64,000 nucleotides of DNA from Cordylochernes scorpioides (lineage: Eukaryota; Arthropoda; Arachnida; Pseudoscorpiones; Chernetidae): positions 6,425,292 to 6,489,291 of the forward strand of contig CP092877.1 in the NCBI GenBank assembly GCA_030710605.1, in the 5' to 3' direction. The notes beneath the pieces are model-generated. The model ran no database searches. It was not told where the DNA came from and was given only the letters and a program-made list of their open reading frames with translations. The translations under genes were made by a program, and so were the position numbers. Below are positions 1 to 64,000 of the stretch, in pieces; position 1 is the stretch's first letter; the number at the start of each line of letters is the position of its first letter.

Positions 1-522
1 GCCAAATACATCCTGGCTGGTGACAACAATCTTGCCAAAAGATTTCGGCGGTATGACACAGTCCATAGCAGCACAAAGTTTCAGGTCTTTCCATTCGTAG
101 GATTTTTAAGCTTCGCTTAAATACAATTTGTTTTCCCCACAATCTATAATGGCATCTGTGGCTTTGAAGAAATCCCAGCCCAGTATAACATCGTGGCTAC
201 ATTCAGCGGCTACTACAAAATCAAAAATAATATCGAGTCCTTTGATTTGAACTTCTAAAGAGCACTTACCAAGGGTCACGATAGGCTTCTTGTCCGCGGC
301 TCTTAGAAGTGGTCCATTTTCTTTAAAAACTGGGGCCTTTATAGAACGTCTGAAAGCTTCAGAAATTACTGAGTAATCAGCGCCGGAGTCCACAAGAGCT
401 TGTACATTTCGTCCTTGTATGTTGACAGATATCCAGTTCTTTTCCATTGTAGCGGCTATACGGCAGGGAGGATTTTCGTCTGTGGCGGCCACACCTCCAG
501 AGGGCGCGCCATCTAGTTTTCC
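1..522 (-). pseudogene. Ty3/Gypsy pol, 5' part: aspartic protease and start of downstream pol (partial, one nonsense codon)
   Basis: Read on the minus strand, this frame is open from 522 and carries a retropepsin domain: the active-site motif LVDSGADYSVIS (about 381-416) and the flap/C-terminal motif VILGWDFF near 160-190. An in-frame TAA at 108-106 interrupts it, but the same frame then continues to the window edge with sequence that still reads like Gypsy pol (a CVIPP...VTSQDVFG stretch), so the stop looks like a nonsense mutation rather than the real end. The frame lies -1 relative to gag and overlaps its last 10 bases. The protease would process the Gag-Pol polyprotein in the virus-like particle. 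Reverse transcriptase, RNase H and integrase would lie beyond the left edge. The family call is secure; whether the element is active is doubtful. Confidence 0.85.
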
Positions 523-1763
523 TCACTGCGGCGACTGGGTGAGCGGCTGGGACGGCGAGCAGGGGATTGTGAGGTTCTTCTGGGAGCTTGGAATCTTCCG
601 CGGTGGGGATATGGCGACGGGTTTCTAAATCTTCCTTGGGATAGTTCGCTTCCTGATTCGCCCATGGTGTAATTTTCCGTTCTTGGTCTTCCGAAATCGA
701 CTGTTTCTCTTCCAAGTCTGGCATCCGCAAAAGCTTGACGTCTGTCTCTGCAATAACGTGCAACGTGGCCAGGGCGCCCACAGTGGAAGCAGATCGGTCT
801 GTCATCTTCAGTACGCCACTGAGTCCTTTGATTATTTGGTGGCCCTTCGGTTCTTCGTCGGTAACCTTGATCGTTCTGGGGGAGGTATTGTCGCCGAGGG
901 CGGAAGCTCTCGGGCTGACGAGGGGCAGAGATAGGAGCCAACGTTTGCTGGATTTCACTACGGATGACATCCCGTAGGTCGGGAGATGGAGTGTCGATAT
1001 CCTGGGCGGCAAATGTAGAAGGAGGAGCCATAAACTTCTGCACCTCCTCTCTTACTATTCTTCTAATCAGGGCTTCTAGGTTCTCAGGTTCAGCGGTCGA
1101 GATGGTGGTAACATTGGGCAGTCGGTTGAACCTGGGCGGTGCAACACGCATCCTCTTGAATGCCTCGAATCGGCGGCAGAACGTAACAAATTGGTCCACC
1201 GTGCTGATGTCCTTCCCAACAAGTGCCTGATACACTTCCTCCGCTACGCCTTTAATCAGGTGGCTCACCTTTTCTCCTTCCGACATTCTGGGGTTGCTCT
1301 GTTTACAAAGAAGGAGGACTTCTTGTATGTAGCTCTCGACGTTTTCCCCACTCGTCTGCGCTCTAGTTCGAAGAATGTTCTCGGCTTTTCTAGCCGTGTC
1401 TTCCTTGTTCCCAAATATTTCACAAAACTTTATCTTAAATTCCTCCCACGAATTCAAGATTTCCTCGAAGTTTTCGAACCAGCACTTCGCTGTGCCAGTG
1501 AGGTAGAAGATGACGTTGGCCAGACACATGGAGTCATCCCACTTGTTGTAACGTGCCACACGCTGGAAGTCGCTCAGCCAACGCTGCGAATCTTCCCCAC
1601 GTTCCCCCGAGAAGACAGTGGGATCTCTCCACCGATGGCAGAATGGTCGGTTTTCTTCTCTTTCCATTTTCTTCCGAGCGGGAAATGCAAGCACTGTAGA
1701 TAGCTCTGGTTGCAATCCTTGAAGGCGACGACTTCGTCTGGTGACTGTCTCGTTACCCAGCAT
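513..1763 (-). CDS. gag: Ty3/Gypsy retrotransposon Gag polyprotein with zinc knuckle
   Basis: This is an uninterrupted reading frame. The central part (about 1640-1150) reads like the arthropod Gypsy capsid core, with RDPTVFSGERGED, WLSDFQRVARYNKWDD and a FYLTGTAKCWFENFEE stretch. Near 791-750 is a CCHC zinc knuckle, CFHCGRPGHVARYC (CX2CX4HX4C), followed by an Arg/Ser/Pro-rich tail, as in nucleocapsid. The frame is open upstream to 1820, but that part is LTR and primer-binding site. I take the first ATG after the LTR (1763-1761, inside the primer-binding site); an ATG at 1667 is an alternative. The stop is TAG at 515-513, preceded by GGAAAAC, where a -1 slip would enter pol. Gag would package element RNA in particles. 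The frame looks intact, unlike pol. Confidence 0.87.
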   Translation of the reverse strand: MLGNETVTRRSRRLQGLQPELSTVLAFPARKKMEREENRPFCHRWRDPTVFSGERGEDSQRWLSDFQRVARYNKWDDSMCLANVIFYLTGTAKCWFENFEEILNSWEEFKIKFCEIFGNKEDTARKAENILRTRAQTSGENVESYIQEVLLLCKQSNPRMSEGEKVSHLIKGVAEEVYQALVGKDISTVDQFVTFCRRFEAFKRMRVAPPRFNRLPNVTTISTAEPENLEALIRRIVREEVQKFMAPPSTFAAQDIDTPSPDLRDVIRSEIQQTLAPISAPRQPESFRPRRQYLPQNDQGYRRRTEGPPNNQRTQWRTEDDRPICFHCGRPGHVARYCRDRRQAFADARLGRETVDFGRPRTENYTMGESGSELSQGRFRNPSPYPHRGRFQAPRRTSQSPARRPSRSPSRRSEEN

Positions 1764-1771
1764 CTCCACCA
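1756..1771 (-). promoter_or_regulatory. Primer-binding site, probable tRNA-Ala primer
   Basis: The minus strand reads TGGTGGAGATGCTGGG three bases after the CA that ends the LTR. Its first 12 bases are complementary to the 3' end GCATCTCCACCA known for many eukaryotic tRNA-Ala genes. The same 19 bases (with the following TAA) recur at 2302-2320 after another LTR, which supports a functional site. The tRNA assignment rests on general knowledge of tRNA-Ala acceptor stems. Confidence 0.65.
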
Positions 1772-1774
1772 AAA

Positions 1775-1992
1775 TGCCACGTGGAAAATTAGGGAAGACA
1801 AAAACTTCAGGAGGAAACAAAATTTATTTCAGGGAAGGACAAAACTAAGAACGGTAAACAAAAGATAAGCCACGAGGGAAATTTACAGAGTCGCAAGATA
1901 TAAAAATAAAAATGACCACTCTGTTAAATAAAAAATAATAAAATTAAGAAATACTATGTTACATAAATTAAATTAATACATACTATGTTACA
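1775..1992 (-). repeat. 5' LTR of the gag/pol-bearing Gypsy element
   Basis: On the minus strand it starts TGTAACATAG (1992) and ends GTGGCA (1775), giving the TG...CA termini of an LTR, 218 bp long, placed exactly between foreign sequence and the primer-binding site. A poly(A) signal AATAAA lies near 1822-1827. An ATGTAACATAGTAT motif occurs twice in its first 45 bases. The partner 3' LTR is outside the window, so the ends are inferred from one copy plus the primer site. Confidence 0.6.
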
Positions 1993-2005
1993 TAGATTCT
2001 TCCCT

Positions 2006-2316
2006 ATGGGAGCTGTGACCCACAGCTAGCAACTATTGCAGATACTGACGTGGATTTGACGTGCTTCTGCCAAGGATTCCATCGAAGTCTTGGAACTTTG
2101 TCCCTAGTACCTTTGCGTCCATTTTCTTGCGGCGTGAAGAGCGGCTGTGTCGTCGTATCGTCTATAGGGACATCGTCATCTTCGAGGGAAGTCTTGGCTT
2201 TAGCACGTGGTGGAATCCTGGAGCCAGTCTCCGAAAATGCAGATCACAGCACCCATGGCTTCAAGGTCTTCTCGGCGGTGTTCAAGTTTGTCTTCCCTAA
2301 ATTACCCAGCATCTCC
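2006..2316 (-). pseudogene. Leader and gag-like N-terminus of a second Gypsy-type element (truncated by insertion)
   Basis: After the second primer-binding site one minus-strand frame begins at an ATG (about 2312) and runs to a TAG near 2007, with a single internal TGA around 2246. It encodes a charged, low-hydrophobicity stretch (AKAKTSLEDDDVPIDD, then a basic RLRWNPWQKH segment). I do not recognise a domain. Its position, directly after LTR and primer site, suggests a gag start. It is cut off by the LTR at 1992, so the gag-bearing element appears to have inserted into this one. Confidence 0.4.
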
Positions 2317-2320
2317 ACCA
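2302..2320 (-). promoter_or_regulatory. Primer-binding site of the second Gypsy-type element
   Basis: TGGTGGAGATGCTGGGTAA on the minus strand, identical over 19 bases to the site at 1753-1771 although the adjacent LTRs differ. It lies four bases after a CGACA LTR end and is complementary to a tRNA-Ala-type 3' end. Confidence 0.6.
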
Positions 2321-2324
2321 CAAT

Positions 2325-2562
2325 TGTCGCGATGAAAAATAATTAACTAGGCCTTCGAATTACTTTAAATATTTATTTAATGAGTTATATGAGAGATTTT
2401 AAATATAAAATAAGAGTTACTATTTACATGAGCCAAATCGACCCAGCCGTTAGAGCAAGAGGGGAGAACTGAGATATATCCTCCTTCCACGTGACGCCAC
2501 TGTTTACCCCGACCGGTCGGTCCAGATAAGGGGGAATACCAGGAAACTCTGTCCTCCTGACA
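2325..2562 (-). repeat. LTR of the second Gypsy-type element
   Basis: The minus strand starts TGTCAGGAGGACAGAG at 2562 and ends CATCGCGACA at 2325: a TGT...ACA unit of 238 bp with an AATAAA signal (near 2372), immediately before a primer-binding site. Its sequence does not resemble the LTR at 1775-1992, so two families are present. No second copy is in the window. Confidence 0.55.
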
Positions 2563-2574
2563 ATATAATTCAAG

Positions 2575-2690
2575 GCAAAATTATGAAAAGCGTTTAAAAA
2601 CTACAAATAATTTTTTTCACAATGAGTTTATTTTAAATTGCTCTCAAACGATAATGGCTCTTAAACGGTCTTAATTAAAAAAATGTCAAT
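2575..2690 (-). repeat. Terminal fragment of a foldback/PLE-like short repeat
   Basis: It contains CACAATGAGTTTATTTTA and a decayed form of the TTGAAGAGCGATTATCGCTTGAAAG hairpin motif that recurs at 14221-14290 and 33340-33500. It abuts the broken 3' end of the LINE at 2683. Confidence 0.5.
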
Positions 2691-4270
2691 ATGGAAAACA
2701 TCAGGTACATCAGAAAGCTCCGGTCCAAGGTGTTAAAGGCTGAATCTAGGTCGGTGGAAATGACAGCTAGGGGTGAACTATTCTTCCAGGATAGGGCGAC
2801 CTCGTCGATACACACGCTACGTTCCAGGTGGAGGATCGTCCTGGAGCGGCGTATGTTTGACACTTCGGTACAAGGCGAGGAAGATGAGGCCGCAGTCTCG
2901 CAAGGAGAATGCCGCTGAGAACCCTGTAGTCAGATGATGGGACGAGATAGCCCGATAATTATTCAGGCCGAGACCACCGTGGGCCTTAGGGGCGAGGCAG
3001 ATGTTGGATTGTCGTGTAGAATTTGACGAGGCCCCACAGAACTTAGACGCCTCGAAGACTCGCTGGAATGCGCCAGTGAAGTATTCCTCGAAAACCACCA
3101 TTATGTCGCATGGTATTTCATCACACCTGGACGGCCTGTCGAGTGGCAGGCGTTGGATTGTATTGGAAATTTCCTCCGCTGAGATCTCGAAACGGTGTAA
3201 AAGATCGCTCTCTTCTAGGTCAATTATGGCTGTCGTACCTCGTAGGAACCTTGTGGTGTCACTTGGGTCAAAGGGAGAGCTTCCGAAGCGTTCCCGAAAG
3301 GTAGAGTAAGCCAGATGATAGATGTTCGACAGCTTTGAACGTCGGACGCGAAGCACTCGCCCAAGATCTGGTAGTGGCGGATAGACGGCGTGGATTCGAG
3401 CCAGGCTTTCAGAAACCGCCCCGCCGTGGTGACGTAGTCATCGGCAGTAATACAAGGGGCGTCTAAGGACTCAATATCCGGTATAAGATCAGCTTTGATG
3501 CGGGACCAGATTCTCCATAGTTCTCTGGAGGTCATGTCCGCGATGGTCCTTGAAGTTATATCTATGAGGGCTGCCACACGATCAACGACGAGCCCCGATC
3601 ATGGCAGAGATACGAGGTGGATGAGGATCGGGTGATTTTCCCTTATGGAGAAGCACGGCGCGGTGGTCTGAGTATGTAGTTACGTTTTACATGGTCGGAG
3701 AGTATTAAAGAAATAAGATCTTATCCAGAAGACTGGCGTCAACACGACCTCCGCAACTGGCGACACTCGTAGGAATTTGCGCGGCGATTAACAGGGTGGC
3801 GGCGCCGACAAGGGCTGTCTGATCCATCAGCTCCGTGAGGGCCTCCACCGAGCCGGATGTTATGTCTCTCGTGCTCTGCTCGTCGATGTTGAAGTCGCCC
3901 ACCACCCAGGAGTCCTCCTGGATCGCGGCTGCCGTGATGGACTCCAGCTTCTCGAGCCGCTCGCGAGGAATCGCACTTCCTGGCCGCGGGCGTCGATGGA
4001 GACGATGGAGATATTGCCCGGCCACTAGACGCAGGACAGCGACCCCCGGGGCGAAGAGGCAGGCGAGCCCGAACCTCTGAGGGCTGCGGGGGGCACGATG
4101 ACGGCGCTATAGCCCAGACACAGATGTAGGATGGCGTCCAGTGACGAGGCGTTGGTCTCCTGAACAAAGGTGACGTCAACGCGATGTTGACGCAGGAAGT
4201 GACAGATCTCAATGCTTTTCTCGCGAGCGGCGAGCCGGCGGGCGTTGATGGATGCCAGACGGAAGCTCAT
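2683..4270 (-). pseudogene. LINE ORF2 (AP endonuclease plus partial reverse transcriptase), Tx1/L1-like, frameshifted
   Basis: Minus-strand remains of a non-LTR retrotransposon ORF2 in several frames. The endonuclease starts at 4270 (RLASINARRLAAREKSIEI, then DVTFVQETNASS). It continues with VVGDFNIDEQS (about 3900) and the conserved end motif TYSDHRAVLLH near 3660. The reverse transcriptase N-terminal region follows at 3577-2700: ISAEEISNTIQRLPLDRPS, a NNYRAIS stretch, and DLDSAFNTLDRSFL, in which the motif A aspartate region is visible. The YADD box and C-terminus are missing; the copy ends where another repeat begins. Style of the motifs suggests Tx1/L1-type; the clade is less certain than the LINE call. 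The copy is dead. Confidence 0.8.
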
Positions 4271-4568
4271 TGGGCGCTTCTCGACTGGACACGGACTTCC
4301 GCTAGGCGCTTGTATATGGCGGAGTGGGAGTTGAGCAAGGAGTTCAGCAGATTCCGGGAAACCCTGTTGAGGGCAGTCTTCTGCACACTCTCATCTTCTG
4401 CAGGCTCTTCAGAACGCGGAAGGAGGATATCGCCTCCCAGACTTCGCCTATTTCAAGCCCTTCGAGCTCAGACCTGTCCAAGATGTTGTTGGGGATACGC
4501 TCAAAGAGATCGTTGAGCTGCTCCCGGGTCTTGAAAGGGTCCCTGAGGTAGTACCCGGTAGTCCAGTT
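4268..4568 (-). pseudogene. C-terminal part of the LINE ORF1, overlapping ORF2 by ATGA
   Basis: Upstream of ORF2 the minus strand encodes a helical, charged segment (YYLRDPFKTREQL, FERIPNNILDRSELEG) and, after a frameshift near 4410, LNRVSRNLLNSLLNSHSAIY up to TGA. The TGA shares bases with the ORF2 ATG (ATGA, 4270-4267), an arrangement known from two-ORF LINEs that reinitiate. I see no zinc knuckle or RRM in the part present. The 5' end is lost near 4568. Confidence 0.5.
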
Positions 4569-6365
4569 CTAAAATGTTCGTTGTTTATGAAGAGGCAACT
4601 TTCTTTTGTATTTTATTTTAAAAAGCAGGTTACTATCACTTTCTCACAAATTTTGACCTAAAGCTATTTCAGTTTAGGGTTGAAAATTAGTACCATACCT
4701 AAAAATCATTTTTGGTTTGGCATACGGCTTAAATTCTTCACCAGTTATACTATTCGAGAATTTTTTCATTCAAATTTCAGCCTATATTTTTACAAATAGA
4801 TATATACCTTCCTCCTTTTATAACCATTCAGAAAATGGAGTGCCATTCGAGATCCAAGATAGCTGGATTTCAAAAATACTTCTTCTCTCGCAAATCAGAA
4901 AACAACGGAGAACCTGCCTTTTTATAACGTTGGCTTGATCATTTTTTTCTGAGGATATTTTAACAGATAAAATGTTACCTTAATTTTAACCATAATCATA
5001 TTAGCATGCCGAATATATTTATATATTGCAGTACGTACAGAAAAAAAAAACACTTTGGCAGGTGTTAAAACACATATTTCTCAGTCGTTAATTATAATAT
5101 TTTATTAAAAATATTGCTAGGAAGGAATGATTCTCTTTTAAAATTTAATTCAAAATTTTATAAGAATTGATTATAAAATCAATATTCAATTGTCAATCCT
5201 AATATTGATATCAAAAAGGTTTGTGTGGAGGTAGAGACTTTAGACGAGCCAGACTCTAGACACCGTTCACTGCACTCTAGACACCGTTCACTGCATGAAA
5301 TCATTTGAAGAATATGGTGCAATGGAGGAGAACTTCTCTTTTGTATTTTGTTTAGTTTTAGGACTTTATAGATCCAGTCAATGGCAGGGACTATTAAATT
5401 GATTAAGTTTGTGAAGTCTTCTCATAACCTAGCCAAGTATAGGTCAAATATTTTGGCGTTTGTTCAATGATTGTGAAAAGAGAGAAAATGGAGTTAAGGG
5501 CATTGTCTGGCGTCGTGCAGGAAGTCATTAGGCTGCGACCTCAACTATTTGACAAGTTATTTATCAGACGTCAGTTGCCCTGCAGCAGCTCGAATTGTTG
5601 AAATGACAAGTGGAATAGATTATAAATGTTGATGTTTTCTCTCTCTACTGACATTGTGGGCATAGCTCGCACTATCGTGTATGTTGAAAATAATTTGTTA
5701 TTTACTTGCTAAAATCTAAACCTTTTCCTATATTAAGTTCTAAAATATATGATTGATAGTTAAAAACTGAATTCCTGAGTTCTACAATTAAAAAAGAAAA
5801 TATTCCATGCGACACCTACGACGAAGAATCATCCAACATCATCCATCCCCACCTCCCAATTCCTAAACATCAAACAGCCGCTGACAAATATCTGAGAAAT
5901 TATCAGAAGTGCAAGCCAAATAGCAAAGTTGTAAATACGTACCGAAAAGGGTAAAAAAGTTAAAAACTATCTATATTGATGGACTTGCCCACATGCTCAT
6001 TCTACTTTTACAAAACGCTCGAGGCTCTAATATAAATGTTCGTACAATAAGAATTTCAGGAGATGGTTGTATGAACTGCCAGGATTTTGCACTTCTGTTT
6101 TACCATTAGAAAATTGCGGTCTCAGAAAAAAACGTAAAAATGACACGATGCAGCCAACTACGTCCTTAACCCCCACTCCCACCTGGCAGCGGCCAAGATG
6201 TCAGGCGGTTGGTGAACCCAGAAACATTATGTGCTCTATGTGACACTGAATTTACAACACCAAGAATTAGTGGGAAAATGGTCGTGGAAATATACCTAGA
6301 AAGGATACCAGTAACGAACGATAAATTATCTTTATCAGAACAGAATACACTTTTACACTGAACGA
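4569..6365. other. AT-rich intergenic stretch, no gene seen
   Basis: No coding region or recognisable element found. The only structure noted is a 21-base tandem duplication (ACTCTAGACACCGTTCACTGC, 5253-5273 and 5274-5294). Confidence 0.6.
5253..5294. repeat. 21-bp tandem duplication
   Basis: Two perfect, directly adjacent copies of ACTCTAGACACCGTTCACTGC. Confidence 0.9.
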
Positions 6366-6369
6366 CCTC

Positions 6370-6990
6370 GCCGTCCACTCAATATTTTGTTGGACCACCT
6401 CGGGCGGCTGTGTCAACACGTCTTGGTACTGACTTAATGAGCGTGCGGATGAGGGTTGACCGCCCATTCCCTGTCGACCATCAGCCACAGGTCATCTTCT
6501 GAACGCGGCTGTGAGAGCCAACGCACACAAAGTTCAAATAGGTGTCAAACCTGTCTTATAGGCGAGAGATCAGAAGAGACTGGGGCCATGGAATCACCGT
6601 AGTTTCATGCAGGGATGTTGACTGAGGCGTGCTGTGTTGGGTCGGGAGTTATCCTGCTGGAAAATGGCATTTGACACTCCATAAAGGAAGGATAGAGCCA
6701 CTGGCCGTAGCACGTCATCCACGTATCGTTGGGCTGTCACAGTGTTCTCAATAAGAATCATAAGTGTGATCGGCTATCATAAACGATAGCTAACCAAACC
6801 ATAATGATGCGTTGTGATGAGGTGCATGACGGTGCCGAAAGCCAGAACACTACCCTTTTCCATTCGGCATGACCCCGGCTCTTTACCTAGTCCTTCCCAC
6901 CCTGCGTACAGCAGTGCCTGTTGATTCAGCGACTCACGCTTAGCCACAGGTACAGGGCCTGTAGTCGCATCCGTCCTCATTTAAAAGTGC
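6370..6990 (-). pseudogene. Tc1/mariner-type transposase pseudogene
   Basis: In three minus-strand frames the hallmark blocks of a Tc1-type DDE transposase appear in order: IIMVW (first part of the second catalytic block, about 6800), TAQRYVDDVLRPVALSFL (about 6740-6690), FQQDNSRPNTA (about 6665-6630, carrying the second catalytic Asp), the SDLSPIRQVW block (about 6590-6550) where the third acidic residue sits, DDLWLMVDREW (about 6495-6465), and a C-terminal RRVDT...RGGP-like tail near 6400. Stops and frameshifts break it repeatedly. The N-terminal DNA-binding domain is not recognisable and no terminal inverted repeats were identified. Confidence 0.75.
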
Positions 6991-7489
6991 TTCTTTATTC
7001 TTCATTGGCCACTAACTTGCAAGATCTGGATATCTGTACGAAACCGGAAAAGAAGAAATTGCGATCACTGTCTCCGTGAATCCAGAGTATCCAAGTCTTG
7101 CCTGAACATGGAATGGAGGGAAATTAATTAATATCTCTCAATATATGGACAATTTGTCCTCGTTGTTAGGAAGTCCTGAGACATTGCCTGGATTATATTG
7201 AGTGTGCTCTTTTATTTTTTTTTTCTAAATATTTTTATTCACACGCGCACGCCATTTTAGTATCACTCTCCATCCACTGGGCCGAACTGTTTGCAACTTA
7301 TTCTCGGGGCACGACGCAGATGTTGACCTACGGCTGGCTCTCCACGCCGTTGTTAAGCTAATTCTGAAGTAATAAAAATATTACGACATCTATTATTACA
7401 CTTTTTAATTTTGTACTCGAGAGATTTAAAAAATATTAATGAATTAACATTTCGGCGAACCCAAGTAGAAATAACGTGACGTATAAAAC

Positions 7490-8042
7490 TTTTTTAAAGG
7501 CGTTAGATTCTTTTTGATATTTAACAATTTCTACTGCCCTTACTGCAATGGAAAAATTAATGAGAGGGCCTGGCTCATCAGTGGTGAGCCCTCTCAGCGG
7601 TTTCGCCAGTTTAAGTAAGAGCAGTAGAAATTGTTAAATATCAAAAAGAATCTAACTCCTTTAAAATAGTTTTGAATTTTGATAACAGATGGCGCGCTAG
7701 TGCATCATATTATAAATGTTCTAATAAAAGAAACAATTTGATATTTGCGGAAGAGCGATTGCTCGAAGCATATTATATATTTATAAATGTGTGTAATTCT
7801 ACTGTCCTCAAAGCTTATGTCCATAGTGCTTCTAAAATACCCATTCAAAGAGTCTACCAACAGTATCACTATAAAAGGAAGTTCCAAAAATGCAATATAA
7901 CAGCGGATTGGTAGATTAAACTGGCGAAACCGCTGAGAGGGTTCACTACTGATGAGCCAGGCCCTCTCATTAATTTTTCCATTGCAGTAAGGTAAGTAGA
8001 AATTGTTAAATATCAAAAAGAATCTAACGCCTTTAAAATATT
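7490..8042. mobile_element. Foldback element with 125-bp inverted repeats
   Basis: The left arm (7490-7614) and right arm (7917-8041) are near-perfect inverted copies, including a GGCTCATCAGTGGTGAGCC-type hairpin. A further direct copy of one arm part (GAAATTGTTAAATATCAAAA and on to GATGGCGCGCTAGTGCATCA) lies inside at 7627-7705 and again at 7999-8080. The middle has an open frame without recognisable protein. It looks like a non-autonomous foldback or MITE-type unit. A remnant of the hairpin is at 11221-11270. Confidence 0.7.
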
Positions 8043-8085
8043 TTTGAATTTTGATAACAGATGGCGCGCTAGTGCATCATAGTAT

Positions 8086-8940
8086 AAAACTTTATCCAGA
8101 TTTTTCTCATTCGCCGATAAAATACACATTTTATCATTCACCAATTATGTTGTCGAAATTAATATCAAAATTCATATAGGCATCATATTTAAACTTATCT
8201 GGAACTCCATATGAAATATATTAAAAAAAGCGTTTAATGTAGTTGGTGTTTCCCAACACGTATTTAGTCAAGGAGAACCCAACGTGTAGCATATTGGCCT
8301 ACCTTCTGTATCAGTGAATTGATATCATTGCCAGAACCACAGAACGAGTGATTATTCAACAAATTCTCAAATATTTCTCTCATGGATTGTGTGTGATGAC
8401 GATATTTTTATGATTAGAATATGATTAGCGAACTGCGCGCGTGATGCCTATTTTTCTGCTTAAACCCCAACATTATTTTCAAAATGATTATTGCATTTGA
8501 AAAAGTGCATATGTATATCGTTCTAATTTTAGTATATGTACTGCCGAACAAGCGTGTATATGTATATAGTTGGCGTTTTGAAATACTGATTATAATCATT
8601 AATTATTTTTACCAATATTTTTATTTTAACAATTATTTCTTTTTTTCGCATTGATTAGTAAATGTTATTGATATAAGTGAATTCTGCGTGACTTCGGTTG
8701 TGTGTCAAAGAAATTACTCTACCATTATCTAACAATAGTTAGCGATGTTTTCATTGATTCGATTAAATACTTGCAATCCGAATTGTATAATGTATATTTA
8801 TTATTCCACACGACTATATAGCCTCTCACCGTAACTAACACCCCAGAACATGCTACAACCGACCGATATTACACAAATTCCCGTGGAATAACCACATTTA
8901 ATCTCCAATTATACTAGTTTAAAAATATATTTAATTTCTG
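8086..8940. other. No gene seen
   Basis: AT-rich sequence; nothing recognisable on either strand. Confidence 0.5.
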
Positions 8941-8943
8941 TTT

Positions 8944-9186
8944 AAATCTAAAAGCTTGAGGGATGAGTTTCTTTTGAAAATAAATTTATTTCGAGCTTTC
9001 TCTCGGGCAACGCCCTTCTACAGGAAAATTAAAAATAGAGAAATTTAAAATATATTACACTGAGATATTTTAATTTTTTTTATTTTTTATTTTCCTGTAG
9101 AAGGGCGTTGCCCGAGAGAGAGAGAGAGAGAAAGCTCGAAATAAATTTATTTTCAAAAGAAACTCATCCCTCAAGCTTTTAGATTT
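8944..9186. mobile_element. Foldback element with CTGTAGA-hairpin-GAAA type motif
   Basis: Arms 8944-9029 and 9089-9186 are inverted copies (AAATCTAAAAGCTTGAGGGA at the outside). Each arm holds CTGTAGAAGGGCGTTGCCCGA followed by AAGCTCGAAATAAA. In the right arm a GA microsatellite (9114-9133) has expanded inside the motif. The inner part is AT-rich and non-coding. Confidence 0.75.
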
Positions 9187-9689
9187 GAACATTCTATTAA
9201 GGGATTAGCCTATTAAATATTTCATTTCTCCTAAAAGAAACAATATCTGATATTATTGTATTTTTTAGATGGTTTAAAACTATACTATTAGCGTTTTTAT
9301 AACAAGCAAGGTTTCTGAGTGACAACCTTTTTTAGTATTAATATAAGCACTCAATAATAAATGTAAACAATTGTTATGTAATATATTTGCTTAAACCTCA
9401 TTCTATCAGCTAGCGGTGATATATTTACTGTGGGTTTGTTCTTGCTTTGACAAGTTGATACGTAAACCAACGATTTGTTTAGTAGCCTTGTAATGAGATG
9501 GCAATATATTCAATGGAAAAAAGGTTATTTATATTCATTATTTATATTTTTTAAAACTGAATTTTTTTATAGATCGTATATACAAAACGGTGCCAATATG
9601 CCAAATTGATGCGTGAATAATCCAGATACTTTCTCTTACATCTGTGGGATTAACTTTCAAAGCTCAAAGGCGAAACCTTTCACCGCTAA

Positions 9690-10400
9690 TCAAAATGTGC
9701 TATGAACTTTGGATGTAAAGTGGGTGACCACAAGATAAGACTTGGACCTCTCATCATTGTTGTCAAGCTTGTGCTCGGCCTCTTCAGGAAGGATTAAATG
9801 TAAAGGCCATATGTCTTTTGCGATTCCAATGGTATGCAGAGAACCAAAATACCATTATTCAGACTGTTATTTTTGTTTGACAAACACTACAGGTATTACA
9901 TTTAAAACAAACCATACCATTAGATATCTTTAATTGTCATATGCTATGAGATCAGTTTATCATAGTGATGATCTACATGTGCCACAAATGTTGATATACA
10001 AAATGTTATTGTTTTCTGCATAAGTGGAATGGTAGAGACCAGGAAAGGCATTATATCAGAAAGAACTGTCCAAACTGTTAAACCCTTTCTCCAGAAAATA
10101 AATATTGCACATTTTCCATTGGTGAAATCTGAAAAAAAAAACATATACTCACCACCATTACATATTAAACTGAGATCAATTGAGAACTTTGTCAGGGCGA
10201 TGAATCCAAGTGCTGCTGGATTTGCCTATATAAAGCAAAATTTCACTAGCATGAATGATGCGAAAATTAAAGATGGCATTTTCGTTGGACTTTAGATTCG
10301 AGAATTGCGGCAGGAGGAGAAAGTTTGAAAATAGCTCACACATTACCGTAGCTTTTAATAAGACCAATTTTATACAGATTCTCCCCTCTCATTTCTGGTT
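9690..10400 (+). pseudogene. Decayed copy of a repetitive, uncharacterised arthropod protein family
   Basis: Two blocks match from memory a multi-copy family annotated as uncharacterised in many arthropod genomes. The first (about 9800-9930) has FAIPMVCREPKYH followed by SDCYFCLTN, with a CxxC likely to bind metal. The second (10029-10295) has SEKKNIYSPPLHIKLRSIEN, then AAGFAYIKQNF and KIKDGIFVGL, followed by an in-frame TAG and further matching sequence. Stops and frameshifts lie throughout and the family's C-terminal part is missing. The family's function is unknown to me; its high copy number suggests spread by a transposon. No neighbouring element explains this copy. Confidence 0.6.
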
Positions 10401-11800
10401 GCAATGATATCCTCACGATAATCAATTACCATCATGCAGTGGAAGAGAAAACGATGAATTCAAATTATTTTCCTACTTAGAGGATGAACTGTTTTTTTTT
10501 TTTTTTAATCAGAACTTCTCAACCGGTGTGCCGTGAGACTCGACCTGCCTCAAAATTCACAAGATTCTGTGAAATAGATACTGATAATATCTCATTAATC
10601 ATAAATCCATATGAATGTGTAGTATATTACACACGTTTAATCAAATGATTAACGAATGAATATATATATATATATATTTTGTATTGTTTTTAATTATTCT
10701 AGCATCTAGTAAGGTGTATTATCCAATTATCTCTCTTAAGTTTGAGAAAGCTGTAAGAGATCAGTAGAGGTATAAATCTTGCGGATACATTCTGGAACTG
10801 TATTCTGTGATGTGAAGGAGGTTTCTATCGGGTATATCATAGACATATTCCATATGGCTCCGTTGATTTACCTCACATCCTATATATAGATACGCTAATA
10901 GACGATTCTCTTACATCTGGATTAGGCATCCATGCCATCTATCAGAAATGATCCTGAAAATTACCCGAAACGCAAGTTGACCCTAATTTAAAATATTTAT
11001 AAAAGACTATCGACTTTTCTATAAAATAATAATTTTATGCTTTGTGTTGATTAATATTCTTGGACGCTTTTGACACAATACAAAGGATTCGTGCAATAGC
11101 CATAGAAATTTTCAGCTAATCTAAAATAATTTAAATGAAACTGAAATTTCTCATATATAATACAAGTATGATTTTTTGAAATATACTATTTTCTGCTGTT
11201 CTTACTACAATTATAAATTAGTAGGAGGGCCTGGCTCATCACCGGTGAACCCTTGTTCGTCAAAAGTCTAGTCAAATTTTCAATTTCTCTGTGCCTATGA
11301 TTCTGCCTCTTATAACACCAGACATTTTCTTGTATGATGCCCTTTATTCCGCCTTGGAATTCTACAGATTAAATATTATCTTTAGAAAATAAAAGAGGCT
11401 ATTTTCATTCTCTTTTATTCTATTTGCGGTTTCATAAAATTGGTTGTTTAAAGGTCTTTATGTTCATATTAAGTATGCACATTTTCTAAAAATGTTCTAA
11501 AGGGTTTATAGGTGATACAATTTTTTAGCCAGTGTATTTCATTTTTAAAATTTCAAATTAAGATTTTGAGTAATTTAGGAAACTGATACAATGAAGCGAG
11601 AACCTTAAAGTGCGGAGTGTAGTGAGGAGGACAATTATAGCACATCGGAGCGCTCGTCGCAAATCCGACATGAAAATTGGGAAATACGTCGTATATTTAA
11701 TTTATCCCGAACATTTTCCTGTGAAACGTGTATATCTGATAAAAGATACTAATCTTGTTTGAATGGCCAAATATATATATTAATATATTTAGTGTGGTAT
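10401..11800. other. No gene seen; one short repeat remnant
   Basis: AT-rich, with an AT microsatellite near 10658-10678. At 11221-11270 is a remnant of the hairpin of the foldback element at 7490-8042 (GAGGGCCTGGCTCATCA). Confidence 0.5.
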
Positions 11801-11804
11801 GTTT

Positions 11805-12105
11805 TCCTGTCTCCTGAATATCATGGTAGGCAGGTTAGATGTAGTCGTGGTATGGAGTAATGGTCAGAGTGGTTTCAGGCGTAAAGGGATAGCACAAAAG
11901 GACGATGAATGTTGGATGTTACCTCACAGAGGGAGAGAGAGAGGCCAGAGCCGGTCGAGGAGGGTCTGATCTGTTTAAGAGCCAGAAGGGAACTCTTGGT
12001 AATTCGACTATGTTTTTTTACAGTCTGACTGTATAATCGGAGACCATTTTCCTGTCTGGGCGTCGGCAGACTCTCAATCAAACTTTATTATTCCGTTTTG
12101 TATCA
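11805..12105 (+). repeat. Solo-LTR-like repeat, family of three (copy 1)
   Basis: Shares with 27433-27771 and 30510-30784 an ordered set of blocks: GTCAGAGTGGTTTCAGGCGT, GATGTTGGATGT(T/C)ACC, a GTCGAGGAGGG-type block, and a 3' part with GGCAGACTCTCAATCAAACT, including an AATAAA-like signal in the other copies, ending near CACA. The composition suggests an LTR or another Pol II-transcribed non-coding repeat. Boundaries are approximate. Confidence 0.4.
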
Positions 12106-12180
12106 CATATAGATATCAAGTATATATTAAAATATATTGCAACATATATAATAAAAAAAAATCAATATATTTTCAAATTA

Positions 12181-12505
12181 AAACAATAATAAACAATAAG
12201 AGGAGCTTCTTGTGTAGATTTCTTTATTACCGCAAGCTTTCGAACAGAACGTTCTTCAACGGGCGTGGATAGTAAAACGTGTTACATGCTATTAGAGGAG
12301 AAAAACTAATATATACACCAATAAATTTACATATTGATTTAATTTTATTGGTGGTAAATTTATTGGCGTATATATTAGTTTTTCTCCTCTAATAGCATGT
12401 TAGCACGTTTTACTATCCACGCCCGATGAAGAACGTTCTGTTCGAAAGCTTGCGGTAATAAAGAAATCTACACAAGAAGCTCCTCTTATTGTTTATTATT
12501 GTTTT
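12181..12505. mobile_element. Long-armed foldback element with ribozyme-like hairpin motif
   Basis: Arms 12181-12330 and 12353-12505 are nearly perfect inverted copies of about 150 bp around a short AT loop. Each arm holds CCGATGAAGAACGTTCTG, TTCGAAAGCTTGCGG and then AATAAAG. GAAC/GTTC forms a hairpin between the GATGA and GAAA blocks. No protein is encoded. The same layout recurs in other foldbacks here and downstream of the PLE at 48001-49202. Confidence 0.8.
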
Positions 12506-12539
12506 AATGATCGTTTTAAAGAGTTTAATTTCTACAATA

Positions 12540-12720
12540 TTTTCAAATTCAACAATAGTTCCTGATACAGGCGGAGTAATGGCTTGGTAGTTCGAGCAGT
12601 CTTCGAGAGCCAATTGATGTTTGCCAGGCCAAGACCACATCCCATCCTTTCTAAGGATTTGATTGAGAGGCACATGCATAGTCACGTAGCTCGGCATGGT
12701 AAACGTTGAATAGCTCCCAA
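12540..12720 (-). pseudogene. Ty3/Gypsy pol scrap (reverse transcriptase/RNase H junction)
   Basis: Minus-strand translation gives PLNQILRKDGMWSWPGKHQLA followed by TPPVS (line-up with the usual PL..LL.K...W.W...Q.AF...K..L..PPVL of Gypsy). Preceding residues resemble the degenerated NYY.KF.P block. It is only about 60 residues long and has no LTR nearby. It adjoins the foldback at 12181-12505. Confidence 0.5.
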
Positions 12721-14209
12721 GAACTATTGTAACGTCTTCACGTTTACTGGGGTTTTTATGGCGGCGATTATTTTCGTGTTCTTCACTCTCTTGGAATACA
12801 GATGCCGTTTTTTTATATTTGACCCGAATTTTCGATTTCTGATTGAAAAATACAAAATTACATTTGGCAATGTTGAGAATGGAAGTACTCTTTAGCGATC
12901 TTTTCCGCTCTGTCTGTGTATATTATTTAAACTAGATAGTGGCGTCACTATATATATGTATTATAGATAAAATTTCCTTTTACATGATTGTAGATGTATT
13001 GCCTCAATAAATATTCTGAAACAATTTCCATTTAAACGGTATCAGGAAGCGTCACCGCAGGCACTCTTGGTTATTTTACCATAAAAGCAACAATTACCAT
13101 TGTAGCTAGAGAAATCCATATTTATGTAGTCCCTGTTAATCGTCATCTTATAAAACTCTTCATAGTCGCGTTACAAACCTTCAAACTCAAAATTGCTCAA
13201 AGTAATTAAGAAGAAGTTAAATAAACGTTTGATGTATGGCAGAGGCATTTGTGCGAGTGGTCAATCTGAAGTCTGTTAAATATTCAATATTTAAATTGGG
13301 GTTTGGAAGGTTTTTAATTTACTATCAGTGTGGAAACAAATAATATTATAATGCTAAATGAACAATTACAATAATCCACCAGCTTATTATCCTGAAATTC
13401 CTTTATATTAGAAAATTCTAATGTAAAGTTTGAAAGCTTGTAGCCCGCCTATGCTAAGAGGAACTACGTAAATACAAGTTACTTGTATGTATAGTACTTG
13501 TATGTATTTCTTTGGCTACAATGCTTATTGATGCTTTTCAGGTAAAATAACCCAGAGCGCGGTAACGTTTTCTCAAACCATTCAAATAGAAAAGTTCTTG
13601 GGAATTTTCTAAGGATATTATTTTGAAAGGTAATTTATCTATTATATATATATTTTTAAATTAGAATTTAATAATATTACATGTTGATTATATAATATAT
13701 ATATATTGTCGCCGCTATATAATATAAATGAAATAGATAGGGCTGTATAAATGAAACAATACAATTGATTATCAGCTGTGGAAGCAGTTGGTTGCGAGGA
13801 ACAGACTCAGAAGATATTTATATCGGTCAGTGGCTGTGGGCAGACTATCTTCAGAGATCAATTAAATTTTAAATACATGTCTTTATCCCGTCGACCTTCG
13901 TAGGAAAATTCTCGGTAAATGGAATAGTTGCATATCTTGGCACAATCGTTCCAGATATTTCCGAGCAACTTTGAGTCCGACTTGGTTCCTGCTCCCTATT
14001 TAGCAACTAACCGGCCACTGATAAGTTCTCACCAATAGCGACTATATGTCCTGGAATCTCTATAATAGATTAGGGCTACTAGAACAAAAGGAATACCTTC
14101 ACTTTAATTCTACATTCCCATCATGTATTCAGCCGTATTGATATCTGTTTTTATCTATTTTTTGTTTGGCTCCTAATATACCTACAATAAATAATTGCAT
14201 AGTTTTAAA

Positions 14210-14400
14210 ATTACAAAATATTTTCTCACAATGAGTTTCATTTTATTCCAAAACGCTAGCTTTCAAGTGACAATCGCTCTTCAACGGGCTTAATAAAAAA
14301 TATCAACTATATCTTACAAGAAATATTTACAAAAACATACGCGCGCAGCGTGAATATTTGCAAAAAAAAAAAAACTCATTGTGAGAAAATATTTTGTAAT
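14210..14400. mobile_element. Foldback element, CACAATGAG family
   Basis: Terminal inverted repeats ATTACAAAATATTTTCTCAC at 14210 and its complement ending 14400. The minus strand carries TTGAAGAGCGATTGTCACTT, then GAAAGCTAGCG and AATAAA. Related to 2575-2690 and 33298-33533; duplicated at 36372-36562. Confidence 0.7.
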
Positions 14401-14766
14401 TTCAAATGTTTTTCATATTTGCATAGTATTTTAATAGCGTTTTTACAATAAAAATTGTTAAGTAAATATATATTGTTTTCACACAGTTTGGATAATCTCC
14501 AAATACACCTCCGCGACGGAATACTGTTCTAGTTGTTTGGATTTATTTGTAAGCCATATTCACTGATTTTTATTTATTAATTTATTATTTATAAACACAT
14601 TCTATCACGCCGTTTGTTTATATTTTTTATAACATTGTATGTTTATTTTTATCGTTTGTTAAATTTCAAATATAATTGAGACTTGATATAATAATGGCCA
14701 ACTACTACATTCATCTTATTTATTCATTGTTTTTCTTCAAAACAAGAGCTATGATAAATATTAATA

Positions 14767-14938
14767 CAGTAGAACTTGGATAATTCGAACTTCTTTAATT
14801 CGAAAACCTCTTTAATTCGAATATTTATCTTGGTCCCCAGAATTTCTTATAATTATAATTTCCGTTTTTAATTCGAATTTTTGGATAATTCGAATTTTTT
14901 TATGGTCCCTTGGGGTTCGAATTATCCAAGTTCGACTG
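14767..14938. mobile_element. pogo/Tigger-type MITE with TA target duplication
   Basis: 172 bp. The termini are CAGTAGAACTTGGATAATTC and the complement of CAGTCGAACTTGGATAATTC (one mismatch over 24 bases), flanked by TA on both sides. TIRs of this CAGT(A/C)GAAC type and a TA duplication are typical of pogo-like elements. No transposase is encoded. Confidence 0.85.
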
Positions 14939-16930
14939 TAATATACATATGGAAACATAATATTCTTGCATAAAATCCCCCATTGAACAAATATTGTATT
15001 GGAAGCGCAGCAGACCAATGACGGCTGTTTGTTCAGGTTTGTTCCCACTCCCGCGAAGAATTAAAAGGACAAACAAAAGCCCTCAAACGATAGATTATTA
15101 ATTAACTGGCGTGTGGTCGTTGAATATTCAATCGCAGACGACACCAATCTGGGCGCGACAGCCATAAGATCATTAGCCTCGGCGCCATTTGCATAATAGC
15201 TTGTTGCATCAGTACTGGGAGGAACAGACGTACTGGCCATTCAATTATTTACATATGTGCAGAGACGATATTCACTCACTCCACTTTTTATTTACTCTTT
15301 ATATATATATATTATATATATATATGAAATTTTAGGAGCGATATTTCAAAATTCCCAGGTAGTTATTTACTAAACTACTTGTTGTTTACCTGTGTAGAAA
15401 TTCTGTTTTATGTCCGGATGATCAACATTATTTATTGCATTGATCTATCATTTACATATGAATAGAGACTATTTTTCAAATTTTACCAATTAATTTCCTT
15501 TATTTTTATACAATAAACTATATTCGTCTTATATACATATGTGTGAGGACGACATTTGAACTTATAGGCAACTTTATTACCTCGTTACATGAGTAGAGAC
15601 GTTGTATGAAGATTCACAGAGAGCGAAGAAACAATGTTCTAGAATTAAAATATTCACAAATCCCAAAAGAGTTTGTTTAAAGAATAAACATTCATTCTTC
15701 TGTACATAGATCTTTATGTTCGATGGTCCTAACTCTTCTTTCAGTAAATTTCGTTTTCCAGATTTGTATGCAAAACATTATAATTGCATCTTTTTTGTTG
15801 TTGTTATTTTTGAAGTGACTCTGCGAAGGAAATTGTTTATTAATCTGAAATGATAGTAGCCTAAGTATTTGAGAAATGTCTCTTTATTTTTCAATCAAAT
15901 AGAAAAATGTAATCTAAAAAGTGAAATTTAAAAAAATATTATATATATATATGACATAATAAAAATATGATTTTTATTATTCATAAAATAATAAAACTTC
16001 TATAATCACAGAGTTAAATTTTAAAATGAAAAGGAATCCTTAACAAAAGGAATACAACCTAATTTTACTTTTATTGAAAATAGATAATAACATTTTTAGT
16101 TGTATGTATGCAAAAAACTGTTTGCTTTAAAAATAATCAAAATAATAAATATTTTTTGGAACAAAAGTTATCATTCATTTTTACCATCCACGACTGCATG
16201 AATTGGTAACGTAACTAGAATACGTCTTTTTTTATGACATATATATGTCGTATTTTATATTATATGTTGCATATACAATGTTGAACATAGAAACAAAAAT
16301 AAATATTACATGATATAACTTAAAAATGATGTTGAATAAAAATATCACCGGAATAAAAAGACGGCATCCAAAAAGGTCAATAACAGGTCGTTGACATTGC
16401 CCAAGCAACTGAAAGGGGATGCAAGCATATCCGCCATGTCATTCCCTGATTGGACGCGGACGGAAAACCAAATTCGTCCTCTCTGACGTCACCACTAACA
16501 TATAACTGGGTTGTTATTAAGCCCAGAATACAGAGGAGAATGAGGAGTCATGTAGTTAGGTCGCCGTGCTGCGCCAACAGTCCCAGGATTCCTCTTAATC
16601 TGTCTCACTATCCTGGCTGCCATCCCTGCAACAATTCTGTGGTCTTCTTCTGTCTTCAATATTTGAATTAATTTTCCTGTTAGAAATTGATCTATAAATA
16701 AAATAGAAAGTCTTCCGTCAAATTAACCGCAACATCTATCCGCCATCTGTTGACCGTTTCTTTGATCGACTCGGGTTGGGGACAAAGTCGCAACACCAGC
16801 TTCGGAAAATTAAAGAAGTTCACCTGACAATTTACTTCAGACGAAATTTCTATCCATAGTTTGTCCATCGAATCCACCTAGCAAATTTATTTTCTATACA
16901 TGTCTTTGGCAGATTCAGATCATATCACGA

Positions 16931-17004
16931 GGATGAGAGGGTAACACGCTCGATTCCCGACAATAAGTCGGTGGATGAGAGGGTAACACGCTCGATTCCC
17001 GACA
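16931..17004. repeat. Tandem repeat, 42-bp period
   Basis: Two copies of GGATGAGAGGGTAACACGCT followed by CGATTCCCGACA, starting at 16931 and 16973. The CGATTCCCG core looks like a Pol III B-box, so this may be tRNA/SINE-derived; no full tRNA fold is visible. Confidence 0.6.
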
Positions 17005-17390
17005 GTCATGAACCGGGATTGAATCCCGCGTTAAAAATTGTTTAATATGTGAATAACTTTCACATATTATTCATTGTTCAATTATCATGAACTAGGTTGC
17101 TCTTGCTGAGCGGTACCTATTTATGTGAATTTGAACCAGGCTAGTGCGCCCCCACCACCGGCCAATGAATGCAATTCGGATAAGGAACCTACGACGTTCT
17201 CGGTTCCACACATATCAAACATATTTTTATGCAAAAAAATAGTACAAATGTGAAATTATAGTGGGATAAGGTAAATAAATTAAGAAAAATGTATATTTTT
17301 ATCTTGCAACTGAAAGTTTCTGATCGCTTGCACCATCTGTCGGAATAAATACCAACTATTCGTTAATTTTTCAATTATTTATTCCAGAAT

Positions 17391-17690
17391 TGGCGAAATA
17401 TACCCATTCTTTATTAATCAAGAAAAGCTAACCACGTGCACATTTTGGGCTGTTGGTCCTCGTCAGCGTGATGAAGCTATCCTCAACGACCAAAAACTGG
17501 TCATTAAGGCATCCTGAAAAATTATGAAACAGGTAGTTAAAGCCAGAAAGGCGTGGGAACGCGAAACAATGTGAAAACATAGTACAAAGGTGAAATTGTA
17601 CTGGGATAAGGTGGGTAAATTAAGAAAACAATTCTAATTATCGTGCAACTGAAAGTGCACGTGGTTAGCTTTTCTTGATTAATCAAGAAT
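17391..17690. mobile_element. Foldback element with decayed hammerhead core
   Basis: The ends are inverted copies (TTAATCAAGAAAAGCTAACC at the left, complement at the right). On the minus strand, near 17470-17437, CATCACG-CTGACGA-GG..C-CAACA-GCCC is followed by AAAA instead of the expected GAAA. It resembles a hammerhead ribozyme that has lost a core base. Related sequences are at 32005-32060 and 32650-32730. Confidence 0.55.
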
Positions 17691-18013
17691 GGAAATTAGG
17701 CTAATTATGGAATAATTACAGGGGCAGCTTCGATTTCATAACATCATATGAGAGCAATTATCAAATCTGTCGAATTTACAAAAAAAAAAAAAAAAGTTTA
17801 AAATAATGAAACGGCAAGATTTCAGGATAGAGAATTCTTTCAGACAAAAAAAAAAAGAGATCGATGCCCCCTCTCTTCCTTCTATAACTTGAGATGTTGT
17901 GTAGTAATAAGTTAATGTCATCACATTTTCTCTAACAGATCAATATTATGGGTTATATTATGTATGTCCATAACTCGAGAAATTCAGATAATCGAAAATA
18001 AATATTAATACCA

Positions 18014-18199
18014 CTTCAAATTAAAGATAATTCGGCCAGTAAATATTTTTTATTGTCTCGACGTTTCGACAAAAAAAAACAACAACTTTGGTTTTAATTG
18101 GGTTTTAATTTTTGTTCGCTCCTGAAGAAGACAAAGGTTTTTGTCGAAACGTCGAGTAAATAAAAAAGATTTACTGGCCGAAGTATATTTAATTTGAAG
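18014..18199. mobile_element. Foldback element with CTGAAGA-hairpin-GAAAC motif
   Basis: Inverted ends (CTTCAAATTAAAGATAATTC and its complement-like partner ending at 18199). The plus strand at 18122-18152 reads CTGAAGA, A, GACAAA-loop-TTTGTC, GAAACGTCGAG, with AATAAA shortly after. CTGAAGA fits the hammerhead CUGANGA core, but an extra A precedes the stem and no cleavage strand is found. A duplicate lies at 40173-40358. Confidence 0.7.
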
Positions 18200-19348
18200 A
18201 ACTATGAATGCCGGCCAGGCAGCCTCTATCTTTATGACATTAATACCACGTTAATCAAAGCACAAAAAGTTTAGAAAATGTTTTGTATTTTTTGAGTATG
18301 TTAAAATATTTTTATTTTTCCGTTTTATTTGTGTTATTTTTTACGTATTTTTAAATTTCCAAGATGACTGTTGTTTTTTTTTATTTTTAAAACCTTTTAG
18401 AGTTACTTTGCGCCATGAAGTTTATCAATTCGATTTTTTTTTAAGTCAAAAAGGAGATTTTTTAGTGATCGAAGTTGATTTTTATCCATCGAGGGCTTCA
18501 ATATAGTCGTCCACATGATTGAGGTTTTCTTAATGTTCTATGAAGCAGCATTGCTAAAAAGTGACTTGTGTATATATTTGGTATTTGGCATGTTTTTTCT
18601 TTCATCATATTCCATATTTTTCCGATGAGATTCATAGTTACCTTTGCAAAAATTGCCTAGGTAATTGTTATATATTTGGATACCATTGTTGATCCTTCGG
18701 ATTACTATCTTTAGCGCTTTTTTCTTATTGTAAGGAGTTTCATTCATTCCAAGGTTTACAGGAATGACTTACGTTACTTAGACTGACAATCCCTACATAT
18801 CCCTAATATTATTTCCTATATACTTCCGCGGCTATATATTGAATTCCTTTACTCTTTAAAAAATATTTATCAGAAATTTGACTTTTTATTGATTTTTTTT
18901 TCTTAATAACATATTTTGTTTACTAGTGAATTTCATTGGTAGCAAAGGAATTAAGGATATTTACAACATACGCAGAAAGGCTAAAATATTTCCTGCATAT
19001 ATTATTTTCTATCAAATTAAAATTGAGATAGATTCGCGCGGTATAGCTATAGAGTCAAGAAGACAATTTGTAATTCTCTAGAGGAAAATCCACGATTCAT
19101 CCCTTTCTATGGTATAATGGTTGAATTTACATTCTTGCCTCTTTTTATATTCCACAATAAATTGTTGGATCTGGCTAGCACCCCCACAAGGGAAGCGGTA
19201 AATGGAAGAAGTACTGTCTGCAATTCTTTTGCTGATAAATTCTCATCGATAAGTACTATGTCCATTGAGAGAGATTAATATTGAATAAACTTTTATTAAT
19301 CGTTTATATAATATTATATAAGGTAAATATATAAAATAAATAAGTATA

Positions 19349-20118
19349 TGTGGTGAGGACTGGTAGCCTCTTGTAGAATCCTGTCGACTAAAAATGTGAT
19401 GAGGTATCCAGTCGACTTATTCTATGGTGTGAGTCCCTGTAACTCTCGCTATACTGTGTTGACCGAGAGGAACAGTCAGGAGGGGGAGTTTTCCAGTACC
19501 TCTTAAAGGTTCTCACAGAATACAGGCAGTCGTGGTCGAGGCAGAGTGGAAAGCTTGGGAATGTCCATCACAAAAAACGAAGACACAGTTGCACTAAGAA
19601 AGTTCCGTGAACAGATAAAAGTTGAGCTAGGAGCGAAAGATGAGATATAGAAGATTTCTTACTGGTCTACATGATGGATGAGATGAACCTGGGGTACAAC
19701 CGACGAGGGCTCACGCAGATGGTGAAGTAACTGTATTTTTAGGTTAAAACGGGGGCTTTATATACCTTTTCTGAGAAAGGGAGTTTTGCATTTCACCAGA
19801 TGTGAAGAGTGTGGATCGTCTGGTGACATTCTAAACTGGCGCCGTCCTGACAGCTTCCAATCTATCTTTAGATATTGTTTGTGACTTCCATCTATCTCGA
19901 ATTTAGACGTTTTTGACTTCTATCTCTTTAGCTCAACTCTTAATCTATTACAGAGTTTCATTTATTTATCCTCAGTTTGTACAAAGTACATTACATATGA
20001 TGATGTAATGACACATGTCAATCATGCGTATAATCATTTACAGATGTGTTTCTATTATACAACATTAAAATATAGTTATAAGTTATATACAATATGTGGT
20101 TGTTGGTTTAAATTACCA
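19349..20118 (+). repeat. 5' LTR of a non-coding LTR retrotransposon
   Basis: Starts TGTGGTGAGGACTGG and ends TTAAATTACCA, 770 bp, with TG...CA termini. Copies lie at 23630-24366 (3' truncated) and 41507-42298 (solo). The solo copy defines both ends because it is flanked by TATA on each side. A candidate primer site TGGGCCCCGGGAGTG starts 5 bases after this LTR. Confidence 0.7.
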
Positions 20119-23100
20119 TAGATGGGCCCCGGGAGTGAAAGGGTTTATCCGGGTTTAAGCAGGTAAAGCCTCTCTAACACAGGTAAGTAATTAAAAATTC
20201 TTTTAATTAATTTAAACTGTGAGGGTTAAAAAGGGCTATAACAAGATGATTTGTTTGGATATATAAAAGTGAAATAAAAATGACATTTTTGTTTGATTTA
20301 AAAAAAAAAGATGATTAAAATAAAATGATGTCATAAAAATTCACATTCTAAGAGAATATCGGCGGGCGTTGGAAAGGGTTAGTAGTTGAAGAATATGCAA
20401 TTGTTAGGAGTGCACATGTAAACCAAATACTTAGATCCAGGTGCAAAGCGAGGAAATAGACTTGAGTGTCTTCCTAGGCAATGTTTCACTTGCGATCCTA
20501 TATAAGGGTTACAGTGTTTTGTTACAATTTTAGGGTTATTGGGTTGAAAAGTTGTTGAAGAAAAGAATTAATATGACTGAAAGGGGTGGTAGAGCCATGC
20601 GATAAGTAGAATTGTAGCGACAGTAGGTGGTCTGACTTGACTCGAAATCAAAGGTTGATTGTGGTCCGCTAGAGCTGGAAAAAAAAGTTGAAAGTTTAAA
20701 AAATTGAACACTTTGTGAATGCGTTGGTGATTTGCTCTGCGGATGACTGAAATAAACTCTTGAAGCGTGTTCAGACCAGAAGTTAGGATTTTTAAATCTG
20801 GGGAACTGTGTTCAAAGAGTTTGTTAAAATTACGAAATAAAAAAATTGTCAAGCAGTACAGTTGTTTTTCTACGTTGATGTGAAGTAATGGCTGAAAAGA
20901 TAGTAATAATAAAGTATAGGAAATTGGTTAAAGAATATGATTGTTGAAAACGATTGTTGTAGATGCCCGATAGTTGATGATAAACATTGTCATATAATAA
21001 AGGTATTTAAAAAAATGAAATATAGTGAATAAAAATATAGAAATATGATTGCAGGTAAAAAAAAGGTGTAAGTGGACAAAATAAACATGTTATATATAAA
21101 AGATATAATAATTAAGAATTAAAAATGATTTTTGAAACAATTAAATGTTTTGCAATACTAAAATAATATCATGAAAAATAAAAGTAAATTTGATTAAAGT
21201 TTTTTTTTTTTAAATAATGTTGGACTAAAAATTGATTATATAATTGAAAGATAAAAATGAAACTAAATATTCAAGATTTTATACAAAAATTAGAATATAA
21301 TCAAAGGTTATTAATGATTGGATAAATGATGGGTAGTGGAAAATTGAACAAAATAGTCTCTTTAGAAGAAAGGTTACAACTGTGGTGTGTAACTAGATCA
21401 TATCCCATTGGTAAACATCGGTGTTTTTTGACTCTCTGAAACTGGTAATACGTGAAATGACATTTTCATTTGTCCAAAATGGTGGTATTTAGAGAATGAT
21501 TTCTCTTTTGCGTCATAAAGTCTATATAAGACTTAACCAAATTGTTTTAATTGGTGATATCAATTAACATGTAAAATATTTAATGTATGTTGTTGTGTGC
21601 TGTGATTAAGGCGTTGGTGAGATTTGTAAGAAAACCTAAATGGTTAGTGTGAAACATGTGTTTAAAAAATGGCGAACATGAAGATAGCGGTCAATAACAT
21701 CTGCCTTGAGCGGGGACATTTAACTGAAATAGATTCGGGGATTCTATTACTGGGGTCACTCCTCCTGTTTTTCACGGGAATTGCCGGGTTATATTTCTGG
21801 GATGGTCACACATGTGGGATGGTTTGCTATGTTTGTCATTTACTTGAAACTGACTTTCTTCTTTGTCGAGGTTGGCAATTTTCTTGCCTATTTGAAAATA
21901 TAGTTTTCTCGATGTTCGTAAGTGGTTGTGTTTTCGAAGTTGTTTAGACTTAGTAAAAATGCTAAGCAGTGATGTCAGGTGTAGATGTGTGGTGAAAGTG
22001 CGACTTTCGACGTGGACACGCTTTGGGGTGAGATGTGTAACAGGCGTGAAGGCGTCTTTGGCCAGAAAAGTGAAAAGGTTTTGTGGTGTGGCGCTGTGAC
22101 ACGAAGTGGAAATTTGTGAATGAAAAGGTGTCACGTGAAGTCGTTGTTTTGGCACAAGATCTAACAGTTTCACCATGAATAACAAATTTACTAGTCATGG
22201 GTGGTGGGTGTATGAAACACATCGAGAATTTTTGACTGTTAGTGGATATGGCACGTTTAATGCGAACTTTTTTTAGTGTTTAGTGGGGCGACGTTATGGA
22301 GCTCGTGGGGCTCGAAATTGGATTTGTGCTAAGTCGCGCGTTATTAATTGTTGCCAATTGGAGAGATTGATGTGTGGGAATGTTGTAAGGTTTGTTGAAA
22401 GAAATGTGTTGATGACCAATCATGCATGTAAAAGGAAAAGACGAGCGAGTGTGACTATGTTGGATTTTTAACTTGTTTTGGGGAAGGACAGTTATTTTTC
22501 TAGTTGTAATTTTGAAGATATTGTATTTTTCGATTTTTTCAATTAAAAAAAATGCTTTTCACCTATGTTAATTCATATTTAAAATTTGAATATATTTTTC
22601 AAAATCGTTGATTATGGTAGTTAAAATGATTATTGGAAAAGGGCAATGGTGTGATAGAAAAATACTTTGAATTGGGGTGTTTATATAAAATGGTGATATG
22701 ACAATGATTTTGCAAAATTTTAAGAATTGATGAAGATATTGGTCTTTTGGTATAAAGATAACTAATAAGAAAAACAAAAATAAGTTTAGAATTATGATGA
22801 ATGAGAGATTTTTAAAAATAATAATAATGATTTTTTTAGTTATAGATTTGGATAATGCCATATTAGGTGAATTTTGAGAAAAAATGTAAGATTAGTAAAT
22901 TGGTAAAAATGCGTGATGGGCGAATTTTTTTTAAAAGTAATATTGAGAGTAATAACTTGAAATTTATAATCTGATTAAAATTTAAAGTAGATTTGATAAA
23001 TTTGAGTTTGAAAGTTTTAAAAATTGAATAAAAAATGTATAAAAAAGGTGAAAATTGATTTTAAAATGCTTAAAGTGAAAATATAAATACAATAATTATG

Positions 23101-23629
23101 GGGAATCAAGTTGTGAACTTGAAGATAAAGTTATGGTAGGTTTTTTAAAAACTTACAATTGTGTGATGCTTGTTCAGTCAGGAAACTTGGTCTCTGGTTG
23201 TTTTCCTGATGACGTGGAAAGCGCTCCATGTAGGGCTTGTAGAAGCTTGTAGCTTCTGTGAATTTGATCGCGGCTTGTCGCTTTGAGCATTGTCTCGACG
23301 ATGTCAGGTCGAAGGGGAGAACTTGTCACCGGATTTGGGTCATTCTGCTCCTCGATTGCCATGACTTGCGGGAATTTCAACTGTGTCGTTGGGGTGGTCA
23401 GACAGCTTGCTCCCGGCGTTGGAGAGCTGTGTTAGCGGGTCTGCGGAGGTCCCTTGGGGCGTCGTTTCTTCTGTAAATATCTCTTGTTGGGGGAGAGATT
23501 TGCTTGATCGTTTTGTTGGAATGGTCGGTTTGTTCCTCCATCTTCGCTCTTTCTCGCTTCTATCTGGAAAGTCTTCTTACCTTCTTCGTTGTGTCATTCT
23601 TCGTTTTGGTCATACTGTCGACTATGAAA
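20119..23629 (+). mobile_element. Non-coding internal region of the LTR retrotransposon (LARD-like)
   Basis: About 3.5 kb lie between the two LTR copies. A possible primer-binding site (TGGGCCCCGGGAGTG, 20123-20137) follows the 5' LTR; the tRNA is not identified. The rest is AT-rich with a G/T-rich stretch (about 21350-22460) and contains no gag or pol motif on either strand. The open frames at 21669-21947 (+) and 21772-22185 (-) overlap each other and have no recognisable domain. No clear polypurine tract precedes the right LTR. Large retrotransposon derivatives (LARDs) have this form: LTRs and a non-coding interior, moved by proteins supplied in trans. Confidence 0.5.
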
Positions 23630-24366
23630 TGTGGTGAGGACTGGTAGCCTCTTGTAGAATCCTGTCGACTAAAAATGTGATGAGGTATCCAGTCGACTTA
23701 TTCTATGGTGTGAGTCCCTGTAACTCTCGCTATGCTGTGTTGACCGAGAGGAACAGTCAGGATGGGGAGTTTTCCAGTACCTCTCTGCACCTTGTAAGAC
23801 CTTTAAAAGTTCTCACTCGAGGCAGAGTGGAAAGCTTGGGAATGTCGAATAATAATAAATACAAAAAACGAAGACACAGTTGCACTAAGAAAGTTCCGTG
23901 AACAGATAAAAGTTGAGCTAGGAGCGAAAGATGGAGATATAAAAGATTTATTACTGGTCTACATGATGGATGAGATGGATCTGGGGTACAACCGGCGAGG
24001 GCTCACGCAGATGGTGAAGTAACTGTATTTTTAGGTTAAAACGGGGGCATTATATGCCTTTTCTGAGAAAGGGAGTTTTGCATTTCGCCAGATATGAAGA
24101 GTGTGGATCGTCTGGTGACCTTCTAAACTGGCGCCGTCCTAACAGCTTCCAATCTATCTTTAGATGTTGTTTGTGACTCCCATCTATCTCGAATTTAGAC
24201 GTTTTGACTTCTATCTCTTTAGCTCAACTCTTAATCTATTACAGAGTTTTATTTATTTATCCTCAGTTTGTACAAAGTACATTACATATGATGATGTAAT
24301 GACACATGTCAATAATGCGTATAATCATTTACAGATGTGTTTCTATCATACAACATGAAAATCTTG
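23630..24366 (+). repeat. 3' LTR of the LARD-like element, 3' truncated
   Basis: Matches 19349-20118 from TGTGGTGAGG up to AAAATCTTG, then changes abruptly into the second duplicated block. The last part of the LTR and about 0.85 kb of flank present in the other copy (42303-43149) are missing, which points to a deletion here. Confidence 0.75.
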
Positions 24367-25079
24367 TGTGAAAAAGGAAGATAGTTACTTAATTATAAAG
24401 TATATTTTATTTTCAATTTTTTTTTTACTTGAAACGAATTACACATTGAATATTTTTCACAGAAATATAGAATTTATAAAATGAATCCTATATTCGTGAA
24501 GTAAAAAAATGGGTAGGTTAACTATACATATTTACAAAATTTATTCAAAGAGTATTTTAAATCTATGATCAAAAATAAAGAAAAGTCAATGATGAAAATT
24601 AAATACATGTTTTTAAAAAATAAAATATTTGCAATTTAGATTATATACACAGTAGTAAGTATTATATATATATATGAAAGGATATTTATTTCACTAAAGC
24701 CTCCCTTTGATCATTTTCATTTTTTAAATGGAAAGTGACACTTCTATTATTATGGGCCTGTCATATTGCAAATGATCCTGTCGACTTAAACGGGTCTACT
24801 GTTGAAACCCCGAGTAAACCGACGTGTGAATAAACTGGTAGTCGTAAGTCGTGAGGTGAAGTGTTGAGGTTTTTCCCGCACGTGGACAGCAAGAAGCAGA
24901 GACAGGGCTAGATGTTAGCACTGAGCTGGTCGGAGACAGCCCACGGGACAGAGGTGGAGGCCATGATACAAACCTGGATGCCTAATACCGAGACAAGGAG
25001 AGATAGCCAGAAGCGGCCTGCGTAGATGGACACACCGTATCATACTCTGAGCTGTCACTGCTGTGTTGACCCCAGGAGG

Positions 25080-25140
25080 AATCGCCTATAAAAAGCCCCG
25101 GAAGGGGCCTCATCCTGGGCGTGCCATGTCCTTTAGCTTT
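25080..25140 (+). promoter_or_regulatory. Possible Pol II promoter (TATA box)
   Basis: CCTATAAAAAGCCCCGGAAG sits in locally GC-rich sequence, followed about 25-30 bases later by CTCATCCTGGGC. The same arrangement is kept in the duplicate near 46240-46290. It may belong to an old LTR; no gene is seen downstream. Confidence 0.3.
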
Positions 25141-25760
25141 GTCTCGTAGCTGTCCTTAGACCACTCTTTTTATGTTTTATTTTGACGTCATCATTTTGAG
25201 CTCAAATACAAATAAGGATGATACAGGTTATATTAATAAATAGATAGCTTTTCATACAAAATATGGGGGGTGGTAGCAAATAGGAGCAGTGTACATTTTA
25301 ATAGAAGGGTATGTGTGTGTGATCTTATAAACTAGTGACTCTAACTTAACTAATTAGAAGATATGTGAAACATTACTAACAGTGTTATTATATTAAAATT
25401 AAAAATATACTACAGGCCCATATACACATTTTTATCTCATAAGTGTAAATAGAGAGTCTAGACAAGTTTACATATGAACAGTTTCCAATTAAAATCTCGA
25501 AAGAGAAAATGCCTAAAACCAATTTTTAAAAGTATATATAAATTATGATAATTTCTGAAACGCAATTAACCCCAGTTACATTTGATAAGAAATATAAATA
25601 GTACATTCTGATTTATTAGCATCAAACACACTTAAGTATCGTTTATTTCGCTGCTTCCATCCATGTTATTCAGATGTATTGCCCTGAGCAAAGCAATTAC
25701 ACACGGTACCATCCATTCATTTATTGACTTAAATAAAAATTACCTTTTTTCTCTATACGC

Positions 25761-26102
25761 CTAAGCACAACGATTTCCAATTTTAAGCTGAAAAAAGAGA
25801 CTTTGCGGTGTTTTTAGGCCCATCGACTTCTGTAATGAACCAGACGTAGTTTTTATGAGGCAGTTATTAGGTGTGGTGCTCTGAGAGGTGTTTATTAAAG
25901 TTGAAGTAGCAGCTCTTTCTTTCCCCAGTCTGCCAGCCTTTGTTTTTCTCACCGCCGATAATTCTCCATAGCCTGCATTATCATAATAAAATATTAATTT
26001 GCATCTTGGTGAGAGGATCTTAACTTTTTCTATTTGATCATTAAACTTCTTTTTAGGTAATGTAGAGTTTGAATTAGTTTTTACCAGTCTCCTTGAAAAC
26101 AA
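25761..26102 (-). other. Unrecognised open frame, 113 codons
   Basis: A lysine- and serine-rich frame ending KTPQSLFFQLKIGNRCA-stop, with AATAAA shortly downstream on the same strand. A pyrimidine-rich stretch CTCTCTTTGTTTTCAAG just upstream could be a splice acceptor, but I could not find an upstream exon in a compatible phase. The duplicate near 46900-47240 keeps the sequence but has lost one T in a run, which shortens the frame to 63 codons. I know no family for it. It could be a terminal exon of a host gene or chance. Confidence 0.2.
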
Positions 26103-26439
26103 AGAGAGAGTGGTTTATTAACTTTTCAGCCTTAACTATTATCAGTATCAATAATATTTGGCTCTCAAATTAAGAAGACAGGTATATTTATAGGAAACAC
26201 ATCATGTGAGTATTAATATAATCTAATATAGAGAGGCGAAGAGAGAAAGGTTTTTACCTAGGTCCATATTTGTTCGACTTACCGTCTCTCTTTTAATAGT
26301 GGTTATAAACTCTATAACACACACAGACGATTCGACGAACCAAGAATAAGTTGATTAAGTTGATTGATATATGTGAAGAACATGTATAGGGAAAAAATAT
26401 TTAAGAACAATCAATAGTTTTATTCCAGAGTTTGATCGT

Positions 26440-27240
26440 CACAAATTGAGAAGGTCAATATGGCCTCGGACTCCAACTGGCCTGGATGCAGGCTGCCACC
26501 CGGCCTGTACCGGACTAATAAAGATTCCGGATAATGTGCTGCGGGATTTCCTCCAAAATGTCTCCAACTGTCGAGCTACATAGTGAACAGACCAGGATGG
26601 TTACAATCGCCTTCTCATCACGTCTAAGATGTGTTCTATGGGTGAGATATCATGCTACCTTGCTGGACACGGAAGAGTTCGGCAAAATTGAAGTAAATCT
26701 ACAATAACCCGTGTGTGGCCGGATATTATCTTGTTAAAAAGTAAGGCCGGAGTAGATGTGAAAGGAATGGAAACAAAACAGGACGTAGAATGTCATCTAT
26801 GCTTAGTTATTCTGTAAGGGTGCCAGGTATGACTACCAATGGGATCCTGATATCAAATGACACCCCAGACCATAACGCCCTGTTGTGGACCTGTGTCGTG
26901 TTCGAAAGTAAGGCCAGGATCCACTCGCTGCCCAGGACGTCTTCAGACACGTCGTCAGGACACAGTAAGACACCACTGTAGTTGGACTTGTCGGTGTAAG
27001 GGGGGGGAGGGATAGGCATCGTTACTGTTGGCAAGCTCTTAGATTCCACTAAGTCGTCTGTTCATGATCATTTTGGACACTTGTGTGCCGGTAAACGTTG
27101 AAAAGTAGATAACGTTGAATCCGGTGCTGTGACAGCCGTTCTGACAATCGCTATGTCCTTCTCGTTCTGTTTTGTCCCTTGATCGACCGCTGCCGTCCTG
27201 ACGTTGCATTCTTCCTTTGCTGATCCTCTCTTGTCAACAT
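26440..27240 (-). pseudogene. Tc1-type transposase pseudogene
   Basis: Broken minus-strand blocks of a Tc1-type transposase: AIVRTAVTAPDSTLST (DNA-binding domain end, about 27150-27100), GVMVWGVI (about 26880-26860), a decayed block where the QDN motif should be, PAR.HDISPIEHILDVMRRRL (about 26650-26600, with the third catalytic region) and a C-terminal tail with CNGLI/GAGWQPASRP-like residues near 26500. Several stops and frameshifts. The 3' terminal region at 26390-26440 (TATACATGTTCTTCAC on the minus strand) also ends the fragment at 27872-28080, so it is probably the transposon end. Confidence 0.75.
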
Positions 27241-27432
27241 CGTCTATTAAAAATATTTAGTATAGATATTGTTATATAATATTTCGAAAAACAAGATAAA
27301 CATCAAAATTAAAAAACGAAGTCAGTTAAAAAAGCACTCACTCCCGTTTTCAAACTTGAGTATCAAGACGGAAGATAGCCATTAAGCCATTTTTAAATAT
27401 AACGTAATTTATATATGAGAACTTATATATTT

Positions 27433-27771
27433 ATGTTGTGATGTAGTTTATCTTGTAGGATTACTGCGATGTGGTTGGTTAGATGCAGTCGTTGTGGCCA
27501 CAATGTTCAGAGTGGTTTCAGGCGTGAGTGAATTGCACAAAAAGCCGCGACATGTTGGATGTCACCTTAGAAAAAGGTGAGAGAGTGAAGCCGACACCGG
27601 TCAAGGCAGATCCGTCCAGGAGGGGTCTGTCAATCATCGTGTGTCAGAGGGACTCCCTATGTTTGAGCAAGAAGGGGCACACCTGGTACCCTGATATGTT
27701 TGTTGTATTATGTTACTGTCTGGCATCGGCTGTCACTCAATCGAATTTTATTCTTTTGTTTTGCATTACAT
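27433..27771 (+). repeat. Solo-LTR-like repeat, family of three (copy 2)
   Basis: Begins TGTTGTGATGTAG and ends TTTTGCATTACA; carries the family blocks (CAGAGTGGTTTCAGGCGTGA, GATGTTGGATGTCACCT, CAGGAGGGGTCTG, CACTCAATCGAATTTTATT). TGT...ACA ends fit an LTR but no target duplication was found. Confidence 0.45.
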
Positions 27772-27871
27772 GATGGTCAAACTGGCGATTCAAATTGTTT
27801 TTACAGTTTTGTTTATTATACTATAACTATATTACATATGGGAACATATGTATATATTGGAATATATATAT

Positions 27872-28080
27872 ATGGCAAGATATCCCGCAGAAAACCCTCT
27901 AGAATCTTTATCGGTCCATTACACGCCGGGTGGAAGCCTGCATACAGCCAGTGGGGGTCCAACGACATATTGACTTTCTCAATTTGTGATGATCAAACCT
28001 TGGAATAAAACAATTAATTGTTTTGAAATTTTAATATTTTCACCCTATACATGTTCTTCACCCACACCAAATTTTGTTCC
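27872..28080 (+). pseudogene. C-terminal end and terminal repeat of a Tc1-type element
   Basis: The plus strand encodes the last 35 or so residues of a Tc1-type transposase (PAENPLESLSVHYTPGGSLH...GGPTTY-stop). The following AT-rich end matches, in the opposite orientation, the end of the Tc1 copy at 26390-26460 (CTCAATTTGTGA, CCTATACATGTTCTTCAC). The rest of the gene is absent. Confidence 0.6.
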
Positions 28081-29690
28081 ATGTGATTATTGCTTAGTAC
28101 GTCAATTTATTTGTTATAAAATACCTTAATAACCTTATAATTTAATGATTAATTAATCACAGTTGATTAAATTATTTAATGATTTGTAATAAATCCTATA
28201 TAGGTTTTGATATTTTCTATTTATTATTGATTATGTAATTATATTTTTATTTTGTAATTTAAATGTATTTCAATATACAGGCAAAGCTATACAATAGTTA
28301 ATTACATTTTAGATATAAATATATTACTGAAATGTTTCGCTAGCAAATTATTCCAACATGCCAGCTAGTGGAATCAAACAGCGAAGACGGTGGCATCACA
28401 GGAAGAAAGAGATATTGATCTTCCCCAACAAGTGGGAACTGATTACCGATGTGATTGAACGACGATAATCACATTTCAAGTTTTTAAGATTGAACACCTG
28501 TTCGAGTCGTCAGACAACGCCCCTCATAACTTCTGTAATGCTCAATCTTCAATTCAGAATTTTCTATTCCAGATGAAAAATTTCACTACGACAAATATTT
28601 CTGTGCACTTCAAGAAATAATATACTATTTGAATCAATTTTCTTCATCATATAATGCCATGGGTTTGAATGCGCTGACTCTAGGCGAAGAAGAAGACAGA
28701 GTAGAATTTGAAAGTCGTACCTTCATGTGGGGAGAATTGATCCGAGACGACACCATCTGCCGGCTAGACAATTAGAGAGAACGCCAGTTAATGAACCGGA
28801 AGTTCCCGAATTAGTAACGAGAGAATCAATTAACTGGGAATCTTGTGTGGGGGGTTTCCTGAGTCTTGAGGAGCTGGCGGCGGGCCCTGGGGCTTGCTCA
28901 TCGACTCACTGGGATATTTGAACCCCTCTAATTGATCTTTTTTACACATAGAAAGGTTTCAGCTACGTGAACCCCCATAAGTTCTGACAGTTCAGTAGCT
29001 AGATATTACAGTCAGTATTTAGAGGGGTGTATGTTAAAGGATATTAGAGCCAACACTTTATCCAACATGTCTATATAACATATAGTCTATATATAAATCT
29101 AGATAGAAAATTCGAACCCCTATAGGTAAAACTATATTGATATCAGGGGAAGAAAATTTAGCGCGCTTAATATTTAAAAAAATTATTTAATTTAATTTTA
29201 TCAATTAAACTTTCATTCAAGACAATTAAAACAAGAAATTCCGGCTCATCTTTTTGGTAAACTCATCCAACGGTTTGTCCAGTCCCGGACAGTTGCCTTG
29301 CCGTGTACTACCTATATGGAAATATTTTGAGCATTGTGGCGATAAAGATAAGAAATACAATTTGTAAATAGTATATATCCTTAGACAACATTTATATTGA
29401 ATAAGAAATAGGTAATATAGAGATGGGAACAGCAGTATATAAACATTTTTATATCCAGTTAGGTCTAGCTATCCCATTTATCAAAATGGTTCATTCATTC
29501 AAAATATTGAACACGCTACTGTTAGCACTTGAATAAAATATTAAAAATGCTTTTAAATTTGAAAATATTCGATATTTTATATCATGTTTTTTTTTTTTCA
29601 AATAATTCATCTGTAAGAACTATTTAGATAATTTATAGTAAAAAGAAAATAGGCATTTTATTTCAATATTATATATAATCAATATAATTA
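28081..29690. other. No gene seen
   Basis: AT-rich. A less AT-rich part around 28340-28920 has short open frames on the plus strand without recognisable motifs. Confidence 0.5.
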
Positions 29691-29861
29691 ATATATATTA
29701 AAATAAAAAAGACATATACTAACCACAAGCACACGAGCCTTTTATAAGGCAGAGCGCCATTTAAAAAAGCTCATGAGCTCTTGGTCAGGAAATGTCTTTT
29801 TTTATTTTGATACCAACAACTGACCTTTTTTATTTTTATTGTTTTTCATATATATATATAG

Positions 29862-30145
29862 ATGAAAGTTTTGCCGGGAAGAAATTGATCTAAAGAGACA
29901 AGGGTCGCCGCTCCCGTCAAAATAGACGTCTAAAACCAGACGCCATCTATTGACCGTCGCCGCAGCTAGCGGCCTCGGGTCGATGACAAAGCCACAACAC
30001 CAGCTTTGGCAAACTGAAAAGCGTCCACCTAGAGACCATGGTTTCGGGCTAATGGCCCTCGTCAGTCTAGGGCGGACTTTATTCCATGAGATCCACACGG
30101 GATCTAATGGAATCTTGACAATCTTCCAAAGAGGTGTTTAGCTGG
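29862..30145 (-). mobile_element. Short hammerhead-bearing repeat (retrozyme-like), copy 1
   Basis: A non-coding unit that shares its plus-strand left half (GATCTAAAGAGACAAGGGTC through CAGCTTTGGCAAACTGAAA) with the foldback at 30176-30505. The minus strand carries a full minimal hammerhead (30028-30071). A decayed relative lies at 16720-16880 (CCATCTGTTGACCGT, CAACACCAGCTTCGG). Small non-coding elements with type I hammerheads of this design are known from animals (retrozymes and PLE-associated repeats). Outer limits are approximate. Confidence 0.6.
30028..30071 (-). ncRNA. Minimal type I hammerhead ribozyme
   Basis: Read on the minus strand from 30071: CCTAGA (stem I), CTGACGA (core CUGANGA), GGGC-CATTA-GCCC (stem II), GAA, then AC-CATG-GT (short stem III closed by the required A-U pair), C as the cleavage nucleotide (site GUC, 30036-30034), and TCTAGG (stem I partner, 30033-30028). 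All invariant core positions of the hammerhead fold are present and stem I (6 bp) and stem II (4 bp) are perfect. The 2-bp stem III with a 4-base loop is typical of PLE/retrozyme hammerheads, which are thought to work better as dimers. Self-cleavage would separate units of a tandem transcript. Confidence 0.85.
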
Positions 30146-30175
30146 CAAAGTGGCTGGGCCATATCTATGGCTAAA

Positions 30176-30505
30176 ATATAGATGGAAACCTTGCCGGGAA
30201 GAAATTGATCTAAAGAGACAAGGGTCGCCTCTCCCGTCAAAATAGACGTCTAAAACCAGACGCCATCTATTGACCGTCGCTGCAACAAGCGGCCTCGGGT
30301 CGGTGACAAAGCCACAGCATCAGCTTTGGCAAACTGAAACCGAAACCGAAATCATGGTCTCTAGGTGGACCCTTTTCAGTTTGCGAAAGCTGGTTTTGTG
30401 GCTTTGTCACCGACCCGAGGCCGCTAGTTGCGGCGACGGTCAATAGATGGCGTCTGGTTTTAGACGTCTAGTTTGACGGGAGAGGCGACCCTTGTCTCTT
30501 TAGAT
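30176..30505. mobile_element. Foldback made from the hammerhead-bearing repeat
   Basis: Arms of about 130 bp (from about 30208 to 30340 and 30370 to 30505) are inverted copies of the 29862-30145 left half. At the centre, plus-strand 30348-30365 reads GAAATCATGGTCTCTAGG: the 3' half of the same hammerhead (GAAA, stem III, GUC, stem I) with one change in stem III. The CUGANGA half is missing. Confidence 0.7.
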
Positions 30506-30509
30506 ATAT

Positions 30510-30784
30510 ATGCATATGTCGTACAAAAAACACTAGCAGTCATGGGCCTCAAGGTCAGGCGTCAATGGGAGTCACAAAGGACGAAGCAGGTTGAATGTCA
30601 CCTAGAAGCCATCGCCTAAGACGCGACAAGGTCCAGGAGGGATGTGACACACAGGAGAGGGAGAGATGAACTGTCCGGCCTGTTTGACGGTGGGGGTTGA
30701 CGTAAACCTATATAATGTCTTCTGAAATATAATTGGGTGCGGCGGACTCTCAATAAAACTTTATTGCTTTGTTTGTGATAACAT
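30510..30784 (+). repeat. Solo-LTR-like repeat, family of three (copy 3)
   Basis: Shares GAATGTCACCTAGA, GTCCAGGAGGGATGTG and GGCGGACTCTCAATAAAACT with 27433-27771 and 11805-12105, then GATAACATGATGGCCAAGCT as in copy 2. Confidence 0.4.
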
Positions 30785-30925
30785 GATGGCCAAGCTGGCG
30801 CGTTGCATTGTATCTACATTTAAAGGCTGTTACACTATATATGACTAGCCGAATGACCCGGGCAACGCCCGTGTTTTACCCGATTGAATGTTTTGATTCA
30901 AATACTATTTGTTACAATTATAAAT

Positions 30926-31012
30926 TGTGGTCATGTGGCCTAGTGGTCATAGCATCTGCCCGGTAAGCGGAAGGTCGTGGGTTCGATTCCCATCCCTTGA
31001 CACTTTTTTTTA
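30926..31012 (+). repeat. tRNA-derived SINE head (tRNA-Thr-like)
   Basis: A-box TGGCCTAGTGG (about 30936) and B-box GGTTCGATTCC (about 30979) with correct spacing, a paired anticodon arm TCTGC-CCGGTAA-GCGGA (anticodon GGT, but C instead of U33) and a paired T arm. The acceptor strands do not pair, so it is not a functional tRNA. A run of T follows, which would stop Pol III. Confidence 0.55.
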
Positions 31013-31379
31013 TTTTATCCATTCTGACCAAAATCTATCCGTTAACTTCACACAGTGAACTTTACACAGACAGAATAAGGCAATTATATAAGTAGATTAC
31101 GTAGTTTATATTTTAATATATTACTATATATATCTGATAATTTAAAACCCCAGTCTTTCTACCATGTCCCTGCATATGTCCCACCACCTTGTTCCCTGTA
31201 CCAAACTTATAACTACTGTATAACATGATGTACTGTTAAGAGACAAATAAAGTACGGACTGTATGTCAGACAGAAAGAGAAAAACAAGGAGATAATACGA
31301 TCATAGATATTCATAAACGATTGCAGTTAGGCCTAGAGTTAAGAGGAAAGATTCCCATCTCACACCATTAGCGCTAGGT

Positions 31380-31860
31380 CAACGACACTTTTATTCCAGA
31401 GAACTCCAAGACAATGGACCCCGGAGTTGAATTCGCTAAAAACAACTTTATTTAGGTCAATGCTCCATCCACACATTTCCTTCTATAACTATCAAAGATG
31501 GCTTCCCAGTCGTTTGGACCAATCAAGGCGATTCTTCATCTTCCATGATGTAATGAATGACCAATCAGAATCTCAATAGAGGTCACGTGACACCACCCGA
31601 CTGGGGAAGCCTCAGCAACGTCTCCGAGTCTCATCCGCACTACACGCGTCTCCTGATAAAGCGTAAATCGCGGGGCGTTAAGCTCACTCTCCTCCATGCT
31701 CTCTGTCTGTCAGAATCGGTTCCCTTGACCAACCTATCCTGTGTCCTCACTCCTGTCATCACGACTGCAAATTCACCCCAATCCAAAAAACTTCCAGTTG
31801 ACAGCACCTTCGCTGTTACAACTACCACAGAGTAAACAGAGAGTCGGCAAGATTCTCCAC
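31380..31860. other. Less AT-rich stretch without recognisable gene
   Basis: Open frames overlap on both strands (31557-31835 plus, 31640-31951 minus) and neither carries a motif I know. Possibly an old LTR or untranslated region of an element. Confidence 0.3.
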
Positions 31861-32830
31861 ATATATTAAAAATAAAGAAGGCGTATCCTGACCAAAAGCA
31901 CATTATTTTTTTCCTATTGTTTTTCATATATATATTTACATGAAAATACAATAGAAAAATAAAAAATAAAAAGGTCTGGTGTTGATATTAAAAATGAAAA
32001 AGTGCGACAACAGCGCGAAACGCGTTCGTGGATGACTTTTCTTGATTTATTGAGAAATTGTGAGTTGGCCAAATATCAGGGAACAGGTTAAATCAATGAA
32101 TAGTTGATTTCTGTTCCACCAGATGGCGCTCTGCCTTCTGTAAACATATTATATATACACATACATATATGAATAGAAAATAAGGAAGAGTAAGATAAAA
32201 AAAAATGAGTAGAAGGAAGTCTATATTTTTATTTTTGAGGTCAATATTCTTAATTTATCAATAAATATTTAAATATTTAACGGCAATAAATAACAACGGA
32301 ACCAAGTATATAAATCGGCTTTTACACGTCATACGGTTGTCCAAAAAAACAACTGGGGTAAGGAAACAGATATTCTTGAATTAAAAGGATAAAGTAAAAG
32401 AGTAATCTAAAAAGGTAATCTGAAAAGTAAACTTTTTAAAATAATATATAAATACTCTATTCATGGGGAAAAAAGGCCAAACTTGCGTAAATACGCCAAA
32501 CATGAGTAAAATATTTTATTTTTAATAAAAAGGCCAGGTATTGATATTAAAAACAAAATAGGGGCATAAACTGACCACAAACATGCGCGTCTTTAATACC
32601 CATTTCTTGACTTCTCAAGAAGCCTCTGGGATCAAAATAATTTTGTTCGTAAAGGTACAGTCTGCATCACGCTAACGACGGCCAGCTGCCTGAAACCCTT
32701 TCGTTGTTGGCTTTTCTTGATTTTTCAAGAAAATAGGTTGGCCAAATATCTAGGGAAATGTTAAATCAACGTTTAGTTGATTTTTGTTCCACTATATAGC
32801 GCTCTGCCTGTTGAGAATTAAAATGTATAT
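31860..32830 (+). repeat. Cluster of short elements with decayed hammerhead-like ends
   Basis: Two related units. Near 32005 the plus strand reads GCGCGAAACGCGTTCGTGGATG, and near 32664 GCATCACG-CTAACGA-CGGCCAGCTGCC-T-GAAAC. Both are followed by GCTTTTCTTGATT or ACTTTTCTTGATT and, later, by TTGTTCCAC..GATGGCGCTCTGCC. The termini (AAAAAGGTCTGGTGTTGATA, AAAGGCCAGGTATTGATATT) also recur near 29820. They look like one non-autonomous family with a lost ribozyme. Confidence 0.5.
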
Positions 32831-33297
32831 ATCTGTGAATATTTATTGTTTATTATTAATCTCTTTTTTATTCTGTTTAACCATTGACCACGTGTCATGC
32901 AAATGTATAAATTGTAAGATTGTGTAAAAATAAAGGGTTCAGAGTATCAGTGTGCTTGCTTGTGCTTCCGTGGTGACGTTGGACGGAAAAGAATTAACGA
33001 GGTAGGCGGCAGTAGAGTGGAGCCTTATAGGAGCAAAATACAGTCCTCTAAGTGGAGCTAACACTGCCATTTAAAAAAACCTTCATGTTAGAGAGTAGTC
33101 AGGATATGCTTTGTTTTTCAATATCACCACCTGACCTTTTTTATTTTTCAAACTTTTACTCATATATATCAGCATAAAATTTTGTATATTCGACATTTAA
33201 CGCTTTTTATTTAAAAATACCATAAAACACTACATTCCTTTTCTTAAATTTAATAATTTAAAGAAAGATATGCATTGTATGTAAATAAATACCATTC

Positions 33298-33533
33298 ACA
33301 AATTTTTCCTCTTAATGAGCTTTTTTTTTTTTTAATTGCAAGCTTTCAAAAGATAATCGCTCTTCAACGAGCTCAATTAAAACAATGAGCTATTTCTTAC
33401 AAGAATTATTCACAAATATTTGTTAATATTTCTTGTAAGAAATAGTGATTTGTTTAATTAGGATCGTTGAAGAGCGATTATCGCTTGAAAGTTTACAATT
33501 TAAAATGAAAAAGAAACTCATTGTGAGAAAATA
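33298..33533. mobile_element. Foldback element, CACAATGAG family (long arms)
   Basis: Arms of about 115 bp pair across a centre near 33420 (ATTTCTTGTAAGAAAT). Each arm has a GTTGAAGAGCGATTATCGCTTGAAAG type motif. Related to 14210-14400 and 2575-2690. Confidence 0.75.
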
Positions 33534-33689
33534 TTTGTAGTTTTTCAAAACTAACTCTATACATTGAACATGGTGATCAGAGTGTATCAATGGGATAGTT
33601 CCGCACGTCACAGAACATATCCGAGATATGTTCTACGGCTGACTGGATTGTTCAACACTAGAGTGTAGGGAATGGACGACTATCAGGGG

Positions 33690-35060
33690 TCGGCAAACCT
33701 TTGGGTCAGAGGATTTTAACATTATTATGCGATTTATTTAATAAATGCATTCACTTCGGATACTATCCAGATAGATGGAAAGAGGCAGCTTTCAGGATAA
33801 TTTCAAAACCTCACAAAACGAATTTAGAATTAGTAAAGAGTTATCGACCTATTTCATTAATTTCTAACTCATCAAAAATATTTGAAAAAAAAAATTGAAA
33901 AATAAAATATACGAATACTATGAAAAAAATTATCTCCTTAGCCCCAGACAACATGGTTTCTTGAAGAATAAGTCAACAACAACCTATTTGAAAGAAATCA
34001 CAAACATCATAATGGAATATAGACAGAAACAACTAGTTACGCTGATTACAATTGATATACAAGGAGCGTTTGATAATACATGGTGGCCAGCCTTGTTTAA
34101 AAAATTAGACGAAGACAATTTACCAGTTGAATTGATCAAAATTTTACGTTCTTTTTTGAAAAATAGAAAAACGATTTTCAAGTATAATAATATGAAAGTT
34201 TCAAAGATATTAACAAAAGGCTGTCCTCAGGGTGGACCATTGTCTCTGTTGTTTTGGCTGATATATTTAAATGATCTGCTTACTAATTTGCAATCACCAA
34301 ACTCTGAAATCATTTGTTATGCTGATGATGTAACTATTATATGTTGGAATAATGGGTTAATAAATCTAAAAAAAAGTCTATTGAGTTTAATTTGGAAAAG
34401 ATAGATCAATGGTGTAATGATAATAAGCTAAATATCAATCTTGATAAAACTAGTATTTTACACTTGCACAATAAAGACAAAATTTCAATTAATTTTAGAG
34501 ACAATATTATTGTGCCCGTAGAAGAAATTAAAATTCTTGGAATTACGATTGCGAATCATAGATGGAAAAACAAATTGAATTTTGGCCCTCACCTTAACAT
34601 TATACTAAACAAAACCCAAAGATTGAAAAACCTTCTTTTTTCAATATGTGGAAAATCTTGGGGTCTTAGCACCCAAAAAAGGCTTACACTTTATAAATCT
34701 ATAATAAGACCATCGTTAACTTACGGAACAGAAATATGGTTTCAATTTATTGGCAAAAAATATATGTACAAACTGAACTCAATGCAATATCAAATTCTGC
34801 TATGGTGTACCCAAACATATAAAACAACCAGTTATAACTGTGTTCACACCTTAGCCAATATTCCTTTGATCACTGATTATATGGAATCTAGAATTATAGG
34901 TTATGAGTTGAATAATTTATCAACAGAAGATAAACAATTTTATTATTTGTATATTCCAGGTATACTCAAAGATTTCATTATATCAAGGATTAATTTACTC
35001 TGAAAAAGAATACTAATCAAACATTTCAAAGTTTCTTTCCTTATGATATTCCGAAATATT
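33690..35060 (+). pseudogene. R1-clade LINE reverse transcriptase fragment (5' truncated, two frameshifts)
   Basis: Three consecutive frames. 33690-33895 has the start of the RT domain (FGYYPDRWKEAAFRIISKP, SYRPISLISNSSKIFEK). 33895-34390 has motifs in order: RQHGFLKNKSTTTYL, IDIQGAFDNTWWPALF (motif A), KGCPQGGPLSLLFWLIYLND (motif B) and ICYADDVTII (motif C, catalytic YADD). 34392-35003 has the thumb and a C-terminal region (KILGITIANH, SIIRPSLTYGTEIWF). DIQGAFDNTWW and GCPQGGPLS are typical of the R1/LOA side of LINEs. The endonuclease and ORF1 are missing. Its 3' end touches the left border of the duplicated block at 35101. Confidence 0.85.
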
Positions 35061-36928
35061 TTCGACCAAACTATTATAATTCACAATTTATCACAGATCA
35101 TGGCGTCACTATATATATGTATTATAGATAAAATTTCCTTTTACATGATTGTAGATGTATTGCCTCAATAAATATTCTGAAACAATTTCCATTTAAACGG
35201 TATCAGGAAGCGTCACCGCAGGCACTCTTGGTTATTTTACCATAAAAGCAACAATTACCATTGTAGCTAGAGAAATCCATATTTATGTAGTCCCTGTTAA
35301 TCGTCATCTTATAAAACTCTTCATAGTCGCGTTACAAACCTTCAAACTCAAAATTGCTCAAAGTAATTAAGAAGAAGTTAAATAAACGTTTGATGTATGG
35401 CAGAGGCATTTGTGCGAGTGGTCAATCTGAAGTCTGTTAAATATTCAATATTTAAATTGGGGTTTGGAAGGTTTTTAATTTACTATCAGTGTGGAAACAA
35501 ATAATATTATAATGCTAAATGAACAATTACAATAATCCACCAGCTTATTATCCTGAAATTCCTTTATATTAGAAAATTCTAATGTAAAGTTTGAAAGCTT
35601 GTAGCCCGCCTATGCTAAGAGGAACTACGTAAATACAAGTTACTTGTATGTATAGTACTTGTATGTATTTCTTTGGCTACAATGCTTATTGATGCTTTTC
35701 AGGTAAAATAACCCAGAGCGCGGTAACGTTTTCTCAAACCATTCAAATAGAAAAGTTCTTGGGAATTTTCTAAGGATATTATTTTGAAAGGTAATTTATC
35801 TATTATATATATATTTTTAAATTAGAATTTAATAATATTACATGTTGATTATATAATATATATATATTGTCGCCGCTATATAATATAAATGAAATAGATA
35901 GGGCTGTATAAATGAAACAATACAATTGATTATCAGCTGTGGAAGCAGTTGGTTGCGAGGAACAGACTCAGAAGATATTTATATCGGTCAGTGGCTGTGG
36001 GCAGACTATCTTCAGAGATCAATTAAATTTTGATATACATGTCTTTATCCCGTCGACCTTCGTAGGAAAATTCTCGGTAAATGGAATAGTTGCATATCTT
36101 GGCACAATCGTTCCAGATATTTCCGAGCAACTTTGAGTCCGACTTGGTTCCTGCTCCCTATTTAGCAACTAACCGGCCACTGATAAGTTCTCACCAATAG
36201 CGACTATATGTCCTGGAATCTCTATAATAGATTAGGGCTACTAGAACAAAAGGAATACCTTCACTTTAATTCTACATTCCCATCATGTATTCAGCCGTAT
36301 TGATATCTGTTTTTATCTATTTTTTGTTTGGCTCCTAATATACCTACAATAAATAATTGCATAGTTTTAAAATTACAAAATATTTTCTCACAATGAGTTT
36401 CATTTTATTCCAAAACGCTAGCTTTCAAGTGACAATCGCTCTTCAACGGGCTTAATAAAAAATATCAACTATATCTTACAAGAAATATTTACAAAAACAT
36501 ACGCGCGCAGCGTGAATATTTGCAAAAAAAAAAAAACTCATTGTGAGAAAATATTTTGTAATTTCAAATGTTTTTCATATTTGCATAGTATTTTAATAGC
36601 GTTTTTACAATAAAAATTGTTAAGTAAATATATATTGTTTTCACACAGTTTGGATAATCTCCAAATACACCTCCGCGACGGAATACTGTTCTAGTTGTTT
36701 GGATTTATTTGTAAGCCATATTCACTGATTTTTATTTATTAATTTATTATTTATAAACACATTCTATCACGCCGTTTGTTTATATTTTTTATAACATTGT
36801 ATGTTTATTTTTATCGTTTGTTAAATTTCAAATATAATTGAGACTTGATATAATAATGGCCAACTACTACATTCATCTTATTTATTCATTGTTTTTCTTC
36901 AAAACAAGAGCTATGATAAATATTAATA

Positions 36929-37101
36929 CAGTAGAACTTGGATAATTCGAACTTCTTTAATTCGAAAACCTCTTTAATTCGAATATTTATCTTGGTCCCC
37001 AGAATTTCTTATAATTATAATTTCCGTTTTTAATTCGAATTTTTGGATAATTCGAATTTTTTTTATGGTCCCTTGGGGTTCGAATTATCCAAGTTCGACT
37101 G
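36929..37101. mobile_element. pogo/Tigger-type MITE, duplicate copy
   Basis: Same element as 14767-14938 with one extra T; TA on both sides. Confidence 0.85.
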
Positions 37102-40100
37102 TAATATACATATGGAAACATAATATTCTTGCATAAAATCCCCCATTGAACAAATATTGTATTGGAAGCGCAGCAGACCAATGACGGCTGTTTGTTCAGG
37201 TTTGTTCCCACTCCCGCGAAGAATTAAAAGGACAAACAAAAGCCCTCAAACGATAGATTATTAATTAACTGGCGTGTGGTCGTTGAATATTCAATCGCAG
37301 ACGACACCAATCTGGGCGCGACAGCCATAAGATCATTAGCCTCGGCGCCATTTGCATAATAGCTTGTTGCATCAGTACTGGGAGGAACAGACGTACTGGC
37401 CATTCAATTATTTACATATGTGCAGAGACGATATTCACTCACTCCACTTTTTATTTACTCTTTATATATATATATTATATATATATATGAAATTTTAGGA
37501 GCGATATTTCAAAATTCCCAGGTAGTTATTTACTAAACTACTTGTTGTTTACCTGTGTAGAAATTCTGTTTTATGTCCGGATGATCAACATTATTTATTG
37601 CATTGATCTATCATTTACATATGAATAGAGACTATTTTTCAAATTTTACCAATTAATTTCCTTTATTTTTATACAATAAACTATATTCGTCTTATATACA
37701 TATGTGTGAGGACGACATTTGAACTTATAGGCAACTTTATTACCTCGTTACATGAGTAGAGACGTTGTATGAAGATTCACAGAGAGCGAAGAAACAATGT
37801 TCTAGAATTAAAATATTCACAAATCCCAAAAGAGTTTGTTTAAAGAATAAACATTCATTCTTCTGTACATAGATCTTTATGTTCGATGGTCCTAACTCTT
37901 CTTTCAGTAAATTTCGTTTTCCAGATTTGTATGCAAAACATTATAATTGCATCTTTTTTGTTGTTGTTATTTTTGAAGTGACTCTGCGAAGGAAATTGTT
38001 TATTAATCTGAAATGATAGTAGCCTAAGTATTTGAGAAATGTCTCTTTATTTTTCAATCAAATAGAAAAATGTAATCTAAAAAGTGAAATTTAAAAAAAT
38101 ATTATATATATATATGACATAATAAAAATATGATTTTTATTATTCATAAAATAATAAAACTTCTATAATCACAGAGTTAAATTTTAAAATGAAAAGGAAT
38201 CCTTAACAAAAGGAATACAACCTAATTTTACTTTTATTGAAAATAGATAATAACATTTTTAGTTGTATGTATGCAAAAAACTGTTTGCTTTAAAAATAAT
38301 CAAAATAATAAATATTTTTTGGAACAAAAGTTATCATTCATTTTTACCATCCACGACTGCATGAATTGGTAACGTAACTAGAATACGTCTTTTTTTATGA
38401 CATATATATGTCGTATTTTATATTATATGTTGCATATACAATGTTGAACATAGAAACAAAAATAAATATTACATGATATAACTTAAAAATGATGTTGAAT
38501 AAAAATATCACCGGAATAAAAAGACGGCATCCAAAAAGGTCAATAACAGGTCGTTGACATTGCCCAAGCAACTGAAAGGGGATGCAAGCATATCCGCCAT
38601 GTCATTCCCTGATTGGACGCGGACGGAAAACCAAATTCGTCCTCTCTGACGTCACCACTAACATATAACTGGGTTGTTATTAAGCCCAGAATACAGAGGA
38701 GAATGAGGAGTCATGTAGTTAGGTCGCCGTGCTGCGCCAACAGTCCCAGGATTCCTCTTAATCTGTCTCACTATCCTGGCTGCCATCCCTGCAACAATTC
38801 TGTGGTCTTCTTCTGTCTTCAATATTTGAATTAATTTTCCTGTTAGAAATTGATCTATAAATAAAATAGAAAGTCTTCCGTCAAATTAACCGCAACATCT
38901 ATCCGCCATCTGTTGACCGTTTCTTTGATCGACTCGGGTTGGGGACAAAGTCGCAACACCAGCTTCGGAAAATTAAAGAAGTTCACCTGACAATTTACTT
39001 CAGACGAAATTTCTATCCATAGTTTGTCCATCGAATCCACCTAGCAAATTTATTTTCTATACATGTCTTTGGCAGATTCAGATCATATCACGAGGATGAG
39101 AGGGTAACACGCTCGATTCCCGACAATAAGTCGGTGGATGAGAGGGTAACACGCTCGATTCCCGACAGTCATGAACCGGGATTGAATCCCGCGTTAAAAA
39201 TTGTTTAATATGTGAATAACTTTCACATATTATTCATTGTTCAATTATCATGAACTAGGTTGCTCTTGCTGAGCGGTACCTATTTATGTGAATTTGAACC
39301 AGGCTAGTGCGCCCCCACCACCGGCCAATGAATGCAATTCGGATAAGGAACCTACGACGTTCTCGGTTCCACACATATCAAACATATTTTTATGCAAAAA
39401 AATAGTACAAATGTGAAATTATAGTGGGATAAGGTAAATAAATTAAGAAAAATGTATATTTTTATCTTGCAACTGAAAGTTTCTGATCGCTTGCACCATC
39501 TGTCGGAATAAATACCAACTATTCGTTAATTTTTCAATTATTTATTCCAGAATTGGCGAAATATACCCATTCTTTATTAATCAAGAAAAGCTAACCACGT
39601 GCACATTTTGGGCTGTTGGTCCTCGTCAGCGTGATGAAGCTATCCTCAACGACCAAAAACTGGTCATTAAGGCATCCTGAAAAATTATGAAACAGGTAGT
39701 TAAAGCCAGAAAGGCGTGGGAACGCGAAACAATGTGAAAACATAGTACAAAGGTGAAATTGTACTGGGATAAGGTGGGTAAATTAAGAAAACAATTCTAA
39801 TTATCGTGCAACTGAAAGTGCACGTGGTTAGCTTTTCTTGATTAATCAAGAATGGAAATTAGGCTAATTATGGAATAATTACAGGGGCAGCTTCGATTTC
39901 ATAACATCATATGAGAGCAATTATCAAATCTGTCGAATTTACAAAAAAAAAAAAAGTTTAAAATAATGAAACGGCAAGATTTCAGGATAGAGAATTCTTT
40001 CAGACAAAAAAAAAAGAGATCGATGCCCCCTCTCTTCCTTCTATAACTTGAGATGTTGTGTAGTAATAAGTTAATGTCATCACATTTTCTCTAACAGATC

Positions 40101-41506
40101 AATATTATGGGTTATATTATGTATGTCCATAACTCGAGAAATTCAGATAATCGAAAATAAATATTAATACCACTTCAAATTAAAGATAATTCGGCCAGTA
40201 AATATTTTTTATTGTCTCGACGTTTCGACAAAAAAAAACAACAACTTTGGTTTTAATTGGGTTTTAATTTTTGTTCGCTCCTGAAGAAGACAAAGGTTTT
40301 TGTCGAAACGTCGAGTAAATAAAAAAGATTTACTGGCCGAAGTATATTTAATTTGAAGAACTATGAATGCCGGCCAGGCAGCCTCTATCTTTATGACATT
40401 AATACCACGTTAATCAAAGCACAAAAAGTTTAGAAAATGTTTTGTATTTTTTGAGTATGTTAAAATATTTTTATTTTTCCGTTTTATTTGTGTTATTTTT
40501 TACGTATTTTTAAATTTCCAAGATGACTGTTGTTTTTTTTTATTTTTAAAAACCTTTTAGAGTTACTTTGCGCCATGAAGTTTATCAATTCGATTTTTTT
40601 TTAAGTCAAAAAGGAGATTTTTTAGTGATCGAAGTTGATTTTTATCCATCGAGGGCTTCAATATAGTCGTCCACATGATTGAGGTTTTCTTAATGTTCTA
40701 TGAAGCAGCATTGCTAAAAAGTGACTTGTGTATATATTTGGTATTTGGCATGTTTTTTCTTTCTTCATATTCCATATTTTTCCGATGAGATTCATAGTTA
40801 CCTTTGCAAAAATTGCCTAGATAATTGTTATATATTTGGATACCATTGTTGATCCTTCGGATTACTATCTTTGGCGCTTTTTTCAAATTGTAAGGAGTTT
40901 TATTCATTCCAAGGTTTACAGGAATGACTTACGTTACTTGGACTGACAATCCCTACATATCCCTAATATTATTTCCTATATACCTCCGCGGCTATATATT
41001 GAATTCCTCTACTCTTTAAAAAATATTTATCAGAAATTTGACTTTTTATTGATTTTTTTCTTTATAACATATTTTGTTTACTGGTGAATTTCATTGGTAG
41101 CAATGGAATTATGGATATTTACAACATACGCAGAAAGGCTAAAATATTTCCTGCATATATTATTTTATATCAAATTAAAATTGAGATAGATTCGCGCGGT
41201 ATAGCTGTAGAGTCAAGAAGACAATTTGTAATTCTTTAGAGGAAAATCCACGATTCATCCCTTTCTATGGTATAATGGTTGAATTTACATTCTTGCCTCT
41301 TTTTATATTCCACAATAAATTGTTGGATCTGGCTAGCACCCCCACAAGGGAAGCGGTAAATGGAAGAAGTACTGTCTGCAATTCTTTTGCTGATAAATTC
41401 TCATCGATAAGTACTATGTCCATTGAGAGAGATTAATATTGAATATACTTTTATTAATCGTTTATATAATATTATATAAGGTAAATATATAAAATAAATA
41501 AGTATA

Positions 41507-42298
41507 TGTGGTGAGGACTGGTAGCCTCTTGTAGAATCCTGTCGACTAAAAATGTGATGAGGTATCCAGTCGACTTATTCTATGGTGTGAGTCCCTGTCG
41601 ACTCTCGCTATACTGTGTTGACCGAGAGGAACAGTCAGGATGGGGAGTTTTCCAGTACCTCTCTGCACCTTGGAAGACCTTTAAAAGTTCTCACAGAGTA
41701 CAGGCAGTCGTGGTCGAGGCAGTGTGGAAAGCTTGGGAAAGTCCATCACAAAAAACGAAGACACAGTTGCACTAAGAAAGTTACGTGAACAGATAAAAGT
41801 TGAGCGCTAGGAGCGAAAGATGGAGATATAGAAGAATTCTTACTGGTCTACATGATGGATGAGATGGACCTGGGGTTCAACCGACGAGGGCTCACGCAGA
41901 TGGTGAAGTAACTGTATATTTAGGTTAAAACGGGGGCTTTATATACCTTTTCTGAGAAAGGGAGTTTTGCGTTTCACCAGATGTGAAGAGTGTGGATCGT
42001 CTGGTGACATTCTAAAATGGCGCCGTCCTGACAGCTTCCAATCTATCTTTAGATGTTGTTTGTGACTTCCATCTATCTCGAATTTAGACGTTTTGACTTC
42101 TATCTCTTTAGCTCAACTCTTAATCTATTACATAGTTTTATTTATTTATCCTCAGTTTGTACAAAGTACACTACATATGATGATGTAATGACACATGTCA
42201 ATAATGCGTATAATCATTTACAGATGTGTTTCTATTATACAACATTAAAATCTTGTTATAAGTTATATACAATATGGGGTTGTTGGTTTAAATTGCCA
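41507..42298 (+). repeat. Solo LTR with TATA target duplication
   Basis: TGTGGTGAGG...AAATTGCCA, 792 bp, flanked by TATA at 41503-41506 and 42299-42302. It corresponds to the LTRs at 19349-20118 and 23630-24366. Here the internal region is absent, so LTR-LTR recombination has probably removed it. Confidence 0.75.
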
Positions 42299-42302
42299 TA
42301 TA

Positions 42303-43149
42303 TATGTGATGATTTAAGACCATGGAATTGTTGTAAATAGTCTAGATATCTACTACCACATGTTCCACCCCATGACTGTATATAACTTCTTATGTACTGC
42401 AAATAGAAAGCCTCAACTAACATCAATCTGTACCGCGTAAGAATCTAATAAAGTATAGCAACTGTACAGATAGAAGGAATGGAGACTAACAGGAGAAAAT
42501 TAAGGTTAAAACTAATCAGGCTTAGGTGAGAGTAGAAGTAAGACCTAGGAAGTAGGCTTAGAAGAGAACACACTATTAATAAATTTACAGTCAATTTTAT
42601 GAATCGCGGAAATCATAAAAGTCGAGTTTAACGGCCAGTATTTCCTGGGCCAGGCCGGATATATCTTCCGACAAAAGCAGCAGCAAAGACCAATTAGAAG
42701 ACAATACCTAAGTAGGTCAACCAATAGCCAACGGCCATGTGACATATTCCTACCAATTAGGAAAGAATCACCTAAATAGGTCAACCAATAGAAAACGGTC
42801 ATGTGACAGCTTCCTACCAATTAGAAAGAAGAAAGGTCTTGGTGTTAAATCGAGAACCTAGGTTAGGCAGTCCGCGCTTGGATCCCAACGGTAACACTTG
42901 CTCTAAAGATCTCTCTCTCCCCTCATCCCATTCCTTCTTGACGTCAGACGCTTCTTAGTGGAATCTCTGTTTGTTTATTTCACCTTTGGCCCAGCTGTGT
43001 CGCCTTCCACCACGACTGCACGGTAGAGTTGACATCGAGGTTCGTCTAGAATCAGGTAACACTGGTCCCAGAGGTCCCAAGATATCACATATATATGTTA
43101 TGATTATAATGTTTTGATGTTGGAATGATGAAGAATTTGAGGTGCAATC
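42303..43149. other. Flank of the solo LTR, no gene; 64-bp imperfect tandem repeat
   Basis: Present only in this copy of the duplicated region. A unit with AGGTCAACCAATAG and CATGTGACA and TTCCTACCAATTAG occurs twice (about 42713-42776 and 42777-42836). No coding sequence recognised. Confidence 0.5.
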
Positions 43150-43466
43150 GTGAAAAAGGAAGATAGTTATTTAATTATAAAGTGTATTTTATTTTCAATT
43201 TTTTTTTTACTTGAAACGAATTACGCATTAAATATTTTTCACAGAAATATAGAATTTATAAAATGAATCCTATATTCGTGAAGTAAAAAATAGGTAGGTT
43301 AACTATACATAATTACAACAATATATTCAAAAGGTATTTTAAATCTATGATCAAAAATAAAGAATAGTCAATGATGAAAATAAAATACATGTTTTTAAAA
43401 AATAAAATATTTGCAATTCAGATTATATACACAGTAGTAAGTATTATATATACATATGAAAGGATA

Positions 43467-43666
43467 TGTGGCGACTACACTTTGCTTCAACGCATGCGCG
43501 GGCGTCAACACTTCACTACGCATGCGCGTGGGACGTCATCAGAGACGCTGGGATTTAGCGGTAAACATGTAGGCTTACTCCAACGGTCGTTACTCCAACC
43601 GTTGTTTCTTTTCTCTCTATAATTTCTCTTGCTTTAAATAAATTAATTTTAATTATAATTTTATCA
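43467..43666 (+). repeat. 5' LTR of a Gypsy element, 3' end deleted
   Basis: TGTGGCGACTACACTTTGC onwards matches the 3' LTR at 45588 but stops at TTTTATCA, 50 bases before the LTR end, and is joined directly to pol. The target duplication GATA lies at 43463-43466. It contains two ACGCATGCGCG motifs and GACGTCAT. Confidence 0.85.
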
Positions 43667-45543
43667 TCACTAACGCTGGAATCTCGCCGGACCCTCAGCG
43701 AGTACAAGCAATTAAAGACATCCCAATCCCTGATACTGTCGGAAAACTTCGACGTTTTCTGGGTATGTTAAATTTCTATCGGCGCTGCCTCCCCAATGCC
43801 GCTAGTACTCAGGCACCACTCCACGCCATGGTCGAAGGGCGCAAGAACGCATCCTGCCAATGGACCCCAACAGCACTCCAGGCTTTCGACCAGTGCAAAT
43901 TTCAACTAGCCAACGCTGCCCTCTTGCACCATCCTTTTCCAGAAGCGCCTCTCTGCCTTACGGTAGATGCCTCGGATTTTGCTGTGGGTGCCGCGCTTCA
44001 CCAGCAAGTTGGCAACAATTTCCAACCAATAGCGTTTTTCTCAAGGAAACTAGACGCTGCACAAAGAAAATACAGCGCATACGACAGAGAACTCCTGGCG
44101 GTATACTTGGCTATCAAGCATTTCAGGCATTTTTTGGAAGGGCGACAATTTCCGGTCTATACGGACCACAAACCTCTCACATACGCCTTTCAACAAAATC
44201 TGGACAAGGCCTCACCGCGCCAATGTCGACACCTCGATTTCATCGGGCAATTCACAACCGACATCCGCCACATCGCGGGCTGTGAAAATGTACCTGCAGA
44301 TTTCCTGTCACGCGTGGAACCCATCTCCCACCACCAACCTTATGACCCGAAATCCCTAGCCGAAGCGCAAGCAGTAGACCAGGAGCTACAAGCTCTCTTG
44401 ACATCGGAAAACCGCAGCTCACTACAACTGGAAAAAGTACAAATCCCAGAAACGAACATTTCCCTGTACTGTGACGTTTCAACAGCAAAACCCAGACCTT
44501 TCGTACCCGCACCCTGTCGCCGCATAATTTTTTCGGCATACCACAACTTGTCTCACCCCGGAGTACGAGCTACTACAAGGATGGTCACCGCCCATTACGT
44601 CTGGCCGGCCGTCAAGAAGGATTGCGCACTTTGGACTCGCGCCTGCCACCGCTGCCAAGTCTCCAAAACCGCTAGACACACAAGAACGCCCCTTCAGTCG
44701 TTTAGTCCCCCAGACGGAAGGTTCAGTCATGTTCACATTGACCTGGTCGGACCATTACCACCGATTGAAAACTATCGGTACATATTCACCTGCGTCGACC
44801 GATTCACTAGGTGGCCCGAAGCCATAACCATACAGGACATCACCGCCAAAACAGTAGCAAATGCCTTCCTATCGGTCTGGATATCTCGTTTTGGCGTGCC
44901 AGCAAAAGTGACTACAGACCAAGGCAGGCAGTTTGAATCAGCACTTTTCGGTGAGTTGACACGGCTTCTGGGAATCAACAGAATAAGGACATCACCCTAC
45001 CACCCAGCAGCAAACGGCCTGGTAGAAAGATTCCACAGACAGCTGAAAGACTCCCTTCGCTGTCACGATTCCACGAGCTGATCCTTGAAACTTCCCCTGG
45101 TGCTCCTAGGGATTCGTTCGTCGCTAAGGGAAGATCTCAACACCACAACCGCTGAGCTGGTCTATGGGAAGCCCCTACCCCTTCCAGGAACATTTTTCGA
45201 GGACCCCCCCTCTGCAAGCTCGCCTACCGAACCGTGGCTGGAGGACTTCAAGCGCGCCATGGCATCTCTGAAACCTGCACCAAGCAAATCACATGGGAAC
45301 CGCCACGTTTACGTGCCCAAGCCACTCGAGACATGTTCCCATGTCTATCTACGTCGGGACCTGATATTGCCACCGCTAGCTCCCCCATACGACGGTCCTT
45401 ATGAAGTCCTTTTTAGGATACCCAAAATTTACAAACTGAAATTTAAAAAGAGATCCACGTGGGTGTCAATCGACCGCCTCAAGCCTGCTTTCACATCAGA
45501 AGGACCGATGTTTTCCCAAGACCCGAACTTAACAAACCAATAA
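43666..45543 (+). pseudogene. Gypsy pol remainder: RT connection, RNase H, integrase (one in-frame stop)
   Basis: The frame is open from the LTR junction. In order: the RT/thumb end ([19 protein letters not shown], about 43747-43803); RNase H with [16 protein letters not shown] (43960-44010), [20 protein letters not shown] and [11 protein letters not shown]; the integrase HHCC zinc domain ([26 protein letters not shown]) and DDE core ([20 protein letters not shown], and [10 protein letters not shown] containing the Glu), then a C-terminal region to 45543. A TGA at 45079-45081 interrupts the frame where related proteins have Trp; it continues in the same frame. Pol would reverse transcribe and integrate element DNA. 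This copy cannot, as most RT is missing. Confidence 0.9.
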
Positions 45544-45587
45544 GATTGCATAGGATCGCTGGAAAGATCCTACTGGAGGGGGAGTAG

Positions 45588-45836
45588 TGTGACGACTACA
45601 CTTTGCTTCAACGCATGCGCGGGCGTCAACACTTCACTACGCATGCGCGTGGGACGTCATCAGAGACGCTGGGATTTAGCGGTAAACATGTAGGCTTACT
45701 CCAACGGTCGTTACTCCAACCGTTGTTTCTTTTCTCTCTATAATTTCTTGCTTTAAATAAATTAATTTTAATTATAATTTTATCAGCAGCCTTTCCACAA
45801 GCCACACCAACACAGCACATCAACAACCATCCTACA
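45588..45836 (+). repeat. 3' LTR of the deleted Gypsy element
   Basis: TGTGACGACTACACTTTGC...CCATCCTACA, 249 bp, directly after a polypurine tract and before GATA. It differs from the 5' copy by one base near the start and a short CT indel over the 200 bp they share, which indicates a young insertion. Confidence 0.88.
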
Positions 45837-47589
45837 GATATTTATTTCACTAAAGCCTCCCTTTGATCATTTTCATTTTTTAAATGGAAAGTGACACTTC
45901 TATTATTATGGGCCTGTCATATTGCAAATGATCCTGTCGACTTAAACGGGTCTATTGTTGTAACCCCGTGTAACCAGACGTGTGAGTAAACTGGCAGTCG
46001 TAAGTCGTGAGGCAAAGTGTTGATGTTCTTCCCGTACGTAGACAACAAGAAGCAGAGGCAGGGCTAGATGTTAGCACCGAGCGGGTCGGAGACAGTCCAC
46101 GGGACATAGGTGGAGGCCACGATACAAACCTGGATGCCTAATACCGAGACAAGGAGAGATAGCCAGAAGCGGCCTGCGTAGATGGACACACTGTATCACA
46201 GTCTGAGCTGACACTGCTGTGTTGAACCCGGGCGTGGTTGCCTATAAAAATCCCCGGAAGAGGCCTCATCCTGGGCGTGCCATGTCCTTTAGCTTTGTCT
46301 CGTAGCTGTCCTTAGACCACTCTTTTTCTGTTTTTATTTTGACGTCATCATTTTGAGCTTAAATACAAATAAGGATGATACAGGTTATATTAATAAATAT
46401 ATAGCTTTTCATACAAAATATGGGGGGGTGGTAGCAAATAGGAGCAGTGTACATTTTAATAGAAGGGTATGATCTTATAAACTAGTGACTCTAACTTAAC
46501 TAATTAGAAGATATGTGAAACATTACTAACAGTGTAACAATTAAAAATATACTTACAGGCCCATATACATTTTTATCTCATAAGTGTAAATAGAGAGTCT
46601 AGACAAGTTTACATATGAACAGTTTCCAATTAAAATCTCGAAAGAGAAAATGCCTAAAACCAATTTTTAAAAGTTTATATAAATTATGATAATTTCTGAA
46701 ACGCAATTAACCCCAGTTACATTTGATTAGAAATATAAATAGTACATTCTGATTTATTAGCATCAAACACATTTAAGTATCGTTTATTTCGCTGCTTCCA
46801 TCCATGTTATTCAGATGTATTGCCCTGAGCAAAGCAATTACACACGGTACCATCCATTCATTTATTGACTTAAATAAAAATTACCTTTTTTCTCTATACG
46901 CCTAAGCACAACGATTTCCAATTTTAAGCTGAAAAAAGAGACTTTGCGGTGTTTTTAGGCCCATCGACTTCTGTAATGAACCAGACGTAGTTTTTATGAG
47001 GCAGTTATTAGGTGTGGTGCTCTGAGAGGTGTTTATTAAAGTTGAAGTAGCAGCTCTTTCTTTCCCCAGTCTGCCAGCCTTTGTTTTTCTCACCGCCGAT
47101 AATTCTCCATAGCCTGCATTATCATAATAAAATATTAATTTGCATCTTGGTGAGAGGATCTTAACTTTTTATATTTGATCATTAAACTTCTTTTAGGTAA
47201 TGTAGAGTTTGAATTAGTTTTTACCAGTCTCCTTGAAAACAAAGAGAGAGTGGTTTATTAACTTTTCAGCCTTAACTATTATCAGTATCAATAATATTTG
47301 GCTCTCAAATTAAGAAGACAGGTATATTTATAGGAAACACACCATGTGAGTATTAATATAATCTAATATAGAGAGGCGAAGAGAGAATGGTTTTTACCTA
47401 GGTCCATATTTGTCTGACTTACCTTCTCTCTTTTAATAGTGGTTTAAAACTCTATAACACACAGAAGAATCGACGAAGCAAGAATATGTTTATTAAGTTG
47501 ATTGATATATGTGAAGAACATGTATAGGGAAAAAATATTTAAGAACAATCAATAGTTTTATTCCAGAGTTTGATCGTCACAAATTGAAA

Positions 47590-47964
47590 AGGTCAATATG
47601 GCCTCGGACTCCAACTGGCCTGGATGCAGGCTGCCACCCGGCCTGTAACGGACTAATAAAGATTCCGAAAGGTATGATGCGGGATTTTTCACCAAATTGT
47701 CTCCAACTGCCGAACTACATAGTCAACAGACCAGGATGGTTGCAATCGCCTTCTCATCACGTCTCAGATGTGCTCTATGGGAGAGATATCATGCGACCTT
47801 GCTGGCCACGGAAGAGTTCGGCAAAATTGAAGACAATCCACAATAATCCGGGTGTGGTCGGACATTATCTTGTTAAAAAGTAAGGCCGGGGTGATGTGAG
47901 AGGAACGGAAACAAAACAGGACGTAGAATGCCATCTACGTTTAGTTATTCTGTAAGGGTGCCAG
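47590..47964 (-). pseudogene. Tc1-type transposase pseudogene, C-terminal part (duplicate)
   Basis: Matches 26460-26826; ends abruptly at 47964 where unrelated PLE-type sequence starts. Same broken C-terminal blocks as the other copy. Confidence 0.65.
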
Positions 47965-48000
47965 TTATTTATGCGATAAAAGGGAATAAAAGAAGAAAAG

Positions 48001-48417
48001 TTTCTTTATTAGACAATTATAACGGTGCGAGCTTTCGGGCAAAATACCCTTCTACAGGCGTGGTAGACGTGACACTATAACGTAGGTAATGTGGCTAGAA
48101 AGAGAGTATATACACATGATTATTTACATATTAGCGGAATGTGCTATGCAAATGGGGATTTTTCATTTGTTATGAATATTGTAATTAAAGAGATAGTAGG
48201 CAAATAGGGCATTTGTATATTTGGAGTTTGAGTCTATAGAGGAATATGTTAACGTAAATTATAGGATATGCGATATTTCGAAGAATTTTAGGAAATGTTG
48301 ATATCGGGCTATCGTGTTATGGTTATTACTGCAAGGCCAGGAGAGCACGATAGGCATCAGGAAGATCTATTTTACGGTTGATGCTGTTATGTCTGTGGGA
48401 TTCTATGGATTCGAGAA
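48001..48417 (-). repeat. 3' end of a PLE with CTGTAGA-hairpin-GAAA motif
   Basis: Downstream of the PLE reading frame on the minus strand. At 48057-48030 it reads CTGTAGAAGGGTATTTTGCC then CGAAAGCTCG, followed by TAATAAAG. The layout is the same as in the foldbacks at 8944-9186 and 12181-12505, which ties that motif to PLEs. Confidence 0.6.
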
Positions 48418-49202
48418 CTAATCGCTGGTGCTGGTTATGAATGCGTCTGTAATGTATGGTGGGGTGGTTGGTGTTGAATGTATGGCCAGTATTGAGTGTG
48501 TGCTGGTAAAGGAGGGACCTGGTGTCTTGGTTGGAGATGTTCTAGAATGCTCAGACATTCTGATGGCGACGGATCTACCTGTCTCGCCAACGTATGTGGC
48601 AGAGCATTGCTCACACGAGACAGAGTAGACCGCGCCAACAGAATGGAGGGGATCAGGGGGGGCATGCGATTTAGTATATGGGTGACGGAGGGATGTGAGC
48701 AGGTTGGAGGAGTTTTTATATAAGGTGCGGATACCGTATGCTTTAAGGCTTCTGGCTATGTCGGCTGAGGAGGGGGAGTAGGGAAGGAAACATAATGATC
48801 TGTAAATTTTAGGTTGGTTGGAGGGGCCAGGTGTATATGAATGTCTATTGATGAATTCAAGCGGAAACGATGCTATGGAGAGGTGCGATATGATGAGATT
48901 TTTCTCAATTTCTTTAAATATATCGAGCGAACAGTGGGTATAGATTCTTTTAGTGAGAGCTTTTACTATGTTGATTTTGTGGGAAATGGGGCAGTGTGAA
49001 TTGAAATGGGTATAACTGGGGGGACACTGTTTTTTGTAGTAGACTGTGGTGTGGAATGAGGATGCAGTACGTATTATTAGGATGTCTAGGAATGGGATGA
49101 CCTGGTTTGATTCTATTTCCAAAGTAAAGGAGATGTTGGGGTTAAAACTATTGAGGGCTGCAAGTATGGTGCTCTCCTGGCCGTGTCTGCATAAGCAAAA
49201 GA
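48418..49202 (-). pseudogene. Canonical Penelope-like element: RT end and C-terminal GIY-YIG endonuclease (partial)
   Basis: The minus-strand frame is open from the gap edge. It begins with CRHGQESTILAALNSF and LEIESNQVIPFLDILII, the region after the RT catalytic box (FLDI motif). It then has a linker (CPPSYTHFNSHCPISHK; a basic helical part) and a GIY-YIG domain near 48630-48560: AVYSVSCEQCSATYVGETGR with SVAIRMSEH. The CxxC and RxxxH pattern is typical of PLE endonucleases. The frame ends in a stop at 48418, before the usual catalytic Glu region is recognisable, and an overlapping frame carries on, so a frameshift is likely. The RT core is lost in the gap. This is the standard RT-then-endonuclease order. 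Confidence 0.8.
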
Positions 49203-49302
49203 NNNNNNNNNNNNNNNNNNNNNNNNNNNNNNNNNNNNNNNNNNNNNNNNNNNNNNNNNNNNNNNNNNNNNNNNNNNNNNNNNNNNNNNNNNNNNNNNNN
49301 NN
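49203..49302. other. Assembly gap (100 N)
   Basis: Exactly 100 N, a conventional unknown-length gap, between two different PLE families. Confidence 0.99.
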
Positions 49303-49337
49303 AAATATATATATATATACATATATATATATAATAA

Positions 49338-50573
49338 TAAATAGTTATTTAATTTTATAGTCCAGTTTTGTATTAAGATTATCTTCACTATTATGATCAT
49401 TTAAATTCAAATTATAAAATTTGTAAAATGTTATTAATTTGTAGATAGAGAGAGAAAAAAAAAGATCCTTTACTTCTACTACATCCTCAAGTTAATTATA
49501 TATTTATAATTAATAACAATAAAAATTAACAAAGTAACGTCTATTACATCGGCTTTTACACGTCATTCAGACATACTCTAATCCTATATATAGAATAATC
49601 GAAGAGAGAATATATATAATAGTTAGAAAAAAGAGAGAAAGACAGAACCATGCACTTTTAATCAAACTAATAATAAGGAAAAAAAAAAAAGAGTTTTATA
49701 AAGAAGGTAGATAAGATTGTTAGTATATATATATATATTTTTTTTATGATTTTATATTTTATCCTTTTTTTTTTTAAAGATTTTTAAAGGTTTTTTTATT
49801 TTATAATATGATTATAAATAGTTGTATTTAGTAATATATCTATAGTATGAATTAACATTTGTTATAAGTTTGGATATTATGTTTTGAAACCCTAATGGTA
49901 GACCAGACATACACAAAAGACTTTAAATTGAAATGAATTGGAAAAAGAGATCTGCTGGAACGGGGATCTTCAGATAAAATTCCAGCGACATTTCACCCCT
50001 TCTTTATTATGTCATAGATCTCTTTTAAACCGGATTTTATGTGTTAATATTAAGTTGTTTCAGTGAAATATTTAAATGAACATATATAACAGATACAAGT
50101 GTTAACAAATTCAAACTGTAAACCTACCTCGGCCGCGGCGTCCTCCATTGTGAATATCTATTTCTGGCTGACACATGTCGCGGGAGGGGAATGTCCCCCC
50201 ACATTTCAAATTTAGACCATTTATTCAGAATTTTTTTGAACAACAAGAAAATTAAAGAAGAAAGGAAAAATAGTTAAAGGAAGAAAGCTAAATTTCATAA
50301 TCTTTACAGCTAGTTATATCAAAATAACTGATTTAACACTTATTCATCTTTTAATATTCCTTTAAAAAGGCAAATTATAAGAGTTTAATAAAGCTATTAA
50401 TTGTGCAAATTCACCTTTATTTAACTTCCATTTTCCTCCCCAGAAATTGGAGATTAAACAAAAATGAACTATATACTTTAACACTTTAAAAATCTTGTGA
50501 AAAAATCTTTTAATCAGTTATTTAATCAAAGTTTAATTAACTGTTAAAGATTATAAATTTGTATTAGTTAATA
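49338..50573 (-). repeat. PLE terminal spacer (pLTR-type), minus unit 1
   Basis: Nearly identical to 53607-54839 (same orientation) and to the reverse complement of 58672-59910 and 62939-64000. It lies 3' of the RT frame on the minus strand. AT-rich, with a GC-rich island near 50130-50200 that holds the short ATG/splice-donor-like sequence described at 59097. Confidence 0.8.
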
Positions 50574-52082
50574 TTAAGATAAATTATAGAAAGTTGATTT
50601 CATAAATGGATATTTCCATTTATTTTTTTTTAAATATTTTATAATTGATATACTGTTTAAATATTTTACTTGTTTGATACTAAATTTGTTTTTAATAAAT
50701 TCCATGTTTAAATTTTTAACATCTTCTATGAAATTATCTAATATATTATTTATTCTATAAAATCTTAGAAACTGACCATAATATATACCTTTACAGCAAT
50801 TTAATGATATATTAGAATTCATATTACAGTATTTTATAATATTGAAATTATAATTACTCTTTTTATTATAAACTCTAACAGCACTATTTGTAAGGTCTAT
50901 ATTCAAGTCTAAAAAGTTAACTTTTTTGTTTCTATAAATTTTTTCATTGTTCTTAAGTTTCAAGTATTTAGGATATATTTCAGGTATTAATTTTTTAAAC
51001 AGTGGATTATTAAATATTATTATGTCATCTACATATCGGAATATTTGCCAATTAATATTATTTTGTAGAAAGTATTCTCTTTCGTACCAGAACAATATTA
51101 GATTTGCTAATAACGGACTAGAAGAAGTACCCATGGGAACGCCTTCTGATTGAATATATATTTTATTTTTAAATTCTATATAGTTAAAATTTAAAAATGT
51201 TTCCAGTAGAGTTTTTGCTGTTTTAAGATCTAATTTAAATGTTTTATATCTGTTATGAATAATTTTAATGTAGAAAGTTTTGTCATTAATGAATTCATTA
51301 AATAAATTGGTTATTTTATTATTTAGATCTCTTAAATTTATTTTAGAATATAGGTCCTCAAAGTCAAATGTGTGTACTGTTTCAATGTTTGTCCAATTGT
51401 TCATTAAATAATTAATGATTTTTTTATTTGAGTCGATAAATTTATAATTATATTTATTAGTTAATTTATTTATAATAAATTGTAGTGTTGAGGCTAATTG
51501 TATATCAATATTTTTTATGACTGAATTTATACCAGATGTGATTGTTCTGAAAGAAATAGGTTTTTTGTGTAGTTTAGGAATTATATAGAACTTTGGTATG
51601 TTTGGATTTTTGTGGTTATTATAAATTTTTAGTGAATTTTCAACATTTTTGATGTCTTTTTTGATTTTTGTGCCTGTAGTTCTAGCAAAAGTGTATTTAT
51701 GATTATTATCAATTTCCTTTTTTAGTATATCGTGGTATAGATTTTTACAAATTAAAGATAAATTATTGGGACATTTATCTATAGGAGTGATAATATAGTC
51801 CTTCTGTAAATTAATTATATTTTCTTTAAAAGAAGGAATGTCTGAATTGGGTTTTGTGTATTTAAGTGTATTATTATAATAATTTATAATTTCCTTTTTA
51901 ATATTATGTTTCCATTCCAGAAAAGTAAATTCTGGAATACTGTATTTTATACTAGTTTTATTTATGAAAATATCTATATCTTTTAATATAGATTTAATTG
52001 TATTATTATAATTGTGTTTAATTTGAGGTATATATTTATACCCTTTATTTAAAATTTCTTGATATTCTGGATTTAAAAAAAG
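50574..52082 (-). pseudogene. Naiad-like PLE copy 1: reverse transcriptase segment
   Basis: Minus-strand frame with all RT motifs seen in copies 2 and 3: PKLHKKPISFRTI, HTFDFEDLYSK, GVPMGTSSSPLLANL, FRYVDDIIIF, and NFLDLNIDL. It is open from about 52082, but is separated from the endonuclease frame by one extra base in an A run (52074-52080: seven A here, six in copies 2 and 3). The frame ends at a TAA at 50576-50574. Confidence 0.85.
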
Positions 52083-53052
52083 AAAAGTTGCTAGTTAATA
52101 TATGACCTGAGAACTTATATTTATCAATATAGTTGTTGCAATTACATTTAATTTTTTTAAAATTTGCCAAATTATTAATAAATTGGTTATAATTGCAAAC
52201 TAAATTACCTATATTTTTATTGTATCTCCAGATTGTTTTAAAATTTAAATTTTTTATAGGGAAAAGATTATTGATGATTTGGTTATTAAAAATATCATTA
52301 AATTTAATATGATTAAATAAATTGTTATTAAATTTAATGATAATATTAATGTTATTAGTAGTTTGTTTAATTTTTCTGTATTTAAAGATGTCGTGTGTGA
52401 TATCTATTAATCTGTTAGTCAGATTATGAATTTTAATATATTCTATGAGTTTGATAAATTTATTATTATTTAGTTTAAATAATGTTTTAATAAATTTATC
52501 GACGAAGTTGTTAGTGTACATTTGTTTTGGGTCCAGTAATTCTTCAAATTCAATGTAACCTAATTTATTTGTAGTTTTACCTCTAGTTTTATTAGGTTTA
52601 GTTTTAAATTCATTTTTTTTGTATTTGCAACTGATTTCATAGGTTGAAATTTCTTCTGTTTGTGGTTTGTATGTGTAGTTTAATTCGTCGTTAAGTCCAT
52701 AAGGGAATAATGTGTTGTGTTTATAAATGTAGTTGTTTTCTAATAATAGTCGTTGTTTTTTGTTTTGACATATGTCTAGTATTTCCATCTTAAAGTTGTT
52801 AAAAGTATGTAATTGATTGTGTTCTTTCATATATATATTACCAATTGATTTTTTAGCGTGGTTTCTATGTAGGTTTATTCGTATATTTAATGGATTACAA
52901 GTTTGTCCTATATATGATAGTTGACAAATTTGGCATGTTAATTTATAAATAGTATTCACTAATTTACAACTAGTTGTTTGAAAAGTGTCATGGTTCTTAA
53001 GAGAGGGACAAGTTTGACAATTTTTTCTTAGGCAATTCTTAGCGAGTTTAAA
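52045..53052 (-). pseudogene. Naiad-like PLE copy 1: N-terminal GIY-YIG endonuclease segment
   Basis: Open on the minus strand from 53052 to a frameshift near 52080, then a short out-of-frame tail to 52045. It contains TIYKLTCQICQLSYIGQT and the LHRNH motif (52957-52858) and PYGLNDELN. In this copy the endonuclease and the first 30 or so RT-side residues (NCNNYIDKYKFSGHI) are in one frame. That shows the intact protein is a single endonuclease-RT fusion. No ATG starts the frame. Confidence 0.85.
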
Positions 53053-54839
53053 TTAACATAAAAGAGGTGCTAACACTAATATGTTTGTAGTTTTTTTTAG
53101 TTTTTTTAGTTTGTTATTCTTATGAATTTTTAAATATATTTTACTTAATTGTTTTTGTGGTGATAAAATTTGTAATAAATTGAATAATTAATCTATAATT
53201 ATATAGATATTACTGTTTGTTATCTGTTATATTTTTAAGAATAACTAATAAAAAAAACATCTTTAAACTAACTAAACAATGAAAAAAACAAAAGTTCTGA
53301 AATTATTTTTTCTAGAATTACTTTTATAATTTAATTTTTAATAATCAAACAATGAAAGATAATTAAAATTTGTATGAAGATTTATTTATATTAGAATATC
53401 TAATATAATTTAATTTGTATATTATGTTATATATAAAAAATATATCATAGAGCAAGCTCATATGAATTAATATAGTGTAGAAACTATATAACAAAATTAT
53501 AACAGTGATTCTAATTTTAAAACTTAAGGAGCAAACTGATAATAATGATAACTTATATCAGTTAGATTTGATTAGATTAGCAAGCTAAATCTAAATTAAT
53601 TATAATAATAAATAGTTATTTAATTTTATAGTCCAGTTTTGTATTAAGATTATCTTCACTATTATGATCATTTAAATTCAAATTATAAAATTTGTAAAAT
53701 GTTATTAATTTGTAGATAGAGAGAGAGAAAAAAAAATCCTTTACTTCTACTACATCCTCAAGTTAATTATATATTTATAATTAATAACAATAAAAATTAA
53801 CAAAGTAACGTCTATTACATCGGCTTTTACACGTCATTCAGACATACTCTAATCCTATATATAGAATAATCGAAGAGAGAATATATATAATAGTTAGAAA
53901 AAAGAGAGAAAGACAGAACCATGCACTTTTAATCAAACTAATAATAAGGAAAAAAAAAAGAGTTTTATAAAGAAGGTAGATAAGATTGTTAGTATATATA
54001 TATATATTTTTTATGATTTTATATTTTATCCTTTTTTTTTTAAAGATTTTTAAAGGTTTTTTTATTTTATAATATGATTATAAATAGTTGTATTTAGTAA
54101 TATATCTATAGTATGAATTAACATTTGTTATAAGTTTGGATATTATGTTTTGAAACCCTAATGGTAGACCAGACATACACAAAAGACTTTAAATTGAAAT
54201 GAATTGGAAAAAGAGATCTGCTGGAACGGGGATCTTCAGATAAAATTCCAGCGACATTTCACCCCTTCTTTATTATGTCATAGATCTCTTTTAAACCGGA
54301 TTTTATGTGTTAATATTAAGTTGTTTCAGTGAAATATTTAAATGAACATATATAACAGATACAAGTGTTAACAAATTCAAACTGTAAACCTACCTCGGCC
54401 GCGGCGTCCTCCATTGTGAATATCTATTTCTGGCTGACACATGTCGCGGGAGGGGAATGTCCCCCCACATTTCAAATTTAGACCATTTATTCAGAATTTT
54501 TTTGAACAACAAGAAAATTAAAGAAGAAAGGAAAAATAGTTAAAGGAAGAAAGCTAAATTTCATAATCTTTACAGCTAGTTATATCAAAATAACTGATTT
54601 AACACTTATTCATCTTTTAATATTCCTTTAAAAAGGCAAATTATAAGAGTTTAATAAAGCTATTAATTGTGCAAATTCACCTTTATTTAACTTCCATTTT
54701 CCTCCCCAGAAATTGGAGATTAAACAAAAATGAACTATATACTTTAACACTTTAAAAATCTTGTGAAAAAATCTTTTAATCAGTTATTTAATCAAAGTTT
54801 AATTAACTGTTAAAGATTATAAATTTGTATTAGTTAATA
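53053..54839 (-). repeat. PLE intervening spacer (pLTR-type), minus array
   Basis: 1787 bp between two minus-oriented units; matches the reverse complement of 58672-60459 in length and sequence. Non-coding apart from the short GC-rich island near 54400-54460. Confidence 0.85.
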
Positions 54840-55150
54840 TTAAGAGAAATTATAGAAAGTTGATTTCATAAATGGATATTTCCATTTATTTTTTTTTAAT
54901 ATTTTATAATTGATATACTGTTGAAATATTTTACTTGTTTGATACTAAATTTGTTTTTAATAAATTCCATGTTTAAATTTTTAAAATCTTCTATGAAATT
55001 ATCTAATATATTATTTATTCTATAAAATCTTAGAAACTGACCATAATATATACCTTTACAGCAATTTAATGATATATTAGAATTCATATTACAGTATTTT
55101 ATAATATTGAAATTATAATTACTCTTTTTATTATAAACTCTAACAGCACT
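54840..55150 (-). pseudogene. Naiad-like PLE copy 0: C-terminal RT fragment, cut at an inverted junction
   Basis: About 100 C-terminal codons of the RT frame (from RVYNKKSNYNFNII to the TAA at 54842), with a one-base loss in an A run near 54897. It ends at GCACT (55150) and switches at once to spacer sequence of the opposite orientation. Confidence 0.85.
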
Positions 55151-56194
55151 AAATACAACTATTTATAATCATATTATAAAATAAAAAAACCTTTAAAAAT
55201 CTTTAAAAAAAAAGGATAAAATATAAAATCATAAAAAAATATATATATATATACTAACAATCTTATCTACCTTCTTTATAAAACTCTTTTTTTTTTTCCT
55301 TATTATTAGTTTGATTAAAAGTGCATGGTTCTGTCTTTCTCTCTTTTTTCTAACTATTATATATATTCTCTCTTCGATTATTCTATATATAGGATTAGAG
55401 TATGTCTGAATGACGTGTAAAAGCCGATGTAATAGACGTTACTTTGTTAATTTTTATTGTTATTAATTATAAATATATAATTAACTTGAGGATGTAGTAG
55501 AAGTAAAGGATTTTTTTTTTTCTCTCTCTATCTACAAATTAATAACATTTTACAAATTTTATAATTTGAATTTAAATGATCATAATAGTGAAGATAATCT
55601 TAATACAAAACTGGACTATAAAATTAAATAACTATTTATTATTATAATTAATTTAGATTTAGCTTGCTAATCTAATCAAATCTAACTGATATAAGTTATC
55701 ATTATTATCAGTTTGCTCCTTAAGTTTTAAAATTAGAATCACTGTTATAATTTTGTTATATAGTTTCTACACTATATTAATTCATATGAGCTTGCTCTAT
55801 GATATATTTTTTATATATAACATAATATACAAATTAAATTATATTAGATATTCTAATATAAATAAATCTTCATACAAATTTCAATTATCTTTCATTGTTT
55901 GATTATTAAAAATTAAATTATAAAAGTAATTCTAGAAAAAATAATTTCAGAACTTTTGTTTTTTTCATTGTTTAGTTAGTTTAAAGATGTTTTTTTTATT
56001 AGTTATTCTTAAAAATATAACAGATAACAAACAGTAATATCTATATAATTATAGATTAATTATTCAATTTATTACAAATTTTATCACCACAAAAACAATT
56101 AAGTAAAATATATTTAAAAATTCATAAGAATAACAAACTAAAAAAACTAAAAAAAACTACAAACATATTAGTGTTAGCACCTCTTTTATGTTAA
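55151..56194 (+). repeat. PLE spacer (pLTR-type), plus array, 5' truncated
   Basis: Equivalent to 59417-60459; the first 745 bp or so of the full spacer are missing at the inverted junction. It lacks the GC-rich island with the candidate first exon. Confidence 0.8.
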
Positions 56195-56776
56195 TTTAAA
56201 CTCGCTAAGAATTGCCTAAGAAAAAATTGTCAAACTTGTCCCTCTCTTAAGAACCATGACACTTTTCAAACAACTAGTTGTAAATTAGTGAATACTATTT
56301 ATAAATTAACATGCCAAATTTGTCAACTATCATATATAGGACAAACTTGTAATCCATTAAATATACGAATAAACCTACATAGAAACCACGCTAAAAAATC
56401 AATTGGTAATATATATATGAAAGAACACAATCAATTACATACTTTTAACAACTTTAAGATAGAAATACTAGACATATGTCAAAACAAAAAACAACGACTA
56501 TTATTAGAAAACAACTACATTTATAAACACAACACATTATTCCCTTATGGACTTAACGACGAATTAAACTACACATACAAACCACAAACAGAAGAAATTT
56601 CAACCTATGAAATCAGTTGCAAATACAAAAAAAATGAATTTAAAACTAAACCTAATAAAACTAGAGGTAAAACTACAAATAAATTAGGTTACATTGAATT
56701 TGAAGAATTACTGGACCCAAAACAAATGTACACTAACAACTTCGTCGATAAATTTATTAAAAATTATTTAAACTAA
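56195..56776 (+). pseudogene. Naiad-like PLE copy 2: N-terminal GIY-YIG endonuclease segment
   Basis: Open from just after a TAA (56192-56194) with no ATG in the early part. The first 31 codons include a Cys-rich KNCLRKNCQTCPSLKN stretch seen in PLE endonucleases. From 56288: TIYKLTCQICQLSYIGQT (the GIY-YIG core, Tyr and Gly present), NIRINLHRNH (conserved Arg, and with CQIC a CCHH zinc motif), ENNYIYKHNTLFPYGLND (catalytic Glu and the PYGLN motif). The domain precedes the RT, the reverse of Penelope and Poseidon, and matches the permuted Naiad/Chlamys PLEs. Loss of one C near 56763 shifts the frame and ends it at 56776. The endonuclease would nick target DNA to prime reverse transcription. 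Confidence 0.88.
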
Positions 56777-58671
56777 ATAATAATAAATTTATCAAACTCA
56801 TAGAATATATTAAAATTCATAATCTGACTAACAGATTAATAGATATCACACACGACATCTTTAAATACAGAAAAATTAAACAAACTACTAATAACATTAA
56901 TATTATCATTAAATTTAATAACAATTTATTTAATCATATTAAATTTAATGATATTTTTAATAACCAAATCATCAATAATCTTTTCCCTATAAAAAATTTA
57001 AATTTTAAAACAATCTGGAGATACAATAAAAATATAGGTAATTTAGTTTGCAATTATAACCAATTTATTAATAATTTGGCAAATTTTAAAAAAATTAAAT
57101 GTAATTGCAACAACTATATTGATAAATATAAGTTCTCAGGTCATATATTAACTAGCAACTTTTCTTTTTTAAATCCAGAATATCAAGAAATTTTAAATAA
57201 AGGGTATAAATATATACCTCAAATTAAACACAATTATAATAATACAATTAAATCTATATTAAAAGATATAGATATTTTCATAAATAAAACTAGTATAAAA
57301 TACAGTATTCCAGAATTTACTTTTCTGGAATGGAAACATAATATTAAAAAGGAAATTATAAATTATTATAATAATACACTTAAATACACAAAACCCAATT
57401 CAGACATTCCTTCTTTTAAAGAAAATATAATTAATTTACAGAAGGACTATATTATCACTCCTATAGATAAATGTCCCAATAATTTATCTTTAATTTGTAA
57501 AAATCTATACCACGATATACTAAAAAAGGAAATTGATAATAATCATAAATACACTTTTGCTAGAACTACAGGCACAAAAATCAAAAAAGACATCAAAAAT
57601 GTTGAAAATTCACTAAAAATTTATAATAACCACAAAAATCCAAACATACCAAAGTTCTATATAATTCCTAAACTACACAAAAAACCTATTTCTTTCAGAA
57701 CAATCACATCTGGTATAAATTCAGTCATAAAAAATATTGATATACAATTAGCCTCAACACTACAATTTATTATAAATAAATTAACTAATAAATATAATTA
57801 TAAATTTATCGACTCAAATAAAAAAATCATTAATTATTTAATGAACAATTGGACAAACATTGAAACAGTACACACATTTGACTTTGAGGACCTATATTCT
57901 AAAATAAATTTAAGAGATCTAAATAATAAAATAACCAATTTATTTAATGAATTCATTAATGACAAAACTTTCTACATTAAAATTATTCATAACAGATATA
58001 AAACATTTAAATTAGATCTTAAAACAGCAAAAACTCTACTGGAAACATTTTTAAATTTTAACTATATAGAATTTAAAAATAAAATATATATTCAATCAGA
58101 AGGCGTTCCCATGGGTACTTCTTCTAGTCCGTTATTAGCAAATCTAATATTGTTCTGGTACGAAAGAGAATACTTTCTACAAAATAATATTAATTGGCAA
58201 ATATTCCGATATGTAGATGACATAATAATATTTAATAATCCACTGTTTAAAAAATTAATACCTGAAATATATCCTAAATACTTGAAACTTAAGAACAATG
58301 AAAAAATTTATAGAAACAAAAAAGTTAACTTTTTAGACTTGAATATAGACCTTACAAATAGTGCTGTTAGAGTTTATAATAAAAAGAGTAATTATAATTT
58401 CAATATTATAAAATACTGTAATATGAATTCTAATATATCATTAAATTGCTGTAAAGGTATATATTATGGTCAGTTTCTAAGATTTTATAGAATAAATAAT
58501 ATATTAGATAATTTCATAGAAGATGTTAAAAATTTAAACATGGAATTTATTAAAAACAAATTTAGTATCAAACAAGTAAAATATTTCAACAGTATATCAA
58601 TTATAAAATATTTAAAAAAAAATAAATGGAAATATCCATTTATGAAATCAACTTTCTATAATTTCTCTTAA
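56770..58671 (+). pseudogene. Naiad-like PLE copy 2: linker and reverse transcriptase segment
   Basis: After the frameshift the frame is open through to a TAA at 58671. From the codon at 57076 (531 residues): IITPIDKC...LSLICK (RT motif 1, about 126-142), PKLHK and RTITSG (198-213), FDFEDLY with the first catalytic Asp (268-274), GVPMGTSSSPLLAN (343-356), YVDD (379-382) and NFLDL (418-422). All catalytic residues are present. PLE reverse transcriptases are the sister group of telomerase. The RT part looks undamaged. The basic, Asn/Lys-rich composition follows the AT-rich genome. Confidence 0.9.
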
Positions 58672-60459
58672 TATTAACTAATACAAATTTATAATCTTTA
58701 ACAGTTAATTAAACTTTGATTAAATAACTGATTAAAAGATTTTTTCACAAGATTTTTAAAGTGTTAAAGTATATAGTTCATTTTTGTTTAATCTCCAATT
58801 TCTGGGGAGGAAAATGGAAGTTAAATAAAGGTGAATTTGCACAATTAATAGCTTTATTAAACTCTTATAATTTGCCTTTTTAAAGGAATATTAAAAGATG
58901 AATAAGTGTTAAATCAGTTATTTTGATATAACTAGCTGTAAAGATTATGAAATTTAGCTTTCTTCCTTTAACTATTTTTCCTTTCTTCTTTAATTTTCTT
59001 GTTGTTCAAAAAAATTCTGAATAAATGGTCTAAATTTGAAATGTGGGGGGACATTCCCCTCCCGCGACATGTGTCAGCCAGAAATAGATATTCACAATGG
59101 AGGACGCCGCGGCCGAGGTAGGTTTACAGTTTGAATTTGTTAACACTTGTATCTGTTATATATGTTCATTTAAATATTTCCCTGAAACAACTTAATATTA
59201 ACACATAAAATCCGGTTTAAAAGAGATCTATGACATAATAAAGAAGGGGTGAAATGTCGCTGGAATTTTATCTGAAGATCCCCGTTCCAGCAGATCTCTT
59301 TTTCCAATTCATTTCAATTTAAAGTCTTTTGTGTATGTCTGGTCTACCATTAGGGTTTCAAAACATAATATCCAAACTTATAACAAATGTTAATTCATAC
59401 TATAGATATATTACTAAATACAACTATTTATAATCATATTATAAAATAAAAAAACCTTTAAAAATCTTTAAAAAAAAAGGATAAAATATAAAATCATAAA
59501 AAATATATATATATATATACTAACAATCTTATCTACCTTCTTTATAAAACTCTTTTTTTTTTTCCTTATTATTAGTTTGATTAAAAGTGCATGGTTCTGT
59601 CTTTCTCTCTTTTTTCTAACTATTATATATATTCTCTCTTCGATTATTCTATATATAGGATTAGAGTATGTCTGAATGACGTGTAAAAGCCGATGTAATA
59701 GACGTTACTTTGTTAATTTTTATTGTTATTAATTATAAATATATAATTAACTTGAGGATGTAGTAGAAGTAAAGGATTTTTTTTTTCTCTCTCTATCTAC
59801 AAATTAATAACATTTTACAAATTTTATAATTTGAATTTAAATGATCATAATAGTGAAGATAATCTTAATACAAAACTGGACTATAAAATTAAATAACTAT
59901 TTATTATTATAATTAATTTAGATTTAGCTTGCTAATCTAATCAAATCTAACTGATATAAGTTATCATTATTATCAGTTTGCTCCTTAAGTTTTAAAATTA
60001 GAATCACTGTTATAATTTTGTTATATAGTTTCTACACTATATTAATTCATATGAGCTTGCTCTATGATATATTTTTTATATATAACATAATATACAAATT
60101 AAATTATATTAGATATTCTAATATAAATAAATCTTCATACAAATTTTAATTATCTTTCATTGTTTGATTATTAAAAATTAAATTATAAAAGTAATTCTAG
60201 AAAAAATAATTTCAGAACTTTTGTTTTTTTCATTGTTTAGTTAGTTTAAAGATGTTTTTTTTATTAGTTATTCTTAAAAATATAACAGATAACAAACAGT
60301 AATATCTATATAATTATAGATTAATTATTCAATTTATTACAAATTTTATCACCACAAAAACAATTAAGTAAAATATATTTAAAAATTCATAAGAATAACA
60401 AACTAAAAAAACTAAAAAAAACTACAAACATATTAGTGTTAGCACCTCTTTTATGTTAA
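58672..60459 (+). repeat. PLE intervening spacer (pLTR-type), plus array, complete
   Basis: 1788 bp between two tandem plus-oriented units. It contains a hairpin-rich stretch near 59215-59310 (AAAGAGATCT...AGATCTCTTT outside, GCTGGAA...TTCCAGC inside), the GC-rich island at 59040-59120 and AT tracts. In PLEs the repeated terminal region supplies promoter and processing signals for the next unit. No TATA box can be assigned with confidence in such AT-rich sequence. Confidence 0.8.
59097..59119 (+). promoter_or_regulatory. Candidate first coding exon and 5' splice site of the PLE
   Basis: CACAATGG start context, then ATGGAGGACGCCGCGGCCGA with G, then GTAGGT (donor, GT at 59118). Seven codons, phase 0. 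The island is far more GC-rich than its surroundings and is kept in all four complete spacers (50139-50161 and 54403-54425 on the minus strand, 63365-63387 on the plus strand). The next unit's frame has no ATG and has an AG in phase 0 at 60473-60474. Splicing is a hypothesis. Confidence 0.35.
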
Positions 60460-61245
60460 TTTAAACTCGCTAAGAATTGCCTAAGAAAAAATTGTCAAAC
60501 TTGTCCCTCTCTTAAGAACCATGACACTTTTCAAACAACTAGTTGTAAATTAGTGAATACTATTTATAAATTAACATGCCAAATTTGTCAACTATCATAT
60601 ATAGGACAAACTTGTAATCCATTAAATATACGAATAAACCTACATAGAAACCACGCTAAAAAATCAATTGGTAATATATATATGAAAGAACACAATCAAT
60701 TACATACTTTTAACAACTTTAAGATAGAAATACTAGACATATGTCAAAACAAAAAACAACGACTATTATTAGAAAACAACTACATTTATAAACACAACAC
60801 ATTATTCCCTTATGGACTTAACGACGAATTAAACTACACATACAAACCACAAACAGAAGAAATTTCAACCTATGAAATCAGTTGCAAATACAAAAAAAAT
60901 GAATTTAAAACTAAACCTAATAAAACTAGAGGTAAAACTACAAATAAATTAGGTTACATTGAATTTGAAGAATTACTGGACCCAAAACAAATGTACACTA
61001 ACAACTTCGTCGATAAATTTATTAAAACATTATTTAAACTAAATAATAATAAATTTATCAAACTCATAGAATATATTAAAATTCATAATCTGACTAACAG
61101 ATTAATAGATATCACACACGACATCTTTAAATACAGAAAAATTAAACAAACTACTAATAACATTAATATTATCATTAAATTTAATAACAATTTATTTAAT
61201 CATATTAAATTTAATGATATTTTTAATAACCTAAATCATCAATAA
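60460..61245 (+). pseudogene. Naiad-like PLE copy 3: N-terminal GIY-YIG endonuclease segment
   Basis: Same frame as copy 2 (offset 4265 bp), including the C that copy 2 has lost. It ends at 61245 because of an extra T near 61231. All endonuclease motifs are intact. Confidence 0.88.
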
Positions 61246-62938
61246 TCTTTTCCCTATAAAAAATTTAAATTTTAAAACAATCTGGAGATACAATAAAAAT
61301 ATAGGTAATTTAGTTTGCAATTATAACCAATTTATTAATAATTTGGCAAATTTTAAAAAAATTAAATGTAATTGCAACAACTATATTGATAAATATAAGT
61401 TCTCAGGTCATATATTAACTAGCAACTTTTCTTTTTTAAATCCAGAATATCAAGAAATTTTAAATAAAGGGTATAAATATATACCTCAAATTAAACACAA
61501 TTATAATAATACAATTAAATCTATATTAAAAGATATAGATATTTTCATAAATAAAACTAGTATAAAATACAGTATTCCAGAATTTACTTTTCTGGAATGG
61601 AAACATAATATTAAAAAGGAAATTATAAATTATTATAATAATACACTTAAATACACAAAACCCAATTCAGACATTCCTTCTTTTAAAGAAAATATAATTA
61701 ATTTACAGAAGGACTATATTATCACTCCTATAGATAAATGTCCCAATAATTTATCTTTAATTTGTAAAAATCTATACCACGATATACTAAAAAAGGAAAT
61801 TGATAATAATCATAAATACACTTTTGCTAGAACTACAGGCACAAAAATCAAAAAAGACATCAAAAATGTTGAAAATTCACTAAAAATTTATAATAACCAC
61901 AAAAATCCAAACATACCAAAGTTCTATATAATTCCTAAACTACACAAAAAACCTATTTCTTTCAGAACAATCACATCTGGTATAAATTCAGTCATAAAAA
62001 ATATTGATATACAATTAGCCTCAACACTACAATTTATTATAAATAAATTAACTAATAAATATAATTATAAATTTATCGACTCAAATAAAAAAATCATTAA
62101 TTATTTAATGAACAATTGGACAAACATTGAAACAGTACACACATTTGACTTTGAGGACCTATATTCTAAAATAAATTTAAGAGATCTAAATAATAAAATA
62201 ACCAATTTATTTAATGAATTCATTAATGACAAAACTTTCTACATTAAAATTATTCATAACAGATATAAAACATTTAAATTAGATCTTAAAACAGCAAAAA
62301 CTCTACTGGAAACATTTTTAAATTTTAACTATATAGAATTTAAAAATAAAATATATATTCAATCAGAAGGCGTTCCCATGGGTACTTCTTCTAGTCCGTT
62401 ATTAGCAAATCTAATATTGTTCTGGTACGAAAGAGAATACTTTCTACAAAATAATATTAATTGGCAAATATTCCGATATGTAGATGACATAATAATATTT
62501 AATAATCCACTGTTTAAAAAATTAATACCTGAAATATATCCTAAATACTTGAAACTTAAGAACAATGAAAAAATTTATAGAAACAAAAAAGTTAACTTTT
62601 TAGACTTGAATATAGACCTTACAAATAGTGCTGTTAGAGTTTATAATAAAAAGAGTAATTATAATTTCAATATTATAAAATACTGTAATATGAATTCTAA
62701 TATATCATTAAATTGCTGTAAAGGTATATATTATGGTCAGTTTCTAAGATTTTATAGAATAAATAATATATTAGATAATTTCATAGAAGATGTTAAAAAT
62801 TTAAACATGGAATTTATTAAAAACAAATTTAGTATCAAACAAGTAAAATATTTCAACAGTATATCAATTATAAAATATTTAAAAAAAAATAAATGGAAAT
62901 ATCCATTTATGAAATCAACTTTCTATAATTTCTCTTAA
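61235..62938 (+). pseudogene. Naiad-like PLE copy 3: linker and reverse transcriptase segment
   Basis: RT frame identical in predicted sequence to copy 2 from 61343 to the stop at 62938, with all motifs including YVDD. Only the single-base insertion upstream separates it from the endonuclease. Confidence 0.9.
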
Positions 62939-64000
62939 TATTAACTAATACAAATTTATAATCTTTAACAGTTAATTAAACTTTGATTAAATAACTGATT
63001 AAAAGATTTTTTCACAAGATTTTTAAAGTGTTAAAGTATATAGTTCATTTTTGTTTAATCTCCAATTTCTGGAGAGGAAAATGGAAGTTAAATAAAGGTG
63101 AATTTGCACAATTAATAGCTTTATTAAACTCCTATAATTTGCCTTTTTAAAGGAATATTAAAAGATGAATAAGTGTTAAATCAGTTATTTTGATATAACT
63201 AGCTGTAAAGATTATGAAATTTAGCTTTCTTCCTTTAACTATTTTTCCTTTCTTCTTTAATTTTCTTGTTGTTCAAAAAAATTCTGAATAAATGGTCTAA
63301 ATTTGAAATGTGGGGGGACATTCCCCTCCCGCGACATGTGTCAGCCAGAAATAGATATTCACAATGGAGGACGCCGCGGCCGAGGTAGGTTTACAGTTTG
63401 AATTTGTTAACACTTGTATCTGTTATATATGTTCATTTAAATATTTCACTGAAACAACTTAATATTAACACATAAAATCCGGTTTAAAAGAGATCTATGA
63501 CATAATAAAGAAGGGGTGAAATGTCGCTGGAATTTTATCTGAAGATCCCCGTTCCAGCAGATCTCTTTTTCCAATTCATTTCAATTTAAAGTCTTTTGTG
63601 TATGTCTGGTCTACCATTAGGGTTTCAAAACATAATATCCAAACTTATAACAAATGTTAATTCATACTATAGATATATTACTAAATACAACTATTTATAA
63701 TCATATTATAAAATAAAAAAAACCTTTAAAAATCTTTAAAAAAAAAAGGATAAAATATAAAATCATAAAAAAAATATATATATATATACTAACAATCTTA
63801 TCTACCTTCTTTATAAAACTCTTTTTTTTTTTCCTTATTATTAGTTTGATTAAAAGTGCATGGTTCTGTCTTTCTCTCTTTTTTCTAACTATTATATATA
63901 TTCTCTCTTCGATTATTCTATATATAGGATTAGAGTATGTCTGAATGACGTGTAAAAGCCGATGTAATAGACGTTACTTTGTTAATTTTTATTGTTATTA
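62939..64000 (+). repeat. PLE spacer, plus array, running off the window
   Basis: Matches 58672-59730. Another unit may follow beyond the right edge. Confidence 0.85.

Follow-up and report, generated by a model that had tools for sequence, protein, structure and literature searches.

The locus examined here lies in a 64-kb window of Cordylochernes scorpioides DNA, the window being the whole stretch that was analysed. It is composed of three copies of one unit, termed c1 to c3, the first of which is complete and harbors a type I hammerhead motif on the minus strand. The features of the locus and of its flanks are as follows.

29847..29860, no strand assigned: left flank, TA repeat adjoining c1 on its RNA 3' side (sequence, end comparison)
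29856..29887, minus: extension of c1 past the 3' end of c3, a candidate Penelope-like element (PLE) "tail" of 27-33 nt with ambiguous ends (end comparison)
29856..30175, minus: complete unit c1, 320 bp (direct repeat at 320-bp spacing, circular fold, G+C, frames)
30028..30071, minus: type I hammerhead, putative ribozyme, 44 nt (sequence, covariance model R1, strict-grammar count)
30035..30042, minus: stem III and its loop, ACCATGGT, an 8-nt palindrome (sequence, two-molecule fold)
30176..30345, minus: tandem unit c2, truncated on its RNA 5' side before the hammerhead (repeat comparison)
30346..30505, plus: inverted partial unit c3, head-to-head with c2 (repeat comparison)
30505..30518, no strand assigned: right flank, TATATATGCATATG, adjoining c3 on its RNA 3' side (end comparison)

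The sequence-only reading of this DNA had placed a short repeat at 29862-30145; the repeat is real, and its extent is slightly longer (29856-30175, 320 bp). Read as RNA, c1 and c2 point to the left and c3 to the right, so that their 5' sides meet centrally and their 3' ends face outward. Over 164 nt (30176-30339), c2 shares 93% identity with c1, its final few bases before c3 being ambiguous; c3 is 95% complementary to c1. This third copy starts within the hammerhead and keeps its 3' half, GAA-AUCAUGGU-C-UCUAGG, in which a single change turns a C-G pair of stem III into a U-G wobble, the pair being kept. Complete hammerheads at the locus thus amount to one, in c1, as c2 has none and c3 the 3' half only. 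Private substitutions, counted in 132 gap-free columns, number 3, 4 and 3 in the three copies, which is compatible with one template, one insertion and separate decay, three sequences being no proof of it.

The hammerhead motif and its recognition by covariance models

On the minus strand, 30028-30071 reads CCTAGA-CTGACGA-GGGC-CATTA-GCCC-GAA-AC-CATG-GT-C-TCTAGG. Stem I pairs CCTAGA (30071-30066) with TCTAGG (30033-30028) over 6 bp and is the open helix, hence the assignment to type I. It is followed by the core box CTGACGA (30065-30059), by a 4-bp stem II (GGGC/GCCC) with the loop CATTA, by GAA (30045-30043), and by a stem III of 2 bp (AC-CATG-GT, 30042-30035) with an A-U closing pair. C17, the last base of the GUC triplet, lies at 30034, and cleavage is predicted between 30034 and 30033. 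All the hallmarks of type I, namely CUGANGA, stem II, GAA, the A-U closing stem III, H17 and an open stem I, are present at 30028-30071, and each part that the sequence-only reading had named is found there letter for letter. The base after the sixth pair of stem I is a U, and loop II has an A as its last base; these are the positions of the loop 1-loop 2 tertiary contact (canonical type) in the Schistosoma ribozyme. An alternative pairing of stem I, as a nearly uninterrupted helix with a single bulge, makes the case for a canonical loop 1 weaker.

The odds of such a motif arising by chance were estimated on random 64-kb sequences generated from the trinucleotide frequencies of the window. With a strict grammar (Watson-Crick pairs throughout, the sequence GAAA, and minimum lengths of 5, 4 and 2 bp for stems I, II and III), none of 1500 random sequences matches, against one match in the real window. 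A looser grammar returns 4 matches in 100 random windows, one of them with a stem I of at least 5 bp and a stem II of at least 4 bp.

A covariance model, R1, was built from 18 viral type I hammerheads of IMG/VR (alignment A2). These 18 rows were retained from the 25 of alignment A1, seven being omitted because they were misaligned or of a different architecture (other stem III or stem I length). The pattern used to gather the training set prescribed the core and a single stem II sequence, the latter different from stem II in the window, and none of the 18 rows comes from the window. Run with filters off over the whole 64 kb, R1 reports 30028-30071 (minus) at 25.5 bits, with a rough E-value of 7.3e-6, as its sole clear match, the runner-up reaching 12.2 bits (E 0.25). 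The high scores of R1 on viral loci are no test of the model, because these loci include the sources of its training sequences. At E-values up to 1, R1 does not report the site 10235-10266 of viral locus L128, a hammerhead by eye with a window-like pattern, whose sequence belongs to A1 and not to A2.

The sequence-only reading had named an Rfam covariance-model hit as a check of its claim and counted a missing hit against it. The Rfam hammerhead families yield no match at 30028-30071, either at gathering score (34 bits for RF00163) or at E-values up to 10, so that, by Rfam, this check goes against the claim. A control set was therefore drawn from at least 120 IMG/VR stretches with a hammerhead pattern, in which, among the matches listed, 93 of 129 pattern occurrences complete a type I hammerhead under loose rules, with a stem III of at least 5 bp in 82 of these 93. 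When 16 of the viral loci, 13 of them with a type I reading, were submitted to Rfam, 14 gave hammerhead rows (21.6-44.7 bits), and only two, L027 (40.0) and L070 (35.9), reached a gathering score. L086 and L071, in both of which a hammerhead with a stem III of 7 bp is read, gave no row. A hammerhead with a 2-bp stem III is thus easily missed by Rfam, which was discarded as arbiter of 30028-30071 after this control. RF00163 gave no match anywhere in one genome and 14 control genomes, a result that is uninformative as a control.

A chance hammerhead-like sequence in an unrelated repeat, to which the silence of Rfam and the loose-grammar count would lend some room, is most improbable; it was rejected in view of the strict-grammar count, the score of the independent covariance model and the setting, the motif having a palindromic stem III and lying in a structured 320-bp tandem unit. 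The absence of strict matches in random sequence and the R1 score likewise bear out the improbability that the sequence-only reading had asserted. The motif at 30028-30071 is a well supported type I hammerhead and putative ribozyme.

Predicted dimer folding and relation to known hammerhead elements

The palindrome ACCATGGT, which spans stem III and its loop, is its own reverse complement, and an 8-bp stem is possible between two molecules. Stem III is absent from the lowest-energy fold of a single 77-nt copy. Two copies folded without constraint yield exactly a double hammerhead with a shared 8-bp stem III, at -60.2 kcal/mol versus 2 x -26.5 for single copies. Together, the palindrome and this predicted fold make dimer action likely, and the predicted hammerhead would probably be cut best as a dimer. 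Amphibian type I hammerheads with a weak stem III are described as acting as dimers (PMC7229834; PMC6155905). The unit itself is also strongly structured: a 320-nt circle is predicted to fold at -110.6 kcal/mol (z -4.4), where shuffled sequences average -87.1 (sd 5.3) and none of 200 is as low, and its opposite strand is nearly as structured (z -4.1).

These features resemble those of the metazoan non-LTR retrozymes (Cervera and de la Pena 2020, PMC7229834), which are described as having type I hammerheads whose 2-bp stem III is capped by a tetraloop, tandem units of 150-450 bp with G+C below 50%, no LTR, no convincing ORF, and a strongly self-paired predicted circle. The 320-bp unit, non-coding and without LTR, falls within the same limits (G+C 49.4% in c1). 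The sequence-only reading is supported as to the type I hammerhead, its very short stem III and its place in a small tandem unit without coding capacity, features likewise known from animal retrozymes and PLEs. The locus differs from the published retrozymes by its single complete hammerhead, its inverted head-to-head copy, and its ends lying ~30 nt apart; the word "inverted" is absent from the main text of PMC7229834, and no head-to-head retrozyme was found in the open-licence articles searched. At least two complete hammerheads in tandem characterise retrozymes, and this copy, as distinct from its family, has one. Its transcript would be cut once, so that no unit-length circle could be released from this locus, and the circular RNA production proposed in the sequence-only reading is unsupported here.

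The amphibian satellite hammerheads of newt and axolotl (PMC7229834) share a weak stem III with a tetraloop and dimer action, and in the axolotl type 1 hammerhead stem III is palindromic, as at 30028-30071. Their unit of 330-350 bp is close to the present 320 bp, and they form abundant tandem repeats, unlike this locus. PLEs with minimal hammerheads are alike in their partial tandem and head-to-head copy, their optional tail of 30-40 nt, and their AT-rich target (PMC3846280, PMC11167929). The likeness in the hammerhead comes from PMC11167929, the word "hammerhead" being absent from PMC3846280. The locus differs from PLEs in its unit, which has no reverse transcriptase ORF, and in its ends, which lie farther from the cleavage site. 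The viral type I hammerheads of IMG/VR share the core and the helix order, and differ by the longer stem III reported above and by their context. Searches of IMG/VR with two exact patterns gave no relative, and phages and plasmids gave no match. A 19-position pattern occurs in seven GTDB contigs, in which the longest match to the 650-bp locus is 20-35 bp each; these were taken as chance matches and discarded as relatives.

A coding role of the unit was rejected for want of a convincing ORF. The longest open frame read round the repeated unit counts 117 codons, in the RNA sense and without ATG, the longest open stretch in the real locus counts 94, and the longest ATG-started frame within these open frames counts 52, on the opposite strand. 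The ATG in loop III opens a frame that closes after 30 codons. No start codon is found at stem II, whereas the PLE hammerhead described in PMC11167929 overlaps the start of the ORF. Furthermore, no stop-to-stop ORF of at least 130 codons starts or ends between 22194 and 33886, and no second locus of the unit is found in the 64-kb window. Together with the strong self-pairing of the 320-nt circle, a trait reported for retrozymes, these observations make it unlikely that the unit is the pseudo-LTR (pLTR) of a PLE family that lost its ORF, with the hammerhead as the minimal ribozyme of that PLE and no retrozyme circle involved. The arrangement of direct and inverted copies with a tail is nonetheless that of PLE pLTRs (PMC3846280), the short palindromic stem III is that of dimer-acting types, and the alternative pairing of stem I points the same way.

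Other elements in the window

A scan for minimal hammerheads of the dimer type returns five matches in the window, 30028-30071 and a duplicated pair being among them, where a random window gives 0.18. With a perfect core and a stem I of at least 4 bp, three matches remain (two being the duplicated pair), against none in 600 random windows. This pair, at 18110-18168 (plus) and 40269-40327 (plus), displays a perfect core CTGAAGA, a 6-bp stem II, C17 and a 4-bp stem I, stem III being replaced by the palindrome ACGT; it is enclosed in the palindrome 18014-18199 and its duplicate 40173-40358. At 12411-12466 (plus), a minimal hammerhead-like motif has one core change and AGCT replacing stem III, and lies, its 3' side outward, in a 332-bp palindrome (12177-12508) that is 93% self-complementary. 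Degenerate hammerhead-like arms, seen by eye and unreported by the scan, occur in the palindromes 8939-9191 and 33298-33538. The motif points outward in all four of these palindromes (12177-12508, 18014-18199 with its duplicate, 8939-9191 and 33298-33538), and the long palindrome 7485-7673 has no hammerhead-like motif. At 48014-48069 (minus), a further hammerhead-like sequence with one core change lies ~350 nt downstream of an ORF (48418-49200, minus) whose C-terminal part matches GIY-YIG below threshold (Pfam E 0.015); the two look like a PLE 3' end with a putative ribozyme. R1 reports none of the minimal motifs at 12411, 18110, 40269 and 48014.

An AT-rich array of near-identical copies (99.0-99.8% identity) occupies 49330-64000 and adjoins an AT repeat. 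In this array, a full and a partial minus-strand copy face plus-strand copies, head-to-head around 55150. A GIY-YIG domain (Pfam E 1.6e-6) lies upstream of an ORF that is reverse-transcriptase-like by eye and has no Pfam match. The array resembles PLEs with permuted domains. A scaffold gap (49203-49302) lies beside the array, and a misassembly is thus possible. Elsewhere, 12934-26830 and 35095-47968 form a direct segmental duplication with ~22-kb spacing, its first 7.2 kb being 98.9% identical. The second copy contains a Ty3/gypsy-type insertion (43467-45788; direct repeats of ~200 bp, 98% identical) that is seemingly absent from the first. Closer to the locus, 30930-31002 (plus) is tRNA-like (Rfam 36.9 bits, no ARAGORN call) and is followed by a T run, possibly the head of a tRNA-derived SINE. 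AT-rich, MITE-like hairpins at 29696-29812 and 31903-31965 are related stretches that flank the locus, the left one being seemingly interrupted at the TA repeat that holds the retrozyme.

Insertion layout and candidate helper enzymes

The two RNA 3' ends of the locus lie 146 and 174-178 nt past the predicted hammerhead cut. No poly(A) is found at either end and no clear target-site duplication, the longest exact string common to 30 nt of each flank being ATATAT. Visual comparison showed no motif common to the 3' end of the unit and to the PLE-like 3' ends of the window.

PLE insertions are described as a full copy and a 5'-truncated one in partial tandem, or as completed by an inverted pLTR; inverted copies are most often head-to-head, a 31-bp tail is optional on one of them, and target-site duplications may be present or not (PMC3846280). 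The PLE protein of PMC11167929 acts on AT-rich DNA, both strands of which it cuts and extends, and reverse transcription initiates inside the template, at ~85-92 nt after the hammerhead cut as derived from the numbers of PMC11167929, where tails of 30-40 bp are also mentioned. According to the same article, hammerhead cleavage is dispensable for PLE insertion in vitro. A partial tandem, a head-to-head inverted copy, a candidate tail of ~30 nt and an AT-rich target are all found at the present locus. The inverted head-to-head copy, the palindromic stem III and this PLE-like insertion layout were absent from the sequence-only reading.

The contiguity of c1 and c2, in the same orientation and longer together than one unit, points to a circular or multimeric RNA template. 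Such an RNA would have been reverse-transcribed into a TA-rich site, a first cDNA of about 485-490 nt, which covers c1 and part of c2, exceeding one unit in length. A second cDNA (c3, 160 nt), probably primed from the other target strand, would have met the first head-to-head, the two cDNA starts lying ~30 nt apart on the RNA. As the layout resembles published PLE insertions, the helpers were most likely the reverse transcriptase and the GIY-YIG endonuclease encoded by a PLE. The array at 49330-64000, likewise tandem and head-to-head and ending at an AT repeat, speaks for the PLE reading, and the distance of the ends from the cut, well beyond ~85-92 nt, speaks against it, as do the absence of a clear target-site duplication and of a common end motif, and the dispensable hammerhead cleavage in vitro. 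In PMC3846280, head-to-head PLE repeats are attributed to self-priming on an antisense template, not to two-strand priming, and no evidence of cross-mobilisation between PLE families within one host is reported there. The PLE insertion step would be deduced from one locus, head-to-head polarity alone being a one-in-two outcome.

Twin priming by an ordinary non-LTR reverse transcriptase also yields an inverted 5' part. A retrozyme inserted by a LINE could have acquired its inverted copy in this way, and a reverse transcriptase domain at 33886-34404 is LINE-like by eye. LINEs are also listed, besides PLEs, as possible helpers in PMC7229834. This origin is quite improbable given that neither end of the locus has the poly(A) or a clear target-site duplication, and that the ends lie ~30 nt apart as in PLE tails, within TA repeats. 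Other palindromes and a large duplication in the window lend some weight to a DNA rearrangement after insertion (foldback or palindromic amplification of a single unit) as the source of the tandem and inverted layout. Such a rearrangement is very improbable, since each outer end abuts TA-rich DNA, the two corresponding to distinct points of the unit, and since the private substitutions are evenly spread over the three copies.

On balance, we consider that the locus probably represents a single decayed retrozyme of the animal non-LTR type, whose insertion was probably the work of PLE machinery and whose hammerhead probably acts as a dimer; the single complete hammerhead and the lack of a second locus in the window weigh against this reading. 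More specifically, and only tentatively, it may record, as a molecular fossil, the copying of a circular or multi-unit hammerhead RNA by a Penelope-like enzyme, with priming from the two strands of a TA-rich target after its cleavage. The kind of element is already known; the point of interest is the helper enzyme that this single locus suggests.

Animal retrozymes yield abundant small RNA circles, and their helper enzyme is not established in the articles cited here. PLEs are considered a strong candidate on the basis of shared hammerheads, shared tandem layout and co-occurrence (PMC7229834), and the retrozyme repeats are said to bear no motif revealing the helper (PMC7761336). An insertion layout is evidence of another kind than these arguments, here from one locus. 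Furthermore, as Rfam models can miss hammerheads with a weak stem III, hammerhead counts would be biased. If two-strand PLE priming is true, the locus would provide structural evidence as to which autonomous element mobilises animal retrozymes, and if the head-to-head layout with ends ~30 nt apart recurs among retrozyme copies, insertion junctions alone could reveal the helper in many genomes.
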